Program-made: the position numbers and the translations under genes
NCBI RefSeq assembly: GCF_010499455.1
Contig: NZ_JAAGOH010000003.1
Span: forward strand, 62,001 to 126,000
Reading direction: 5' to 3'
Length of the DNA: 64,000 nt
DNA from: Ideonella livida
GTDB taxonomy: Bacteria > Pseudomonadota > Gammaproteobacteria > Burkholderiales > Burkholderiaceae_C
Shown: piece by piece, positions 1 to 64,000 of the stretch
Numbering within the stretch: the first letter of the stretch is position 1
Layout of the letters: each line of letters begins with the position of its first letter
Notes under the pieces: model-generated
Told to the model about the DNA's origin: nothing
What the model saw: only the letters and a program-made list of their open reading frames with translations
The model's database searches: none

Positions 1-546
<546 letters not shown>

Positions 547-567
547 GCGGCGGCCGGCCAGGGCCGC

Positions 568-1356
568 TCACGCCAGACCCGCCAGCGCCCGCAGGCGCTG
601 CCGGCTCTGGTCCAGGTGCAGGAACATGGCCGCCCGCGCGGCCTGGGCGTCGGCACGGCGGATGGCGTCGTGGATGGCGCGGTGTTCATCGAGCACCACC
701 ACCTTGCCTGGGCGCAGGCCGGGCTCGTCGGCCGCGCGAGGGGCCGCCGGCGCGCTTGGCGGCCTGTCCACCTGCCGTGCCGCCCTCGCCGCGGCGGGCG
801 CGTCAGGCACCACCGGCGGCAAGCGCTGGATGGTGGCCCGCCCCAGGGCATGCAGCACCGCCTCGAAATGACGGTTGCCGGTGGCCCGTGCCACCAGCAG
901 GTGGAACTGGGCGTCCTGCGCCACGGTCGGCCGCCCGGCGGCCACCGCCTCTGAAAACGACGCCAGCACCTGGCCCAGCTCCTCCAGCTGCTGCGGGCTG
1001 CGTCGCTGCGCGGCCAAGGCGGCGGCGTCGGACTCCAGGCCCATGCGCAGCTCCAGCATCGCCAGCTTGTCCTCCAGGCTGGGGGGCTCGCCGCCGCTGC
1101 CCAGGTTGACCGGTTCGGGGTTGGCCGGTTCGCACACGAAAGTGCCCACGCCATGGCGGGTGTGCACCCAGCCCGCCGTCTGCAGGCGCAGCATGGCCTC
1201 ACGCACCACGGTGCGGCTTACCCCAAAGCGGGCCATCAACAAGGGCTCGGTGGGCAGCTTGTCGCCCGGGCGCAGCGCGCCGCTGCGCATCTCTTCTTGC
1301 AGGGCATCGACCAGTCCATGCGCCAGGCTGCGGGGGAGGAGGGGAGTGGACGTCAT
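568..1356 (-). CDS. GntR-family (FadR subgroup) transcriptional regulator
   Basis: A 262-aa protein with an N-terminal winged helix-turn-helix ([26 protein letters not shown], then the wing [10 protein letters not shown]), followed by an all-helical FCD-type ligand domain. FadR-subgroup regulators usually bind organic acids and repress neighbouring catabolic genes. I place the start at ATG 1356 because AAGAGG lies 9 bases upstream; an in-frame ATG at 1386 would overlap the palindrome GTCATC-A-GATGAC at 1382-1394, which looks like an operator. Two related palindromes lie between this gene and the divergent dehydratase gene at 1576. Likely role (inferred): autoregulated repressor of the sugar-acid operon starting at 1576. 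Confidence 0.88.
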
Positions 1357-1381
1357 GTCGTCTGACCTCTTTGGGCCTGCT

Positions 1382-1394
1382 GTCATCAGATGAC
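1382..1394. promoter_or_regulatory. Putative GntR operator 1 (GTCATC-A-GATGAC)
   Basis: Perfect 6-1-6 palindrome lying 26 bases upstream of the regulator's preferred start codon. Its half-site GATGAC recurs in two more sites before the divergent dehydratase gene. FadR-subgroup regulators bind short palindromes of this size; the assignment to this regulator is inferred from position and repetition. Confidence 0.65.
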
Positions 1395-1490
1395 TTGCAT
1401 TGTAGAGCCTTAATTTCGCCCCCGAACCGGCGACTTTTCACCGGGTATTCCCGCATGTTGTCCGACTTCGCACCTCTTATGATGCCGCCA

Positions 1491-1503
1491 ATCGTCAGAT
1501 GAC
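1491..1503. promoter_or_regulatory. Putative GntR operator 2 (imperfect: ATCGTC-A-GATGAC)
   Basis: Same right half-site and central A as the site at 1382, with a degenerate left half. It lies in the middle of the divergent intergenic region between the GntR gene and the dehydratase gene. Confidence 0.5.
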
Positions 1504-1541
1504 ACGCTGAACCGGCGCCGCAATTGGCACTCCGAATCGCC

Positions 1542-1558
1542 AAGTCATCCGATGACTT
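1542..1558. promoter_or_regulatory. Putative GntR operator 3 (AAGTCATC-C-GATGACTT)
   Basis: Perfect 17-base palindrome that ends 17 bases before the dehydratase start codon, just ahead of the ribosome-binding site. It contains the same GTCATC-N-GATGAC core as site 1. Its position suits repression of transcription of the operon that starts at 1576. Confidence 0.65.
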
Positions 1559-1575
1559 AACCGAACGGAGCCCCC

Positions 1576-2730
1576 ATGAAGATCGAGACCGTGCGCGTCA
1601 CGGAGTTCAGTTATCCGAGCCACCGCAGCACCGATGCCGCCGGCCACAGCCACCCCGGCCCCCTCACGCAGGCGCGCCTGTCGCTGCTGACCATCACCAC
1701 CGACGACGGGCAGCAGGGCCACGCCTTCGCGCCGTGTGAGGTGATCCGCGAGCATGTGCTCAACGCCTTCTTCCGCAAAGTGCTGGTGGGGCGCGATCCG
1801 CTGCACCGCGAGAAGCTCTGGGCCGAGCTGGAGCACTGGCAGCGCGGCAGCGCCGGGCAACTCACCGACCGGGCCCTGGCCGCCGTGGACCAGGCGCTGT
1901 GGGACTGGGCCGGGCGCGCCCTGGGCCAGCCGGTCTACAAGCTGATCGGCGCCTACCGCGACAAGGTGCCGGCCTACGGCAGCACCATGTGCGGCGATGA
2001 GCTGGCGGGTGGCCTGTCCACCCCGCAGGAGTACGGCGACTTCGCCCTCAAGCTGGTGGCGCGGGGCTACAAGGCCATCAAGCTGCACACCTGGATGCCC
2101 CCGGTGAGCTTTGCACCCAGCGTGGCCATGGACATCCGCGCCTGCGCTGCCGTGCGCGAGGCCGTGGGGCCGGACATCGCGCTGATGCTCGACGGCTACC
2201 ACAACTACAGCCGCACCGATGCACTGACCATCGGCCGCGCACTGGAGCGCCTGAACTTCACCTGGTTCGAGGAGATGATGAACGAGCAGAGCATGGCCTC
2301 GTACGCCTGGCTCAGTGAGCAGCTGGACATCCCCATCCTCGGCCCCGAGAGCCTCTCGGGCAAGCACTACAGCCGGGCGGACTGGGTCAAGGCCGGCGCC
2401 AGCGACATCCTGCGCGCCGGCGTGCCCGGCGTGGGCGGCATAACCCCGACGCTGAAGGTGGCGCACCTGGCAGAAGGCTTCGGCCTGAACTGCGAGGTGC
2501 ACGGCAACGGCGCGGCCAACCTGGCGGTGTGCGCGGCGGTGCGCAACTGCCGCTGGTACGAGCGCGGCCTGCTGCACCCCTTCCTCGATTACGACGAGGT
2601 GCCCGCCTACCTGAACCGCCTGGCCGATCCGATGGACGCCGACGGCTTTGTGCACCTCTCGCCCGCGCCGGGCCTGGGTGAGGACATCAACTTCGCGCAC
2701 ATCGAGGCCCACACGCTGCGCAGCTACTGA
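1576..2730 (+). CDS. Mandelate racemase/muconate lactonizing (enolase superfamily) sugar-acid dehydratase
   Basis: A 384-aa enolase-superfamily protein with the usual capping domain (residues 1-130) and barrel. Candidate active-site residues are K169 and H171 (a KxH pair in AIKLHTW), metal ligands D206 (MLDGYH), E232 or E233 (WFEEM) and E258 (GPESLSG), and the D277/H309 pair (SDILR, EVHGNG). Members of this superfamily dehydrate aldonates or aldarates to 2-keto-3-deoxy acids. The start has GGAG upstream. It heads an operon with an importer, a KdgD-type dehydratase and an aKGSA dehydrogenase, so an aldarate such as glucarate or galactarate is a reasonable guess for the substrate. I cannot assign the substrate from sequence alone. 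Confidence 0.85.
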   Translation: MKIETVRVTEFSYPSHRSTDAAGHSHPGPLTQARLSLLTITTDDGQQGHAFAPCEVIREHVLNAFFRKVLVGRDPLHREKLWAELEHWQRGSAGQLTDRALAAVDQALWDWAGRALGQPVYKLIGAYRDKVPAYGSTMCGDELAGGLSTPQEYGDFALKLVARGYKAIKLHTWMPPVSFAPSVAMDIRACAAVREAVGPDIALMLDGYHNYSRTDALTIGRALERLNFTWFEEMMNEQSMASYAWLSEQLDIPILGPESLSGKHYSRADWVKAGASDILRAGVPGVGGITPTLKVAHLAEGFGLNCEVHGNGAANLAVCAAVRNCRWYERGLLHPFLDYDEVPAYLNRLADPMDADGFVHLSPAPGLGEDINFAHIEAHTLRSY

Positions 2731-2799
2731 TCGCCGCAAGGATCGCCGCTCGGATCGCCTCACCGGCGTCCGCCCCCAGAACACCAGGAGACACCCCCG

Positions 2800-4431
2800 A
2801 TGCACACCCCCGCCCTTTGCCGCCGCCACCTGCTGAGCCTGGCGGCCACCCTGGCCACCGCCGCCACGCTGGCCCTGGCCCCGGCCGCCACCCGGGCCGA
2901 CACCCCGGCCGACCAGCTGGTGATCGGCTTCAGCATGAACAACCTGCTCTCGCTGGACCCGGCCAACGCCACCGGCCTGGACGTGGCCGAGATCTTCGCC
3001 AACGTCTACGACACCCTGGTGGTGCTGGACCCCGCCAACCCGCGCCAGGTGCAGCCCGGCCTGGCCGAGCGCTGGCAGATTGCCGCCGATGGCAAGAGCC
3101 TGCGCTTCACGCTACGCAAGGGCGCCAGCTTCCACAGCGGCAACCCGGTGACGGCAGACGAGGCCGCCTGGTCCCTGCAGCGGGTGGTCAAGCTCAACCT
3201 GGCTTTGGCCACGGTGTGGAAGAGCTACGGCTTTTCCAAGGAGAACGTGGAGAAGTTCATCCGCGCCGAGGATGCCCAGACGCTGGTCGTCGAGCTGCCC
3301 GAGCCGGGGGATGCGCGGCTGGTGCTCTACACCCTGGCCACCTCGGTGAGCGCGGTGGTGCTGGACCGCAAGACCGTGATGGCCAACGAGAAGGGGCTGG
3401 ACATGGGGGCGGCCTGGCTCATCAACCACACCGCCGGCTCGGGCGCCTTCAAGCTGGACGAGTGGCGCGCCAAGGAGGTGCTGCTCGCCAGCCGCTTTGA
3501 GGGCTACTGGCGCGGCCCGGCCAAGCTGCGGCGCATCGTCTGGCGGCACATGAGTGAGTCGCAAAGCTTGCGCTTGATGCTGGAGCGTGGGGATCTGGAC
3601 GTGGCCACCGGCATGGCCCCGCCGGACATCGAGGCACTCAAGAGCCACCCCAAGATCCGCACCCAGGCGGTGCAGCGCGGCACGATCTATTACGTGGCCG
3701 CCCAATCCAAGGACGGCCCGTTTGCCGACAAGCGCGTACGCCTGGCGCTGCGCCACCTCATCGACTATGAGGGGCTGAACAAGACGGTGATGCCGCACTT
3801 CGGCGTGCTCAACCAGCGTCCGGTGCAGCTGGGTCTTGCCGCCACGTTGCCGCAGCCGGGCTACACCCTGGACGTGGCCCGTGCCAAAGCGCTGCTGGCG
3901 CAGGCGGGTTTCCCCAATGGCTTCAAGACCACCATCCGCGCCGTGGCCGAGCCGCCTTTCACCCACATCGCCACCAACCTGCAGGCCACGCTGGCGCAGG
4001 CGGGCATCGAGGCCAGCATCCTCACCGGCACCGGCAACCTGGTGTACGGCGCCATGCGCGACCGCCGCTTTGACCTCATCGTCGGCCGCGGCGGTGGCGG
4101 CACCGAGCCGCACGCCTACTCCAGCCTGCGCTCCCTGGTCTACAACCCCGACAACAGCGACGCCGCCAAGCTCACCAACTTCCAGGGTTGGCGCACCGGC
4201 TTTCAGAGCACCGCGCTCAACGAGCTGGTGGACAAGGCGCTGCTCGAGCCGCGTGAGGACCGGCAGGTCAAACTCTTCCAGGACGCCCAGCGCCTGTATG
4301 AGCAGGAGGTGGGCGGCATCCAGCCCGTCTCGCAGATGGTGGAAACCGTGCTGCTGCGCAGTGATGTGCAGGGCTACCAGAGCCACCCCTCGGCCACCAC
4401 GCGCCTGCACGGCGTGAGCAAGCAGCGCTGA
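2800..4431 (+). CDS. ABC transporter periplasmic substrate-binding protein, peptide/nickel (SBP_bac_5) type
   Basis: A 543-aa precursor with a Sec signal peptide (hydrophobic stretch about residues 8-32, ending ATRA-DTPA), then a family-5 binding protein: FSMNNLLSLDPANATG at the mature N-terminus, AERWQIAADGKSLRFTLRKGASFHSG in the first third, and a long C-terminal lobe. The start follows AGGAGA. It is the receptor of the importer encoded by the next four genes. The family is named for peptides, but many members bind sugars or sugar acids, and the neighbours here argue for a sugar-acid or oligo-uronide ligand (inference). Confidence 0.92.
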   Translation: MHTPALCRRHLLSLAATLATAATLALAPAATRADTPADQLVIGFSMNNLLSLDPANATGLDVAEIFANVYDTLVVLDPANPRQVQPGLAERWQIAADGKSLRFTLRKGASFHSGNPVTADEAAWSLQRVVKLNLALATVWKSYGFSKENVEKFIRAEDAQTLVVELPEPGDARLVLYTLATSVSAVVLDRKTVMANEKGLDMGAAWLINHTAGSGAFKLDEWRAKEVLLASRFEGYWRGPAKLRRIVWRHMSESQSLRLMLERGDLDVATGMAPPDIEALKSHPKIRTQAVQRGTIYYVAAQSKDGPFADKRVRLALRHLIDYEGLNKTVMPHFGVLNQRPVQLGLAATLPQPGYTLDVARAKALLAQAGFPNGFKTTIRAVAEPPFTHIATNLQATLAQAGIEASILTGTGNLVYGAMRDRRFDLIVGRGGGGTEPHAYSSLRSLVYNPDNSDAAKLTNFQGWRTGFQSTALNELVDKALLEPREDRQVKLFQDAQRLYEQEVGGIQPVSQMVETVLLRSDVQGYQSHPSATTRLHGVSKQR

Positions 4432-4452
4432 AGGCGCGGGAAGGAAACCGTC

Positions 4453-5508
4453 ATGGCCCTGTCTGCCGTGTTTTCAAGGGTAAGTCCGGCGCTGCTGCTG
4501 GCGGGTGTGCGCCGGCTGGGCAGCGTGGCCATCACGCTGCTGGGCCTGTTGGCGCTGACCTTCGCCATCGGGCGGGTGATGCCGGTGGACCCGGTGCTGT
4601 CCATCGTCGGGCCGGATGCGGATCGCTCCACCTACGAGCAGGTGCGCGCCCAGCTCGGCCTGGACCAGCCACTGAGCGCCCAGTTCACCCGCTACCTGGG
4701 TGAGCTGGCCCAAGGTGACCTGGGCAAGGCCATGCTCAGCGGCAACCCGGTGAGTGAGGACATCGCGCGTGTCTTCCCGGCCACGGTGGAGCTGGCCACG
4801 CTGGCCATCGTCATCGGCACGGCGCTGGGGGTGCCGCTGGGGGTGTGGGCCGCCGCACGGCGCGGGCGCTGGGCGGACCATGCCGTGCGCCTCATCAGCC
4901 TCATTGGCCACTCCACCCCGGTGTTCTGGTTCGCCATGATGGGTCTGCTGGTGTTCTACGCCTGGCTGGGCTGGGCCGGCGGCAGCGGCCGGCTGGACCT
5001 GAGCTACGACGGCCTGGTGGCCTCGCGCACGGGCTTTTTGCTGATTGACGCCGCGCTGGCCGGCGAGTGGGCGGTGTGGGGCAGTGCGCTCAAGCACATC
5101 ACCTTGCCGGCCACCATCTTGGCGCTGCACGCCATGGCCTACATCGCCCGCATGACGCGCAGTTTCATGCTCGCCCAGCTGGGGCAGGAATACATCCTCA
5201 CCGCCCGGGTCAAGGGGCTGAGCGAGCGCGCCGTGCTCTGGAACCACGCGTTTCGCAACTGCCGGGTGCAGCTGCTCACCATCGTCGCCCTGACCTACGG
5301 CGGCCTGCTCGAAGGCGCCGTGCTGGTGGAAACCGTCTTCGCCTGGCCGGGCTTTGGCCAGTACCTCACCAGCAGCCTGATGCTGGGGGACATGAACGCG
5401 GTGATGGGTTCGGTGCTGCTGGTGGGGCTGCTGTTCATCGGCCTGAACCTGCTGTCCGACCTGCTCTACCAGGTGTTTGACCCGCGCACCCGCACCCAAC
5501 GCCAGTGA
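4453..5508 (+). CDS. ABC transporter inner-membrane permease, DppB type
   Basis: A 351-aa inner-membrane protein with six predicted hydrophobic segments: LLGLLALTFAIGRVM near the N-terminus, the large periplasmic loop with YEQVRAQLGLDQPLSAQF, and the coupling region EYILTARVKGLSERAVLWNHAFRN, which is the EAA loop that contacts the ATPases. This is the first of the two half-channels of a peptide-type importer. Its stop overlaps the GTG at 5505 of the next permease, which suggests translational coupling. Confidence 0.93.
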   Translation: MALSAVFSRVSPALLLAGVRRLGSVAITLLGLLALTFAIGRVMPVDPVLSIVGPDADRSTYEQVRAQLGLDQPLSAQFTRYLGELAQGDLGKAMLSGNPVSEDIARVFPATVELATLAIVIGTALGVPLGVWAAARRGRWADHAVRLISLIGHSTPVFWFAMMGLLVFYAWLGWAGGSGRLDLSYDGLVASRTGFLLIDAALAGEWAVWGSALKHITLPATILALHAMAYIARMTRSFMLAQLGQEYILTARVKGLSERAVLWNHAFRNCRVQLLTIVALTYGGLLEGAVLVETVFAWPGFGQYLTSSLMLGDMNAVMGSVLLVGLLFIGLNLLSDLLYQVFDPRTRTQRQ

Positions 5509-6503
5509 GGCCGACACGGCCCCACACCGCCAATCGCCCTTCGCCTGACGAAAGCGCCCCCGCAATGTCCGCCACCAGCCCCCGCTGTGCCGCCATGAAT
5601 CCGACCGCCTCCCCCCCCGCCAGCCCCAAGGCCGCCGCCGCCGCCTCCGCCGCCACCCAGGAGGTGCGCTCCGAGCGCCGCCGCGCCCTGCGCCGGTTGC
5701 TGCGCAATCCGCTGACGCGCTTTGGCATGGCGGTGATCTTCGCCTTGCTGGCCGTGGCCCTGTTCGCCCCCTGGCTGGCCACCCATGACCCGCTGGCGCA
5801 GGACCTCAACCGCGCCCTGCAGGCGCCCAGCGCCCAGCACTGGTTCGGCACCGACGAGTACGGGCGCGACCTCTACAGCCGCGTGATCCACGGCGCACGC
5901 ATCACGCTCTACATCGTGATGCTGGTGACCGTGATCGTCGGCCCCATCGGACTGGCGGTGGGGGTGGTGTCGGGCTACTTTGGCGGCTGGGTGGACGGCG
6001 CCATCATGCGTGTCACCGACATCTTCCTGTCCTTCCCCAGCCTGGTGCTGGCCCTGGCCTTTGTGGCCGCCCTGGGCCCAGGTCTGGACCATGCGGTGAT
6101 GGCCATCGCACTCACCGCCTGGCCGCCCATCGCCCGCCTGGCCCGTGCCGAGACGCTGACCCTGCGTCGCGCCGACTTCATCGTGGCCGTGCAGCTGCAG
6201 GGCGCCAGCGCGCTGCGGGTGCTGGGGCGCCACCTGGTGCCGCTGTGCCTGCCCTCGGTGATCGTGCGGCTGACCATGAACATGGCCAGCATCATCCTCA
6301 CCGCCGCCGGCCTGGGTTTTCTGGGCCTGGGCGCGCAGGCCCCGGCGCCGGAGTGGGGCGCCATGATCTCCGAAGGCCGCCGCACCATGATGGAAGCCTG
6401 GTGGACGGTGGCCGCCCCCGGCGGCGCCATCTTGCTGGTGAGCCTGGCCTTCAACCTGCTGGGCGACGGTCTGTATGACCTGCTTGACCCGCGTGGCGAA
6501 TGA
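5505..6503 (+). CDS. ABC transporter inner-membrane permease, DppC type
   Basis: Second half-channel. The core carries LLRNPLTRFGMAVIFALLAVALFAPWLA (first membrane segment), FGTDEYGRDLYSRVIHGAR, a hallmark of DppC proteins, and an EAA loop around RADFIVAVQLQGASALRVLGRHLVP. The start is uncertain: GTG 5505 overlaps the previous stop, while in-frame ATGs at 5565 and 5595 would give more usual N-termini; the first 50 residues are low-complexity Ala/Pro. The stop at 6503 overlaps an ATG at 6500 of the following gene. Confidence 0.92.
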   Translation: MRPTRPHTANRPSPDESAPAMSATSPRCAAMNPTASPPASPKAAAAASAATQEVRSERRRALRRLLRNPLTRFGMAVIFALLAVALFAPWLATHDPLAQDLNRALQAPSAQHWFGTDEYGRDLYSRVIHGARITLYIVMLVTVIVGPIGLAVGVVSGYFGGWVDGAIMRVTDIFLSFPSLVLALAFVAALGPGLDHAVMAIALTAWPPIARLARAETLTLRRADFIVAVQLQGASALRVLGRHLVPLCLPSVIVRLTMNMASIILTAAGLGFLGLGAQAPAPEWGAMISEGRRTMMEAWWTVAAPGGAILLVSLAFNLLGDGLYDLLDPRGE

Positions 6504-6517
6504 AAGGAACCGCGACC

Positions 6518-7402
6518 ATGAGCCATTCCATCCCAACCCCCTTGGCCCCCGCGCCAGCCCTGGCACCCGCCAAGCCCACCCTGGAGGTGGAGAACCTGCA
6601 CGTGCGTTTCCGCCAGGACGAGCGCGAGACCCACGCCGTGCGCGGCGTCTCCTTCAGCCTGGGCCGCGAGAAGCTGGCCATCGTCGGCGAGTCCGGTTCG
6701 GGCAAGTCCACCGTCGGCCGGGCGCTGCTGGGGCTGCTGCCGCGCAGCGCCCGCATCGAGGCCGACGTCCTGCGCCTGGACGGCCAGGACCTGCGCGGCG
6801 CCAGCGAAGCCACGCTGCGCGAGCTGCGCGGGCGGCGCATCTCCATGATCATGCAGGACCCGAAATACGCCCTCAACCCGGTGATGCGGGTGGGCGAGCA
6901 GATCGCCGAGGCCTGCCTGACGCACCACCGCGTCAGCCGCGCCGAGGCCTGGGAGCGCACGCTGGCGATGCTGGCCTCGGTGCGCATCCAGGAGCCGGCG
7001 CGGGTGGCGCGCCTGTACCCGCACGAGGTCTCGGGCGGCATGGGCCAGCGCGTGATGATCGCCATGATGCTGATCACCGAGCCCGAGCTGCTGATCGCCG
7101 ACGAGCCGACCTCGGCGCTGGATGTGTCGGTGCGCCAGCAGGTGCTCAACATCCTGGACGAGCAGGTGCGCCAGCGCGGCCTGGGCCTGTTGTTCATCTC
7201 GCACGACCTGCCGCTGGTGCGGCGCTTTTGCGACCGCGTGCTGGTGATGTACGCCGGCCGCGTGGTGGAGAGCCTGCCGGCCAGCCAACTCGCCCAGGCT
7301 CAGCACCCCTACACCCAGGGCCTGATGGCCGCGCTGCCGCGTCTGCACCAGCCCTGTGACCGCCTGCCCGTGCTGCAGCGCGACCCGGCCTGGGCGCTGT
7401 GA
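6518..7402 (+). CDS. ABC transporter ATPase, DppD type
   Basis: About 294 aa with Walker A GESGSGKS, Q-loop IMQDPKYALNP, signature VSGGMGQR, Walker B LLIADEPTSALDVS and switch histidine ISHDL. The C-terminal HPYTQGLMAALPRL segment is the oligopeptide-type extension. The signature has MG where most relatives have Q-Q or RQ, which is tolerated in DppD proteins. I prefer ATG 6518 over ATG 6500 because AAAGGAACC lies at the right distance before 6518. It pairs with the next ATPase to drive the importer. Confidence 0.92.
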   Translation: MSHSIPTPLAPAPALAPAKPTLEVENLHVRFRQDERETHAVRGVSFSLGREKLAIVGESGSGKSTVGRALLGLLPRSARIEADVLRLDGQDLRGASEATLRELRGRRISMIMQDPKYALNPVMRVGEQIAEACLTHHRVSRAEAWERTLAMLASVRIQEPARVARLYPHEVSGGMGQRVMIAMMLITEPELLIADEPTSALDVSVRQQVLNILDEQVRQRGLGLLFISHDLPLVRRFCDRVLVMYAGRVVESLPASQLAQAQHPYTQGLMAALPRLHQPCDRLPVLQRDPAWAL

Positions 7403-7443
7403 GCGCAGCCGCTTCCTTTGTGACGCATTTTGGGAAGACCCCG

Positions 7444-8181
7444 ATGGCGATGATCCAGATCCAAGACCTGAGCCTGTCCTTTGCCGGTGTGCCGGTGCTG
7501 CACGGCGTGAACCTGACCGTGCGGGAAGGGGAGGCCTTCGGGCTGCTGGGCGAATCCGGCTCCGGCAAGACCACCGTGCTGCGCTGCCTGGCCGGTCAGT
7601 ACCACCATTGGCGTGGACAGATCCAGGTGGCGGGTGAGGCGCTCACCCACCGCCTCACCCTGGCGCGCTGCCGCCACATGCAGATGGTGTTTCAGGACCC
7701 CTACGGCAGCCTGCACCCGCGCCACAGCGTGGCCACGGCACTGACCGAGCCGTTGCACATCCACCGCCTGGGCGATGTGGACGGGCGCATCGACCGCGTG
7801 CTGACCCAGGTGGGCCTGAGCCCAGCCTTTCGCGAGCGCCTGCCGCACCAGCTCTCAGGCGGCCAGCGTCAGCGCGTGGCGATTGCGCGCGCCCTCATCC
7901 TGGAGCCGCGTGTGCTGCTGCTGGACGAGCCGACCTCGGCGCTGGATGTCTCGGTGCAGGCCGAAATCCTCAACCTGCTGGCCAGCCTGCGCGAGCGCCA
8001 CGGCCTGACCTACCTCATGGTCACGCACGACCTGGGCGTGGTGGCTCACCTTTGCGACCGCATTGGCGTCATGGCGGCCGGCCGCCTGGCTGAGGTGCTG
8101 AGCCGGGACCAGCTGCGCGCCGGCCAGGTGCAGGCGCCCGCCACCCGGGCCCTGCTGGACGCCTGCGCCGAAACGGCCTGA
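7444..8181 (+). CDS. ABC transporter ATPase, DppF type (short form)
   Basis: About 245 aa with Walker A GESGSGKT, Q-loop FQDPYGSLHPRHSV, signature LSGGQRQR, Walker B LLLDEPTSALDVS and VTHDLGVV. It is the second ATPase of the importer. It is shorter than typical DppF proteins of about 330 aa and lacks their oligopeptide C-terminal extension. GTG 7399 overlaps the preceding stop, but ATG 7444 has GGGAAGA upstream and starts right before the ABC domain, so I use it. The stop codon lies inside a short 10-base tandem repeat. Confidence 0.9.
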   Translation: MAMIQIQDLSLSFAGVPVLHGVNLTVREGEAFGLLGESGSGKTTVLRCLAGQYHHWRGQIQVAGEALTHRLTLARCRHMQMVFQDPYGSLHPRHSVATALTEPLHIHRLGDVDGRIDRVLTQVGLSPAFRERLPHQLSGGQRQRVAIARALILEPRVLLLDEPTSALDVSVQAEILNLLASLRERHGLTYLMVTHDLGVVAHLCDRIGVMAAGRLAEVLSRDQLRAGQVQAPATRALLDACAETA

Positions 8182-8198
8182 AACGGCCTGAAACGGCC
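8170..8198. repeat. Short tandem repeat, unit GAAACGGCCT, nearly three copies
   Basis: Copies start at 8170, 8180 and 8190 (the last lacks one base). The first copy holds the end of the DppF gene including its TGA, so changes in copy number would leave the protein end intact or alter it only slightly. Confidence 0.85.
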
Positions 8199-8300
8199 AA
8201 CGCCGCCGCCCGCCTGCGGCTGGCGCGGAAGCGGCCGGACCGCATCCGTAGTTCCCCCCAGCACAAAGCTGAAACCACGGCTTGGCGTCGTCCAAGCCAT

Positions 8301-8320
8301 GTTGTACGATGACGTATAAC
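8301..8320. promoter_or_regulatory. Inverted repeat upstream of the KdgD gene (GTTGTACG-N4-CGTATAAC)
   Basis: Eight-base arms with one mismatch, separated by four bases, lying 18 bases before the start codon. The size and the GT...AC layout fit a FadR-subgroup operator, and the centre contains GATGAC, the half-site seen at 1382-1558. It may let the regulator of the upstream operon act again here. This is inference. Confidence 0.45.
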
Positions 8321-8338
8321 TTACTCGGAGACCCCGCC

Positions 8339-9250
8339 ATGTCCCCCCAAGAGCTCAAGACCGTTCTCGAAGCCGGCCTGCTGTCCTTCCCCCTGACCGA
8401 CTTTGACGCCCAGCTCAATTTCGAGCCCAAGGGCTACGCAGAGCGTCTGGAGTGGCTGCAGCCCTACGGCGCCTCGGCGCTGTTCGCCGCCGGCGGCACG
8501 GGTGAGTTCTTCTCCCTGGAGCCGGGCGAGTACAGCCACGTGATCCAGGTGGCGCTGGACACCTGCCGCAACCGCACCCCCATCCTGGCCGGCGCCGGCG
8601 GCCCCACCCGTGTGGCCATCCAGTACGCCCAAGAGGCGGAGCGCCTGGGCGCCCAGGGCATCCTGCTGCTGCCGCACTACCTGACCGAGGCCAGCCAGGA
8701 AGGCCTGATCGCCCACGTGCAGGCCGTCTGCCGCAGCGTCAAGTTCGGCGTGGTGGTCTACAACCGTGGTGGCTGCCGCCTGACCCCGCAAAGCCTGCTG
8801 GTGCTGGCCGAGACCTGCCCGAACCTGATCGGCTTCAAGGACGGCATCGGCGACATCGAGAAGTTCGTCGCCATCCGCCAGACCCTGGGCGAGCGCTTTG
8901 CCTACCTGGGTGGCCTGCCCACCGCCGAAGTCTTTGCCGGTGCCTACAAGGCCATGGGCTGCCCGGTCTATTCCTCCGCCGTCTTCAACTTCATCCCGAA
9001 GACCGCCATGGACTTCTACAACGCCCATGCCGCCGGTGACACCGCCACCTGCGACCGCCTGATCCGCGAGTTCTTCCTGCCCTACATCGCCCTGCGCAAC
9101 AAGGGCGAGGGCTACGCGGTGGCCATCGTCAAGGCCGGTGCCGCCATCGCCGGCCATGCCGCCGGCCCGGTGCGCCCGCCGCTGTCGGACCTCAAGGCCT
9201 CGGAGGTGGAAGAGCTGCGCGCCCTGATGGCCCCCCTGGGCCCGCAATAA
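8339..9250 (+). CDS. kdgD: 5-dehydro-4-deoxyglucarate dehydratase (KdgD), DapA/DHDPS family
   Basis: A 303-aa class I lyase-fold enzyme that decarboxylates and dehydrates 5-dehydro-4-deoxy-D-glucarate to alpha-ketoglutarate semialdehyde (EC 4.2.1.41). Schiff-base lysine K167 sits in [10 protein letters not shown], and Y141 in VVYNRGG matches the family tyrosine. The opening SFPLTDFD and the [11 protein letters not shown] loop are characteristic of KdgD rather than of DHDPS itself. The start at 8339 has CGGAG upstream. It comes before a Bug receptor and the aKGSA dehydrogenase that would use its product, completing the aldarate branch begun by the dehydratase at 1576. Confidence 0.93.
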
Positions 9251-9370
9251 AGCGCCCGCGTCGGGCCCTGCCCGGCGCGCCCCGTGACACGCCCCCCCAG
9301 ACCACGACAGCCCGGCCATGACCGGGCTGCGCCCCCCCTTGCCCCTCATGGAGTACCAGGAGACACCCGC

Positions 9371-10426
9371 ATGAAGATGCCCCAGCCCCCCCACGGGCAG
9401 GCCCAGCCTGCCACCGACATCGCCACCGCCGACATCCGCATTCCGCGCCGCCAGGTCCACCGCCTGGCCGGCGCCTTGGCGCTGGGCGTCACCCTCGGCG
9501 GGACGCTGCTGCCCGGTGCTGCCCTGGCACAGTCCGCCTGGCCGAGCAAGCCGCTGCGCATCGTGGTGCCGTATTCGCCCGGCGGCTCCTCAGACATCAT
9601 TGCCCGCACCATCGCCCCGCACCTGGAGGCGGTGTTCAAGCAGACGGTGCTGGTGGAGAACAAGCCCGGCGCCAACGGCAACACCGGCAGCGACACCGTG
9701 GCCAAGGCCACCGACGGCCATACCCTGCTGCTGTGCGACGTGGGCGCGCTGGCCATCACCCCCTCGGTCTACAAGCAGCTGCCGTTCAACCCGTCCAAGG
9801 ACCTGCGCGGCGTCAGCATGCTGGCCTACTCGCCGCACCTGCTGGTGGTCCATCCTTCGGTGCCGGCCAATAACCTGCGTGAGCTGGTGGCCCTGTCCAA
9901 GAAGGAGAAGATGAACTTCGCCGTGACGGCCCAGGGCAGCGCCCCGCACCTGGCCGGCATCGCGGTGGAAAAGGCCACCGGTGCCGACTGGGCTTACATC
10001 CCCTACAAGGGCGGTGCCCAGGCCCTGGCCGATACCATGGCCGGCCAGACCCAGATCGTGATGAACGGCATGCTCGCCACCCTGCCGCATGTGCAGAGCG
10101 GCAAGCTCAAGGTGCTGGCGGTGTCCAAGGCCACGCGCGTGGCCCAGCTGCCGCAGGTGCCCACCATTGCCGAGCAAGGCGTGGCGGGCTTTGAGTCCGG
10201 CACCTGGCAGGGCGTGCTGATGCCGGCGGGCACCCCCGACGCCGTGGTGCAGAAGGTGGCCACCGAGTTGCAGCGCATCGTGCAGCTGCCCGAGGTGCGC
10301 GACCGCCTGCAAAGCCAGGGCGCCGAGGTGCACGTCATGGGTCCGGCCGACCTGGGCCGCTTCTACGAGACCGAGCGCGCGCGCTGGGCCAAGGTGGTGG
10401 CCCAGGGCGGTGTCTCGCTGGACTGA
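9371..10426 (+). CDS. Bug/TctC family periplasmic receptor
   Basis: A 351-aa precursor. The long n-region with RRQVH is followed by a hydrophobic stretch and a cleavage site near ALAQS; the mature part opens with WPSKPLRIVVPYSPGGSSDIIAR, the diagnostic Bug loop that holds a ligand carboxylate. The second hallmark, HLAGIAVEKATGADWAYIPYKGGAQAL, is also present. Such receptors feed tripartite tricarboxylate (TctAB) transporters or act as ligand sensors. No TctA or TctB gene occurs in this window, so its partner is elsewhere or it works as a sensor. The start at 9371 follows AGGAGA. Confidence 0.92.
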   Translation: MKMPQPPHGQAQPATDIATADIRIPRRQVHRLAGALALGVTLGGTLLPGAALAQSAWPSKPLRIVVPYSPGGSSDIIARTIAPHLEAVFKQTVLVENKPGANGNTGSDTVAKATDGHTLLLCDVGALAITPSVYKQLPFNPSKDLRGVSMLAYSPHLLVVHPSVPANNLRELVALSKKEKMNFAVTAQGSAPHLAGIAVEKATGADWAYIPYKGGAQALADTMAGQTQIVMNGMLATLPHVQSGKLKVLAVSKATRVAQLPQVPTIAEQGVAGFESGTWQGVLMPAGTPDAVVQKVATELQRIVQLPEVRDRLQSQGAEVHVMGPADLGRFYETERARWAKVVAQGGVSLD

Positions 10427-10464
10427 CCCTCCCTCCGATATCCCCGCAACCTCCTGATCACACC

Positions 10465-11961
10465 ATGAGCACCCTGCAATCCTTCAGCGCCCGCACGGGC
10501 GACGTGCTGGCCGAGCTGCCGGCCACCTCTCCTGCAGCGGTGGACGCCGCCTGCGAGGCCGCCGCCGCCGCCTTCGCCCCGTGGCAAGCCGCCACCGGTG
10601 CCGAGCGCGCCGCCCTGCTGCGCGGCCTGGCCGCCGCGCTGGAGGCCGACCGCGAAGCCCTGGTGGCCCTGGCCGATCAGGAAACCGCCCTGGGCCCGGT
10701 GCGCCTGAACGGCGAGCTCGACCGCACCGCCTTCCAGCTGCGCCGCTTTGCGGACTTGGCAGAGCGCGGCGAGCCCTTCGCCTTCGTGGACGACCCCGCC
10801 GTGGCCGGCGCCCCGCCGGCGGGCCACCCCGCCATGCAGCGCTGGAGCGTGCCGCTGGGCCCGGTGGCCATGTTCTCGGCCAGCAACTTCCCCTTCGCCT
10901 TCTCGGTGTTGGGCGGTGACACCGCTTCGGCCCTGGCCGCCGGCTGCCCGGTGGTGGTCAAGGCCCACACCGGCCACCTGCAGCTGTCCAACCGCGTGTT
11001 CGGCCTGATCCAGCAAGTGCTGGCCGCCCAAGGCCTGCCCGCCGGCCTGGTGGGCCTGGTGCAGGGCGGTGGCCGTGACGTGGGCGTGCGCCTGATCCGC
11101 CACCCGGCCATCGCGGCCGGCGCCTTCACCGGCTCCACCCAAGGGGGGGCCGCCCTGGCCGCCGAGGCCGCGGCCCGCCCGCGCCCCATCCCGTTCTACG
11201 GCGAGCTGGGCTCGGTCAACCCCACCATCGCCCTGCCGGCCAAGCTGGCCACCGACGGCGCCGCCCTGGCCACCACCCTGGCCGGCTCCATCACCCTGGG
11301 CTGCGGCCAGTTCTGCACCAACCCCGGCGTGATCCTGCTGATTGACGAGGTGCAGCCGGAGATGGACGCCAAGGCGGTGAACGACGCCTTTGTGGCCCAG
11401 CTCGCCGAAGCGCTCAAGGCCCAGCAGCCGCACGCCATGCTCACCACCGCCATGCGTGGTGCCTTTGAAGCCGGCGTGGCCCATTGGGCCCAGGCCGGGG
11501 CCGACATGCTGCTGCAGGAAACCGCCGCCGCCGGCCAGCCGCCGCGCCCGGTGCTGGCCCAGGTCAGCGCGCTGGAGTTCATCGCCAAGGCCGCGCTGCG
11601 TGAAGAAGTCTTCGGCCCCAGCAGCCTGATCGTGCGCGCCGCGTCTTTGAGCCAGGCCCTGCAGGTGCTGCAGGCCGTGGGCGGCAGCCTGACCGTGACC
11701 CTGTGGGGCGTGGAGCAGGACAGCGACAAGTCCCGCGCCCTGGTGCGCGGTGCCATGGCCATTGCCGGGCGCGTGCTGTTTGCCGGCGTGCCCACCGGTG
11801 TGGCCGTGACCGCTGCGCAGCAGCACGGTGGCCCATGGCCCAGCAGCACGCGGCCGGAGACCACCTCGGTGGGCGACGCCGCGCTGGCGCGCTTCCTGCG
11901 CCCGGTGTGCCTGCAGGACGCCCCGGCCTGGCTCACCGCCCGCGCCGGCCGTCCGGTCTGA
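10465..11961 (+). CDS. Alpha-ketoglutarate semialdehyde (2,5-dioxovalerate) dehydrogenase, copy 1
   Basis: A 498-aa aldehyde dehydrogenase that oxidises aKGSA to 2-oxoglutarate with NAD(P)+. Key residues: N141 (SASNFPF), K166 (VVVKAHTGH), general base E247 (YGELGSVNP) and nucleophile C284 (GCGQFCTNPG). The FCTNPG and GELGSVNP wording belongs to the KGSADH branch. It uses the product of KdgD two genes upstream. The coding sequence is almost identical to that at 17559-19055: I see six substitutions, all between 11814 and 11868, one of which changes T466 to S in the other copy. No purine-rich ribosome-binding site stands before this ATG, unlike copy 2. An intrinsic terminator follows at 12075. 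Confidence 0.94.
   Translation: MSTLQSFSARTGDVLAELPATSPAAVDAACEAAAAAFAPWQAATGAERAALLRGLAAALEADREALVALADQETALGPVRLNGELDRTAFQLRRFADLAERGEPFAFVDDPAVAGAPPAGHPAMQRWSVPLGPVAMFSASNFPFAFSVLGGDTASALAAGCPVVVKAHTGHLQLSNRVFGLIQQVLAAQGLPAGLVGLVQGGGRDVGVRLIRHPAIAAGAFTGSTQGGAALAAEAAARPRPIPFYGELGSVNPTIALPAKLATDGAALATTLAGSITLGCGQFCTNPGVILLIDEVQPEMDAKAVNDAFVAQLAEALKAQQPHAMLTTAMRGAFEAGVAHWAQAGADMLLQETAAAGQPPRPVLAQVSALEFIAKAALREEVFGPSSLIVRAASLSQALQVLQAVGGSLTVTLWGVEQDSDKSRALVRGAMAIAGRVLFAGVPTGVAVTAAQQHGGPWPSSTRPETTSVGDAALARFLRPVCLQDAPAWLTARAGRPV
10465..11961 (+). repeat. Near-identical 1497-bp direct repeat, copy 1 (pairs with 17559-19055)
   Basis: Identity between the two copies begins at the start codon (one shared C before it) and stops at the stop codon (TCTGA, then C here and G in copy 2). 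The only differences I could read are six bases within 11814-11868. The offset between copies is 7094 bases. Confidence 0.93.
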
Positions 11962-12074
11962 CGCACTGCCCCTCTGGCGCTGGGACATGGGGCCGCCCCA
12001 CAGGATCCCGCGCCTGAGGTGAATCCTCTCCTTCCGGGTGCCGTCGCCCTGAGCGGGTGCCGGCTTCCCTTGCA

Positions 12075-12112
12075 GCCGCCTGCGGTGTCATCACCCCAGG
12101 CGGCATTTTTTT
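12075..12112 (+). terminator. Intrinsic terminator after aKGSA dehydrogenase copy 1
   Basis: GCCGCCTG (12075-12082) pairs with CAGGCGGC (12097-12104); inside, GGTG pairs with CACC around the loop TCAT, and seven T residues follow at 12106-12112. It ends the plus-strand operon that begins at 1576. Its T tract touches the stop codon of the convergent LysR gene. Confidence 0.9.
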
Positions 12113-13061
12113 ATCCGCCGTCCACGGCCCCCGGCGCCAGGGCATGGAGCAGCTCCAGAAAGCGCCGCGCCGCCGGGTTGACCGGCCGGTCGCGGCGGAT
12201 GATGGAGCTGTAGGCGTCCAGGCGCCCGGGCAGATCAATCGGCAGCACACACAGCTGGCCGCGGCTGGCGTAATAGTCGGCCAGCGCCGCGGGCAGCACG
12301 GCCACCATGGGGGCTTGCGCCAGCAAAAAGCTGGTGGTGAGGATGGACGCCGTTTCCACCAGATCCTGTGGCACATCCACGCCGGCATGGCGGAAGGCCT
12401 GTTCCAGCACCTCGCGCATGGGCGAGCCCCGCGGCTGCAGCACCCAGGGCTGTGACATCAGTTCCAGCAGGCCCACCGCGCGGCCGTCCGCCCAGGGGTG
12501 CTGAGGCCCCACGACCACCCGCAGGGCTTCGTCGTCCAGCGGCTTGACCTCATGGTCCGCGCGCCGATGGCCTTCGGTCAGGCGGCCGATCACCAAGTCC
12601 AGGTGACCGCTGGCCAGCTGGTCCATCAGCAGGTCGCTGGTCTCGGTGTGGATGGAGACCCGCAGGCGTGGCTGCTCGCGCTTGATGGCCACCACAGCAC
12701 GACTGAGCAGGGTGGGGGAGGGGGCCAGCACGCTGCCGATGTCCAGCGTGCCGCCATCGCCGGCGCGCAGGCCTTCCAAGTCCCGGGCGAGGGCGGTCAT
12801 CGCGCCGCGCAGCCCTTCAAAGTGCCCCAGCACCGTCTGCCCGGCCGGGGTCAGGCGCAGTCCACGGCCTTCCCGCTCCACCAACCGGCAGGCCAGGGCG
12901 GTCTCCAGCTCCTGCAGCATCTTGGTGGCGGCGGGCTGGGTCATGCCCAGCTCTGTGGCCGCCGCCCCCAGCGTGCCGTGCTGCTGCAGGGCCAGCAACA
13001 AGGCCACTTGGCGCAGCCGTAGGCGGTTGAGCAGCTGGCTGGCCCGCAATGAGTCGCTCAT
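12111..13061 (-). CDS. LysR-family transcriptional regulator
   Basis: A 316-aa LysR protein: N-terminal helix-turn-helix (LALQQHGTLGAAATELGMTQPAATKMLQELE) followed by a periplasmic-binding-like effector domain. ATG 13061 begins MSDSLRASQLL and is preceded by GGGGG. It is divergent from the Bug-receptor operon at 13195, with a promoter block between them containing TTCATAACC and a facing GGTT-C-TATGA. The same block recurs at 19103 ahead of the TRAP operon, so this regulator probably controls both operons and its own gene (inference). Confidence 0.9.
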   Translation of the reverse strand: MSDSLRASQLLNRLRLRQVALLLALQQHGTLGAAATELGMTQPAATKMLQELETALACRLVEREGRGLRLTPAGQTVLGHFEGLRGAMTALARDLEGLRAGDGGTLDIGSVLAPSPTLLSRAVVAIKREQPRLRVSIHTETSDLLMDQLASGHLDLVIGRLTEGHRRADHEVKPLDDEALRVVVGPQHPWADGRAVGLLELMSQPWVLQPRGSPMREVLEQAFRHAGVDVPQDLVETASILTTSFLLAQAPMVAVLPAALADYYASRGQLCVLPIDLPGRLDAYSSIIRRDRPVNPAARRFLELLHALAPGAVDGG

Positions 13062-13130
13062 TTCATAACCCCCGGTGATGGTTCTATGAGATGTTTTCAC
13101 TATACCGGCATGTATTGTGGGCCTACGATG
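13062..13130 (+). promoter_or_regulatory. LysR-type operator/promoter block, copy 1
   Basis: An inverted repeat TTCATAACC (13062-13070) facing GGTTCTATGA (13080-13089) is followed by a conserved core with TATACC at 13101-13106, a possible -10 element, and GCCTACGATG at the right end. Thirty bases (13086-13115) are identical to 19127-19156. The block abuts the LysR start codon and precedes the operon at 13195. Confidence 0.7.
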
Positions 13131-13194
13131 CCCCTCATGGCTGGTGCAGAAGCCCTGCACTGTGTGCCAACACAACAACGCTGGAGACATGCCG

Positions 13195-14190
13195 ATGACC
13201 CCCTTCACCCGCCGCCGCGCCTTGGGCGCCCTGACCCTGCTGCCCGGCCTGGGCGCTGCGCCGCTGCTGCTGGCCCCCGCCGGCGCCCGCGCCCAGGCCT
13301 GGCCCACACAGCCGGTGAAGCTGATGGTGGGCTCCAGCCCCGGCGGCGGCACCGACGCCATGGCCCGCACCGTGGCCGACAAGCTGGGCCCCGCCCTGGG
13401 CGGCACCGTGGTGGTGGAGAACCGGCCCGGCGTGTCCAACACCCTGGCGGTGGACGCGGTGGCCAAGAGCGGCGACGGCCATGTCATGGTCATGGGCGTG
13501 TCCACCGCACACGCGATTGCCCCACACCTCATCCGCCTGGGCTATGACAACGAGCGCGATGTGGTGCCGGTGGTCTACGTGGGCGCCGTGCCCAATGTGC
13601 TGGTGGTGGCCGCCACCTCGCCCTACAAGACCGTGGCCGAGCTGGTGGCCGACGCCCGCAAGCAGCCGGGGCGCCTGAACTACGCCTCCTCGGGCAACGG
13701 CAGCACCCAGCACATCGCCGGCGAAATGTTCGAGGAGTCCACCGGCATCATCCTCAACCATGTGCCCTACCGGGGCTCGGCCCCCGCCCTGGTGGACCTG
13801 ATGGGCGGCCAGGTGCAGCTGAGCTTTGACACGCTGGCCTCGGTGCTGCCGCACATCAAGGGCGGCAAGCTGCGCGCCCTGGCCGTGTGCAGCAGCGCCC
13901 GCAACGAGCAGCTGCCCGGTGTACCCACCCTGGCCGAGGCGGGTGTGAAGGACGTGGAGATGAGCGCCTGGTACGGCATCTACATGAAGGCGGGCACGCC
14001 CAAGCCGGTGCAGCAGCGTGTGCACGACGAGGTCAACAAGCTGCTGGCCCTGCCCGAGAGCCGCGCCCGCCTGGCCACCTTTGGTGCCGACCACCAGCCC
14101 ATGAGCCAAGCCCAGTTCCAGGCTTTCCATGTGGCTGAGAACAAGCGCTACGCCGACCTCATCAAGCGCCGCAACATCAAGATCGACTGA
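13195..14190 (+). CDS. Bug/TctC family periplasmic receptor
   Basis: A 331-aa precursor with a twin-arginine-like n-region (TRRRALGA), a hydrophobic core and a cleavage site near ARAQA. The mature protein has the Bug signature WPTQPVKLMVGSSPGGGTDAMAR and the second loop HIAGEMFEESTGIILNHVPYRGSAPAL. Of two ATGs, 13195 is 9 bases after TGGAG and is preferred to 13189. It is the first gene of an operon with PdxA-like, RhmD-like, keto-deoxy-acid dehydratase and aKGSA dehydrogenase genes, so the ligand is probably a sugar acid or lactone. No TctA/TctB gene is linked. Confidence 0.9.
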   Translation: MTPFTRRRALGALTLLPGLGAAPLLLAPAGARAQAWPTQPVKLMVGSSPGGGTDAMARTVADKLGPALGGTVVVENRPGVSNTLAVDAVAKSGDGHVMVMGVSTAHAIAPHLIRLGYDNERDVVPVVYVGAVPNVLVVAATSPYKTVAELVADARKQPGRLNYASSGNGSTQHIAGEMFEESTGIILNHVPYRGSAPALVDLMGGQVQLSFDTLASVLPHIKGGKLRALAVCSSARNEQLPGVPTLAEAGVKDVEMSAWYGIYMKAGTPKPVQQRVHDEVNKLLALPESRARLATFGADHQPMSQAQFQAFHVAENKRYADLIKRRNIKID

Positions 14191-14217
14191 TTCCACGCTC
14201 TCACCTGGGCCGCTCCG

Positions 14218-15252
<1,035 letters not shown>

Positions 15253-15307
15253 GATCAGCGCCCACCTCCCCATCGATTCCGACTTCTTCCTCGACTGGAA
15301 CCACCCC

Positions 15308-16480
15308 ATGAAGATCACGTCCGTCCGCGCCCGCGTCTTTGAATGGAAGGGCAAGACCGTCCCGCCGCAGGGCAACTTCTGCTCCAACGCCATGGACCTG
15401 CTGTACTCGCGGCAAGAAACCATGAAGACCTTCCGCTTCCACCAGTGGACGGTCGTCGAGATCGAGACCGACACCGGCCTGGTGGGCTACGGCAACGTGG
15501 CCCTGGCGCCGAAGGTGGCCAAGCAGATCATCGACCAGTACCTCACCCCGCTGGTGATGGGCCAGGACCCCTGGGACTACGAGTACCTCAGCCAGCGCAT
15601 GTACCGCGCCACCCACGCCTGGGGCCGCAAGGGCGTGGGCATGGCCGCCATCTCAGCGGTGGACCTGGCGATCTGGGACATCCTGGGCAAGAGCGTGAAC
15701 AAGCCGGTGTTCAAGCTGCTGGGCGGGCGCACCAAGGAAAAGATCCCCTGCTACTACAGCAAGCTCTACCGCACCGACCTCGACGAGATGCAGAAGGAGG
15801 CCGAGACCTTCCTCAAGCAGGGCTTCACCGCCTTCAAGATGCGCTTCGGCTACGGCCCCAAGGACCTGCAGAAGGGCGTGGTGGAGAACCTCAAGAGCGT
15901 GGCCGCGGTGCGCGAGGTGATTGGTTATGACACCGACCTGATGCTCGAGTGCTACATGGGCTGGAACCTGGAGTACACCAAGCGCATGCTGCCCAAGCTG
16001 GCCCAGTACCAGCCGCGTTGGCTGGAGGAGCCGGTGATCGCCGACGACATCGACGGCTACGCCGAGTTGAACGCCATGAACATCATCCCGATCTCGGGCG
16101 GCGAGCATGAGTTCAGCCTCTACGGCTTCAAGCAGCTGCTCGACCGCAAGGCGGTGAGTGTGGTGCAGTACGACACCAACCGCGTGGGCGGCATCACCAT
16201 GGCGCACAAGATCAACGCGCTGTGCGAGGCCTACTCGGTGCCGGTCATCCCGCACGCCGGCCAGATGCACAACTACCACCTGACCATGAGCACGCTGGCC
16301 TCGCCGATGGCCGAGTACTTCCCGATGTTTGATGTGGAAGTGGGCAACGAGCTGTTCTATTACATCTTCGACGGCGAGCCGGTGGCCGAGAACGGCTTCC
16401 TGGACCTGCGTGACGACGTTCCCGGCCTGGGCCTGAGCCTGAAGACCGAGTTCCTCGACCAGTTCGACATCACCGAGTGA
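15308..16480 (+). CDS. L-rhamnonate-dehydratase-like enolase superfamily enzyme
   Basis: A 390-aa mandelate-racemase-fold protein resembling RhmD. Candidate catalytic residues: K177 (FKMRF), metal ligands E214 (LMLECYMG), E240 (WLEEP) and E266 (SGGEHEF), and the D289/H316 dyad (QYDTNR, VIPHAG). In E. coli RhmD the first ligand is an aspartate, so the glutamate at 214 is notable. The enzyme should dehydrate an aldonate to a 2-keto-3-deoxy acid, which the next gene product could take on to aKGSA if the substrate is a pentonate such as L-arabinonate. The substrate is an inference from that neighbour. Confidence 0.88.
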
Positions 16481-16488
16481 GCCCGGTC

Positions 16489-17424
16489 ATGCCCACCCCT
16501 TCCGCCAGCGCCCCGCGCTATCGGGGCGTCTTCCCGGTGGTGCCCACCATCTTCCACGCCGACGGCACGCTGGACCTGCCCGGCCAGCGCCGCTGCGTGG
16601 ACTTCATGATCGACGCCGGCTCCCACGGCCTGGCCATCCTGGCCAACTTCTCCGAGCAGTTCGCGCTCTCGGACGCCGAGCGCGAGGTCCTCACCCGCGA
16701 CATCCTGACCCACGTGGCCGGCCGCGTGCCGGTGATCGTGACCACCACGCACTTCAGCAGCGCGGTGTGCGCCGCCCGCTCGCGCCAAGCCCAGGATCTG
16801 GGCGCGGCCATGGTGATGGTGATGCCGCCCTACCACGGCGCCACGCTGCGGGTGGGCGAGGCCCAGGTGCTGGACTTCTACCGCACCGTAGGTGCCGCGG
16901 TGGACATCCCCGTGATGATCCAGGACGCCCCCATGTCCGGCACACCGCTGCCCGCCCCGCTGCTGGCCCGGCTGGCGCAGGAGGTGGAGACGATCCGCTA
17001 CTTCAAGATCGAGGTGCCGCGCGCGGCTGACAAGCTGCGCGAGCTGATCGCCCTGGGCGGCGAGGCCATCGAAGGCCCCTGGGACGGCGAGGAGGGCATC
17101 ACCCTCTGGGCCGACCTGGAGGCCGGTTGCACCGGCGCCATGACCGGCGGCGGCTTCCCCGACGGCATGCGCGCCATCTTTGACGCCTACCACGCCGGCC
17201 GGCGCGACGAGGCCTACGCCCTGCACGAGCGCTGGGCGCCGCTGATCAACTGGGAAAACCGGCAGGCCGGCTTCCTGGCCGCCAAGGCCCTGATGCAGGC
17301 CGGCGGCGTGATCGCCTGCGGCGCGCCGCGCGCGCCCTTCCCGGACATCAGCCCCGGCGTGCGCCACGGCCTGCTGGACATCGCCCGCCGGCTGGACCCG
17401 CTGGTGCTGCGCTGGGCGCGCTGA
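16489..17424 (+). CDS. L-2-keto-3-deoxyarabonate dehydratase (DHDPS family)
   Basis: A 311-aa DapA-fold enzyme closely resembling, from memory, the Azospirillum L-KDA dehydratase (EC 4.2.1.43): opening YRGVFPVVPT, the segments ILANFSEQFAL and MPPYHGAT, Schiff-base lysine K173 in IRYFKIEVP, and IEGPWDGEEGITLWADL. It converts L-2-keto-3-deoxyarabonate to aKGSA. It follows the RhmD-like dehydratase immediately; a GTG at 16477 overlaps the previous stop, but ATG 16489 gives the usual N-terminus. The product is the substrate of the dehydrogenase encoded next, although an intrinsic terminator lies between the two genes. Confidence 0.9.
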   Translation: MPTPSASAPRYRGVFPVVPTIFHADGTLDLPGQRRCVDFMIDAGSHGLAILANFSEQFALSDAEREVLTRDILTHVAGRVPVIVTTTHFSSAVCAARSRQAQDLGAAMVMVMPPYHGATLRVGEAQVLDFYRTVGAAVDIPVMIQDAPMSGTPLPAPLLARLAQEVETIRYFKIEVPRAADKLRELIALGGEAIEGPWDGEEGITLWADLEAGCTGAMTGGGFPDGMRAIFDAYHAGRRDEAYALHERWAPLINWENRQAGFLAAKALMQAGGVIACGAPRAPFPDISPGVRHGLLDIARRLDPLVLRWAR

Positions 17425-17504
17425 CGGTGTGCCGGCCTGACCTGCCGGCCCGCGCCCCAGCGGGTCTTACCGCCTGACCGCGGCCCACGCGGGATCCCTT
17501 GTGT

Positions 17505-17544
17505 GGCCCGGCACGGTGCACCCGCACCGCGCCGGGCCGTTTTT
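17505..17544 (+). terminator. Strong intrinsic terminator hairpin directly ahead of aKGSA dehydrogenase copy 2
   Basis: Arms 17505-17519 (GGCCCGGC-A-CGGTGC) and 17524-17538 (GCACCG-C-GCCGGGCC) pair over 14 of 15 positions around the loop ACCC, and five T residues follow at 17540-17544. The ribosome-binding site TGGAG (17549-17553) of the next gene follows at once. Transcripts from the operon would largely end here unless readthrough or attenuation control applies. Confidence 0.88.
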
Positions 17545-17558
17545 CTTCTGGAGCTGTC

Positions 17559-19055
17559 ATGAGCACCCTGCAATCCTTCAGCGCCCGCACGGGCGACGTG
17601 CTGGCCGAGCTGCCGGCCACCTCTCCTGCAGCGGTGGACGCCGCCTGCGAGGCCGCCGCCGCCGCCTTCGCCCCGTGGCAAGCCGCCACCGGTGCCGAGC
17701 GCGCCGCCCTGCTGCGCGGCCTGGCCGCCGCGCTGGAGGCCGACCGCGAAGCCCTGGTGGCCCTGGCCGATCAGGAAACCGCCCTGGGCCCGGTGCGCCT
17801 GAACGGCGAGCTCGACCGCACCGCCTTCCAGCTGCGCCGCTTTGCGGACTTGGCAGAGCGCGGCGAGCCCTTCGCCTTCGTGGACGACCCCGCCGTGGCC
17901 GGCGCCCCGCCGGCGGGCCACCCCGCCATGCAGCGCTGGAGCGTGCCGCTGGGCCCGGTGGCCATGTTCTCGGCCAGCAACTTCCCCTTCGCCTTCTCGG
18001 TGTTGGGCGGTGACACCGCTTCGGCCCTGGCCGCCGGCTGCCCGGTGGTGGTCAAGGCCCACACCGGCCACCTGCAGCTGTCCAACCGCGTGTTCGGCCT
18101 GATCCAGCAAGTGCTGGCCGCCCAAGGCCTGCCCGCCGGCCTGGTGGGCCTGGTGCAGGGCGGTGGCCGTGACGTGGGCGTGCGCCTGATCCGCCACCCG
18201 GCCATCGCGGCCGGCGCCTTCACCGGCTCCACCCAAGGGGGGGCCGCCCTGGCCGCCGAGGCCGCGGCCCGCCCGCGCCCCATCCCGTTCTACGGCGAGC
18301 TGGGCTCGGTCAACCCCACCATCGCCCTGCCGGCCAAGCTGGCCACCGACGGCGCCGCCCTGGCCACCACCCTGGCCGGCTCCATCACCCTGGGCTGCGG
18401 CCAGTTCTGCACCAACCCCGGCGTGATCCTGCTGATTGACGAGGTGCAGCCGGAGATGGACGCCAAGGCGGTGAACGACGCCTTTGTGGCCCAGCTCGCC
18501 GAAGCGCTCAAGGCCCAGCAGCCGCACGCCATGCTCACCACCGCCATGCGTGGTGCCTTTGAAGCCGGCGTGGCCCATTGGGCCCAGGCCGGGGCCGACA
18601 TGCTGCTGCAGGAAACCGCCGCCGCCGGCCAGCCGCCGCGCCCGGTGCTGGCCCAGGTCAGCGCGCTGGAGTTCATCGCCAAGGCCGCGCTGCGTGAAGA
18701 AGTCTTCGGCCCCAGCAGCCTGATCGTGCGCGCCGCGTCTTTGAGCCAGGCCCTGCAGGTGCTGCAGGCCGTGGGCGGCAGCCTGACCGTGACCCTGTGG
18801 GGCGTGGAGCAGGACAGCGACAAGTCCCGCGCCCTGGTGCGCGGTGCCATGGCCATTGCCGGGCGCGTGCTGTTTGCCGGCGTGCCCACCGGTGTGGCCG
18901 TGACCGCCGCGCAGCAGCACGGCGGCCCGTGGCCCAGCAGCACCCGGCCGGAGAGCACCTCCGTGGGCGACGCCGCGCTGGCGCGCTTCCTGCGCCCGGT
19001 GTGCCTGCAGGACGCCCCGGCCTGGCTCACCGCCCGCGCCGGCCGTCCGGTCTGA
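17559..19055 (+). CDS. Alpha-ketoglutarate semialdehyde dehydrogenase, copy 2
   Basis: A 498-aa aldehyde dehydrogenase whose protein differs from copy 1 (10465-11961) only at residue 466 (Ser here, Thr there). It has the same active-site residues N141, K166, E247 and C284. It would oxidise the aKGSA made by the L-KDA dehydratase encoded just upstream to 2-oxoglutarate. The start has GGAG 8 bases upstream, after a terminator hairpin. The six base differences from copy 1 all fall in 18908-18962, five of them silent. This pattern suggests recent duplication or gene conversion restricted to the coding region. Confidence 0.94.
   Translation: MSTLQSFSARTGDVLAELPATSPAAVDAACEAAAAAFAPWQAATGAERAALLRGLAAALEADREALVALADQETALGPVRLNGELDRTAFQLRRFADLAERGEPFAFVDDPAVAGAPPAGHPAMQRWSVPLGPVAMFSASNFPFAFSVLGGDTASALAAGCPVVVKAHTGHLQLSNRVFGLIQQVLAAQGLPAGLVGLVQGGGRDVGVRLIRHPAIAAGAFTGSTQGGAALAAEAAARPRPIPFYGELGSVNPTIALPAKLATDGAALATTLAGSITLGCGQFCTNPGVILLIDEVQPEMDAKAVNDAFVAQLAEALKAQQPHAMLTTAMRGAFEAGVAHWAQAGADMLLQETAAAGQPPRPVLAQVSALEFIAKAALREEVFGPSSLIVRAASLSQALQVLQAVGGSLTVTLWGVEQDSDKSRALVRGAMAIAGRVLFAGVPTGVAVTAAQQHGGPWPSSTRPESTSVGDAALARFLRPVCLQDAPAWLTARAGRPV
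17559..19055 (+). repeat. Near-identical 1497-bp direct repeat, copy 2 (pairs with 10465-11961)
   Basis: Coterminous with the coding sequence. Flanking DNA is unrelated on both sides: a terminator hairpin upstream here against a CCTCC-rich leader in copy 1, and GTCGGG downstream here against CGCACT in copy 1. Confidence 0.93.
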
Positions 19056-19102
19056 GTCGGGCTGGCGGGCGGGGCAGGGGAGGGCAAGGGAAGGCCGCCC
19101 AA

Positions 19103-19171
19103 TTCATAACCCCAAGCAATGGGTTCATGAGATGTTTTCACTATACCGGCATGTATGCGCTGCCTACGATG
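19103..19171 (+). promoter_or_regulatory. LysR-type operator/promoter block, copy 2
   Basis: TTCATAACCC (19103-19112) faces GGGTTCATGA (19121-19130), a better inverted repeat than in copy 1. The conserved core includes TATACC (19142-19147), and GCCTACGATG ends the block. Thirty bases are identical to 13086-13115. It would place the TRAP operon under the LysR regulator encoded at 12111-13061. Confidence 0.7.
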
Positions 19172-19245
19172 CATGCCACGGGGGTACCGAGACGGTGACG
19201 AACCGGCCCGGGCCCACCGGCACAACAAGGATGGAGACAAGACCC

Positions 19246-19344
19246 ATGAACCGCTGCACCGCCCAGGGGACGCCGCGCACCACGCCCGGCCCCGCCCCAA
19301 CCGCTCCCCCTCCATGGCGCCGCCCGGCGCCGATGTGGCGCTGA
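19246..19344 (+). CDS. Possible 32-aa ORF, perhaps a leader or gene remnant
   Basis: ATG 19246 has GGAGACAAG upstream and sits at nearly the same distance from the promoter block as the real gene start at 13195. The peptide is Pro/Arg-rich, without a signal peptide or known domain. It may be a leader ORF or the stub of a gene lost after duplication of the promoter region. Coding status is doubtful. Confidence 0.25.
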   Translation: MNRCTAQGTPRTTPGPAPTAPPPWRRPAPMWR

Positions 19345-19477
19345 GCGCCTTGGCGGGCTGAGGCCCGCGACCTCCTTCCACCCCACACCCGTTTGTCCCA
19401 TAGGCAGGGCCGGTGCCACCGGCCTGGCCGGGCTCGTCTCGCCCCGTCTCGCCTAGCGCCCCTTGAAGGTCACCACC

Positions 19478-20482
19478 ATGCAACGCCGTCAGTTCTGCCA
19501 GTCCGCTGTCCAACTCTCCGCCGTGGCCGCCACCACCGGTCTGCTGCCCCCCCTGGCCCGCGCCCAGGCCACCGTGCTGCGCCTGGCCCACGCCGGCCCC
19601 GAAACCTCGTCTCAGCACCTGGCCGCGCTGGAGCTGGCCAAGGCCGTCAAGGAGCAGTCCAAGGGCCGGCTGGAGGTGAAGGTCTTCCCCAACGGCCAGC
19701 TGGGCAATGACGGCACCGTGATCGGTGCGGTGCGCGGCGGCAGCATCGACATGATGATGGCCGGCAGCGTCAACTTCGCCGGCCTCACCCCGGCCATCGG
19801 CGTGCTGGACCTGCCCTTTCTGTTCAACGGCGGCCGGCACGCCTATGCCACGCTGGACGGTGCGGTGGGCGCGCAGCTCATGACCGGGCTGGAGGCGCAC
19901 GGCCTGAAGGGCCTGGGCTGGTTCGAGGTGGGCTTCCGCTGCATCACCACCAAGAACCGCGCGGTGCGCGCGCCCGACGATGTGAAGGGCCTGAAGATCC
20001 GCACCACGCCCAACCCGTCGCACATCCAGGCCTTCAAGCTGCTGGGCTGCAACCCGGTGCCCATGCCCCTGGGCGAGCTGTACCAGGCGCTGGAAACCGG
20101 CGCGGTGGACGCGCAGGAGCATCCGGTGGCCATCACCTGGTCGGCCAAGTTCTACGAGGTGCAGAAGCACCTGACCATGAGCCGCCACGCCTACACCGCC
20201 ATGCCGGTGGTGATGACCAAGGGCCGCTTCGACGGCCTGCCGCCCGATCTGCAGGCCATCGTGGTGGAGGCCGCCCGCGCCGCCGGTCGCTTCCAGCGCG
20301 ACATGAACGCCCGCGACGAGGCCCGCATCGTGGCCGACCTCAAGGCCAAGGGCATGCAGGTGCTGGAGACCTTCGACGCCGAGCCCTTCCGCAAGCTGGT
20401 GGGCGCCGAAACCCGCAGGAGCTTCATCGAGAAGAACGGTGACGCACTGCTGAGCGCCATCGACGCCCTGCGCAGCGCCTGA
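19478..20482 (+). CDS. TRAP transporter periplasmic receptor, DctP type (first of three)
   Basis: A 334-aa precursor with a Tat-like n-region (QRRQFCQSAV) and cleavage near ARAQA. The mature part has LRLAHAGPETSSQHLAALELAKAVKEQSKGRLEVKVFPNGQLG, the DctP opening, and GLKIRTTPNPSHIQAFKLLGCNPVPM with the conserved arginine that pairs with a substrate carboxylate. ATG 19478 follows GAAGGT. It is paralogous to the receptor at 21455; both have the same GLKIRTTPNP loop. Membrane partners are probably the DctQ/DctM pair at 25551-27372. Confidence 0.92.
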   Translation: MQRRQFCQSAVQLSAVAATTGLLPPLARAQATVLRLAHAGPETSSQHLAALELAKAVKEQSKGRLEVKVFPNGQLGNDGTVIGAVRGGSIDMMMAGSVNFAGLTPAIGVLDLPFLFNGGRHAYATLDGAVGAQLMTGLEAHGLKGLGWFEVGFRCITTKNRAVRAPDDVKGLKIRTTPNPSHIQAFKLLGCNPVPMPLGELYQALETGAVDAQEHPVAITWSAKFYEVQKHLTMSRHAYTAMPVVMTKGRFDGLPPDLQAIVVEAARAAGRFQRDMNARDEARIVADLKAKGMQVLETFDAEPFRKLVGAETRRSFIEKNGDALLSAIDALRSA

Positions 20483-20505
20483 GCCCTGCACCCTCTGGAG
20501 ACGCC

Positions 20506-21450
20506 ATGTCCGACATCCTGCTGCTGGTGCAGAAATGCGCCCACACCTTCAGCTTTTATGACCTGGCCAGCGGCCAGGCCCTGCAGCATGTGGTGCTGCC
20601 CAACTTTCCGCACGAGTTCACCGTGGACCCGGCGCGCGAGCGCGCCTATGTGGGCATCTTCGGCATCGAGACCGCCTGGACCCGCGGCGACGAGGGCGAC
20701 ACCCGCATCGCCGAAATCGACCTGTCCGCGCGGCGGCTGCTGCGCCTGCTCGACCTGTGGCCCTACCGCCGCCCGCACGGCATGGCCTGCGACGCCGCCG
20801 GCCGGCTCTACGCCATGAGCGAGGCGCAGGACACCCTGCTGGTGTTTGACCGCCCGCGCGAGCAGGACGTGCCGCACCTGGCCGTGCCCTCGGGCGGCAT
20901 CAAGACCCACCTGGTGACGCTCGACGCCCAGGCCGAAACGGCCTATGGCATCCACCTGCTGTCCAACACCGTCACCCGCTTCCACCCGCGCGACGCCACC
21001 GTGGCCCCACGCGCGGTGATGCCGGGCCCGCGCCCCGAGGGCAACGCCCTCTCACGCGACGAGCGCACCCTGTTCGTGGCCAACCGGGGCGACGACACGC
21101 TGGTGGCCATCGACACCGCCACCCTGGCCGTGGGCCGGCGCGTCAAAACCCGGCGCGACCCCAACCGCATCTACCGCCGCGACCTGCCCGACGGCCGCGC
21201 CCAGCTGCTGCTGACCAACTCGGGCGAGCAGTCACTCTCGGTCTTCGATGCCGACACGCTGGAGGAGCTGCATTGCCTGACGCTGCCGGCCAACCCCACC
21301 GCGCTGTCCTTCCATCCCACGCAGCCGCTGGCCTATGTGTCCTTCCAGGACGACTTTGTGCGCGAGCTGGACCTGCAGCGCTGGCAGTTTGTGCGCCAGA
21401 TCCGCACCCTGCGCGAGCCCGACGCCTCCTTCGTCCTCACCGGAGCCTGA
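20506..21450 (+). CDS. Cytoplasmic YncE-like beta-propeller protein of unknown function
   Basis: A 314-aa protein with repeated blade-like segments such as EFTVDPARERAYVGIFGIE, GNALSRDERTLFVANRGDDTLVAIDTATL and TALSFHPTQPLAYVSFQDDFVRELDL, consistent with a seven-bladed propeller of the lactonase/YncE group. No signal peptide is visible, so it probably stays in the cytoplasm. It lies between two DctP genes with tight spacing, 23 bases after the first and 4 before the second. Propellers of this kind include sugar lactonases, but I see no clear catalytic metal site, so I leave the function open. Confidence 0.7.
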   Translation: MSDILLLVQKCAHTFSFYDLASGQALQHVVLPNFPHEFTVDPARERAYVGIFGIETAWTRGDEGDTRIAEIDLSARRLLRLLDLWPYRRPHGMACDAAGRLYAMSEAQDTLLVFDRPREQDVPHLAVPSGGIKTHLVTLDAQAETAYGIHLLSNTVTRFHPRDATVAPRAVMPGPRPEGNALSRDERTLFVANRGDDTLVAIDTATLAVGRRVKTRRDPNRIYRRDLPDGRAQLLLTNSGEQSLSVFDADTLEELHCLTLPANPTALSFHPTQPLAYVSFQDDFVRELDLQRWQFVRQIRTLREPDASFVLTGA

Positions 21451-21454
21451 CGCC

Positions 21455-22444
21455 ATGACCTTCACCCGACGCCACCACCTGCAGGCCCTGGGCCTGGGCG
21501 CCCTGGCCCTGGCCGGCACGGCCCGCGCCCAGGAGACGGTGCGCCTGCGCCTGGCCCATGCCGGGGCCGAGACCGATTCCCAGCACCTGGCCGCGCTGGA
21601 GTTTGCCAAGCGGGTGAAGGCCCGCAGCGGCGGCACGCTGGAGGTGCAGGTCTACCCCAACAGCACGCTGGGCAACGACAACACCGTGCTGGCCGCCACC
21701 CGCGGCGGCACGGTGGACCTGATGCTGGCCGGCAACCCCTACTTCACCGGCCTGGTGCCCAAGCTCAATGCGCTGGACCTGCCCTACCTATTCAGCAGTG
21801 CCGAGCAGGCCCACAAAGTGCTGGACGGCGCCGTGGGCCAGCAGCTGCTGGGCGAACTGGAGGGCTTCTCGCTCAAGGGCCTGGCCTTCTGGGAGGTGGG
21901 CTTTCGCTGCCTGGCCAACAGCCGCCGCCCGGTGCGCCGCGCCGAGGACATCCGTGGCCTGAAGATCCGCACCACGCCCAACCCGGCCCACCTCAAGGCC
22001 TTCCAGCTGCTGGGCGCCAACCCGCAGCCCATGCCCTACGCCGAGGTGTACCCGGCGCTGGAGTCCGGCGCCATCGACGGGCATGAGAACCCGCCCATCA
22101 TCATGGCCGCCTCCAAGATGCACGAGGTGCAGAAGCACCTCTCGCTCACCCGGCACGCCTACACCGCCATGCCGCTGGTGATGCACAAGGCGCGCTTCGA
22201 CAAGCTCAGCGCCACCCAGCGCCAGTGGCTGGTGGAAGAGGCCGTGGCCGGCGCCCGCTTCCAGCGCAGCTACAACGCCACCCACGAGGCCGAGGTCATC
22301 GCCCAGCTGCGCCAGGCCGGCATGCAGGTGGTGGACCAGCCGGACAACGCCGGCATCGCCGCCATCGTGCGCGACGAGACCCGCCGCCTGTATGTCGAGA
22401 AGAACGGCGATGCGGTGCTCAAGGCCATTGAGGCGGTGCGCTGA
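21455..22444 (+). CDS. TRAP transporter periplasmic receptor, DctP type (second of three)
   Basis: A 329-aa precursor starting FTRRHHLQALGLGALALAG with cleavage near ARAQE. It is clearly related to the receptor at 19478 (VRLRLAHAGAETDSQHLAALEFAKRVKARSGG; GLKIRTTPNPAHLKAFQLLGANPQPM), so the two arose by duplication, but they have diverged throughout. Two bases separate its stop from the ATG of the amidohydrolase that follows, implying one transcript. It should deliver a different but similar carboxylate ligand to the shared membrane complex. Confidence 0.92.
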   Translation: MTFTRRHHLQALGLGALALAGTARAQETVRLRLAHAGAETDSQHLAALEFAKRVKARSGGTLEVQVYPNSTLGNDNTVLAATRGGTVDLMLAGNPYFTGLVPKLNALDLPYLFSSAEQAHKVLDGAVGQQLLGELEGFSLKGLAFWEVGFRCLANSRRPVRRAEDIRGLKIRTTPNPAHLKAFQLLGANPQPMPYAEVYPALESGAIDGHENPPIIMAASKMHEVQKHLSLTRHAYTAMPLVMHKARFDKLSATQRQWLVEEAVAGARFQRSYNATHEAEVIAQLRQAGMQVVDQPDNAGIAAIVRDETRRLYVEKNGDAVLKAIEAVR

Positions 22445-22446
22445 CC

Positions 22447-23466
22447 ATGGCCGCCCCCTGGCCCGAGGCGATCCTGGACGCCCACCACCATTTCTGGGAC
22501 CTGTCGGCCGGCCACTACGACTGGCTGCAGGAGGCCTATGCGCCTGAGCGCTTCATCCTGGGCCCCTACACCGCAATCTGCCGCGACTACCTGCCGCGCG
22601 AGCTGCGGGCCGATGCCAGCGGGCTGAACCTGGTGGGCAGCGTGCATGTGGAGGCCGAGCGCGACCGCGCCCAAGCCCTGGACGAAACCCGCTGGCTGCA
22701 CACCGTGCACGCCCAGCACGGCCTGCCCAGCGCCGTGGTGGCCTGGGTGGACCTGCTGGCCGACGACGCTGAAGCCGCGCTCACGGCCCAGGCCGCCTGG
22801 CCCCTGGTGCGCGGCGTGCGCTGCAAGCCCGCCATCCGCCCGCAGCCCGACGGCCCAGCGCCCGACCACAGCGGTCTGGACGACCCGCGCTGGCCCGAAG
22901 CCCTGCGCCGGCTGGCCGCCCACAGCCTGCTGTGGGATTTGCGCGTGCCCTGGTGGCACCTGGAGGAAGCAGCCACGCTGCTGGCCCAGGTGCCCGAGCT
23001 GACCGTGGTGGTGGAGCACACCGGCCTGCCCTGGGACCGCAGCCCCGCCGGGCTGGCAGCCTGGCAACGCGGGCTGCAGGCCCTGGCCGCGCTGCCTCGG
23101 GTGCACCTCAAACTCTCTGAGCTGGGGCTGAAGACGGCGCCCTGGTCACGTGCGCAGAACGTGGCCGTGCTGCGCCACGCACTGGCCGCTTTCGGCTGGG
23201 GGCGCTGCCTGTTTGGCAGCAACTTCCCTGTGGCCGGCCTGCGGGCCTCGTATGGCGAGATCGTGCAGACGGTGACCGAAGCGCTGCAGGACGCCACGCA
23301 AGAGGCGACGCCAGGGGCGCCGGATGCGCTCCTGCATCAGGCCCTGGCCGCCGTGTTCCACGACAACGCCGCCCGGGTGTACCGCACCGGCCCGGTGGCT
23401 GTCACCCCGCCGCCGCAGCCCCAGGCGGCAGGGGAGGGCGCGCCATGCTTGACGAGAGCGACGTGA
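22447..23466 (+). CDS. Amidohydrolase family 2 protein, sugar-lactonase-like (first of tandem pair)
   Basis: A 339-aa TIM-barrel hydrolase with the metal motif DAHHHFWDLSAGHYDWL, a histidine in VVVEHTGLPWDRS, and the C-terminal motif LFGSNFPVAG. The opening and the CRDYLP segment resemble L-fuconolactonase and rhamnonolactonase proteins, which open sugar lactones to aldonates. The motif that is GSDWP in well-studied members reads GSNFP, so the usual catalytic Asp is Asn. Its 3' end overlaps the next amidohydrolase gene by 22 bases. In this locus it would supply aldonate to the dehydratases (inference). Confidence 0.82.
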   Translation: MAAPWPEAILDAHHHFWDLSAGHYDWLQEAYAPERFILGPYTAICRDYLPRELRADASGLNLVGSVHVEAERDRAQALDETRWLHTVHAQHGLPSAVVAWVDLLADDAEAALTAQAAWPLVRGVRCKPAIRPQPDGPAPDHSGLDDPRWPEALRRLAAHSLLWDLRVPWWHLEEAATLLAQVPELTVVVEHTGLPWDRSPAGLAAWQRGLQALAALPRVHLKLSELGLKTAPWSRAQNVAVLRHALAAFGWGRCLFGSNFPVAGLRASYGEIVQTVTEALQDATQEATPGAPDALLHQALAAVFHDNAARVYRTGPVAVTPPPQPQAAGEGAPCLTRAT

Positions 23467-24428
23467 GCGACTTGAGCCCCTTGCAGGCCGCCCGCTTGGC
23501 CTTTCTCGCCAGCGGCGACGAGGCGCTGCTGCCCATCGTGGATGCGCACCACCACTTCTGGGACGTGGGCCGCAACCCGCACCCCTGGCTGCAGCGCCTG
23601 CCGCGCATCCCCTTCCGCTACGGCGACTACGGCGCCATCTGCCGCGACTACGGGCCGGCCGACCACGCCCGGCATGCCGGCGCCCACCGGGTGATGCGCA
23701 GCGTGCTGATGGAAGGCGAGTGGGACCCGGCCGACCCGCTGGGCGAGGCCCGCTGGGTGCAGGCCCTGGCCGCGCGCGAAGGCACGCCCCATGCCCTGGC
23801 CGCCCAGGCCTGGCTGGACCGCGAGGACTGGCCCGAGGTGCTGGCCACCCTGCTGACCCTGCCGATCGTGCGCAGCGTGCGCCACAAGCCGCGCACCGTG
23901 CCCCGTGCCGAGCACCACGCCGCCTGGCAGGCCCCCGGCAGCCTGCGCTGCCCGCGCTGGCGTGCCGGCTACGCCCGGCTGGTGGGCACCGGCCTGCTGT
24001 TCGAGCTGCAGGCGCCCTGGTGGCACCTGGACGAGGCGGGCGAGCTGGCGCGGGACTTCCCCACCGTGCCGCTGGTGCTCAACCACGCCGGCCTGCCGGC
24101 CGAGCGCGACGCCGCCTCGCTGGACGCCTGGCGCCAGGCCACGGCCCGGCTGGCGCAGTGGCCGCAGGTGGTGGTCAAGCTCTCGGGCCTGGGCGTGCCC
24201 GGCCAGCGCTGGACGCCTGAACTGCAGGCCCCGGTGGTGCACCACCTGCTGCAGGTCTTCGGCCCCAGCCGCTGCCTGGTGGCCAGCAACTTCCCCGTGG
24301 ATTCGCTGGTGGCCACGCTCGACGAGATCCTTTCCGGCTTCAAGGCGCTCACCCGCCACCTGCCGCCGCCCGAGCGCCTGGCGGTGTTCTGCGACAACGC
24401 CCTGCGCCTGTACCGCCTGCCGGTCTGA
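23445..24428 (+). CDS. Amidohydrolase family 2 protein, sugar-lactonase-like (second of tandem pair)
   Basis: A 327-aa paralogue of the preceding protein: DAHHHFWDVGRNPHPWLQ, PFRYGDYGAICRDYGP, a histidine in VLNHAGLPAERD, and LVASNFPVDSL at the C-terminus, again with Asn where well-studied family members have Asp. The N-terminus has an extra 30 residues before the metal motif. GGGAGG stands upstream of ATG 23445. Two diverged copies in tandem suggest action on different lactones, or a heteromer; I cannot tell which from sequence. Confidence 0.82.
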   Translation: MLDESDVSDLSPLQAARLAFLASGDEALLPIVDAHHHFWDVGRNPHPWLQRLPRIPFRYGDYGAICRDYGPADHARHAGAHRVMRSVLMEGEWDPADPLGEARWVQALAAREGTPHALAAQAWLDREDWPEVLATLLTLPIVRSVRHKPRTVPRAEHHAAWQAPGSLRCPRWRAGYARLVGTGLLFELQAPWWHLDEAGELARDFPTVPLVLNHAGLPAERDAASLDAWRQATARLAQWPQVVVKLSGLGVPGQRWTPELQAPVVHHLLQVFGPSRCLVASNFPVDSLVATLDEILSGFKALTRHLPPPERLAVFCDNALRLYRLPV

Positions 24429-24478
24429 GTGACCGGCCCCCGACGGCTTCCGCCCCCAACCACAAGAGGAGACACCCC

Positions 24479-25519
24479 ATGAACCGACGCCTTGCCACCG
24501 CCCTCACGACCGCCCTCACGACCGCTCTCTCCACGGCGCTGACCACCGCCTGCGCCGCCCTGCTGCTGGCCGGCCCCGCGCAGGCCCAGGAGATCCGCGC
24601 CCGCCTGGGCACCAGCCTGCCCGACAGCCACCCCCAGACCCTGGGCGCCCGCAAGTTCGCCGAGATCGTGGAGCAAAAGAGCCAGGGTCGCATCCGCATC
24701 AGCGTGTACTCCGGCGCCACGCTGGGCAGTGACCAGCAGATGCAGTCCGCGCTGCGCGGCGGCACGCAGGAGTTCACCGTGCCCTCCACCGCCACCCTGG
24801 CCAACCTGGTCAAGGAGTTTGGCGTCATCGGGCTGCCCTTCTCCTTCTCCACCGAGGCGCAGGCCGACGCGGTGCTGGACGGCCCCTTCGGCCAGGGGCT
24901 GCTGGCCCGCCTGCCGGAGAAGGGCCTGGTGGGCCTGGCCTTCTGGGAGAACGGCTTTCGCAACCTGACCAACAGCCGCCGCCCGGTGGCCAAACTCGAC
25001 GACCTGGCGGGCCTGAAGGTGCGCACGATGCAGAACAACCTCTACATCGACCTGTTCAACGGCCTGGGCGCCAACGCCGTGCCCATGCCGGTCAACGAGC
25101 TGTTCACCGCCCTGGAGACCCGCGCGGTGGACGCGCAGGAGAACCCCTACACGGTGATCCACGCGCAGAAGTTCTACGACGTGCAGAAGTACCTCTCGGT
25201 GACCGGCCACGCCTATGACGCGCTGGTGCTGCTGACCTCGCGCAAGTTCTGGGACGGCCTCAAGCCCGCCGACCAGGCCCTGGTGCAGGCCGCCGCCCGC
25301 GAGGCCACGCTGTACCAGCGCCAGACCAGCCGCAGCCTGAACCAGAGCCTGCGGGCCGAGCTGGCCAAGGCCGGCATGCAGATCAACGAGGTCAGCGAGT
25401 CGGAACGCCGCCGCATGCGCGACCGCCTGCGCCCGGTGATCGACAAGCACATCGAGTCGGTGGGGGCCGAGACCGCCCGCGCCTTCTTCGCCGCACTCGA
25501 CCAGGCGCCCGCGCGCTGA
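24479..25519 (+). CDS. TRAP transporter periplasmic receptor, DctP type (third of three)
   Basis: A 346-aa precursor with an unusual signal peptide: after MNRRLA come four tandem TALT/TALS units, then a hydrophobic core and cleavage at AQAQE. The mature protein has IRARLGTSLPDSHPQTLGARKFAEIVEQKSQG and the arginine loop GLKVRTMQNNLYIDLFNGLGANAVPMPVNELFTALE. It is more distant from the two receptors upstream than they are from each other, and is directly followed by DctQ and DctM, so it is the likely cognate receptor. AGAGGAGA precedes ATG 24479. Confidence 0.93.
   Translation: MNRRLATALTTALTTALSTALTTACAALLLAGPAQAQEIRARLGTSLPDSHPQTLGARKFAEIVEQKSQGRIRISVYSGATLGSDQQMQSALRGGTQEFTVPSTATLANLVKEFGVIGLPFSFSTEAQADAVLDGPFGQGLLARLPEKGLVGLAFWENGFRNLTNSRRPVAKLDDLAGLKVRTMQNNLYIDLFNGLGANAVPMPVNELFTALETRAVDAQENPYTVIHAQKFYDVQKYLSVTGHAYDALVLLTSRKFWDGLKPADQALVQAAAREATLYQRQTSRSLNQSLRAELAKAGMQINEVSESERRRMRDRLRPVIDKHIESVGAETARAFFAALDQAPAR
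24497..24544 (+). repeat. Four tandem 12-base units within a signal-peptide coding region
   Basis: Units start at 24497, 24509, 24521 and 24533; the first two are identical (ACCGCCCTCACG) and the others degenerate. Each encodes Thr-Ala-Leu-Thr/Ser in the signal peptide of the third DctP receptor. The unit length keeps the frame, so copy-number change would alter only signal-peptide length. Confidence 0.85.
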
Positions 25520-25550
25520 GCGCACCCCGCCGCCGAATCAGGAGCCAAGC

Positions 25551-26054
25551 ATGCTGCCTCGCTTTTTTGTGCGTTTTCTGGAGTGGATGCTCATCGGCCT
25601 GCTGGGCGTGATGGTGGTCCTGGTGTTTGGCAACGTGGTGCTGCGCTACGGCTTCAACTCCGGCATCACCTTCTCCGAGGAGGTCTCGCGCTTCATCTTC
25701 ATGTGGCTGACCCTGCTGGGCGCACTGCTGGCCATGCACGAGCATGCCCACCTGGGCATGTCCAGCGTCATCTCGGCGCTGCCGGTGTGGGGGCGGCGGG
25801 TGTTCCGCTTCGCCTCGGACCTGCTGATGCTGGTCTGCTGCGGCCTGCTGGTGCAGGGCACCTGGAAGCAGGTGGTCATCGCCATGGACGACCACGCGCC
25901 GGTCTCGGGCGTGCCCATGGGCGTGGTGTTCTCGGCGCTGCTGGTGAGCAGCACGGGCATCAGCTGGATCCTGCTGTGCAGCCTGTGGCGCCAGGTCAGC
26001 GGCCGCATGCCGGCCGAGGAACTGGTGATCACGCCCACCGGCTCCGTCGAATGA
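25551..26054 (+). CDS. dctQ: TRAP transporter small permease, DctQ type
   Basis: A 167-aa inner-membrane protein with four hydrophobic segments (MLIGLLGVMVVLVFGNVVLRYGFN; FIFMWLTLLGALLAM; VFRFASDLLMLVCCGLLVQG; VVFSALLVSSTGISWILLCSLW). The segment FNSGITFSEEVSRFIFMWLTLLGA is the family signature. It forms the small subunit beside DctM. AGGAG precedes ATG 25551. Together with the next gene it is the only TRAP membrane pair in the window, although three receptors are present. Confidence 0.93.
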   Translation: MLPRFFVRFLEWMLIGLLGVMVVLVFGNVVLRYGFNSGITFSEEVSRFIFMWLTLLGALLAMHEHAHLGMSSVISALPVWGRRVFRFASDLLMLVCCGLLVQGTWKQVVIAMDDHAPVSGVPMGVVFSALLVSSTGISWILLCSLWRQVSGRMPAEELVITPTGSVE

Positions 26055-26088
26055 ACCCCCGCGCCCCGATCTCCCTGGAGTCCCTGAC

Positions 26089-27372
26089 ATGACGATCGCC
26101 GTCTTCCTCTGCTCGCTGCTCGGGGCCATGACCCTGGGCATGCCCATCGCCTTCGCGCTGCTGGTCTGCGCCGTGGCGCTGATGGTGCACCTCAACAACT
26201 TCGACACCCAGATCCTGGCGCAGAACCTGCTGGAGGGCACCAACAACTACCCGCTGATGGCGGTGCCCTTCTTCATGCTGGCCGGCGAGCTGATGAACGC
26301 CGGCGGCCTGTCCAAGCGCATCATCGCCATGGCCCAGTCGCTGGTGGGCCATGTGCGCGGCGGCCTGGGCTATGTGGCCATCCTGGCCGCGCTGGTGATG
26401 GCCAGCATCTCGGGCTCGGCGGTGGCCGACACCGCCGCCCTGGCCGCGGTGCTCATCCCGCTGATGCGCCAGGCCGGCTACGACGTGCCGCGCTCGGCCG
26501 GGCTGATCGCCTCGGGCGGCATCATCGCCCCCATCATTCCGCCGTCCATCGGCTTTGTGGTGTTTGGTGTGGCGGCGCAGGTGTCCATCACCAAGCTGTT
26601 CATGGCCGGCATCGTGCCGGGTGTGATGATGGGGATGGCCCTGGGCCTGACCTGGTGGCTGTGCGCCCGCCGCGAGGCGCCACCGGTGCGCGAGGCCGAC
26701 CACTTCGCCTGGTCCCGGGTGGGCCAAAGTTTCCGCCAGGGGGTGTGGGCGCTGCTGCTGCCGCTGGTGATCGTGGGCGGCATGAAGGCGGGTGTGTTCA
26801 CGCCCACGGAGGCGGCGGTGGTGGCCGCGGTGTACTCGCTGGCCGTGGGCCTGCTGGCCTACCGCGAGCTGAAGCTCTCGCAGCTGCCCGCCTTGATGCT
26901 GGCGGCGGCCAAGACCTCGGCCGTGGTCATGTTCCTGGTGGCCTGCGCGCTCGTCTCGGCCTGGCTCATCACCATCGCCGACATCCCAGGCCAGGTGGCC
27001 GAGCTGCTGCGCCCCTTCATGGACCAGAAGATCCTGCTGATGTTCATGATGATGGCGCTGGTGGTGGTGATCGGCACCGCGCTGGACTTCATGCCCACGG
27101 TGCTCATCCTCACGCCGGTGCTGATGCCGCTGGTCAAGCAGGCGGGCATCGACCCCATCTACTTCGGCGTGCTCTTCATCATGAACAACGCCATCGGCCT
27201 GCTCACCCCGCCGGTGGGCACGGTGCTGAACGTGGTGGCCGGCGTGGCGCGGGTGGACCTGGGCCGCGTCACGGTGGGCGTGTGGCCGTTCCTGGTGGCC
27301 CAGTCGCTGCTGCTGCTGCTGTTCATCCTGTTCCCGGCGCTGGTGATGGTGCCGGCGCGCTGGTTCTATTGA
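26089..27372 (+). CDS. dctM: TRAP transporter large permease, DctM type
   Basis: A 427-aa inner-membrane transporter subunit with about a dozen hydrophobic segments. Recognisable stretches are NNYPLMAVPFFMLAGELMNAGGLSKRI, ASISGSAVADTAALAAVLIPLM and IIPPSIGFVVFG, the DctM scaffold/elevator features. It couples ligand delivery by the periplasmic receptor to a sodium gradient. It is preceded by TGGAG and follows dctQ by 34 bases. It ends the sugar-acid locus; a methyltransferase of unrelated type follows. Confidence 0.94.
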   Translation: MTIAVFLCSLLGAMTLGMPIAFALLVCAVALMVHLNNFDTQILAQNLLEGTNNYPLMAVPFFMLAGELMNAGGLSKRIIAMAQSLVGHVRGGLGYVAILAALVMASISGSAVADTAALAAVLIPLMRQAGYDVPRSAGLIASGGIIAPIIPPSIGFVVFGVAAQVSITKLFMAGIVPGVMMGMALGLTWWLCARREAPPVREADHFAWSRVGQSFRQGVWALLLPLVIVGGMKAGVFTPTEAAVVAAVYSLAVGLLAYRELKLSQLPALMLAAAKTSAVVMFLVACALVSAWLITIADIPGQVAELLRPFMDQKILLMFMMMALVVVIGTALDFMPTVLILTPVLMPLVKQAGIDPIYFGVLFIMNNAIGLLTPPVGTVLNVVAGVARVDLGRVTVGVWPFLVAQSLLLLLFILFPALVMVPARWFY

Positions 27373-27477
27373 GGGTTGACGGCGGGCCCCATCTGCTGGG
27401 AGCGGCGCGGGGGAGGGCAGGGCGGCGCAGGAACGTGCGGACGGGTCCACAATCCGCGCCCCGTGGAACCTACCGAA

Positions 27478-28449
27478 ATGAACACCCCCCCCGCCCCCGT
27501 CCCCGGCTTGACGCCCGGTGCCCTGCCTACCGCCCTGCTGCAGGCCATCGCCGCCCTGCAGCCCAGCGCCCAGGCCCAGCGCCTGTTTCACGGCCGCGGT
27601 GGCCTGCACCCGGGTGAGGAGGCGTGGACGCTGGACGCCTACCCGCCGGTCTGGCTGCTGACCCACTACGGGCCGGTGGATGAAGTGGCACTGGCCGCTG
27701 TGGGAGAGGCCCTGCAGCGCCGCTGGGCCCAGGTTGGCGCCGGCCAGCCGCTCAACCTGGTGTTCCAGCAGCGCGACGAAGTGCGTGCCGACACCCGCGT
27801 GCTGTGCGGCACGGTGCCCGAGGACCACGCGGTGGCGGAGGACGGCGCCCGCTACGCTGTGCATCTGCTGCGCGGCTTCAACCACGGCCTGTTTCTGGAC
27901 ATGGCCGAGGGACGGCGCTGGCTGCGCGCCCAGGCGGCGGCGCGGCCCGGCGCGCGCGTGCTCAACCTGTTTGCCTACACCTGCGCCTTCTCGGTGGCGG
28001 CGCTGCAGGGCGGCGCCAGCCAGGTGCTGAATGTGGACATGTCACCCGGCGCCTTGGGCATTGGCAAGCGCAACCATGCGCTCAACGGCCTGTCGGGCCG
28101 GGCCAGCTTCCTGCCCTATGACGTCTGGAATTCCTGGGGCAAGCTCAGCCGCCAGGGGCCCTACGACCTGCTGGTGGCCGACCCACCGGCCTACCAGAAG
28201 GGCAGCTTTGTGGCTGAAAAGGATTGGGCGCGGCTCCTCCGCCGCCTGCCGGGCCTGCTGGCGCCTGGCGGCCAGGCCCTGCTGGCCCTGAACGCGCCCC
28301 GCTACAACGAAGACTTCCTGCGCCAGCTCCTGGCGGTGGAGGCGCCCGCCCTGACGGTGCTGCAGCGCCTGCCCAACCCGCCAGCGTTTGCGGATGTGGA
28401 CCCGCAACGGGCGCTCAAGGTGCTGATCGTGCAGGCGCCGGGCGCATGA
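27478..28449 (+). CDS. Class I SAM-dependent methyltransferase, RlmI/RlmK-like
   Basis: A 323-aa protein with a C-terminal Rossmann methyltransferase: SAM-binding motif LNLFAYTCAFSVAALQGGA, acidic residue in VLNVDMSPGAL, and the catalytic-type motif VADPPAYQKGSF. These match the C-terminal half of the 23S rRNA cytosine methyltransferases RlmI/RlmK, but the N-terminal PUA domain of RlmI is missing and replaced by about 120 residues without a motif I recognise. An rRNA target is therefore possible but not shown. The start at 27478 lacks a strong ribosome-binding site. Confidence 0.8.
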   Translation: MNTPPAPVPGLTPGALPTALLQAIAALQPSAQAQRLFHGRGGLHPGEEAWTLDAYPPVWLLTHYGPVDEVALAAVGEALQRRWAQVGAGQPLNLVFQQRDEVRADTRVLCGTVPEDHAVAEDGARYAVHLLRGFNHGLFLDMAEGRRWLRAQAAARPGARVLNLFAYTCAFSVAALQGGASQVLNVDMSPGALGIGKRNHALNGLSGRASFLPYDVWNSWGKLSRQGPYDLLVADPPAYQKGSFVAEKDWARLLRRLPGLLAPGGQALLALNAPRYNEDFLRQLLAVEAPALTVLQRLPNPPAFADVDPQRALKVLIVQAPGA

Positions 28450-28461
28450 GCCCCATGGCGC

Positions 28462-29055
28462 TCAACGCGGCCTGTCCAGCTGCCACTGCAAATGGGCCTT
28501 GACGGCCGGCCAGTCGGGCGCAATCACGCTGTAGACGCAGGTGTCGCGCAGGCTGCCGTCGGGCAGCTTCTGGTGGTGGCGCAGCACACCGTCGAGCTTG
28601 GCGCCCAGGCGTTCAATGGCCCGCCGGCTTTGCTGGTTGAAGAAGTGGGTGCGGAACTCCACCGCAATGCAGCCCAGCGTTTCAAAGGCATGCTGCAACA
28701 GCATCAGCTTGCAGGCGGTGTTAAAGCCGCTGCGCTGCACGCTGGCTGCCGTCCAGGTGGAGCCGATCTCCACCCGCCGGTTCGCCGCGTCGATGTTCAT
28801 GTAGGTGGTCATGCCGCGCACGGTGCCACCGGCATCCACGCTGACAAAGGGCAGCATGCTGCCCTTGGCCTGCAGGTCCAGGCGGCGCTGGATTTCGGCA
28901 CGCATGCCCTCGGGGCTGGGCACGACGGTGTACCAGAGGCGCCACAGTTCTCCATCTTGGGCAGCCGCCACCAGGGCGTCGTGGTGCTCCGGCAGCAGCG
29001 GCTCCAGGCGGGCCAGGGGGTGGGTGAGGGTGACGGGGGCGGGCCAGGTGGACAT
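28462..29055 (-). CDS. GNAT family N-acetyltransferase, RimJ/RimL type
   Basis: A 197-aa protein of the GNAT fold: LEPLLPEHHDALVAAAQDGELW at the N-terminus, VRGMTTYMNIDAANRRVEIGSTW, and the acetyl-CoA-binding stretch QRSGFNTACKLMLLQHAFETLGCIAVEFRTHFFNQQSRRAIERLGAK. The last part, with its asparagine after the beta-bulge and the EFRTH strand, is typical of RimJ/RimL-like enzymes that acetylate protein N-termini or small amines. The substrate is unknown. It is convergent with the methyltransferase gene, 12 bases apart. Confidence 0.87.
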   Translation of the reverse strand: MSTWPAPVTLTHPLARLEPLLPEHHDALVAAAQDGELWRLWYTVVPSPEGMRAEIQRRLDLQAKGSMLPFVSVDAGGTVRGMTTYMNIDAANRRVEIGSTWTAASVQRSGFNTACKLMLLQHAFETLGCIAVEFRTHFFNQQSRRAIERLGAKLDGVLRHHQKLPDGSLRDTCVYSVIAPDWPAVKAHLQWQLDRPR

Positions 29056-29169
29056 AGAGACGGCGAGGAGAAGCGCAGGAGGGGCGGCGACAAGGCCGTG
29101 CCGGCCAGCATACCCGCCCGCCCCCGCGGCCTGGAAAGCGCCGCGGGTGTCCAGCCCCGCCCACGGCCT

Positions 29170-29751
29170 CTAGTGCCGGGCGGTACCTGCCCAGCGTCGT
29201 GCCAGCAGGTGGTCCAGCGAGAGCCGACCCGGCCCCAGCGCCATCAGCCACAACAGCCCGGCGGCCCAGGTGCCGTGTGTGGCATAGGCGCCGGGGTAGA
29301 CCAGCAGTTGGATCACCGCCGTCATGCCCAGCAGCCCCAGGGCCGCCAGGCGGGTGCCCAGACCCAGCAGCAGCAAGACGGGCAGCACATGCTCGGCCGT
29401 GGCCGCCAGGACGGCGGCCACGGCCGGCGGCAGCAGGGGCAGGCGGTACTCGTCGGCAAACAGCGCCACGGCGCTGTCGGAGAGCCGGGGCCAGCCCAGC
29501 ACCCATTCACCGCTCACCAGGTTGATCACCAGCCCACTGACCTTGGTTTGCCCGGAGAGCCAGAAGGTGGCAGCCAGCGCAAAGCGGGCCAGCAGGGCAA
29601 TGCCATCGGCGGGCAGCTGGCTCATCAGGCCATTCAAGCGCCGCACCAGACGGGAGGCCAGACACACCGCATGAGACGCAGTGGAGGAGGCCGCGGGGGT
29701 GGCCAACGGCGCTGAGGCGCTTGGGTTGGTCGCGTTGACAGGGCGCGTCAT
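29170..29751 (-). CDS. DoxX family membrane protein of the bufferin-type operon
   Basis: A 193-aa integral membrane protein with four hydrophobic segments, including [62 protein letters not shown] and [22 protein letters not shown]. DoxX proteins are often encoded last in DUF2282-DUF692-DUF2063 operons, as here, and are suspected to pass electrons or quinones. ATG 29751 overlaps the TGA of the upstream DUF2063 gene by one base (TGATG), so translation is probably coupled. The first 40 residues are Ala/Ser-rich and polar. Confidence 0.88.
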
Positions 29752-30587
29752 CAGGGGTTCTCCCAGAGCAGATCCGCCCACACCTCGTGGGCCAACAAGT
29801 CGCCCAGGCCGCGGCCCAGGTCCAGCGCAGGTTCAGCCGCCAGGGCCTGGGCAGCGGCCCGGCCCAGAGGCTGGCCCTGGCCACAGGCCTCCAGCAGCGC
29901 AGTCAGGCCTGGGCCCAGGGGCAACAGACGCAGGCGGTCGTCCACCCGCAACAGCAGGGCCGCCTCGGGTTGGTCCATGTCCAGCTTGGCCAGCCGCGCG
30001 GCCAGGCCGGCGGCCGGGTCTTCCTCAGGCGCCTCGGGCGCCTGATGGGCGCGCCAGAAGCTCGGCACCGCCCAGTCTGAGCGCAACACCGCCGCGCCGC
30101 TGCGCAAGGGCAGGCGCAGGCGCGGCAGCGCATCGGGTTGCGCCAGTGCCGCATGCAAGGTGCCAGCCGCCAGGGGCGTGTCATCGGCCGCATGCAGCGC
30201 CGCCTGGCCAGCCAGTTCCAAGCGCACCAGATCGGCCAGCCAGGGCAGTCCCGCGGCGGGGGGAAAGCCGCGCAAAAAATCCGGCAGCGCCTGCCCATAA
30301 CCGGCCAACACCGGGCTGCAGGGGGGATGCTGGCGCACGAACACCGCGGCCATGGCGCGAAAGAATGTCTCTCCGACAGCGGTTTGCGTCACCGGCAGGC
30401 TGCTGGCCAGCACATCCACCAAGCCGCTGACGACGTTATGGCGGTGCACCGCAAAGCGGCGCGCCACGCCGGGCCCCCCACCCGGTGCGCCCAAACCGGC
30501 CGGCACCGGCAGGTCGGGGTCCAGCAAGGCCGCCACCCAACGCGCCTGCACGCTGTCCGCGGGCGCAGGGCAAGCAGTCGGTTTCAT
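29751..30587 (-). CDS. bufC: DUF2063 (HvfC/BufC-like) partner of the MNIO enzyme
   Basis: A 278-aa protein with the DUF2063 N-terminal domain: [64 protein letters not shown] is its signature, here running from about residue 43 to 107. In this RiPP class the protein binds the MNIO enzyme and helps recognise the precursor. The start overlaps the end of the DUF692 gene by 4 bases. The C-terminal half is less conserved and rich in Leu/Ala. Confidence in the family is high from gene order and the N-terminal motif. Confidence 0.9.
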
Positions 30588-31519
30588 GCCACCTCCTGCG
30601 CGGGGCGCGCCGGCCGTGGATCCCGGACAAGAGGCAAAGCGGGCCTCGGGCTGCCCGCCAACAGCCGGTCGGCCTGCGCCGCCTCGGCCAGCAGGCGGTC
30701 CAGCGGCGGCAGGTCTTGGTCCCATTCAATCAAGGTGGGCACCGCGCCGCGCCGGGCCACCACCTCGGCCAGCAAACCCCACACCGCGTCGTCCACCGGG
30801 CTGGCGTGGGTGTCCAGCAGCAGCACGCCCGGGGTCACGTCGGCCGCCCGGGTGAAGCCGGCCAGGTGGATCTGCTCCACCGCCTCCAGCGGCCAGTCGT
30901 CCAAAGCGGCCAGGGCGCTGAACCCCAAGTTGACGCTGCTCACATGGAGGTTGTTGAGGTCCAGCAGCAGGCCGCAACCGGTGCGGCGCACCAGTTCCCG
31001 CAAGAACGCGGGCTCTGTGAACTGCGACGCTTCAAAGGCCAGATAGGTCGACGGGTTCTCCAGCAGCAGGCGCCGGCCCAGCCGGGTCTGCACCTGGTCT
31101 ATGTGGCGGCACAACCGGTCCAGCGTGGGCCGGTCGTACGCCACCGGCAACAGGTCGCCCAGGTAGTGCCCGCCATGCCCCCCCCAAGCCAGATGCTCGG
31201 AAAACACGCTGGGCTGATAACGCGCGATCAAGGCCGCCAAGCGGTCCAGATGGGCGACCTCTGGCGCGGACGCACCCGCCAGGCCCAGGCCCACCCCGTG
31301 CAGGGCCAAGGGCCAGCGCGCCCGCACCTGATCCAGTTGCCGGGGCAACGGGCCGCCGGCCACCATGTAGTTCTCGGCATGCACCTCCACAAAGGCAGGC
31401 GGCGGCGCCGAGAAGTCGCCGCTCAGCAGACCGGCGGCGTGGGGCATGCGCAGCCCGATGCCGGCGCGGGCCGGCAGCGTCGGCGCCATGCACGAGAGTG
31501 ACTCACAGGCGGCCGGCAT
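30584..31519 (-). CDS. bufB: DUF692 multinuclear iron oxidative enzyme (MNIO, BufB/HvfB-like)
   Basis: A 311-aa TIM-barrel enzyme with the MNIO motifs in order: VEVHAENYMV, FSEHLAWGGHGG, LLLENPSTY, LLLDLNNLHVSS, QIHLAGFT and LLLDTHASPVDDAVW. These carry the His, Asp and Glu ligands of a two- or three-iron centre. MNIO enzymes oxidise cysteines of peptide precursors; in bufferins they form thiooxazole rings. It follows the precursor gene by 3 bases. An in-frame ATG at 31489 is an alternative start closer to the conserved region. The F in HLAGFT occupies a place that is His in HvfB-type relatives. Confidence 0.92.
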   Translation of the reverse strand: MPAACESLSCMAPTLPARAGIGLRMPHAAGLLSGDFSAPPPAFVEVHAENYMVAGGPLPRQLDQVRARWPLALHGVGLGLAGASAPEVAHLDRLAALIARYQPSVFSEHLAWGGHGGHYLGDLLPVAYDRPTLDRLCRHIDQVQTRLGRRLLLENPSTYLAFEASQFTEPAFLRELVRRTGCGLLLDLNNLHVSSVNLGFSALAALDDWPLEAVEQIHLAGFTRAADVTPGVLLLDTHASPVDDAVWGLLAEVVARRGAVPTLIEWDQDLPPLDRLLAEAAQADRLLAGSPRPALPLVRDPRPARPAQEVA

Positions 31520-31522
31520 GGA

Positions 31523-31819
31523 TCACTTGGCCCCGAAAGCCATCAGCTGGCCAAAGCCACTGGGCGAGGTCTTGGAGGCAGTCTTCTCGCAGCTGCCCTT
31601 GGGCACGTAGCTCCAAGCATTGCCCTGGTAGTCCATCTTGGAGGTGCCGGCGCACGTGGTGCCCGGGCCGGCGGCGCAGTCGTTCTTGCCCTTCATGGCC
31701 ACGCCGTAGCACTTCTCTTTCTCGGCCGCCTGGGCCAAGGCGGGTTGAGCGGCCAATGCCGTGGTGAGGGCCAGGGCGAGAGAGGCAGCGGGCAAAACGG
31801 TGGAATGACGAACGGACAT
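31523..31819 (-). CDS. bufA1: DUF2282 bufferin-type RiPP precursor (BufA1-like)
   Basis: A 98-aa secreted peptide precursor. Residues 1-30 form a Sec signal peptide (cleavage near ALAQA); the mature part contains four cysteines at 37, 48, 56 and 77 in [17 protein letters not shown] and GSCEK, the DUF2282 pattern. In characterised bufferins the MNIO enzyme modifies cysteines and the exported product binds copper, limiting metal stress. The start at 31819 has GGAG 7 bases upstream. It is the first gene of an overlapping four-gene operon. No linked ECF sigma or anti-sigma gene was found. Confidence 0.93.
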
Positions 31820-32355
31820 CGGAAGGCTCCAACAGAGAAGAGGTGGGAAACACGCTGGCCGGCGGCCAGGTGGGGGGCGAATCGGCGCCGGCTGGGCCGG
31901 CTGCCACTCCGGCACCTCCTCGGTAGTCGCCTCGGCGGGCCATTTCTGACAGTCTTCTTGTAAGTGGAAACCCTAGTCTCGATGGCCCCCACCGGACAGG
32001 CCGGCGCGCAGCCGGCTGACCGGCCCGCGGCCGGTGGACACCGCCAGGGCCGCCACCAGACGTTTCATCAGACCTTCCGCCCGCCGCGCCATACACCTGA
32101 GGCTGGAGCCGCACAGGCGCCGTTCGGCCTTCGGCGTGCGCAAGTGCCCACGGCAACAAGCATTTGGCCCTGCACGCGGATTCAACGGGATTTATGGGAT
32201 CTTTTATTTGTATGTTGATTATTACGCTAATCAATGTTTTATTCAGGCCACCAAGCCACCGCTGCGATGGCCCACGACGGTCCCGGACCGGCCATGCGCC
32301 CCATGCCGACCCGCCCACCACCTCATTCGCCACCGTTCCACCCACCGCCGCCACA
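31820..32355. other. 536-bp divergent intergenic region between bufA1 and the FAD oxidoreductase
   Basis: The left part should carry the buf promoter; reading the minus strand there is GGGTTTCC at about 31968-31975 followed by CTGTC near 31950, a spacing compatible with an ECF-sigma promoter, but this is a weak call. The stretch 32185-32250 is distinctly AT-rich for this genome and holds the inverted repeat at 32215-32234. No gene is convincing here, although an open frame continues upstream of the oxidoreductase start. Confidence 0.55.
32215..32234. promoter_or_regulatory. Perfect inverted repeat TTGATTA-N6-TAATCAA in an AT-rich patch
   Basis: Seven-base arms separated by TTACGC, about 120 bases upstream of the oxidoreductase start. 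Its AT-rich composition contrasts with the surroundings, which marks it as a promoter or operator candidate. There is no run of T residues on either side, so it is not a terminator. Confidence 0.5.
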
Positions 32356-33489
32356 ATGAACCGCATGGAAGATGTCGATAGCCTGGTGATCGGTGCGGGG
32401 GTGGTGGGCCTTGCGGTGGCCCGGGCGCTGGCGCGCCAAGGACGGGAGACCGTGGTGGTGGAGCAGGCCCTGGCCCCCGGCACCGGCGTGAGCGCGCGCA
32501 GCAGCGAGGTGATCCACGCCGGCCTGCACCACCCAGCTGGCTCCCTCAAGGCCCGCCTGTGCCAGCGGGGCCGGCAGTTGCTGTACGACTACTGCGCCGC
32601 GCGGGGCGTGGCCCACCGGCGCTGCGGCAAGCTCATCGTCGCCACCACGCCGGCGCAGCTGCCGGCCTTGCGCCAGCTGTGGGCCGCCGGGCAGGCCCAG
32701 GGGGTGCCCGGGCTGGCCTGGTGCGAGGGCGAGGCGCTGCGCCGCCTGGAGCCGGCCCTGCGGGCCGAGGCCGCACTGCACAGTGCCTGCACCGGCATCG
32801 TCGACAGCCACGGGCTGATGCAGGCCCTGCTGGCCGATGCCCAGGCGGCCGGGGCACAACTGGCCCTGGGTTCACCGGTGCTCGGCGGTCAGGTCACCCC
32901 ACAAGGGCTGGTGCTGCAGATCGGGGGCGCCCAGCCCATGGCCATCCGGGCCCGCACCGTGGTCAATGGCGCCGGCCTGCATGCCCCGGCCCTGGCCGCA
33001 CGGCTGCAGGGCCTGGACCCGCGGGGGCTGCCCAGGTCCTGGCGGGCCAAGGGCCATTACTTCAGCCTCCGAGGCCGGGCGCCCTTCTCCCGCTTGGTCT
33101 ATCCCCTGCCCGAACCCGGCGGGCTGGGCATCCACCTCACCTTGGACCTGGCGGGACAGGCCCGTTTCGGTCCGGACGTGGAGTGGGTGGACGACACGGC
33201 CGACCTGCAGGTGGACCCGCGCCGGGCTGCAGCCTTCGACACTGCCATACGCCGTTACTGGCCTGATCTCCCGGCCGGCGCCCTGCAACCTGCCTATGCC
33301 GGCATACGCCCCAAGATCAGCGGCCCGGGCGAGCCCGCCGCCGACTTCATGGTGCAGGGCCCGGGCGCCCACGGGGTGCCGGGGCTGGTCAACCTCTTTG
33401 GCATCGAGTCGCCCGGCCTCACGTCCAGCCTGGCCTTGGCCGAGGAGGTGCTGCGGCAACTCGCCCCGGACCGCGGCCTGGCCGCCTGA
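32356..33489 (+). CDS. FAD-dependent oxidoreductase, L-2-hydroxyglutarate oxidase (LhgO)-like
   Basis: A 377-aa DAO-fold flavoprotein: dinucleotide motif [22 protein letters not shown] at residues 8-29, [27 protein letters not shown] in the middle, and the C-terminal motif [21 protein letters not shown] followed by [21 protein letters not shown]. This matches the LhgO branch, which oxidises L-2-hydroxyglutarate to 2-oxoglutarate and passes electrons to the quinone pool. Related enzymes act on other 2-hydroxy acids. ATG 32356 or 32365 are both possible. Most sugar-acid genes of the window also yield 2-oxoglutarate, but no operon link exists. Confidence 0.86.
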
Positions 33490-33511
33490 GGCGGAACGGC
33501 CGGGTCGGACC

Positions 33512-34345
33512 TCAGGCCGGCAGCAGGTGGGCGCGCATCAGCCGGCGCGCCTGCTCCAGGCCTGAGGGGCTGGGCGACTCCTTGAAGAACACCGGCAAGG
33601 GCAGTTGCAGGTGCGCCGCCGGCTGTCCCTGCTTGAGGGCCTGCAGCGCGCTGCGCACCTCCACCGAGCGGGCCACCAGATGCCGTGCCACCACCGGCTG
33701 GTCCACCCAGCGGGCGGCCTGCACCCGGGCGGTCATGAAGACCGCCTGTTCATTGAGCACGCCTTCGCGCATGACCTCCCCATGGCGGCTGAGCACCAGA
33801 AAACGGTCCTCGTAGTCCAGGTTGTGGCGCACCAGAAACTGCCGGCCCAGGGCCAGCGGCACAAACCAGGTGGCCTCGTCAAACTGCCGGCGGTTGAAGC
33901 CCCGGGCCCGCATGGCCTGGGCCAGTGCCTGGTCCTCCACCTGACCGGCGCGGACCACAGCCTCCAAATAGAAGGGCGCGGCCTCGGCGTCCACCGGCCG
34001 GGCGGCGCCGCCCGGCCCGGCCCGCTGCGCCTGTCCCGCCAGGCGGGCCTGCAGGGCCTGCCGTGCCGCCCGGGCCAAGACCGCGCAAGCCGGTGCGGCA
34101 GGCGGCCAGGCCTGGGACAGCCAGGCCTCAGGCACATAGGGCTGGCCCTGGTGCAACAGCACCTGCACCCCTTCGGCCGCCGCCCGGGCCAGCACGGCCG
34201 CCGCCCTGCCCTGCGCCCCGGTGGGCGCCGCCAGCGCCACCGCCACCAGCACCATGCCACCCGGCGGCATCACGCCCACCCATTGCCCGCCCGGCGGGCA
34301 GCCGGGCAGGTCCGCTTCTTCGAAGCGTAACCACGTCACATCCAT
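33512..34345 (-). CDS. Conserved-looking protein of unknown function, 277 aa
   Basis: I do not recognise this family. The protein begins MDVTWLRFEEADLPGCP, has a hydrophobic beta-like stretch WVGVMPPGGMVLVAVALAA, an Ala/Gly/Arg-rich linker around residues 110-135, and a more ordered C-terminal half (RGFNRRQFDEATWFVPLALGRQFLVRHNLDYEDRFLVLSRHGEV). No signal peptide or membrane segment is convincing. Codon use matches its neighbours: frame-consistent high third-position GC supports coding. It is convergent with the FAD oxidoreductase gene and stands alone. Confidence 0.65.
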   Translation of the reverse strand: MDVTWLRFEEADLPGCPPGGQWVGVMPPGGMVLVAVALAAPTGAQGRAAAVLARAAAEGVQVLLHQGQPYVPEAWLSQAWPPAAPACAVLARAARQALQARLAGQAQRAGPGGAARPVDAEAAPFYLEAVVRAGQVEDQALAQAMRARGFNRRQFDEATWFVPLALGRQFLVRHNLDYEDRFLVLSRHGEVMREGVLNEQAVFMTARVQAARWVDQPVVARHLVARSVEVRSALQALKQGQPAAHLQLPLPVFFKESPSPSGLEQARRLMRAHLLPA

Positions 34346-34496
34346 GTTTTTCACCCCAGTGAGGGTCCCCACGACCATCAGGTGCCGCCGCCGTCTGGCG
34401 CAGCGGCTGTCGCACCTGCCTGGTGCGATTATTGGCCAGACCACAGGAATTCAGCGGGGGTACGCCCAAGCGAAAGGGGCTGGATGTGTGGGCGCC

Positions 34497-35426
34497 TCAG
34501 GCGGTCAGGCGACGCACAAAGTCGAGCACAGCGGCGCTGACGCTGACGTCGGCCGTGCCAAAGGAATGGCCGGGTGAGAAGTGGTTGTGCTCGGCCCAGC
34601 AGTGCAGCGCGGGTGCAAAGCCGTGGCGGCTGACCAGCCGGGCAAACAGCTCGCCGGCTTGCACCTGCATCTGCAGCAGGTCGCGCTGGGCAAAAGCGAT
34701 GAGCAGTGGGAAGGGGGCGGCATCCACCTGGTCCACCACGCTGGCGGCGTCCCAGTCGGCCGGATCGGGGCCGAAGTAGGCCTCGTTGCGCGGGTCGGGC
34801 GTGGCCACGCCGAACGGGACGCGGGCCAGACCCTCCAGCCGGGCGTTGTACGGGCCGGAGAGCAGCACCGCGCCGGCAATGCGCCAGTCGGCGGGCTGAA
34901 AGCGCCGCAGCAGCGTGGCGGCGGCCACATGGGCCGCGCCGGCAGACTCGCCCATCAGCACGATGCGATCGGGGTTGGCGCCCAGGGCGGCCGCCTGCTG
35001 GCGCAGCGCCTGCCAGACGGCCACCACATCTTCGGGGCCGCTGGGCCAGCGGCTCTCGGGTGCCAGGCGGTAGTTGGGCAGCACGGTGAGAAGACCTTGC
35101 TGCGCGCCCCACCAGCCGATGTTGGCGCGCTGCGCCTTGTCCCCCCGGATGAAGCCGCCGCCATGAAAGCTCACCAGCACCGGCCAGCCGCCGGGCGGCG
35201 GGAGCCCCTCAGGCTGGTAAACATCCAGCCGGTGGCGGGCGTGCGGGCCGTAGGCCAGGTCGGTCACCAGGCGCACCCCGTCGTGCGGCTGGGCGGCCAG
35301 CAGCGGCGCGTACAGCGCCTGCACCTGCGGCAGGTTGAAGCCGCTGCCCAGGCGGCGCAGGGCGTCCATCACCTCAGGGCTCATGCCGGCGATGGCGCCG
35401 GGTTCGTGTTGCTGTGGAAGGTTCAT
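34497..35426 (-). CDS. Alpha/beta hydrolase, hormone-sensitive-lipase-like esterase
   Basis: A 309-aa hydrolase with the oxyanion-hole motif SFHGGGFIRG, nucleophile Ser in MGESAGAAH, acid in AFAQRDLL and His in AEHNHFSPGHS. These features define the HSL/family IV esterases, which cleave short acyl esters or ring-fission lactones. Its ATG overlaps the stop of the amidohydrolase gene by 4 bases (ATGA), so it is the last gene of the aromatic operon read from 43026. It may hydrolyse an ester substrate before ring oxidation or a product after it; the sequence does not decide. Confidence 0.88.
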   Translation of the reverse strand: MNLPQQHEPGAIAGMSPEVMDALRRLGSGFNLPQVQALYAPLLAAQPHDGVRLVTDLAYGPHARHRLDVYQPEGLPPPGGWPVLVSFHGGGFIRGDKAQRANIGWWGAQQGLLTVLPNYRLAPESRWPSGPEDVVAVWQALRQQAAALGANPDRIVLMGESAGAAHVAAATLLRRFQPADWRIAGAVLLSGPYNARLEGLARVPFGVATPDPRNEAYFGPDPADWDAASVVDQVDAAPFPLLIAFAQRDLLQMQVQAGELFARLVSRHGFAPALHCWAEHNHFSPGHSFGTADVSVSAAVLDFVRRLTA

Positions 35427-36688
35427 GCGGCCAGCTCCCGGCCCTTGTGGAAATGGCCGTCCTGCATGATGACCCGCAGCGCGTGCCGGTTCTGCAGGAT
35501 GGCCACGTCTTGCGTGGGGTCGCCGTCGACCAGCAGCAGGTCGGCCAGGAAGCCGGGGCGGATCTGCCCCAGCGCCTCGCCCTGGCCCATGATCTGCCCG
35601 CCCAGGGCGGTGGCCGCGTGCAGCACCTCGGCCGGGGTGTAGCCGAAGTGCCGCACCCACAGCGCCAGGTCCCAGGCGTTGCGGCCGTTGGGGTTGAAGG
35701 GAAAGCCGTAATCCCCGCCCGGCAGCAGGCGCACGCCCCGACGCTTGAGCTCGGGCACCAGGCGCTTCTGGCACTCCAGCACGGCGGCCGCGTCCTGCTT
35801 CATGGGCGTCATGTCGAAGTGCGGCGGCGGCGTGGCGTCCAGCGTGGCCTGCACGATGCCGATGGTGGGCGCCACAAAGATCGTCTCTTTGGCCGCTTCC
35901 AGCAGGTCCAGCGCTTCCTCATCGGCATAGGTGCAGTGGTACAGCACCCGAAAGCCGGCCTTCACCCCCAGCTTCACGGCCTGGGCCGCATGGGCGTGGC
36001 CGGTGAGCCAGACCCCGCATTCGCGCGCCGCGTGGCCGGCGGCCAGCAGCTCGGCCTCGGTGTAGAGCAGCTGCTGCGAGGCACCGGGCTTCAAGGCGCT
36101 CTCGCCCGAGATCAGGAACTTGACGGCTTGCGCACCGAGGGCTTTGCAACCGCGCACAAAGGCGGCCACGTTCTCCGGGCCGCTGCCGTGCTCGTCCACG
36201 TGCCCAGGGTCCAGGGCACCGTCGTTGGGCGGCTCACGCTCCACCGAGCTGGCGATCAGGCGCGGCCCGGGCAGGCCGCCCGAGTCGATCTGCGCCTTGA
36301 GCACCACCTCCAGCCGCTTGCTCAGGGCCCCGGCGGAGTAGGCGCTGGTGAAGCCGTGGTCCAGCAGGATGCGGGCATTGCGCGCGGCGGTCAGCGCCAG
36401 TTCCTCCGGCGGCAGGGCCATGCCGGGCACAAATTTCTCCACCGAGCTGGGCCAGGTGAGGTGGGCATGGGCTTCGGTCATGCCGGGCATGAGCACGCCG
36501 CCTCGGCCGTCGATGACGAGGGCGTGGTCGCGCGGCACCTGGGCGCCGTCGCGGGCCACCGCGGTGATGCGTTGGCCGTCCACCCGCACCTCGCCGGCAA
36601 AGGGCGCGCTGCCGCTGCCGTCAAAGATGCGCACCTGGGTGAAGACCACCGGCTGCGGGGCCGGGATGGAAGCGTGTGGGGAAGTCAT
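35423..36688 (-). CDS. Metal-dependent amidohydrolase, imidazolonepropionase/Xaa-Pro dipeptidase-like
   Basis: A 421-aa amidohydrolase-superfamily enzyme with a composite beta-sandwich and barrel. Metal site: HxH in GMTEAHAHL, a lysine that may be carbamylated in AVKFLISGE, His in GVWLTGHAHAAQA, His in RVLYHCTYADEE and Asp in LLPGGDYGFP. Such enzymes hydrolyse cyclic amides or peptides; the ligand here is unknown. ATG 36688 begins MTSPHASIP. It shares the operon with the aromatic-degradation genes and overlaps the esterase start. Confidence 0.87.
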   Translation of the reverse strand: MTSPHASIPAPQPVVFTQVRIFDGSGSAPFAGEVRVDGQRITAVARDGAQVPRDHALVIDGRGGVLMPGMTEAHAHLTWPSSVEKFVPGMALPPEELALTAARNARILLDHGFTSAYSAGALSKRLEVVLKAQIDSGGLPGPRLIASSVEREPPNDGALDPGHVDEHGSGPENVAAFVRGCKALGAQAVKFLISGESALKPGASQQLLYTEAELLAAGHAARECGVWLTGHAHAAQAVKLGVKAGFRVLYHCTYADEEALDLLEAAKETIFVAPTIGIVQATLDATPPPHFDMTPMKQDAAAVLECQKRLVPELKRRGVRLLPGGDYGFPFNPNGRNAWDLALWVRHFGYTPAEVLHAATALGGQIMGQGEALGQIRPGFLADLLLVDGDPTQDVAILQNRHALRVIMQDGHFHKGRELAA

Positions 36689-36793
36689 GGACAGGATGAG
36701 GGGGGTGAGGGGGGGAAGTGGCAAGAAGGCGGCGGTGGGGCGCGTGATCCACACCCGGGCGGCGGCCGGGCGGCCCGGGCCGCCCGGCCCGGC

Positions 36794-37831
36794 TCACTCC
36801 GGCAGCACGCCGATCTCGCGCGTGGCCTGGGCCCAGCGCTGGTGCTCCTGCGCCAGCCACTGGGCCACCTGGGCCGGGTCCAGACCGCCCGCGGCCACGG
36901 GGCCGATGGCGGCGATGCGCTCGGCGATGGCGGGCTCGGCCAGCAGGGCGTTGAGGTCGCGGTTGACGCGCTGCACCACCGCCTCCGGCGTGCCGGCCGG
37001 GGCCACCAGGCAGAACCAGCCGCCCATGTCAAAGCCGGGCACGGTGTCGGCCACCGGCGGCACGGCCTCGAAGCCGGCCACCCGCTGCGCGGTGGTCACG
37101 GCCAAGGCGCGCAGGCGGCCCTGGCGCAGCAGCGTGGCGGTGCTGGCCAGGTCGGCCACCAGCAGGTCCACATGGCCGCCCAGGGTGTCCTGGCTGGCGG
37201 TGCCCACCGAGGCGTAAGCGGCCAGGTTGAGGTCCAGGCCCAGGCGGGCGGCCAGGAGCCGGGCGATCATGCCGCCAAAGGTGCGCGGCCCCTCAGTGGC
37301 CACCTTGAGCTGACCGGGGCGCGCCTGCGCAGCCTTCACCAGATCAGCCAGGCTGCGCAGCGGTGAGCCCACCTCCACCAGCACCGCAAACGGGCTGCGG
37401 GCCACGAAGGCCACCGGCACAAAGTCCTTGCGCGGGTCGTAGGGCAGGCTCTTGAACAGGTAGCTGTTGGTGACCAGCGCGGCGGTGGTGGCGAAGTAGA
37501 AGGCATGGCCGTCGGCCGGGGCGCGTGCCGCGGCCTGGGCGCCGATGGTGTTCTGGCCACCGGGCTTGTTGTCCACCACCAGGGCCTGGCCCCAGGCCTT
37601 GGCCAGCCGCTCGGTGAGCAGACGGGCCACGTTGTCGGGGCCGGATCCCGGGGGCTGGGACAGCACCCAGCGCACCGGTTTTTCCGGCCAGGCCTGGGCA
37701 CGGGCCGGGCTGAGCGCGCCCAGGCCGCTGAGCAGGCCCAGGCCACCCACCAGCCGGTGGCCGATCTGGCGGCAGACTTGGCGACGGGAAGGTGCCGACG
37801 GGCGGACACCGGGAACAGGGATCGTGCGCAT
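36794..37831 (-). CDS. Bug/TctC family periplasmic receptor
   Basis: A 345-aa precursor with a twin-arginine-like motif (SRRQVCRQIG), hydrophobic core and cleavage near ARAQA. The mature part begins WPEKPVRWVLSQPPGSGPDNVAR, the Bug ligand loop, and contains VATEGPRTFGGMIARLLAARLG, the second loop. GGAG lies 5 bases before ATG 37831. It sits between the monooxygenase and amidohydrolase genes of the aromatic operon, so it probably binds the aromatic acid or a derivative. No membrane subunits are linked. Confidence 0.92.
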   Translation of the reverse strand: MRTIPVPGVRPSAPSRRQVCRQIGHRLVGGLGLLSGLGALSPARAQAWPEKPVRWVLSQPPGSGPDNVARLLTERLAKAWGQALVVDNKPGGQNTIGAQAAARAPADGHAFYFATTAALVTNSYLFKSLPYDPRKDFVPVAFVARSPFAVLVEVGSPLRSLADLVKAAQARPGQLKVATEGPRTFGGMIARLLAARLGLDLNLAAYASVGTASQDTLGGHVDLLVADLASTATLLRQGRLRALAVTTAQRVAGFEAVPPVADTVPGFDMGGWFCLVAPAGTPEAVVQRVNRDLNALLAEPAIAERIAAIGPVAAGGLDPAQVAQWLAQEHQRWAQATREIGVLPE

Positions 37832-37929
37832 GGGGTCTCCTACAACTCCGGGGATGGAAGGGTCGGGGCCACCGACCTGCCTCTGCGGGCCGGTTCGGGT
37901 GGCTGACGGGAAGCGCCTGTCGGCGCTGT

Positions 37930-39543
37930 TCAGCACAAGGCGGCAGCCGCCTCCTGCAGCAGGGCGGTGACACCGGCGGCGTCGGTCGCCGTGCCAAAGA
38001 CGTAGTGGTCCGGGCGGACCAGGGCGGCGTGGCAGCGCTGGCGGTCCAGCCAGGCGGCCACCACGCCCTCGGTCTCGGGCTGGCGGCCCAGGTGCAGCAC
38101 GGCCAGGCCGGGCAGGCCGCCACCCGCTTCGGCGCCGGCTGCGAGGTCTGCCAGGCTGGGCGGCAGGCCCTCGCCCAGCACCAGGCGCCAGCCGGTGCCC
38201 AAGGCGTGGTCCAGGCGCACGGGCCGGCCGGTCCCGTCCTTCAACCAGGGCTGCGGAAACAGCAGACCACGGCCCGGGCTGTCCTGCGCGGCCAACAGGC
38301 CTTGCGTCAGCGGGGGCAGCACGTCCTGGCGCGGGGTGTCGCGCACCACGCCGCCGCAGTCGGCCAGCAGGCGGGCATCGCGCTCGCGGGCCCGGGCCAC
38401 GTCGCGCTCACAGATGACGGCGCCCACGGCCTTGATGCGGGTGGTCAGCTCGCGCACATGGGCCTGCCGCTCGGCGCCATAGCTGTCCAGCAGGCGTTCG
38501 GCGGCGGCGCCACGCACCTCACCGCGCTGCACGCTGATCAGCTTCCAGCACAGGTTGGCCACGTCGCGCACGCCCTGGCACATGCCCTGGCCCAGGAAAG
38601 GCGGCTGCATGTGCGCCGCATCCCCCGCCACAAAGGCCCGGCCCACGCGCCAGCGGTCGGCCACCAGCGCATGGAAGCGGTAGCTGCTCTGGCGCCAGAG
38701 GGTGCCGTCCTCCGGCGTCAGCCAGCGCGAGAGCAGCGCCCAGGTGCGCTCGGGCGTGGCGGCCTCGCGCGGGTCTTCGCCCGGCTGCAGCGAGATTTCC
38801 CAGCGCCGGTGTGCGCCCGGGCCGATGACGTAGGTGCAGGGCCGCGCGGGTTCGCAGTACTGCACGCTGGTGCGGGGCAGCTTGGCCAGGCCGCGCTCGT
38901 TGCACAGCACGTCCACCACCAGCCAGGGTTCGTCAAAGTCCAGGTCGATCAGCCCGATGCCCAGCCGGCTGCGCAGGCCGCTGCTGCCGCCGTCGCAGGC
39001 CAGGGCCCAGCGGGCACGCACCTGGCCGACCGTACCGTCGGCCTGCCGCAGGTCCAGACTCACGCCGTCGGCATCCTGGTGCAGGTCCAGCACCTCGGTG
39101 GACAGGACCACGGTGACGGTGGGCAGCTCGGCCACCCGGGCCCGCAGCGCCCGCTCCACCGGCGGCTGGGTGAACACCAGCGAGGGGGTGTAACCCTGCG
39201 GATAGGGCGGCGCCACCATGGTCATGCGCCGGATGAGCTGACCGTCCACGCCGAAGTACTCGGAGTTGGTGAAGGGCTCGAAGTACGGTGCGATGGCCTC
39301 GACCACGCCGATCTGCTGGAACACCCGCATGATTTCGTGGTCCAGTGCGATGGCGCGCGGGATCTCGTACACATCGGGCAGGCGGTCGCCCACCCAGACC
39401 TTCAGGCCGGCCTGGCCCAGCAGCGCAGCGGCCACCGCACCCGCCGGGCCAAAGCCCGTGATGGCGACATCGTAGATTTCCTCCCCTCCTCCGCCGGTTA
39501 CGGCGGCCGATCCGGCGCAGGCCTTGGGCGGTGTCGGCGACAT
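37930..39543 (-). CDS. FAD-dependent aromatic monooxygenase, MhpA-like
   Basis: A 537-aa class A flavin hydroxylase: FAD motif YDVAITGFGPAGAVAAALLGQAG at residues 24-46, the middle DG-type motif WALACDGGSSGLRSRLG, and the third motif RAFVAGDAAHMQPPFLGQGMCQGVRDVANLCWKL. A thioredoxin-like C-terminal part follows, as in MhpA. These NAD(P)H enzymes hydroxylate a phenol next to the existing hydroxyl to give a catechol-type substrate. It is adjacent to FAH-family and extradiol dioxygenase genes, which makes it the ring-activating step of the operon. The substrate is unknown. Confidence 0.9.
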   Translation of the reverse strand: MSPTPPKACAGSAAVTGGGGEEIYDVAITGFGPAGAVAAALLGQAGLKVWVGDRLPDVYEIPRAIALDHEIMRVFQQIGVVEAIAPYFEPFTNSEYFGVDGQLIRRMTMVAPPYPQGYTPSLVFTQPPVERALRARVAELPTVTVVLSTEVLDLHQDADGVSLDLRQADGTVGQVRARWALACDGGSSGLRSRLGIGLIDLDFDEPWLVVDVLCNERGLAKLPRTSVQYCEPARPCTYVIGPGAHRRWEISLQPGEDPREAATPERTWALLSRWLTPEDGTLWRQSSYRFHALVADRWRVGRAFVAGDAAHMQPPFLGQGMCQGVRDVANLCWKLISVQRGEVRGAAAERLLDSYGAERQAHVRELTTRIKAVGAVICERDVARARERDARLLADCGGVVRDTPRQDVLPPLTQGLLAAQDSPGRGLLFPQPWLKDGTGRPVRLDHALGTGWRLVLGEGLPPSLADLAAGAEAGGGLPGLAVLHLGRQPETEGVVAAWLDRQRCHAALVRPDHYVFGTATDAAGVTALLQEAAAALC

Positions 39544-39545
39544 GC

Positions 39546-40412
39546 TCAGGCCTCCTGCACGATGGGGTTGACCAGGGTGCCGATGCGTTCGATCTCGATC
39601 TCGACCACATCGCCCGGCTTCATCCACACCGGCGGGGTGCGCGCCTGGCCCACGCCGGCGGGGGTGCCCATGACGATGACGTCGCCCGGCTCCAGCGTCA
39701 GGCAGTCCGACAGCAGGGCGATGGTTTCGGCCACGCCCCAGATCATGTCGGTGGTGTTGGCGTCCTGCATGACCTGGCCGTTGAGGCGGCTCTGGATGCG
39801 CAGGCCGGTGGCGCCCGGGGCCAGTTCGTCGGCCGTCACCAGCACCGGGCCGAAGCCGCCGGTGCCGTCAAAGTTCTTGCCGATGGTCCATTGGGGTGTG
39901 CGCTTCTGGTAGTCGCGCACCGACATGTCGTTGAAGCAGGTGTAGCCCCAGACGTGGCGCAGCGCCTGCTCCTGGGTGACATGGCGCGGCACGGTGCTGC
40001 CGATCACCAGGGCCAGCTCGGCCTCGTAGTCAAAGCGTTCGGAGACACGCGGGCGCACACCCGGCGCGCCATGGGCCACCAGGCTGCTCTTGCCGCGCAG
40101 GAAGAACCAGGGGTACTCGGGCTTGTCGCGGCCGCCTTCCTTGGCGTGGTCAAAGTAGTTCAGGCCCAGGCAGATGATCTTGCCGGGTTCGGGCACCAGC
40201 GGGGCCAGGGTGAGGCGGGCCAGGGGCAGGCGGGGGGCGGCGGCATCGTCGGCGGCGGCGCGGGCCGCGGCCATCAGGTCCACCCCCTGGGCCAGGGCGG
40301 CGCGCAGGCAGGGCGGCACCTGCGGCTGGGCGTCGTTCAGGTCGATGAGTTGCTCATCGAGCACCAGGCCCAGGCGGGGCTGGCCGTCGCGGAGGTAGGT
40401 GGCAAAGCGCAT
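39546..40412 (-). CDS. Fumarylacetoacetate hydrolase (FAH) family protein
   Basis: A 288-aa FAH-fold protein: MRFATYLRDGQPRLGL at the N-terminus, ICLGLNYFDHAKEGG and the metal-binding acidic motif ERFDYEAELALVIG, CFNDMSVRDYQKRTPQWTIGKNFDGTGGFGP and VIVMGTPAGVGQARTPPVWMKPGDVVEIEIE. The family includes acylpyruvases, 2-oxo-hydratases and decarboxylases that process ring-cleavage products. Two bases separate its stop from the monooxygenase start. In this operon it probably acts after the extradiol dioxygenase. Confidence 0.92.
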   Translation of the reverse strand: MRFATYLRDGQPRLGLVLDEQLIDLNDAQPQVPPCLRAALAQGVDLMAAARAAADDAAAPRLPLARLTLAPLVPEPGKIICLGLNYFDHAKEGGRDKPEYPWFFLRGKSSLVAHGAPGVRPRVSERFDYEAELALVIGSTVPRHVTQEQALRHVWGYTCFNDMSVRDYQKRTPQWTIGKNFDGTGGFGPVLVTADELAPGATGLRIQSRLNGQVMQDANTTDMIWGVAETIALLSDCLTLEPGDVIVMGTPAGVGQARTPPVWMKPGDVVEIEIERIGTLVNPIVQEA

Positions 40413-40473
40413 GGCGGGCTTTCTCTTGAGGGGGGCAGGAGGGAAGAAGGAAGCGGCAGTCGGTGGCGGGCCC

Positions 40474-41379
40474 TCAGGCCGGGGGCGCCACCGGGGCGAA
40501 GAACACCGAACGCTGGGCGGCCCTGAGCTCGGGCACCGGCGGGGCGACGCCCCACTGGTCCACCCGGCCGGGTGGCCAGGTCCAGTCCGACGGGCCGCCC
40601 ACCGGGTAGTGCGCATCGATCTGCTCGACTTCCGTCGTGTATTCGATGACCTCGCCGAAGGGGCCGATGAAGTAGTTGAAGACGTTGTTGCCCGGACCGT
40701 GGCGGCCGGGGCCCCAGGCGATGGGGAAACCGGCATCGCGCAGGCGCCCGCCGCCGCGCATCACGTCGTCGATGGCGGGCATCAGGAAGGCGATGTGGTT
40801 GAGGGCGTTGTTGTCGGTGTCGCCCAGCGCGATCGTGTGGTGGTCACGGTCGCAGTTCATGAAGGCCATGATCCGGGTGCGGTCGGCCAGGGTGAAGCCC
40901 AAGGCCTGCTCCAGAAAGCGCTGGGAGGTGCCCGCGGCCTGGGTGTTGAAGACCGCATGGGCCAGGCGGATGGGGGTATCGGGCCGCTCTTCGATATCGG
41001 TGTGGCGCGCATCGCCGTGCACCACATGAAAGACGCGGCCGTGGCTGTCCATCAGGCGGATGGCGCTGCCCCCGGCCGGGTCCTTGCTGGCCCGGGCGGC
41101 GTGCAGCAGGCGGCCACCGGCGGCCGGCGTGGCCTGGGCGATGGCCTCCAGCGCCTCGGCGCTGCGTGCCCGCAGGCTCACATGCCGCAGGCTCAGCACG
41201 GCGGCCGCGTGCAGAGACAGCAAGTGGTGGTCGGCCCCGCTGCCGCGCAGAAAGACGGCGTCTTCGCTGCGCGCCACCACCTGCAGGCGCCAGGTGTCGG
41301 TGTAGAAGGCCTCGGCGCGGGCCAGGTCGGGCACGTTCAGCGCCACGCTGCGCAAGGACTGGATCCAGGGGGATGCCAT
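40474..41379 (-). CDS. Type I extradiol ring-cleavage dioxygenase (VOC fold)
   Basis: A 301-aa two-domain vicinal-oxygen-chelate protein. The C-terminal domain holds the metal triad H141 (LAHAVFN), H195 (ALNHIAF) and E246 (VIEYTTE), as in biphenyl-2,3-diol 1,2-dioxygenases and related enzymes; FNYFIGPFGEVIEYTTE is the usual final strand. It should open the ring of the catechol made by the monooxygenase, next to one hydroxyl. It differs clearly from the catechol 2,3-dioxygenase at 61220, so the window encodes two independent meta-cleavage systems. Confidence 0.92.
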   Translation of the reverse strand: MASPWIQSLRSVALNVPDLARAEAFYTDTWRLQVVARSEDAVFLRGSGADHHLLSLHAAAVLSLRHVSLRARSAEALEAIAQATPAAGGRLLHAARASKDPAGGSAIRLMDSHGRVFHVVHGDARHTDIEERPDTPIRLAHAVFNTQAAGTSQRFLEQALGFTLADRTRIMAFMNCDRDHHTIALGDTDNNALNHIAFLMPAIDDVMRGGGRLRDAGFPIAWGPGRHGPGNNVFNYFIGPFGEVIEYTTEVEQIDAHYPVGGPSDWTWPPGRVDQWGVAPPVPELRAAQRSVFFAPVAPPA

Positions 41380-41428
41380 GGGAAGGTCTCCAGGGTTCTA
41401 GGAAATTGGCGCAAGGCTCAAGGGCCCG

Positions 41429-42478
41429 TCAGGCGGCCGGCGCCCGGGTGCCCAGAAAGCGCCGGGCATTGCCATGCAGCAGTGCGGCGGTGGTGGCCGC
41501 ATCCAGGCCCAGCGCCTGCACCCGGGCCGCCGGTGCGGCCTCGCGGAAGTTGAAGGGGTGGTCGGTGCCCAGCATCAGCGCCTGGGGGCCGAAACGTTCC
41601 AGCAGCTGGGCCAGGGTGGCGGGGTCGAACACCAGGGTGTCGTAGAACAGGCGCCGGGCCTGTTCGGCCGGGCTCTCGGGCACGCGCTCCCGCAGGGCCG
41701 GAAACACCTGCCAGCCCTGCTGCAGCCGGGGCAGCAGGCTGGCCAAGGTGCCGCCGCCGTGGCTGAAGGCCAGGCGCAGGCGCGGGCAGGCCTGCAGCAG
41801 CCCGCCGGTGATGACCGAGGCCGCCGCCAGGCCCACCTCGCTGGGGTAGCCCAGCACCTGCAGCAGCGGCGCCGGACCCACCAGGCGCTCCTGCCCGACG
41901 GGCTTGAGGGCATGCACAAAGACCGGCACGTCCAGCGCCTCGCAGGCGGCCAAGAACGGTCGCCAGCGCGGGTCGCCCACGGGGCTGCCGTTGATGTGGC
42001 TGCCCAGCTCCACCCCCACCAGGCCCAGGGTCTGCACCGCGTGGCGCAGCTCGGCAATGGCCGCGTCCACATCGGGCAGGGGCACGGCGGCCAGGCCCAG
42101 CAGCACCCCGCCCGATTCCGCCGCCAGCGCGGCGGCGGTCTCGTTGAGGAAGCGGCACAGGCGCTGCGCCGCCAGGGGCGCCAGCCAGTAGCCCAGCAGC
42201 TCCGGCATGGGCGAGATGAGCTGGTGCGTCAGCCCCATGGCCGGCAGCTCGGCCAGGCGGCGCGGCACGCTCCAGCAAGACTCGGAGACGGTGCGGTAGT
42301 GCCGCCCACCCACCAGCACCTGGCGGTGGCACACGCCGCCCTGCGGCGCAGCCTCAGCCGTGGCGGGCCAGCCCTCGGGCAAGGCGCCGTCCAGCCAGGC
42401 CGGAAAGTGCTCGGGCACGAAGTGGGCGTGGACGTCGAGGGCGCCGCAAGCGCAGGGGGTCAGGAGGGCGTGGGACAT
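41429..42478 (-). CDS. Amidohydrolase family 2 protein, ACMSD-like
   Basis: A 349-aa TIM-barrel protein with an intact metal site: HxH in LDVHAHFVPEHF, His in PVFVHALKP, His in LAFSHGGGTL and Asp in MLGTDHPFNF. The FVPEHFPAWL and SHGGGTL wording resembles 2-amino-3-carboxymuconate semialdehyde decarboxylase (ACMSD), whose relatives also decarboxylate aromatic acids. In this operon a non-oxidative decarboxylation of an aromatic or ring-cleavage acid is a fair hypothesis. Confidence 0.88.
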   Translation of the reverse strand: MSHALLTPCACGALDVHAHFVPEHFPAWLDGALPEGWPATAEAAPQGGVCHRQVLVGGRHYRTVSESCWSVPRRLAELPAMGLTHQLISPMPELLGYWLAPLAAQRLCRFLNETAAALAAESGGVLLGLAAVPLPDVDAAIAELRHAVQTLGLVGVELGSHINGSPVGDPRWRPFLAACEALDVPVFVHALKPVGQERLVGPAPLLQVLGYPSEVGLAAASVITGGLLQACPRLRLAFSHGGGTLASLLPRLQQGWQVFPALRERVPESPAEQARRLFYDTLVFDPATLAQLLERFGPQALMLGTDHPFNFREAAPAARVQALGLDAATTAALLHGNARRFLGTRAPAA

Positions 42479-42600
42479 GGCAGGCAGGCGGACGTTGGCC
42501 GCAGGCGTGGGCGGGCCTGCGCGCCTGGCTCCACCAGGCGACAGGGTGTGGGAGGAGGGTGGCCCCGCAGAGCGGGGCGCGAGGGACGCCCGGCCGGCGC

Positions 42601-43026
42601 TCAGCCGGCGTTCAAGCCCGCAGCGCGCAGGCCAGCCAGGCAGATGGCCTCGTCCTCATCACCGGTGCCGCCGGAGGCGCCCACCGCGCCCAGGGTGCGG
42701 CCCTGCGCATCGCGGATCAGCACCGCCCCGGTCTGCGGCAAAAAGCGGCCCTGCGCCGTGGCCGCCAGCGTGGTGAAGAAGTTGGGGTTGCCCTGGGCAC
42801 GTTCGGCCAGCACCCGGCTGCTGGCGCCCATGCCCACCGAGGCCCAGGCTTTGCCGGTGGCGATGTCCAGGCGGAACATGCTGGCACCGTCCTCGCGCTG
42901 GGCGGTCTTGAGGTGGCCGGCCTCGTCCAGCACCACCACCGCCATGGGCCGGTGGCCGGCCTCGCGGGCGGCGGCCAGCGCGGCCTGGACGATGGTGTTG
43001 GCCTGGGTCAAGGTGAGGGCGGTCAT
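42601..43026 (-). CDS. GlcG/HbpS (DUF336) family protein
   Basis: A 141-aa protein with the HbpS-like fold: LTLTQANTIVQAALAAAREAGHRPMAVVVLDEAGHLKTAQREDGASMFRLDIATGKAWASVGMG and the C-terminal GAVGASGGTGDEDEAICLAGLRAA. Family members bind heme or act as small accessory proteins in catabolic operons; no enzymatic role is established for this group. It is the first gene of the minus-strand aromatic operon and is divergent from the LysR gene at 43151. Confidence 0.9.
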   Translation of the reverse strand: MTALTLTQANTIVQAALAAAREAGHRPMAVVVLDEAGHLKTAQREDGASMFRLDIATGKAWASVGMGASSRVLAERAQGNPNFFTTLAATAQGRFLPQTGAVLIRDAQGRTLGAVGASGGTGDEDEAICLAGLRAAGLNAG

Positions 43027-43114
43027 CGGCGCGGTCTCCGGGTGTCGTTTTGATCTGACGCAAATGCTAGGGACGCCAGCACAATCCATCCATCACATGC
43101 TGTGGATTCGCAAA

Positions 43115-43129
43115 ATCCATCTGATGGAT
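43115..43129. promoter_or_regulatory. Perfect palindrome ATCCATC-T-GATGGAT in the LysR divergent promoter
   Basis: A 7-1-7 palindrome 21 bases before the LysR start; a second looser pair, AATCCA (43083-43088) and TGGATT (43103-43108), shares its half-site. Both lie between the LysR gene and the divergent DUF336 gene, the normal place for LysR recognition and activation sites. Confidence 0.6.
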
Positions 43130-43150
43130 GATCAATGGAAGGCTTCACCC

Positions 43151-44059
43151 ATGGACCTGCGTGGCATCGACCTGAACCTGCTGCTGGTGTTTGAGGCCAT
43201 GGCCGAGCACCGCAGCGTCACCCGGGCCGGCGAGGCCATCGGCCTGAGCCAGCCGGCCATGAGCGCCGCGCTGGCCCGGCTGCGCGCCCTGCTGGACGAC
43301 CCGCTGTTCATCAAGGTGGGCGCCCGCATGGCCCCCACCGACCGGGCCGAGGCCCTGACCGAGCCGGTACGCCGCGTGCTGCAGACCGTGCGCGGTGAGA
43401 TCCTGCTGCCCGGCGGCTTTGACCCGGCGCGCAGCGAGCGCACCTTCACCGTCATCACGCCCGACATCGGCGAGATGCTGTTCGTGCCCCCGCTGGTGGC
43501 GCGCCTGGCCACCCATGCGCCCGGGGTGCGGCTCAACGTCATCTCACGCCCACGCACGGCCGCTGCCGACGCCCTGGCCGCCGGTGACGCCGACCTGGCC
43601 ATCGGCTACTTTCCCGACCTGCGCGGTGCCGCCTTCTTCCAGCAAAAGCTGTTTGACAACCGCCACGTCTGCATGCTGCGCCAGGACCACCCCCTGGCCC
43701 ACAGCGGCGCGCTGGCGCTGGGCGACTACCTGGCCTTGCAGCATGTGGTGGTCCACCCAGACGGCCGGGAGCATGTCTTTGAGCAGTACCTGGCCCGCCA
43801 GGGGGTGGTGCGCAACGTGGTGCTGGAGCTGTCGCACTTCATGAGCCTGCTGCCGCTCATCGAAACCAGTGACCTGGTGGCCACGGTGCCGCAGGACCTG
43901 GCCCAGATCTGCCAGCGCTACGCCCGCATCCGGGTGCTGGCGGCGCCCATCGAGGCGCCGGACATCCCGGTGCACCAGTTCTGGCACCGCCGGGCCCACA
44001 AGGATGCGGCCTGTGCCTGGCTGCGCACCCAGGTACAGGGCCTGTTCGGCAGCCGGTAG
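43151..44059 (+). CDS. LysR-family transcriptional regulator (NodD/SyrM-like subgroup)
   Basis: A 302-aa LysR protein. MDLRGIDLNLLLVFEAMAEHRSVTRAGEAIGLSQPAMSAALARLRALLDDPLF contains the helix-turn-helix; the opening and the DDPLF motif place it among NodD/LinR/PcpR-like regulators of aromatic catabolism. ATG 43151 follows GGAAGG and gives this classic N-terminus; an upstream ATG at 43124 would overlap the palindrome at 43115-43129. It is divergent from the operon that starts at 43026 and very probably regulates it. Confidence 0.92.
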   Translation: MDLRGIDLNLLLVFEAMAEHRSVTRAGEAIGLSQPAMSAALARLRALLDDPLFIKVGARMAPTDRAEALTEPVRRVLQTVRGEILLPGGFDPARSERTFTVITPDIGEMLFVPPLVARLATHAPGVRLNVISRPRTAAADALAAGDADLAIGYFPDLRGAAFFQQKLFDNRHVCMLRQDHPLAHSGALALGDYLALQHVVVHPDGREHVFEQYLARQGVVRNVVLELSHFMSLLPLIETSDLVATVPQDLAQICQRYARIRVLAAPIEAPDIPVHQFWHRRAHKDAACAWLRTQVQGLFGSR

Positions 44060-44077
44060 GGGCGCCCCCGTCAGGCC

Positions 44078-44422
44078 TCAATCAAACAAGTCGCTCAGCC
44101 AAGACTTGCGGCGGTAGCCGCCGTGGTGCTTGTGGTAATCCGAATCCTCGAAATCCGGACGACGCCCTTGGGGCGGGTAGCCGGGCTGGGCATGAGCCCC
44201 CGGCACGGGGGCATGGGCAGGCGCAGGCGGTGGCGCGTAGGCCGGCGCCGCCGCGGGTGTGGCCGCGGTGGCCGCCATGGCCTGCTGCTGGCTCAATGCA
44301 ATGAGCTTGTCGAGCTCACCGCGGTCCAACCACACCCCCCGGCAACGGGGGCAGTAGTCGATCTCCACGCCCTGACGCTCGCTCATGAGCAGCGTGGTGT
44401 CGGGGCAGACGGGACATTGCAT
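44078..44422 (-). CDS. Zinc-ribbon (zf-TFIIB domain) protein
   Basis: A 114-aa protein with CxxC (QCPVCPD) and CxxC (YCPRCRGVWLDRGELDKLI) forming a TFIIB-type zinc ribbon in residues 1-40, then a Pro/Ala-rich linker and a charged C-terminus with HKHHGG and a final KSWLSDLFD. This architecture is common in proteobacteria, and the role is unknown. It is convergent with the LysR gene and unrelated to the catabolic genes on either side. ATG 44422 is used because it starts directly before the first Cys pair. Confidence 0.88.
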   Translation of the reverse strand: MQCPVCPDTTLLMSERQGVEIDYCPRCRGVWLDRGELDKLIALSQQQAMAATAATPAAAPAYAPPPAPAHAPVPGAHAQPGYPPQGRRPDFEDSDYHKHHGGYRRKSWLSDLFD

Positions 44423-44579
44423 CGTAGGGCTCCTGGGCTCGGACCGGGGCAACCCGCCGCCGGTCTCGTCTTGCCTGGGAGGCCCGGCCGCGACGGGAGT
44501 TCCGTAGAAGGCGCGCGGAGATGCGTCCGCTCGTGGCCCCTGGTTTCGGCGCGTGACCAGGCGGTCAACGCCTCACCCC

Positions 44580-45371
44580 TCACCCAAACCGCGCCGGCCG
44601 CTTCTCCAGCCGGGCGCCGATGCCCTCGGTCTTGTCCGGGTGGTCGAAGAGCAAGGCGAAGGCTTTACGCTCGAATTCCAGGCCCTGTTGCAGGGGCGCC
44701 TGGTGGGCGTGCAGCACGGCCTCCTTGATGGCGCGCAGCGCGGCTTGGGGGCCGGTGGCGAATTGGGTGGCCAGGGCCAGGGCGCGGGGCTCCACCTCGG
44801 CATCGGGCAGGCATTCGCTGACCAGTCCCAGGGCCAGGGCCTCCAGCCCGCCGATGGGTGCGCCGGTGAGCAGCAGGCGCATGGCCTGGTACTTGCCGAT
44901 GGCGCGGGTCAGGCGCTGGGTGGCGCCGCCGCCGGGCATCAGGCCGATCAGCACCTCGGGCTGTCCCAGGCGGGCGCTCTCGGCCGCCACGATCAGGTCG
45001 GCATGCAGCGCCAGCTCGCAGCCGCCGCCCAGGGCGTGGCCGCGCACGGCGGCAATCACCGGCTTGCGGCACTGGGCGATGGCGTCCCACAGCCGGCCCA
45101 TGCCGCGGGCGGCGATGCCGCCGGGCGTGGCGTCGCGGTACTCGGTCAGGTCGGCACCGGCGCAAAAGGCGCGCGGACTGCCGGCCAGCACCACGGCACG
45201 CACGCTGTCGTCGGCATCGGCGTCCAGAAACGCTTGAGCCAAGGCGTGGCGCAGGGTCAGGTTCAGGGCGTTGAGCACCTCGGGCCGGTGCAGGCGGATG
45301 AGACGCACGCCGGGGCTGGGGTGCTCGATCTGCAGCACGGGCGGCGTCGCCTCCAGGTCGGCGGTGTTCAT
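44580..45371 (-). CDS. Enoyl-CoA hydratase/isomerase with both catalytic glutamates
   Basis: A 263-aa crotonase. The oxyanion hole is CAGADL and GHALGGG; the two catalytic Glu residues of true hydratases are present, one in GGGCELALHADL and the other in LGQPEVLIGLMPGGGATQRL. It should add water across an enoyl-CoA double bond. Its ATG overlaps the stop of the preceding crotonase gene by 4 bases, so it is the last gene of the CoA-dependent operon that begins near 51301. With the thiolase it would complete a beta-oxidation-like sequence. Confidence 0.92.
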   Translation of the reverse strand: MNTADLEATPPVLQIEHPSPGVRLIRLHRPEVLNALNLTLRHALAQAFLDADADDSVRAVVLAGSPRAFCAGADLTEYRDATPGGIAARGMGRLWDAIAQCRKPVIAAVRGHALGGGCELALHADLIVAAESARLGQPEVLIGLMPGGGATQRLTRAIGKYQAMRLLLTGAPIGGLEALALGLVSECLPDAEVEPRALALATQFATGPQAALRAIKEAVLHAHQAPLQQGLEFERKAFALLFDHPDKTEGIGARLEKRPARFG

Positions 45372-46222
45372 GCGCCCTCCTGCGGGGCCATGCCGGCGCC
45401 GGTGAACACGGGCGGGCGCTTCTCGAAGAAGGCGGCCAGGGCCTCGCGGTGGTCGGCCGTGTGGTGGGCCAGGCCTTGGAACTGGCCGGCGGCGTCCAAC
45501 GCCTCGTCCAGCGTGCCGCTGCGGGCTTGCCACAGCAGGCGCTTGGTCCAGCGCAGCACCTGGGGCGGGTTGGCGGCCACGCGCTGGGCCAGGGCCATGG
45601 CGGCGTCTTCCAGCGCCTCGGGCGCCACCACCTGCGAGACCAGGCCGATGCGCAGCGCCTCGGCCGCGTCCAGGGTGTCGCCGGTCAGCGCCATCTCGGC
45701 CGCCTTGGACCAGCCCACCACCCGGGGCAGCAGCCAGCAGCCGCCGTCGCCCGGCACGATGCCCACCTTGACAAAGCTCTCGGCAAAGCGCGCCGCGCTG
45801 CTGGCGATGCGCAGGTCGCACAGGCAAGCCAGGTCATTGCCCGCGCCGATGGCCGGGCCATTCACGGCCGCAATGATCGGCAGGCCTAGCCGCGCCAGCG
45901 CCCGGGGAATGCGCTGAATGCCCTGGCGGTAGCGGCTGGTGATCTCGGCCGGCGGGCCGGCGAACATGCCTTGGCGGTCGCGCATCTCGGCCACGTTGCC
46001 GCCGGCGCAAAAAGCGCTGCCCGCGCCGGTGAGCACGGCCACGCGCAGCGTGGGGTCGGCGTCGATCTCGGCCAGCACCGTCTCGAAAGCGCTGAACAGG
46101 TCGTCACCGCTCAAGGCGTTGCGGGTGGCCGGGCGGTTGAGGGTGAGCCAGGCGATGGCGCCTCGGCGCTGCAGCCGCAGGGGCGCGTCGGTGGTGGAGG
46201 CGGACGGGGTGGGTTCGGTCAT
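45368..46222 (-). CDS. Crotonase-superfamily protein lacking the canonical glutamate pair
   Basis: A 284-aa crotonase-fold protein. The oxyanion-hole segments (FCAGGNVAEM, NGPAIGAGNDLACLCDL) are intact, but the first hydratase Glu is replaced by Asp in GAGNDLA, and the second position, normally in QPE, reads SFVKVG; a different acid appears in VPGDGGCWLLP. Members with such changes act as hydrolases, isomerases or lyases on acyl-CoAs. It stands next to a canonical hydratase, so it probably performs a distinct step, for example ring opening. That is inference. Confidence 0.85.
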   Translation of the reverse strand: MTEPTPSASTTDAPLRLQRRGAIAWLTLNRPATRNALSGDDLFSAFETVLAEIDADPTLRVAVLTGAGSAFCAGGNVAEMRDRQGMFAGPPAEITSRYRQGIQRIPRALARLGLPIIAAVNGPAIGAGNDLACLCDLRIASSAARFAESFVKVGIVPGDGGCWLLPRVVGWSKAAEMALTGDTLDAAEALRIGLVSQVVAPEALEDAAMALAQRVAANPPQVLRWTKRLLWQARSGTLDEALDAAGQFQGLAHHTADHREALAAFFEKRPPVFTGAGMAPQEGA

Positions 46223-46251
46223 GGGGGGCTTTCGGGGTGAAGGCGCGGCGA

Positions 46252-47457
<1,206 letters not shown>

Positions 47458-47458
47458 G

Positions 47459-48301
47459 TCACAACCCCAGCACGCGCTCGGCGTTGCCGTGCATGACCTT
47501 CTCCATCACGCTGTCGCTGTAGCCCAGCTCCTGCCACTCGCGGAAGATGCGCTCGTAGGGCAGGCTGGGGTAGTCGCTGCCGAACATGATCTTGTCTTGC
47601 AGGCGGCCGCGGATGTCGGTCTTCAGGTTGCCGGGGAAGTGCTTGGGCGCCCAGCCCGACATTTCCCAGTACACATTGCCCTTGTGCAGGGCCACGGCGG
47701 TGGTCTCGTCCACCCAAGGCCAGCCGGGGTGGGCCATGATGATCTTCAGGTTGGGGAAGTCGGCCGCCAAATCGTCGATGGCGCCAGGGTGGGCATGGCG
47801 GATGCGCGCGCCGTGGCCGCCGGGCATGCCCGCGCCCATGCCGGTGGTGCCCACGTCCACCATCACCGCCGCACCCAGGGCGTTGATCTCTTCAAACAGT
47901 GGGTAGAAGCGACGGTCGTTGACCGCAAAGTGCTGCATGATCGGGTGGAAATGGAAGCCGATGAAGCCCAGTTCGCGCACCGCATGCTGCACCTGGCGGA
48001 TGGCGATCTCGCCCTTGGCGGGCTCCACCGCGCCCCAGCATTGCACGATGCGCTCGGGGTGGCGCTGCCAGATGCCGTGCACGTAGTCGTTGTCGCAGGG
48101 CGTGGTGGCCACGGTGGTTTCCAGGTCCAGCGCCACCAGGCAGGCTTGCACGTTGTGCTGGGCAAACTCGGCGATCACGTCGTCTTCTGACTTGGCCACC
48201 CATTCACGCTTCCAGTAGCGCGCCAACTCGGCGGGGTATGGGCCCTGAGAGTCGATCCAGCGTTGGGTGCCGGGGTAGCAGTGCAGGTCGATGATGCGCA
48301 T
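47459..48301 (-). CDS. Amidohydrolase family 2 protein with modified metal motif
   Basis: A 280-aa TIM-barrel protein: [13 protein letters not shown] at the N-terminus, [26 protein letters not shown] and [15 protein letters not shown]. The canonical HxH of the family reads HxY (HCY), so one metal ligand is changed, while the later His and Asp motifs are kept. Relatives are decarboxylases or hydrolases of aromatic-degradation clusters. It lies in the CoA-dependent operon, but a 510-bp palindrome-bearing gap separates it from the ligase gene upstream. Confidence 0.85.
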
Positions 48302-48441
48302 GGAAATTGGCTCCGTGGTGAGGTTTGGAAGTCGTGATGACGGGGTGTGAAGTCGGGGTGCGGTTTTGTGATGGGTGCGGGGTTTGCGGGGTCTGGACAG
48401 ATGGCGGCGGCTGGTTCAGGGATTGGCGGGCGCGCTGGGGC

Positions 48442-48519
48442 GGGTGGGCGTACTCCGCTCATGTCCCCCGGGCGGGCTGTGCCCGCCCTCCTCCTTTACT
48501 TCGCTGCGCACGCCCACCC
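48442..48519 (+). repeat. 78-bp structured palindromic element, left copy
   Basis: Outer arms GGGTGGGCGT (48442-48451) and ACGCCCACCC (48510-48519); inner hairpin GGGCGGGC-TGT-GCCCGCCC (48470-48488). Between them lie CGCTCATGTCCCCC on the left and TCCTCCTTTACTTCGCT on the right. The last two segments recur in the right copy on the opposite strand, while both stems differ in sequence but remain fully paired. Confidence 0.85.
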
Positions 48520-48660
48520 ACCCCATCGCTGTTCCACCCGTCGCGCGCCTGGGGGCCGGGCTGGAACAGCCGGCCTGCGCTCGCCGTTTGAGTGAAGACC
48601 TGGCTGTTTGGCTGATTGGGTTCGGACAGGAGCCCAGCCCAACCACCGTCTCGGCGGGGT

Positions 48661-48738
48661 GGGGCCTTGCATGGAGCGAAGTCAAGGAGGAGCCCTGGCA
48701 TCGCCAGGGCGGGGGACATGAGCGCAATGCAAGGCCCC
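48661..48738 (-). repeat. 78-bp structured palindromic element, right copy in inverse orientation
   Basis: Outer arms GGGGCCTTGCAT (48661-48672) and ATGCAAGGCCCC (48727-48738); inner hairpin GCCCTGGC-ATC-GCCAGGGC (48692-48710). Read on the minus strand it has CGCTCATGTCCCCC before and TCCTCCTTGACTTCGCT after the inner hairpin, as in the left copy. The length is exactly the same. Confidence 0.85.
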
Positions 48739-48811
48739 GCGCCGCCGCGTGCGTCACTCCGGCTCGCCAGCTGGATTGACAACATCCGCTTGGCATCAAG
48801 AGCTCAGAGCC

Positions 48812-50482
48812 TCAGCCCCCCTCCCCCGCCAACTGCGCCGCAATCCGCTCGCCCAAGGCCTTTTTAGAGACCTTGCCGAAGGTGGACACGGGGAAGTCGG
48901 GCAACACCTCCAGCCGCTCAGGCAGCTTGAAGCGGGCGATCTCATGGCCCTGCAGAAAGGTCACCAGCTCGGGCAGCGTCAGGGCCCGGCCCGGGCGCTG
49001 GATCACGTAGGCGCACATCCGCTCGCCCAGTGCCGCGTCGGGCATGGGCACGCAGGCCACGTTCTGCACCGCCGGGTGCATGAGGATCAGGTTCTCCACC
49101 TCCTCGGCGCTGATCTTCTCGCCGCCACGGTTGATCAGGTCCTTCTTGCGGCCCTCCACGATGTAGTTGCCTGAAGGGTGCTTGCGCATCAGATCGCCCG
49201 AGCGGTAGAAGCCGTCGGGGGTGAATTGCCGGGCGTTGTACTCGGGCACGCCAAAGTAGCCACGCAGGGTGTAGGGGCCGCGGCAGGCCAGCTCGCCCAC
49301 CTCGCCGTCGGGCACCTCGGCCCCGTCGTCGTCGATCAGCTTGACCTCGTCGTGCGGGCACACCGGGCGGCCGCAGGTCTCCAGCAGCACCTCCTCGGGG
49401 TCGCCCCGACGCACGAACATCAGCAGCCCTTCGCTCATGCCGAAGTTCTCCTGCACGAAGGCGTTGCGGAAGAGCTGGCGCGTGCGGATGCGCACCTCAG
49501 GCTGCATGCGCTGGCCGCCACTCTGGATCTGCTGCACCGAGCTGAGGTCGTAGTCGCCAATGGCCGGGTCGTTGATGAGCCGGATCAGCAGCGCCGGCAC
49601 CACCTTCAGGTGCGTGACGCCGTGGCGCTGGATGAGCTGGAACATCGGCTCGGGGCGGGTGCTGGCGTGCAGCACCACGGTGGCGCCGTGGAACAGGAAG
49701 CCCTGAATCCCCGGGCAGGCCAGCGGCAGGTTGTGGGCGATGGGCAGCACCAGCAGCAGCACCGAGTCCTGGGTGACGCCCGCCACCTCGGACGCCACCT
49801 TGGAGTTGTAGGCGTAGTCGTTGCCGGTGCGGGGGATCAGCTTGGGGATGCCGGTGGTGCCGCCCGAAAGCTGGAAGATGCAGGGGTCGGCCGGGTCAAT
49901 GGTCAGGTCGCTCAGGGCGCTGCGTGCCAGCGTGGCCGGGCGCTCGATCAGCTCCGTCAACGAATGTTCACCCGGGCCGGCCTCGCCCAGCACCAGGCGC
50001 AGGCTCAGGCAGGGGTGCTCGGCCTGCACCCGCTCGATCATGGGGCCGAAGCGGAACTCACCGCCCTGCTCTTTCACGCGGGCCGGGTACACCGCGCAGC
50101 GGGCCTGCGAGAGCCGGGTGAACTGGCTGATCTCGGCAAAGCGGTGCGTGACCAGCGCGGCGATGGGGATGGCGCCGATCTTCTGCAGCGCCAGGTACAG
50201 GATGACGAACTCCGCCACATTGGGCAGGGTGGGCACCACCCGGTCTTGCGGGCGCAGGCCCAGGTCCAGCAGGTTGAGCGCCAGGTTGTCGCTGGCGGCG
50301 TCAAGCTGGGCGTAGGTCCAGCGGCGCTCGCCCTGGGCCCCGGCGTCGATCAGCGCGGTGCGCGGCGCAAAGCGCTGGAACACTGCCGCATATTCCTGCG
50401 CCAGGCTGCGGTCTTGCCAGTAGCCCGCCGCGCGGTACTGGGCGGCGAAGGCCGGCGGAAAGGGGACGAATCCGTCAAGCAT
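48812..50482 (-). CDS. Aryl-acid AMP/CoA ligase, 2,3-dihydroxybenzoate-AMP ligase (EntE)-like
   Basis: A 556-aa acyl-adenylate enzyme. The P-loop-like motif FQLSGGTTGIPKLIPRTGNDY is nearly that of EntE/DhbE; other motifs are ENFGMSEGLLMF, YRSGDLMRK and the C-terminal lysine region STFGKVSKKALGE. The opening FVPFPPAFAAQYRAAGYWQ is also EntE-like. EntE proteins activate 2,3-dihydroxybenzoate or salicylate for siderophores, but no carrier protein or siderophore gene is present; crotonases and a thiolase are. An aryl- or cycloalkyl-CoA ligase that opens the pathway is therefore likelier (inference). Confidence 0.9.
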   Translation of the reverse strand: MLDGFVPFPPAFAAQYRAAGYWQDRSLAQEYAAVFQRFAPRTALIDAGAQGERRWTYAQLDAASDNLALNLLDLGLRPQDRVVPTLPNVAEFVILYLALQKIGAIPIAALVTHRFAEISQFTRLSQARCAVYPARVKEQGGEFRFGPMIERVQAEHPCLSLRLVLGEAGPGEHSLTELIERPATLARSALSDLTIDPADPCIFQLSGGTTGIPKLIPRTGNDYAYNSKVASEVAGVTQDSVLLLVLPIAHNLPLACPGIQGFLFHGATVVLHASTRPEPMFQLIQRHGVTHLKVVPALLIRLINDPAIGDYDLSSVQQIQSGGQRMQPEVRIRTRQLFRNAFVQENFGMSEGLLMFVRRGDPEEVLLETCGRPVCPHDEVKLIDDDGAEVPDGEVGELACRGPYTLRGYFGVPEYNARQFTPDGFYRSGDLMRKHPSGNYIVEGRKKDLINRGGEKISAEEVENLILMHPAVQNVACVPMPDAALGERMCAYVIQRPGRALTLPELVTFLQGHEIARFKLPERLEVLPDFPVSTFGKVSKKALGERIAAQLAGEGG

Positions 50483-50515
50483 CGTGGGTCTCCTGATGTA
50501 CGTGGTGGGGTGGAA

Positions 50516-51301
50516 TCAGGTGCTTGCGGTGAAGCCACCGTCGATGACCACCACCTCGCCGGTGACGAAGCGGTTGGCGGTGAGCAGGTTGAGCATCACC
50601 TCGGCCACGTCGTCGGCCGTGACGCAGCGCTTGAGCGGGGTCGCCTTGGCACGGTTGCCCATCAGCTCGTCGTACTTCTCGCCCAGCATGCGTTCCATCC
50701 AGTCGCCCTCCATCCAGCCCGGGGCCACCGCGTTCACGCGGATGTGCGGGCCCAGGTTCCAGGCCAGGGTCTTGGTGAGGTTGACCACCGCGGCCTTGCT
50801 GGCCGCGTAGGGCAGCGGCTGCGGGCCGGGCCGCAGGCCCACGATGCTGGCGGTGTTGACGATGGCCGGGCTGCCGCCGGCGTCCCTGCATTTGCGCAGC
50901 AGGGGCACGGCGGCGCGGCTGACCTGGAAGGTGCCGCGCACATTGACCGCAAAGGTGCGGTCCCACTCGGCCAGGTCCAGGCTTTCCAGGTCCTTCATCT
51001 TCCAGTTGGCGGTGGTGCCGGCGTTGTTGACCAGGGCGTCCAGGTGACCAAAGGCCTCGGCCACCGCAGCCAGGGTGCGACGCACGGCGGTCTCGTCGCT
51101 CACATCGCACTGCAGCAGCAGGGTCTGGGCGCCCGCGGCCTGGGCTTCGGCGGCCGTGGCCTGGGCCGCAGCGGCGGAGGTGCCATACACGATGGCCACG
51201 TCATAGCCGGCGCGGGCCAGGGCCAACACCGCACTGCGGCCGATGCCGGTGGCGCCGCCGGTGACCAGGGCCTTCTTGCGGGGGGTGGAGGTGGGCGTCA
51301 T
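50516..51301 (-). CDS. Short-chain dehydrogenase/reductase (SDR)
   Basis: A 261-aa SDR: coenzyme motif TGGATGIGRS (TGxxxGIG, residues 14-23), NNAG in ALVNNAGTT, catalytic Tyr/Lys in PYAASKAAV with a preceding Ser in NTASIVG, and the C-terminal VIDGGF. It oxidises or reduces a hydroxy/keto group with NAD(P). It is 33 bases before the aryl-acid ligase gene, so it probably acts in the same pathway, for example on a hydroxyacyl-CoA. Confidence 0.92.
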   Translation of the reverse strand: MTPTSTPRKKALVTGGATGIGRSAVLALARAGYDVAIVYGTSAAAAQATAAEAQAAGAQTLLLQCDVSDETAVRRTLAAVAEAFGHLDALVNNAGTTANWKMKDLESLDLAEWDRTFAVNVRGTFQVSRAAVPLLRKCRDAGGSPAIVNTASIVGLRPGPQPLPYAASKAAVVNLTKTLAWNLGPHIRVNAVAPGWMEGDWMERMLGEKYDELMGNRAKATPLKRCVTADDVAEVMLNLLTANRFVTGEVVVIDGGFTAST

Positions 51302-51505
51302 GGGGAGGGGCTCCAGGGGTCAGGGGGTGAAGTCAGGGGCAAGGAAGAAAAAGGGGCGGAGGCGCCGTGGGGGCAAAGCTCCGCCCAGCCCGGTCGGCGT
51401 GCCGGGGAGCGGCAGACCGGCCGGGGCCAGAAAACGGGTCGGGAGGTTGGGAGGAGGCGGTGTGGTGCGCGGCCCGCCGGCGTCAGCGGGCGACTGCCAC
51501 GCCCC

Positions 51506-52540
51506 TCACTGCGGCTTGATGCCCAGCTCGGCCACCAGGCGGCGCGCCACCTTTTGCTGGCTGGCAAAGAACTCGCGGGCGGCGACGGGGCTGTCCTGGC
51601 GCGGGTACACGCCCAGCTCGGCCAGCTTGGCCACCACCTCAGGCAAGCGGGTGATGGCGTTGAGGTCGGTGTTCACGCGCTCGCCCACGGCGGACGGGGT
51701 GCCGGCAGGCACCAGCAGCTGGAACCAGCCCACCACGTCAAAGCCGGGGTACTGCTCGGCCACGGCCGGCACATCCAAGCCGGGCAGGCGCTGGGCCGAG
51801 GTCACGCCCAGCGCGCGCAGCCGGCCGCTCTTGACGTGCTGCAACACGCCGGGAATGCCGTCGGCGGTGACGATGGCATCGCCGGCGATCACGGCCGTCA
51901 CCGCCGCCGGCGGGCCGGGATAAGGCACGGTGAACAGGTTCATATTGCCCAGCTTGCTCACCAGCTCACCGGCCAGGTGCGGCAGGGAGTTGGGCTGCGG
52001 CGCCGCAAAGTTCACCTTGCCAGGGTTGGCGCGGGCCAACTTCTCCAGGTCGGCCAGGGTGTTGACGCTGCTGTTGGCATGCGTCACCAGCATCAGCGGG
52101 CTGGTCCCCACCGTGGCCACGGCGCTGAGGTCGGTGTCGGGGTTGAACTGCGGGTTCTTGTAGACCAGGGGCGTGATGGTGCCCATGGCCGCCGGCACAA
52201 AGCCCAGGGTGTAGCCATCGTTGGCCGAACGGGCCAGGGCGCTCATGCCCGGAATGCCCCCGGCACCCGGCCGGTTGTCCACGATCACCGTTTGCCCCCA
52301 GGCCGCGCCCAGCCGGTCGGCCAGCAGGCGGGCGATGACGTCTGGCGCCGAGCCTGCCGCCGCCGGCACGATCAGCCGTACCGGCTTGGCCGGCCAGGCC
52401 TGCGCCCGGGCCGCACCGGGGGCCAGGCCGCCGGCGGCCGCCAAACCCAGTGAGAGCGCAGCGCTGGCCAGCGCGGCAGACACAGCAAGGCGGCGGCGCG
52501 CCGGGTCAGCGGGGGCAACGATGCGTGAGAGGGTGTTCAT
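51506..52540 (-). CDS. Bug/TctC family periplasmic receptor
   Basis: A 344-aa precursor with a hydrophobic signal region, cleavage near ARAQA, and the Bug motifs WPAKPVRLIVPAAAGSAPDVIAR and FAAPQPNSLPHLAGELVSKLG. The start at 52540 has AGGAGACA upstream. It is divergent from the LysR gene at 52691 and followed, after 204 bases, by the SDR, ligase, thiolase and crotonase genes, for which it may be the uptake receptor. Membrane subunits are absent from the window. Confidence 0.92.
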   Translation of the reverse strand: MNTLSRIVAPADPARRRLAVSAALASAALSLGLAAAGGLAPGAARAQAWPAKPVRLIVPAAAGSAPDVIARLLADRLGAAWGQTVIVDNRPGAGGIPGMSALARSANDGYTLGFVPAAMGTITPLVYKNPQFNPDTDLSAVATVGTSPLMLVTHANSSVNTLADLEKLARANPGKVNFAAPQPNSLPHLAGELVSKLGNMNLFTVPYPGPPAAVTAVIAGDAIVTADGIPGVLQHVKSGRLRALGVTSAQRLPGLDVPAVAEQYPGFDVVGWFQLLVPAGTPSAVGERVNTDLNAITRLPEVVAKLAELGVYPRQDSPVAAREFFASQQKVARRLVAELGIKPQ

Positions 52541-52618
52541 CCGGGGTGTCTCCTGTCGGTGCGCGCCAGCTCGTCGTCTGGCATGGGTGGCACTCTAGGC
52601 CGGCTGGGCGATGCCCAT

Positions 52619-52631
52619 AAGATGCCATCTT
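52619..52631. promoter_or_regulatory. Palindrome AAGAT-GCC-ATCTT in the LysR/Bug divergent promoter
   Basis: A 5-3-5 palindrome of the LysR T-N11-A kind between the Bug receptor gene (starting 52540) and the LysR gene (starting 52691). It is the only obvious symmetric site in the interval and a candidate LysR binding site. Confidence 0.5.
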
Positions 52632-52690
52632 GACGCTGATGATTCGATTCCAGCATCCCCCCCCTCCGCCCTCCCCCTGCCCGCCGCCCC

Positions 52691-53587
52691 ATGAAACTTG
52701 ACCAGCTCCAGGCCGTGACCGCCATCGTGGAACAGGGCAGCCTGCGCGCCGCCGCCCGCCGCCTGGGCCTGCCCCAGCCCGCCCTCACCCGCAGCGTGCG
52801 GGCGCTGGAGCGCGAGCTGGGGGTGGAGCTGTTCCTGCGCCAGACCACCGGCATGGTGCTGACCGAAGCGGGCGAGCGCTTTCACCGCCGCGCCTCGGTC
52901 ATCGTCCATGAGGCGCGCCGCGCCCAGGAAGAGCTGGCGCTGGACGCCCAGCAGGCCAAGGGCAGCGTGTCGGTGGCGCTGTCCATCGCCGCGCATGTGG
53001 GCATGCTGCCGCAGGCGCTGGGCCCCTTTCGCCAGCGGTACCCCCAGGTGCAGCTGCAAATCACCGAGGGCCTGCTGCCCGATGTGGAGGCCGGCCTGCG
53101 CGACGGCCGCATCGACTTCTACCTGGGCGCGGCGCCGGCCCAGCCCCCGGCCGGCGGCCTGCTGATGCGCCACCTGGCCGACAACCGCCGGGCGGTGATG
53201 TGCCGCCGGGGCCACCCGCTGGCGGGCGCCACCGGCCTGGCCGAGCTGGCCGGCGCCGAATGGGCCACCACCGCCGTGGACTACAACGCCGAGGCCGACC
53301 TGACCCGCCTGTTCACCCAGCACGGCCTGCCCGTGCCCCGGGTGATGCTGCGCGCCCGCTCCGCCATGACGCTGATCGTGGCCCTGGCCCACACCGACCT
53401 GCTGGCCATGCTGCCTGTGCAGTGGGGCAACTACCCCGTCACCCGCGACGCGCTGCAGGTCATCCCCGTGGCCGAGGCCCTGCCCGCCCCGCCGCTGGTG
53501 ATGATCCGCCGGCCGGACCTGCCACTGACCCCGGCCGCGGAATGCCTGGCGGATGTGCTGTGCCGGTACTTGCCTGCGGGCGGGTGA
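52691..53587 (+). CDS. LysR-family transcriptional regulator
   Basis: A 298-aa LysR protein: MKLDQLQAVTAIVEQGSLRAAARRLGLPQPALTRSVRALERELGVELF has the helix-turn-helix, followed by an effector-binding domain. The subgroup with KLDQLQA resembles regulators of tricarboxylate or aromatic genes (TdcA/GbpR-like). It is divergent from the Bug receptor operon and is the likely regulator of the ligase-thiolase gene set. It is convergent with the LysE gene. Confidence 0.92.
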   Translation: MKLDQLQAVTAIVEQGSLRAAARRLGLPQPALTRSVRALERELGVELFLRQTTGMVLTEAGERFHRRASVIVHEARRAQEELALDAQQAKGSVSVALSIAAHVGMLPQALGPFRQRYPQVQLQITEGLLPDVEAGLRDGRIDFYLGAAPAQPPAGGLLMRHLADNRRAVMCRRGHPLAGATGLAELAGAEWATTAVDYNAEADLTRLFTQHGLPVPRVMLRARSAMTLIVALAHTDLLAMLPVQWGNYPVTRDALQVIPVAEALPAPPLVMIRRPDLPLTPAAECLADVLCRYLPAGG

Positions 53588-53603
53588 ACATGGCGGTGCC
53601 ACT

Positions 53604-54242
53604 TCAAGCCGACCGGCCCACCAGGCGCAGGGCCGCCAGCATCAGCAGCCCACCGGCGGCGCCTTCACCCAGGCGGCGCAGGCGCTGATTGCCCCGGCCG
53701 CGCCGGCCCAGCCAGGCCACAGCCGCGCCCACCACCGCGTACACCCCGCCGCACAGGGCGATGAACACCGCAGACAACGCCAGTGCCTGCGGCAGCACCG
53801 GCTGCGCCGGCTGCATGAAGGGCGGCAGGATGGCGAAATACACCAACATGCCCTTGGGGTTGAGCAAGCTGGTCATGAAACCCTTGAGCAGGGAGACCGG
53901 CGCCGTGGCGGGGCGGGGCGTTTGCCCGGGGCCGGTGGCCGGACGCAGCGCGGCGCGAAACATCTGCAACGCCAGCCAGCCCAGGTAGGCGATGGCCACC
54001 CAGCGCAGCACCTCGAACGCCCGGGGCGAGGTGGCCAGCAGTGCCGCAACCCCGGCGGCGGTCAGCAAGGCGTGGGCCGTGTAGCCCAGCAGGATGCCGA
54101 CATTGGCGCGCAACGCGCCGCGCCACCCCGCGGTGAGCGCCTGCGAGACGATGAGCAGGATGTCCGGCCCCGGCGTACACACCAGGGGCAGCACGGTGAG
54201 GGCAAAGAGCAGCAGGGCATGGGCGGAGACGGCGGTGTCCAT
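53604..54242 (-). CDS. LysE/RhtB family amino-acid exporter
   Basis: A 212-aa inner-membrane protein with five or six hydrophobic segments; the opening FALTVLPLVCTPGPDILLIVSQALTAGWRGALRANVGILLGYTAHALLTAAGVAALL and the loop GFMTSLLNPKGMLVYFAILPPFM (LNPK motif) are diagnostic of LysE/RhtB exporters of amino acids or homoserine lactone-like compounds. It is divergent from an Lrp/AsnC regulator gene, the usual partner. Confidence 0.93.
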   Translation of the reverse strand: MDTAVSAHALLLFALTVLPLVCTPGPDILLIVSQALTAGWRGALRANVGILLGYTAHALLTAAGVAALLATSPRAFEVLRWVAIAYLGWLALQMFRAALRPATGPGQTPRPATAPVSLLKGFMTSLLNPKGMLVYFAILPPFMQPAQPVLPQALALSAVFIALCGGVYAVVGAAVAWLGRRGRGNQRLRRLGEGAAGGLLMLAALRLVGRSA

Positions 54243-54353
54243 GGTGGCGGGTCCTCGAGGTCATCAATGGCGCCCCAGATCCTAGGAAAACCACCCGAAC
54301 AAAGGCTTCCAAAGATTGCCCTCCTCTGCACGGTTGCTGGAAAAATCCACCCG

Positions 54354-54812
54354 ATGGACGCACTCGACTGGAAAATCCTTGCGGAACTGCAACAAGACGG
54401 CCGCCGCACCGTCACCGAGCTGGCCGATCGGGTGGGCCTGAGCGTCTCGCCCTGCCACCGCCGTGTGCGCGCACTGGAAGACGCCGGCGTGATCCGCGGC
54501 TACCACGCCGAGATCGACCCCGCCGCCGTGGGCCTGCGCTTCTCCACCCTGGTGTTCGTCACCATCCGCCAAGGCGACCGCGACTCGGTGGCCGCCTTTG
54601 AAGACGCCATTGCCGCGGTGCCGCAAATCGTCGGCGCCCAACGCCTGTTTGGTGAGCCCGACTACCTGCTGCACGTGGTGGCCACCGACCTGCCCGCCTT
54701 CCAGCGCCTCTACGACGAGCGCCTGTCCACCCTGCCCGGCGTGCAACGCCTCATCTCCACCCTGGTGATGAAGGACGTGATCCGGCACCGGCCGCTGCCG
54801 TTTGGGGGGTGA
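54354..54812 (+). CDS. Lrp/AsnC-family transcriptional regulator
   Basis: A 152-aa protein with an N-terminal helix-turn-helix (DALDWKILAELQQDGRRTVTELADRVGLSVSPCHRRVRALEDAGVIRGYHAEID) and an alpha/beta RAM domain (FSTLVFVTI, FGEPDYLLHVVATDLPAFQRLYDERLSTLPGVQRL). Such regulators sense amino acids. It is divergent from the LysE-family exporter with 111 bases between, and probably controls it. I see no clear symmetric site in that interval. Confidence 0.93.
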   Translation: MDALDWKILAELQQDGRRTVTELADRVGLSVSPCHRRVRALEDAGVIRGYHAEIDPAAVGLRFSTLVFVTIRQGDRDSVAAFEDAIAAVPQIVGAQRLFGEPDYLLHVVATDLPAFQRLYDERLSTLPGVQRLISTLVMKDVIRHRPLPFGG

Positions 54813-54881
54813 GGGCTTGGTACCCAGGTTTGCCGTGGGCTTGGATGAGCACGCCGCAGCTTTGAAGGTCCCCGGCGCCGT

Positions 54882-55346
54882 TCAGCGCAGCCAATTGGGG
54901 TTTTGCTTCAGGATGTGCACGGCGACGGGGGACATTCGGTAGACATAGAAGCGGTCGTCTTTTCGCTCTTGGGTGCGAAAGATGAACCGGCAGGACTCCA
55001 AATACGCGACCGACAGATCGTTGGGGTCCAAAGGCTGCGTGGTTCGCTGTGCATCTACAAACAGCGACAAAAGGTACTTTTCCTGCGCTCCCAAGGACTT
55101 CAACTTTCGGGTGATGTTTTTGAAGTGAAGGCGGTCCATGAACCGATCGCGAAAGTGCTGGGCGACGTCTCGCACCATGTCGTGAATCAGCACTGTGATG
55201 AACAGCAGGCAAAGCAAGACCAGCCCGGGGGCGTACTGCTCGGTGACCTTGGCAAGGGTGTCCTCCAGCCCGGCTTTTCCCACCAGATAGATAAGCGCAA
55301 TGAAGATCAAGCCCAAACGAGCGACCATGACAGGCAGCTTTTCCAA
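54882..55346 (-). CDS. Small membrane protein resembling superinfection-exclusion protein B (SieB)
   Basis: A 154-aa protein with two hydrophobic segments (VMVARLGLIFIALIYLVG; APGLVLLCLLFITVLIHDMV) and a charged cytoplasmic part with KSLGAQEKYLLSLFVDAQRTTQPLDPNDL and YVYRMSPVAVHILKQNP. The layout, two membrane segments and then an EEK-like helix and a winged-helix-like tail, recalls SieB of phages lambda and P22, which aborts infection by other phages. This is from memory of the family and uncertain. TTG 55346 with GGGAG before it is preferred; ATG 55328 is the alternative. Base composition is lower in GC than in its neighbours, a sign of transfer. Confidence 0.5.
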   Translation of the reverse strand: MEKLPVMVARLGLIFIALIYLVGKAGLEDTLAKVTEQYAPGLVLLCLLFITVLIHDMVRDVAQHFRDRFMDRLHFKNITRKLKSLGAQEKYLLSLFVDAQRTTQPLDPNDLSVAYLESCRFIFRTQERKDDRFYVYRMSPVAVHILKQNPNWLR

Positions 55347-55520
55347 TGCGTTCTCCCAAATATCTTTCGACGCTAGGTCATCAGAACCAGAATTAGACCA
55401 ATGTTGTGTGGCGCAATCAGTCGTTCACGCTCAGACGGACGGAAACTTTACGCCTAAGCGAACCCTCGCCAAAGCTGGCTGACATCGACGGGCACATCCA
55501 CCAAAGGCACCTCCCAGCGC

Positions 55521-56411
55521 TCACGCCGCCCCCTCCTCCGCCCTCAACACCGCCTCACAAAACGCCTGCAAGTCTTCACTGGTGTCGCCCCGGCGGCGGG
55601 TCATCAGCACGGGCGAGACGATGCCCGCATCCACGATGGGGCGGTAGCTGATGTCGTCGCGTTTGAGACGCTGCACCGAGGTGGGCACCAGGGTGATGCC
55701 AATGCCGGCGGCGGCCAGGCCAATGGCGGTTTGCAGGCCGTTGGTCTCGAAGGTGCGGGTCACCGGGTGGCCGTGAACCCGGAACTGCGCCAGCACCTGG
55801 TCGGCAAAGCTGGGGCGGGGCTGGGCGGGGTAGACGATGAGCAGGTGCTGGGCCAACTGCTCCAGTGACACGGCGGGCAGCGCAGCCAGCAGATGATCGG
55901 CGGGCAGCACGGCCACCAGCGGTTCTTCGTGGATGAGGGTGTTGGTCAGGCCCTCGGTGTCGATGCCCACGCGGCCAAAACCCACGTCGATGCGGCCGGC
56001 CTGCAGGGCCTCGGCCTGCTGCACCGAGGTGAGCTCCAGCAGCACCACGTCCACCTCGGGGTGGGCGTGCATGTAGTCGCGGATGGCGCCGGGCAAGGCG
56101 GTGTAGAGCATGGACGGCACAAAGCCCACACCCAGCCAGCGGCGCTGGCCGCTGCCCAGGCGGCGCGTGGCCTCGCTCACCTCGGCCACGCGGCCCAGGA
56201 TCTGGCTGGCCTGCTCGTAGAAGAACGCCCCCGCCCGCGTGAGCGCCAGGGGGCGGGCGCTGCGGTCCAGCAGGGTCACGCCCAGCTCTTCTTCCAGCTG
56301 CTGGATCTGGCGGGAGAGGGGCGGCTGCGCAATGTGCAGCTGCTCGGCCGCACGGGTGAAGTTGAGCGTGCCGGCCACGGCCTCGAAGTAGCGCAGGTGG
56401 CGGAGTTCCAT
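55521..56411 (-). CDS. LysR-family regulator, CatM/BenM-like
   Basis: A 296-aa LysR protein starting MELRHLRYFEAVAGTLNFTRAAEQLHIAQPPLSRQIQQLEEELGVTLL, the classic N-terminus of the CatM/BenM/ClcR group. Members activate aromatic-degradation genes on binding muconate or related acids. Directly upstream of its start is ATAC-N7-GTAT (56414-56428), the binding motif of that group. It is divergent from the ABC importer and catechol meta-cleavage operon at 56555 and almost certainly regulates it. Confidence 0.92.
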   Translation of the reverse strand: MELRHLRYFEAVAGTLNFTRAAEQLHIAQPPLSRQIQQLEEELGVTLLDRSARPLALTRAGAFFYEQASQILGRVAEVSEATRRLGSGQRRWLGVGFVPSMLYTALPGAIRDYMHAHPEVDVVLLELTSVQQAEALQAGRIDVGFGRVGIDTEGLTNTLIHEEPLVAVLPADHLLAALPAVSLEQLAQHLLIVYPAQPRPSFADQVLAQFRVHGHPVTRTFETNGLQTAIGLAAAGIGITLVPTSVQRLKRDDISYRPIVDAGIVSPVLMTRRRGDTSEDLQAFCEAVLRAEEGAA

Positions 56412-56413
56412 CC

Positions 56414-56428
56414 ATACCTCACGGGTAT
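56414..56428. promoter_or_regulatory. CatM/BenM-type recognition site ATAC-N7-GTAT
   Basis: ATAC (56414-56417), seven bases, GTAT (56425-56428): an exact match to the consensus known for BenM and CatM. It lies 3 bases from the LysR start codon and about 130 bases before the ABC receptor gene, so it may mediate both autoregulation and activation of the divergent operon. Confidence 0.75.
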
Positions 56429-56554
56429 TGTTGAAGAGGAAAACGATATTGGACGCTGATTTGTCCCCGGTGGGAAGATGCGCAGCACGGGCCGAGTGCT
56501 GACATCCACCAGGCCCAGGATGCTCAAAGAGTATTCAACAACGGAGACAAGAAC

Positions 56555-57832
56555 ATGCCAGAGACGATTTCGCGCCGCACCCTCATCCAAGCCGGCCCGG
56601 CCGCTGCAGTGGCCTCTTTGTTGGGCCACGCCCCGGCCGTGCTGGCGCAAAGCGCCAAGCCCCTCAAGATTGGCTATGTGAGCCCGCAGACCGGCCCGCT
56701 GGCCGCCTTTGCCGAGCCCGACAAGTTCACGCTGGAGCAGGTGAAAAAAGCCGTGGCCGGGGGCATCACCGTGGGCGGCAAGAAGCTGCCGGTGGAGATC
56801 GTCTACAAGGACTCGCAGTCCAACCCCAACAAGGCGGGTTCGGCCGCCGCCGAGCTGATCTTGCGCGACAAGGTGGACCTGGTGGTGGCCTCGGCCACGC
56901 CGGCCACCTGCAACCCGGTGGCCGACCAGTGCGAGGCCAACGGCGTGCCCTGCATCACCAACGACGCGCCGTGGCAGCCCTATTTCTTTGGCCGCAAGGG
57001 CGACCCGAAGAAGGGTTTTGAGTGGACTTACCACTTCTTCTGGGGTTTGGAGGACGTGATCGGCGCCTTCACTGCCATGTGGGGCCGTACCGCCACCAAC
57101 AAAAGCGTGGGCGCGCTGTGGCCCAACGACGAAGATGGCAACGCCTGGGGCGACGGCAAGATCGGCTTCCCGGGCACGCTGGCGGCCAAGGGCTTCACGC
57201 TGCTGGACCGGGGGCGCTTCCAGTCGCCCATCAACGACTTCTCGTCCTTCATCGCGGAGTTCAAGAAGAACAACGTCGAGATCGTCACCGGCGTGGTGCC
57301 GCCGCCGGACTTTGCCAACTTCTGGAACCAGGCCGAGCAGCAGGGTTTCCGGCCCAAGATCGTGACCGTGGCCAAGGCCACCGAGTTTCCGGCCGCCGTC
57401 AGCGCCTTTGGCCCGCGTGCCGCCGGCCTGACGGTGGAGCTGATGTGGAGCCCGGAGCACCCGTTTGTCTCCACGCTCACCGGCTTGTCCAGCCGCCAAC
57501 TGGCCGAGGCCTACGCCGCCGCCACCGGCCGGCCGTGGAACGTGACGCTGGGGTTCAAGCAGTCGCTGTTTGAGGTGGCGCTGGACGCCCTCAAGCGCGC
57601 CGCCGACCGCAGCCCCGAGGCCATCCGCGACGCCATTGCCAGCACGCGGCTGGCCACCACAGTGGGCACGGTGGACTTTCGCAAGGGCCCGGTGCCCGGC
57701 GTGTCCAAAACGCCGCTGGTCATGGGCCAATGGAAGAAGACCCAAAAGGGCCTGGACCTGCGCATCGTGGACAACAGCTTGGCCAAGGACATTCCGATGC
57801 AGGAATGGCTGGAGCCGATCCGATACGCCTGA
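56555..57832 (+). CDS. ABC transporter periplasmic binding protein, branched-chain amino-acid (family 5/6) type
   Basis: A 425-aa precursor with a twin-arginine motif (SRRTLIQAG) in the signal peptide and cleavage near VLAQS. The mature protein is of the LivJ type: KIGYVSPQTGPLAAFAEPDKFTLEQ, VKDSQSNPNK-like segment KDSQSNPNKAGSAAAEL and ATPATCNPVADQCE. It is longer than LivJ and similar to receptors linked with aromatic-compound catabolism. AACGGAGAC precedes the start. With the next four genes it forms a complete importer, probably for an aromatic acid (inferred from context). Confidence 0.92.
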   Translation: MPETISRRTLIQAGPAAAVASLLGHAPAVLAQSAKPLKIGYVSPQTGPLAAFAEPDKFTLEQVKKAVAGGITVGGKKLPVEIVYKDSQSNPNKAGSAAAELILRDKVDLVVASATPATCNPVADQCEANGVPCITNDAPWQPYFFGRKGDPKKGFEWTYHFFWGLEDVIGAFTAMWGRTATNKSVGALWPNDEDGNAWGDGKIGFPGTLAAKGFTLLDRGRFQSPINDFSSFIAEFKKNNVEIVTGVVPPPDFANFWNQAEQQGFRPKIVTVAKATEFPAAVSAFGPRAAGLTVELMWSPEHPFVSTLTGLSSRQLAEAYAAATGRPWNVTLGFKQSLFEVALDALKRAADRSPEAIRDAIASTRLATTVGTVDFRKGPVPGVSKTPLVMGQWKKTQKGLDLRIVDNSLAKDIPMQEWLEPIRYA

Positions 57833-57859
57833 GCCCTTGACGCAGGACCTTTGTTGACC

Positions 57860-58594
57860 ATGACCGCAACAACCGCCCCGCTGCTGCGCCTGCACGCGGT
57901 GGGCAAGCGCTACGGCGCCCTGGTGGTGACCGACCAGATCAGCCTGGACGTGCGCCGGGGCGAAACCCTGGGCATCCTGGGCCCCAACGGCGCGGGCAAG
58001 ACCACGCTGTTCAACCTGATCTCCGGCGATGTGAAAGCCGACACCGGCCGCGTGGAGTACGCCGGGCGCGACATCACCACGCTGGCGCCGCACCAGCGCT
58101 GCCGCGCCGGCATTGGCCGCAGTTACCAGGTGCCCCAGCCCTTTGGGCACATGACGGTGTTTGAGAACCTGGTGACGGCCGCCTGCTTTGGCGGCGGCCA
58201 GCCCGAGGCCCAGGCCTGGGACACCGCCGTGGACGTGCTGGCCAAAACCGGCCTGAGCCCCCACGCCAACGCGCCGGCCGGCGGCCTGACGTTGCTCAAC
58301 CGCAAGCGCCTGGAGCTGGCCCGGGCGCTGGCCACCCAGCCTGACCTGCTGCTGCTGGACGAGATTGCCGGCGGCCTGACTGAGCACGAGGCCCGTGAAC
58401 TGGTGGACGAGCTGCGCCGCATCAAGGCCCAGGGCGTGACCATGGTCTGGATCGAGCATGTGGTGCACGCGCTGCTGTCGATTGCCGACCGGCTGTTTGT
58501 CATCAACTTTGGCGCCAAGCTGGCCGAGGGCGAGCCGCAGGCGGTGATGAACAACCCCGACGTGCGCCGCGTCTACATGGGCATGGAGGCCTGA
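57860..58594 (+). CDS. livG: ABC transporter ATPase, LivG type
   Basis: A 244-aa ATPase: Walker A GPNGAGKT, Q-loop RSYQVPQPFGHMTVFENL, a glutamine-free signature region LLNRKRLELARALA, Walker B LLLLDEIAGGLTEHE and switch His in WIEHVVHALL. The EIAGGLTE Walker B is distinctive of LivG. The ABC signature LSGGQ is degenerate, as is common in LivG-like proteins of this type. ATG 57860 is used; TTG at 57851 is less likely. It shares the transcript with the receptor and livF. Confidence 0.92.
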   Translation: MTATTAPLLRLHAVGKRYGALVVTDQISLDVRRGETLGILGPNGAGKTTLFNLISGDVKADTGRVEYAGRDITTLAPHQRCRAGIGRSYQVPQPFGHMTVFENLVTAACFGGGQPEAQAWDTAVDVLAKTGLSPHANAPAGGLTLLNRKRLELARALATQPDLLLLDEIAGGLTEHEARELVDELRRIKAQGVTMVWIEHVVHALLSIADRLFVINFGAKLAEGEPQAVMNNPDVRRVYMGMEA

Positions 58595-58597
58595 GCC

Positions 58598-59320
58598 ATG
58601 GGCAAAACCTTGTTGAGCACCCACGGCCTGAAGGCCTTTTACGGCGACGCTCAGGCGCTGTTCGGCATTGACTTCCACCTCGACGAAGGCGAGGTGGTGG
58701 CCATCATCGGCGCCAATGGCGCGGGCAAGAGCACGCTGCTGAAGTCGCTCACCGGCCTGGTGGCGGTGCCGGCGCCGGCGGTGTGCCTGCACGGCCAGCC
58801 CATCGGCGGCCTGCCGCCGGGTGAGATCGTGCGGCGTGGCCTGGCCATGGTGCCGGAGGGCCGGCGCCTGTTCCCCTCGCTGAGTGTGGAGGAGAACCTG
58901 CGCATGGGCGCCCTGGCCGGCCGCCAGGGCCCGTGGACGCTGGAGCGGCTGTTCCAGATGTTCCCCATCCTGAAGGAGAAGCGCCGCAACCCGTCGGGCG
59001 CGCTCTCGGGCGGGCAGCAGCAGATGGTGGCCATTGGCCGCGCCCTGATGAGCAACCCGCAAATCTTGCTGTGCGACGAGTTGTCGCTGGGCTTGGCGCC
59101 CATCGTCATCCGTGAAATCTACGCCGCGCTGCCCACCTTCACGGCTGAAGGCCTGACGGTGGTGGTGGTGGAGCAGGACGTGAGCCTGGCGCAGCAGGTC
59201 TCGCAGCGGGTGGTGTGCCTGCAAGAAGGTGTGGTGTCGCTGGAGGGTCGCAGCAACGCGCTGACGCGTGAGCAGATCAGCGAAGCCTACTTTGGCCTGT
59301 CTACGGCGGAGGCGCACTGA
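58598..59320 (+). CDS. livF: ABC transporter ATPase, LivF type
   Basis: A 240-aa ATPase with Walker A GANGAGKS, Q-loop MVPEGRRLFPSLSVEENL, signature LSGGQQQM, Walker B ILLCDELSLGLAP and switch residues in VVEQDVSLAQQ. The GRRLFPSLSVEENL stretch is characteristic of LivF. It begins 3 bases after livG ends. One base separates its stop from livH. Confidence 0.94.
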   Translation: MGKTLLSTHGLKAFYGDAQALFGIDFHLDEGEVVAIIGANGAGKSTLLKSLTGLVAVPAPAVCLHGQPIGGLPPGEIVRRGLAMVPEGRRLFPSLSVEENLRMGALAGRQGPWTLERLFQMFPILKEKRRNPSGALSGGQQQMVAIGRALMSNPQILLCDELSLGLAPIVIREIYAALPTFTAEGLTVVVVEQDVSLAQQVSQRVVCLQEGVVSLEGRSNALTREQISEAYFGLSTAEAH

Positions 59321-59321
59321 G

Positions 59322-60179
59322 ATGTTGGAGGTGTTGATTCAAGGCGCCCTGCTGGGTGGCCTCTACGCGCTGTTTGCGCTGGGCCTGTCGGTGATGTTTG
59401 GCGTGATGCGCCTGACCAACATCGCCCAGGGCGATTTCATCGTGCTGGCCGCCTTTGGCGCCATGGCCTTGGCCTCGGCGCTGGGCGGGCAGACCGTGTG
59501 GGTGGCGCTGCTGCTCCTGCCGCTGGGCTTTGCCGTGGGCTGGGCGCTACAGCGTGGGGTGCTCAACCGCACGCTGGACAAAGACCCACTGCCCTCGCTG
59601 GTGGCCACGTTTGGCTTGTCCATCGTGGTGCAGAACGGGCTGCAAGAGGTGTTCTCGGCCGACCCGCGCTCGCTGGCCGCCGGTGACCTGGCCACGCGCA
59701 GCCTGGCGCTGGGCAGCGTGAACGTGGGCCTGCTGCCGCTGCTGATCTTGGTGGCGGCGGTGGCGGCCACGGCGGGGCTGCAATGGCTGTTCTCGTCCAC
59801 CGCGCTGGGGCGCTCGTTCCGGGCGGTGTCCGATGACCGGGACATCGCCCAGTTGATGGGGCTGGACGCCCGCAAGGTGTTTGCGCTGGCCACCGGCTTG
59901 GCCTTTGCGCTGATCTCGCTGGCCGGCCTGTTCCAGGCGCTGCGCACCACCGTGGCGCCCACCGATGGGCCGATGCTGCTGCTGTTCGCGTTTGAGGCCG
60001 TGATCATCGGCGGCATGGGCAGCTTCTGGGGCACGCTGGTGGGGGCCCTGGTGCTGGGCATCACACAGCAAGCCGGTTTTGTGGCCGACCCCGGCTGGGG
60101 GCTGTGGTTTGGTCATCTTGTGTTCCTGGCGGTGCTGGTGGTGCGGCCGCAGGGTTTGTTTCCGAAGACCCGGGGGTGA
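59322..60179 (+). CDS. livH: ABC transporter permease, LivH type
   Basis: A 285-aa inner-membrane protein with eight or so hydrophobic segments: LIQGALLGGLYALFALGLSVMFGVMRLTNIAQGDFIVLAAFGAM opens it, and the EAA-like loop is in LGRSFRAVSDDRDIAQLMGLDARKVFALATGLAFALI. The end, GMGSFWGTLVGALVLGITQQAG, is typical of LivH. It starts one base after livF stops and is one half of the channel. Confidence 0.93.
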   Translation: MLEVLIQGALLGGLYALFALGLSVMFGVMRLTNIAQGDFIVLAAFGAMALASALGGQTVWVALLLLPLGFAVGWALQRGVLNRTLDKDPLPSLVATFGLSIVVQNGLQEVFSADPRSLAAGDLATRSLALGSVNVGLLPLLILVAAVAATAGLQWLFSSTALGRSFRAVSDDRDIAQLMGLDARKVFALATGLAFALISLAGLFQALRTTVAPTDGPMLLLFAFEAVIIGGMGSFWGTLVGALVLGITQQAGFVADPGWGLWFGHLVFLAVLVVRPQGLFPKTRG

Positions 60180-60184
60180 GCGCC

Positions 60185-61177
60185 ATGCAAGGCTCAACAT
60201 TTGAAGTGGTGCGCAGCACCCGTCTGAGCCAGGCCACGCTGGGCCTGGGCGCGCTGTGGGTGGCGGTGTCGGCCAGCTTGCCCTTCTGGGGCGAGGCGGC
60301 GTGGATGCGCGAGATGGTGGAGTTTTCCTGCTACTTCATCTTCGCGATGATGTGGAACCTGCTGGCCGGCTACGGCGGCATGGTGAGCGTGGGGCAGCAG
60401 GCCTTCTTCGGCCTGGGCGGCTACGTCATGCTGGCCCTGGGCAACCTGGCCGGGGTGAACCCCTTCATCGCCATCCCCATCGCCGCCGTGGTGGCGGGTT
60501 TGGTGGCGGTGCCGGTGTCCTGGGTGGCGTTCCGGTTGCAAGGTGGCTACTTCGCCATTGGCACCTGGGTGATTGCCGAGGTGTTTCACCTGACGGTGGC
60601 CAACATCCCGGCCGTGGGCGGGGGCTCGGGCACCAGCCTGACGGCGCTGCGGGGCCTGGACCGCGCCACCCGCCAACACGCCACCTACTGGATTGCGCTG
60701 GCCTGCGTGGTGGCCTGCATCGGCGGCGTGTACCTGTTCTTGCGCAGCAAGCAGGGTTTGGCACTGCAAGCCATCCGCGACAACCCCGTGGCCGCCGAGA
60801 GCCAGGGCATTGACGTCAAGCGCATGAAGCGGCTCGTCTACATGGTGGCCGCCATGGGCGGTGGCCTGGCCGGGGCGCTGTACTTCGTGGGCAACCTGCG
60901 CATCAGTCCCGACGCCGCCTTCGGCGTGAACTGGACGGCCTTTGCGATCTTCATCGTGGTCATCGGCGGCATTGGCCGCATCGAAGGGCCAATGGTGGGC
61001 GCCGTGCTGTTCTGGCTGCTGAACAAGTTCTTCGCCGACTACGGCACCTGGTACCAACTGGGCCTGGGCCTGCTGGCCGTGGCCGTGACGCTGTGGTTCA
61101 AGCAAGGCTTCTGGGGCGCGCTGCAGGCGCGCTGGGGGCTGTCGCTGTTTCCCACGCAGCGCCGGCTTCAGACATAA
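60185..61177 (+). CDS. livM: ABC transporter permease, LivM type
   Basis: A 330-aa inner-membrane protein; the segment FAMMWNLLAGYGGMVSVGQQAFFGLGGYVMLAL is the LivM signature, and the coupling loop reads LALQAIRDNPVAAESQGIDVKRMKRLVYMVAA. Together with LivH it forms the channel. Short spacing (5 bases) from livH and close linkage to catechol 2,3-dioxygenase downstream support uptake of an aromatic compound. Confidence 0.93.
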   Translation: MQGSTFEVVRSTRLSQATLGLGALWVAVSASLPFWGEAAWMREMVEFSCYFIFAMMWNLLAGYGGMVSVGQQAFFGLGGYVMLALGNLAGVNPFIAIPIAAVVAGLVAVPVSWVAFRLQGGYFAIGTWVIAEVFHLTVANIPAVGGGSGTSLTALRGLDRATRQHATYWIALACVVACIGGVYLFLRSKQGLALQAIRDNPVAAESQGIDVKRMKRLVYMVAAMGGGLAGALYFVGNLRISPDAAFGVNWTAFAIFIVVIGGIGRIEGPMVGAVLFWLLNKFFADYGTWYQLGLGLLAVAVTLWFKQGFWGALQARWGLSLFPTQRRLQT

Positions 61178-61219
61178 GTCACCAAAGATTCATCCACCCT
61201 GCCAAGAGGAGACAAGACC

Positions 61220-62146
61220 ATGGCAATTTCTGGCGTCATGCGCCCTGGCCACTGCCAGCTGCGCGTTCTGAACCTGGACGAATCCGTCAAGTTCTACACC
61301 GAAGTCATGGGCCTGAAGCACATGGGCTTTGATGCCCAGGGCCGGGCCTACTTCAAGTGCCTGGACGAGTTGGACCACCACAGCCTGATCCTGCGCCAGG
61401 CCGACAAGGCCGGCATGGACTTTTACGCCTTCAAGGTGCGCGACAAGGCCACCCTGGAGCAGCTGGATGCCGACCTGCGCGCCTACGGCGTGGCCACCGA
61501 GCGCATCCCCGCCGGTGAGATGTTGGAAACCGGCGAGCGGGTGCGCTTCACGTCGCCCACGGGCCATGTGTTCGAGCTGTATGCCGAGAAGACGATGGTG
61601 GGCAATGGCCTGGGCTTTGAGGCGCCCGAGGCCATCATCGACGGCCGCCGCGGCATCTCCCCCATCCGTCTGGACCACTGGCAGATCCACGGGCCGGACC
61701 TGGACGGCAGCCGTGACCTGTTCGTCAAGGTGCTGGGCTTCTCGCTGGTGGAGCGCATCAAGGCCGAAGACGGCGTGACCGACGTGGCGGTGTGGCTGAG
61801 CTGCTCGACCAAGGCGCATGACATCGCCTTTGTGCGCGACGAGCGTGCCAACACCCTGCACCACGCCTCTTACCTGCTGGGCACCTGGGAGCAGGTGCTC
61901 AAGGCGGCGGACATCATCACCATCCACCGCGTGTCCATGGACATTGGGCCGCTGCGCCACGGCATCACCCGCGGCACCACCATCTACGCCTTTGACCCCT
62001 CGGGCAACCGCTTCGAGACCTTCTGCGGCGGCTATGACTTCTACCCCGACATGCCCGTCATCACCTGGCCGTTTGAGGAGATGGGGCGCGCGGTTTTCTA
62101 TCACACGCGCCAGCTCAACGAGCGCTTCTTGACCGTGGTGACCTGA
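61220..62146 (+). CDS. dmpB: Catechol 2,3-dioxygenase (extradiol, XylE/DmpB type)
   Basis: A 308-aa enzyme that cleaves catechol next to its hydroxyls to 2-hydroxymuconate semialdehyde. Iron ligands H153 (RLDHWQ), H215 (TLHHASY) and E266 (NRFETFCGG), plus Y256 (TTIYAFDPSG), correspond to those of XylE, and length and opening (GVMRPGHCQLRVLNLDESVKFY) match. AGGAGACAAG precedes the start. It follows the ABC importer and precedes dmpE, so it starts the lower meta pathway. Confidence 0.96.
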   Translation: MAISGVMRPGHCQLRVLNLDESVKFYTEVMGLKHMGFDAQGRAYFKCLDELDHHSLILRQADKAGMDFYAFKVRDKATLEQLDADLRAYGVATERIPAGEMLETGERVRFTSPTGHVFELYAEKTMVGNGLGFEAPEAIIDGRRGISPIRLDHWQIHGPDLDGSRDLFVKVLGFSLVERIKAEDGVTDVAVWLSCSTKAHDIAFVRDERANTLHHASYLLGTWEQVLKAADIITIHRVSMDIGPLRHGITRGTTIYAFDPSGNRFETFCGGYDFYPDMPVITWPFEEMGRAVFYHTRQLNERFLTVVT

Positions 62147-62201
62147 CCCACGCCCGCAGCGGTTGCGGCCGCTGCCTCACCTCTTCTTTTTCTGCCACGC
62201 C

Positions 62202-62993
62202 ATGACCACCTCCCCTGAACTGGATCTCCAAGCCCTGGGCGACCGCCTGTATGCGGCGCTGCGCACGGCCACGCCCATCGACCCCCTCACCGCCAGCCAC
62301 CCGGGCCTGAGCATCGAGCAGGCCTACGGCATCCAGCAGCGCCTGAACGCGCGCCGGCTGGCCGATGGCGAGCGGGTGGTGGGCAAGAAGATCGGCGTCA
62401 CCAGCCAGGCGGTGATGGCCATGCTGGGCGTGGGCCAGCCCGACTTTGGCCTGCTGACCGACGCGATGCTGGTGCACCAAGGCGCTACCATCGAGCGCGG
62501 CGCGCTGATCCAGCCCAAGGCCGAGGGTGAGATCGCCTTTTTGCTCAAGCGCGACCTGCAGGGCCCGGGCGTGGGCGTGGCCGATGTGCTGGCCGCCACC
62601 GAATGCGTGATGCCTTGCTTCGAGATCGTGGACAGCCGCATCCGCGACTGGAAGATCAAGATCCAGGACACCGTGGCCGACAACGCCAGCTGCGGCGTGT
62701 TTGTGCTGGGCAGCCAGGCGGTGAGCCCGCTGAAGGTGGACCTGCACACCTGCGGCATGGTGCTGGAGAAGAACGGCGAGGTGGTGGTGACGGGTGCGGG
62801 TGCCGCCGCCCTGGGCTCGCCGCTGAACGCCGTGGCCTGGCTGGCCAACACCCTGGGCCGGCTGGGCATGGGCCTGAAGGCCGGCGAAGTCATCCTCTCG
62901 GGCGCGCTGGGCGCCATGGTGCCGGCGCTGCCAGGCGACCAGTTCCGCGTGAGCATTGGCGGCCTGGGCGACTGCTCGGTGCGCTTTGCCTGA
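62202..62993 (+). CDS. dmpE: 2-hydroxypenta-2,4-dienoate hydratase (DmpE/XylJ type)
   Basis: A 263-aa FAH-related hydratase that turns 2-hydroxypenta-2,4-dienoate into 4-hydroxy-2-oxovalerate. The stretches VGKKIGVTSQAVMAMLGVGQPDFGLLTDAM, PKAEGEIAFLLKRDLQGPGV, CFEIVDSRIRDWKIKIQDTVADNASCGVFVLG and GAGAAALGSPLNAVAWLANTLG closely match DmpE. The start at 62202 gives MTTSPELDL. It is the second meta-pathway enzyme of the operon. Confidence 0.94.
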   Translation: MTTSPELDLQALGDRLYAALRTATPIDPLTASHPGLSIEQAYGIQQRLNARRLADGERVVGKKIGVTSQAVMAMLGVGQPDFGLLTDAMLVHQGATIERGALIQPKAEGEIAFLLKRDLQGPGVGVADVLAATECVMPCFEIVDSRIRDWKIKIQDTVADNASCGVFVLGSQAVSPLKVDLHTCGMVLEKNGEVVVTGAGAAALGSPLNAVAWLANTLGRLGMGLKAGEVILSGALGAMVPALPGDQFRVSIGGLGDCSVRFA

Positions 62994-63004
62994 AGGAGCC
63001 CGCC

Positions 63005-63799
63005 ATGGACCTGCAACTTCACGGCCGCCGCGCCCTGGTCACCGGCTCTACCGCCGGCATCGGCTTTGCCATCGCCGCCCGCCTGGCGGCGGAGGGCGCG
63101 GCCGTCACCCTCAATGGGCGTGACACGTCGCGGGTCACCGCTGCCGCCGCCCGTCTGCAAACCCGGGTGCCGGGCGCGGAGATCACCGCCGTGGCCGCCG
63201 ACCTGGGCACGGCCGAAGGCTGCGCCCAGCTGGCCGGCGCCGCCCAGGCCTGCGACCTGCTCATCCACAACCTGGGCATCTACGCGCCGGGCGAGTTTGC
63301 CCAGACCGACGACGCCACCTGGCAGCGTTTCTTTGAGGTGAACGTGATGAGCGGCGTGCGCCTGTCGCGCGTGGCCCTGCCGGCCATGCTGGCGCGCAAC
63401 TGGGGCCGCATCGTCTTCATCAGCAGCGAGTCCGGCATCCAGCCGCCGCCGGAGATGGTGCATTACGGCATGACCAAGGCCGCGCAGCTGTCCCTCTCGC
63501 GTGGGCTGGCCGAGCAGACCACCGGCACCGGTGTCACCGTCAATGCCGTGCTGCCCGGCCCCACCCGCACCGAGGGCTCGGCCGCCTTCATGGCCGAGCG
63601 GGCGGCCGAGTTGGGCCTGAGCGCCGACGAGGTGGTGCGCCAGTACTTCGCCCAGGAGCGGCCCAGCTCGCTGATCCGCCGCTTTGTGGAGCCCGACGAA
63701 GTGGCCGCCACCGTGGCCTTTTTGTGCAGCCCGCTGGCCGGCGCCACCCACGGCGCGGCCGTGCGGGTGGATGGCGGCGTGGTCCGCTCGATGGTTTGA
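63005..63799 (+). CDS. Short-chain dehydrogenase/reductase between dmpE and dmpH
   Basis: A 264-aa SDR with TGSTAGIGFA as coenzyme motif, the N-A-G position changed to HNLGI, catalytic Ser in FISSESGI and Tyr/Lys in HYGMTKAAQ, and DGGVVRS at the C-terminus. Classical dmp operons lack this gene at this position. It may oxidise a cis-diol or hydroxy intermediate feeding catechol formation. AAGGAG precedes ATG 63005, only 11 bases after dmpE. Confidence 0.88.
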   Translation: MDLQLHGRRALVTGSTAGIGFAIAARLAAEGAAVTLNGRDTSRVTAAAARLQTRVPGAEITAVAADLGTAEGCAQLAGAAQACDLLIHNLGIYAPGEFAQTDDATWQRFFEVNVMSGVRLSRVALPAMLARNWGRIVFISSESGIQPPPEMVHYGMTKAAQLSLSRGLAEQTTGTGVTVNAVLPGPTRTEGSAAFMAERAAELGLSADEVVRQYFAQERPSSLIRRFVEPDEVAATVAFLCSPLAGATHGAAVRVDGGVVRSMV

Positions 63800-63822
63800 C
63801 CCTGACTTTTGCAGAGAACCCC

Positions 63823-64000
63823 ATGACCCTTGACGACCTCACCATCGCCAGCCTGGCCGAGCGCCTGGAAAGCTGCCAGCTGCAGCACCTGGAAACCCAC
63901 AAGATCACCGAAGACTATCCCAGCATGGACTGGGAAGACGCCTATGCCGTGCAGGCCGCCATCCTGGCGCGCAAGCTGGCACGCGGCCGCACCGTGGCGG
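63823..64000 (+). CDS. dmpH: 4-oxalocrotonate decarboxylase (DmpH type), 3'-truncated by the window edge
   Basis: The first 59 residues of a DmpH/DmpE-family protein: opening TLDDLTIASLAERLESCQLQ, then HKITEDYPSMDWEDAYAVQAAILARKLARGRTV, which matches the KVTNDFPEMTFADAYDVQ region of DmpH better than that of DmpE. The enzyme decarboxylates 4-oxalocrotonate in the dehydrogenative branch of the meta pathway. GCAGAG precedes the ATG. The rest lies outside the window. Confidence 0.8.
   Translation, partial: MTLDDLTIASLAERLESCQLQHLETHKITEDYPSMDWEDAYAVQAAILARKLARGRTVA

What the first reader, a model, noticed from the sequence alone, without database searches (positions are those of the whole stretch)
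10465..19055. Two aKGSA dehydrogenase genes kept identical by apparent gene conversion
The 1497-bp genes at 10465 and 17559 are identical except for six substitutions confined to a 55-bp patch (11814-11868 / 18908-18962), with identity resuming on both sides. Identity starts at the ATG and ends at the stop, and the flanks are unrelated. A plain recent duplication would normally carry flanking DNA and scatter its differences. A conversion tract limited by the homologous coding region explains both facts; the patch may be a remnant of older divergence. Each copy closes a different pathway producing the same semialdehyde, so selection for dosage in both operons is plausible.
Basis: partly seen in the sequence, partly recalled or inferred. 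Interest (0 to 1): 0.75.

Follow-up and report, generated by a model that had tools for sequence, protein, structure and literature searches.

The report
Near-identical enzyme genes in two operons
A bacterium carries two almost identical copies of one sugar-acid enzyme gene in two neighbouring gene groups, and comparison with relatives suggests that one copy was recently overwritten by, or copied from, the other, as is known for some other duplicated bacterial genes.

Summary
In detail: two 1497-bp genes, six differences, all within 55 bp, identity from ATG to stop, unrelated adjacent flanks. Copy B is the positional orthologue of a Sphaerotilus natans gene: same operon, third-position identity 84.6%, like its operon neighbours (82-88%). 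S. natans also has a kdgD-linked copy that groups with kdgD-linked copies of its relatives. Window copy A is kdgD-linked too but is B-type. So A was homogenised with, or copied from, B after the split from the S. natans B operon. The genome's tuf pair has the same anatomy, and there gene conversion is the known cause. A is not in the DH slot seen in relatives, so an earlier resident gene is unproven. The patch is too short and conserved to be assigned to any lineage. And contig lengths hint at a k=127 short-read assembly, in which the interior of the two copies could have been collapsed; only the ends are anchored. Most likely concerted evolution by gene conversion: a known kind, here in a catabolic enzyme.

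The parts
10465..11961 (+). DH copy A: aldehyde dehydrogenase (PF00171), probable alpha-ketoglutaric semialdehyde dehydrogenase, last gene of the opp-kdgD-TctC-DH group
   Evidence: B-type by sequence
17559..19055 (+). DH copy B, after lysR-tctC-pdxA-enolase-DHDPS; positional orthologue in S. natans (L015)
11814..11868 (+). divergent patch in copy A (differs from both L015 and L019 at four of the six sites)
18908..18962 (+). divergent patch in copy B (differs from both L015 and L019 at two of the six sites)
8282..9250 (+). kdgD, 5-dehydro-4-deoxyglucarate dehydratase, above the curated cut-off of TIGR03249
9284..10426 (+). TctC-family solute receptor between kdgD and copy A
2800..8181 (+). oligopeptide/dipeptide-type ABC transporter genes upstream of kdgD (matches below the models' curated cut-offs)
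13117..17424 (+). B operon: TctC receptor, PdxA-like, enolase-superfamily and DHDPS-family genes
12111..13079 (-). LysR-type regulator between the two groups (start chosen by me inside a longer ORF)
17505..17546 (+). terminator-like hairpin and T-rich tail between the DHDPS gene and copy B, with a similar stretch in S. natans
   Evidence: not listed by the simple scan
12075..12110 (+). terminator-like hairpin and T run after copy A
   Evidence: not listed by the simple scan

Best explanation
The pair undergoes concerted evolution. Shown: copy B belongs to its operon and is as diverged from the S. natans orthologue as the rest of that operon; copy A lies in a kdgD gene group but is a B-type sequence nearly identical to B. 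Inferred: RecA-dependent, non-reciprocal gene conversion between two direct repeats 7.1 kb apart, net direction B to A, limited by the ends of the coding sequence because the adjacent flanks share no homology. The 55-bp patch is either a stretch that escaped the last conversion, or a short later import into one copy.
For: Identities: A-B 99.6, B-L015 93.3, A-L019 84.7, L015-L019 84.8, L019-L016 93.5, L019-L017 92.4. Tree: A+B 100/99, with L015 100/100; L019 with L016 and L017 100/100. Third-position identity of DH_B to L015 is 84.6, against 82.2-88.2 for six other genes of that region; kdgD to L019 and L017 is 79.3 and 82.8, but DH_A to L019 only 69.5, so A does not share kdgD's history as seen in Sphaerotilus. 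The genome's tuf pair has the same anatomy: 1191-bp CDS, one difference at 1146, no shared 20-mer in 1.5-kb flanks. Salmonella tuf is an experimental model for conversion between two 1185-nt genes (PMC5485169, passages). In the patch L015 and L019 agree at all six sites, and both copies depart from them (A at four, B at two), as unconverted older divergence would.
Against: No trace of a kdgD-type DH was recognised in A, and A is not in the slot seen in relatives, so a resident recipient is inferred only. Conversion is described as aborting when it reaches the ends of the gene (PMC5485169, passages), so a single event that homogenised everything from ATG to stop is unlikely. B's patch equals the homologue L098 exactly (0 of 55 mismatches), which also fits a short import into B. 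At the six sites the wider set of 82 homologues is mixed, so which copy is derived rests on L015 and L019. Against L018 the third-position identities of kdgD and DH_A agree (73.6 and 74.1). The assembly may overstate interior identity.
Confidence: 0.55

Rival explanations
1. Recent one-off duplication: the bare coding sequence of B was copied to a new place behind the TctC gene of the kdgD group, with no earlier DH there; the patch came later by import or clustered mutation.
For: In L019 and L199 the order is kdgD-TctC-gudD-SMP30-DH-TctC(9284 type), whereas in this genome TctC-gudD-SMP30 lies elsewhere on the contig (L183, no DH match) and A follows the TctC gene. By eye there is no GGAG just before A, while B has one. 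The 38 bp before and 150 bp after A gave no blastn hit at E 0.01 in the fetched loci from other genomes (38 bp has little power).
Against: Both breakpoints would have to fall on the start and stop codons by chance. The six differences within 55 bp then need a separate event.
Confidence: 0.2
2. Assembly collapse: a short-read de Bruijn assembler (k=127) merged the interior of two less similar copies, so that only differences near the repeat's 3' end survive.
For: Three of the 22 small contigs fetched are exactly 255 bp = 2x127+1. With k=127 the copies share one unbroken run of 1224 k-mers, and the patch and its 93-bp tail leave no shared 127-mer after it. The single tuf difference is also near the 3' end. 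Two direct repeats on one contig form a simple loop that can be resolved without spanning reads (recalled).
Against: The first 126 bp are anchored in unique flank and show no difference, where divergence like the patch's would give about 14. It cannot explain why A's anchored 5' end is B-type. At most it hides scattered interior differences. The assembler is inferred: other small contigs are 210, 243 and 253 bp, and no overlap was found among 18 ends of nine large contigs.
Confidence: 0.2
3. Copy A was replaced from outside: a kdgD group that already carried a B-type DH was imported by horizontal transfer.
For: The B region is 89% (15303-20000) and 87% (12143-15246) like S. natans, while six of eight matches to the same genome in 28000-47500 are 75-83% (the other two 92 and 68), so transfer seems to occur here.
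Against: None of the kdgD-linked homologues in the tree is B-type; A is 99.6% identical to B of the same genome and 93% to the nearest other genome found.
Confidence: 0.05

Closest known systems
tufA/tufB gene conversion (Salmonella; PMC5485169, passages seen)
   Same: Two genes of about 1.2-1.5 kb, nearly identical over the coding sequence and kept alike within a genome; this genome's own tuf pair shows the same pattern with unrelated flanks
   Different: tuf is a highly expressed translation gene; in Salmonella its copies are 762 kb apart, inverted, with 12 dispersed differences. Here it is a catabolic enzyme, direct repeats 7.1 kb apart, clustered differences, seen as a near-identical pair in this genome only
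Long-lasting concerted evolution in prokaryotes, 26 genes (PMC6053082; abstract and section 8 seen)
   Same: Criterion of paralogues closer than orthologues of other species
   Different: Those are recurrent over many lineages; here one lineage, while S. natans keeps its two copies diverged
Alpha-ketoglutaric semialdehyde dehydrogenase isozymes for glucarate/galactarate and hydroxyproline (Watanabe 2007; seen only as an entry in the reference list of PMC6336799)
   Same: Several dehydrogenases for the same semialdehyde in different pathways
   Different: That title speaks of convergent evolution, hence different proteins; here nearly the same gene twice

Membership tests
Concerted evolution by gene conversion | Paralogues within a genome more alike than positional orthologues between genomes | tested here: met
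   99.6% against 93.3%; tree support 100/99
Concerted evolution by gene conversion | Both loci exist as positional orthologues in relatives, so that both copies predate the homogenisation | tested here: inconclusive
   Met for B (L015); for A the kdgD group holds a DH in relatives but at another position within the group
Concerted evolution by gene conversion | Homogenised tract confined to shared sequence, non-reciprocal | tested here: inconclusive
   Identity limited to the CDS; assembly may hide interior differences
Concerted evolution by gene conversion | Dependence on homologous recombination (RecA) | not testable with these tools
   needs an experiment
Alpha-ketoglutaric semialdehyde dehydrogenase | Member of the aldehyde dehydrogenase family | tested here: met
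   PF00171, 161 bits over cut-off 23
Alpha-ketoglutaric semialdehyde dehydrogenase | Score above an equivalog model's cut-off | tested here: not met
   NF052305 102.8 bits (cut-off 750) and NF042993 100.2 bits (cut-off 770); nearest solved chains are 3v4c, named aldehyde dehydrogenase (NADP+), and 1eyy
Alpha-ketoglutaric semialdehyde dehydrogenase | Gene neighbour that makes the semialdehyde | tested here: met
   kdgD above cut-off in A's group; kdgD within 5 kb upstream on the same strand in 27 of 80 homologous loci; for B the DHDPS-family neighbour had no NCBIfam match at E 1e-60. That KdgD makes this semialdehyde is recalled

The most novel reading that the evidence does not exclude
This dehydrogenase moves as a bare coding sequence: it was planted behind the terminator of the B operon in the shared ancestor of the window and S. 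natans operons, and later again, exactly from start to stop codon, at the end of the kdgD group, without a mobile element and without flanking homology.
Probability: 0.12. Interest if true: 0.65.

Novelty: new member of a known kind. Interest (0 to 1): 0.35.

Why it matters
It is a clear case in which positional orthology is broken by within-genome copying, visible because a relative keeps both copies diverged. Gene trees of such enzymes would misplace copy A. It also offers a catabolic gene pair to compare with tuf, and a warning that short-read assemblies may exaggerate such identity.

Tried and rejected
Patch as remnant of a kdgD-type gene: neither shown nor excluded. A's patch has 5 mismatches to L015; 6 to B, L098, L096, L022 and L037; 7 to L018, L017, L019, L025 and L035. 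The margin is too small to assign it. No homologue of 82 equals A's patch; one, L098, equals B's (0 of 55), but this is a conserved part of the gene and L098 differs from B directly outside it.

Finding k from contig overlaps: none among 18 ends of nine large contigs. One search gave meaningless overlaps because the small contigs are all N; redone without them, and the masking counted (22 of 22).

Empty-site comparison for DH in the B operon: the DHDPS-dctP intergenic stretches of L186 and L187 gave no match to the flanks of copy B (the one L186 match lies elsewhere in that locus).

Literature: searches for gene conversion with aldehyde dehydrogenase, concerted evolution and operon and with semialdehyde dehydrogenase, duplication and catabolic listed 1 and 3 papers, by title and abstract start all on eukaryotes; only this open-licence library was searched.

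Full report
OBSERVATION. The two genes are as described: 10465-11961 and 17559-19055, both +, 1497 bp, six substitutions within 55 bp, five synonymous. Third-position identity is 494 of 499. The script for same-strand exact repeats of 40 bp or more listed only the 1350 bp and 93 bp of this pair. The genome (104 contigs, 5.26 Mb) showed no third close copy; the next hit is 69% over part of the gene, but masked contigs could not be searched. The clustering is not chance (0 of 200,000 draws under either model).

ORGANISM. Not named.

WHERE THE GENES SIT. Copy A ends a group of ABC-transporter genes, kdgD (above the TIGR03249 cut-off), a TctC receptor and DH. Copy B follows a LysR regulator and TctC, PdxA-like, enolase-superfamily and DHDPS-family genes, and precedes a DctP-type receptor gene. 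A hairpin with a T-rich tail (17505-17546) lies between the DHDPS gene and B; blastn finds a similar stretch at the same place in S. natans (86.5% over 52 bp). The simple terminator scan did not list it, perhaps because its stem has an interior mismatch.

RELATIVES. One scan of genome contigs gave 284 encoding stretches, of which 80 were kept. In 27 of these 80 a kdgD lies within 5 kb upstream on the same strand (46 of 80 have a kdgD somewhere in the locus); in 2 of 80 (L015 S. natans, L051 Bordetella pseudohinzii) the neighbours are of the B type; in 32 of 80 neither was seen, several being short contigs. S. natans ATCC 13338 has both: L015 (B operon, syntenic) and L019 (kdgD group). Of 399 genomes drawn from the family, 25 had a match at E<=1e-200, the window's own genome included; each of the other 24 had one match. 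Only two candidates per genome were scored there, so further copies could be missed.

B OPERONS. Of 249 relatives, 30 had a match to the enolase/DHDPS stretch at E<=1e-150, the own genome included; 15 others match the enolase part. I read the stretch after the DHDPS gene in ten of these with longer flanks (L184-L192, L196; L184 is cut 1.4 kb after that gene, L192 has the gene apart from the rest) and looked at the other five in their 1.5-kb flanks (L168, L170, L172, L173, L175; L172 is cut inside the DHDPS gene). None shows a close DH there; four (L189, L196, L170, L173) have a distant aldehyde dehydrogenase match of 25-29%. Two further fetched loci (L193, L200) hold the DHDPS gene without this enolase and were not counted. 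So this DH in the B operon looks like an addition shared by the window and S. natans, and, more diverged, found in Bordetella.

WHO IS RELATED TO WHOM. Identities: A-B 99.6, A-L015 93.1, B-L015 93.3, A-L019 84.7, L015-L019 84.8, L019-L016 93.5, L019-L017 92.4. The tree of 28 rows (the two copies and 26 of 82 homologues, chosen by me for closeness and spread) groups A+B (100/99), then L015 (100/100); L019 groups with L016 and L017 (100/100). By third positions DH_B is as far from L015 (84.6) as six other genes of that region (82.2-88.2). kdgD is 79.3 and 82.8 to L019 and L017 (73.6 to L018), but DH_A is only 69.5 to L019 (74.1 to L018). Thus A does not share the history of its neighbour kdgD as seen in Sphaerotilus; it shares B's. 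Against L018 (Ideonella sp. B508-1) the two agree, so this contrast rests on the Sphaerotilus/Leptothrix loci.

CONVERSION OR NEW COPY. For conversion: gene-exact limits; kdgD groups of relatives often carry this DH; both copies depart from L015 and L019 within the patch; and the genome's tuf pair shows the same anatomy (1191 bp, one difference at 1146, no shared 20-mer in the 1.5-kb flanks). In Salmonella, conversion between tuf genes is measured directly (PMC5485169, passages), and direct repeats recombined 2.2-fold more often than inverted ones (PMC8262849, passages). For a new copy: L019 and L199 share the order kdgD-TctC-gudD-SMP30-DH-TctC(9284 type), whereas here TctC-gudD-SMP30 lies at C3:244 kb without a DH match (L183), and A sits after the TctC gene. 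The flanks of A match no fetched locus of another genome beyond the end of the TctC gene and the lysR gene. I weigh conversion at 0.55 and a new bare copy at 0.2.

THE PATCH. At the six sites L015 and L019 agree; relative to them A differs at 1350, 1365, 1371 and 1397, B at 1386 and 1404. Across 82 homologues the sites are mixed; at 1386 and 1397 the commonest base is B's and A's respectively. A's patch is nearest L015 (5 mismatches) but five others, B included, are at 6; B's equals L098. The patch is either older divergence that escaped homogenisation, or a short import into either copy.

ASSEMBLY. Three of 22 small contigs are exactly 255 bp long (2x127+1); others are 210, 243 and 253. This suggests, without proof, a de Bruijn assembly with k=127. 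At that k the copies share one run of 1224 k-mers. The first 126 bp (no difference) and the last 126 bp (three differences, the other three within one k-mer of them) are anchored in unique sequence; the rest could have been collapsed. No other assembly of the species was found with these tools.

ENZYME. Pfam Aldedh is met; the equivalog models for alpha-ketoglutaric semialdehyde dehydrogenase are far below cut-off; the nearest solved chains are 3v4c and 1eyy. The name rests on the kdgD neighbourhood, not on a model. Dosage selection is untested.

VERDICT. A real near-identical pair, most likely homogenised by gene conversion; a new instance of a known phenomenon, with an assembly caveat.

Noticed in passing
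window 19096-19331 and 13055-13287: The stretch after copy B (before the dctP gene) resembles the lysR-tctC region (65% over 244 columns), possibly a duplicated regulatory site for the LysR regulator.
   Followed up: partly
window 12143-20000 against L015; 28000-47500 against the same genome: The B region is closer to S. natans (87-89% DNA) than six of eight matches in a neighbouring stretch (75-83%; the other two 92 and 68), suggesting horizontal transfer between these lineages.
   Followed up: partly
L015 6629-7606: S. natans has an extra DctP-type receptor gene between the pdxA-like and enolase genes that the window lacks; L186 and L192 also have one.
   Followed up: no
L183 7162-10638 (same contig as the window, about 118 kb beyond its end): The genome's closest glucarate dehydratase, with a TctC and an SMP-30 gene, stands apart from kdgD, although L019 and L199 keep all in one group.
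   Followed up: partly
L189, L196, L170, L173: In four B-type operons a distant aldehyde dehydrogenase (25-29% to the window's) follows the DHDPS gene, as if another enzyme of that family fills the place.
   Followed up: no
L151 and L152: The two tuf genes of this genome, 19.5 kb apart, differ at one site of 1191 bp.
   Followed up: yes
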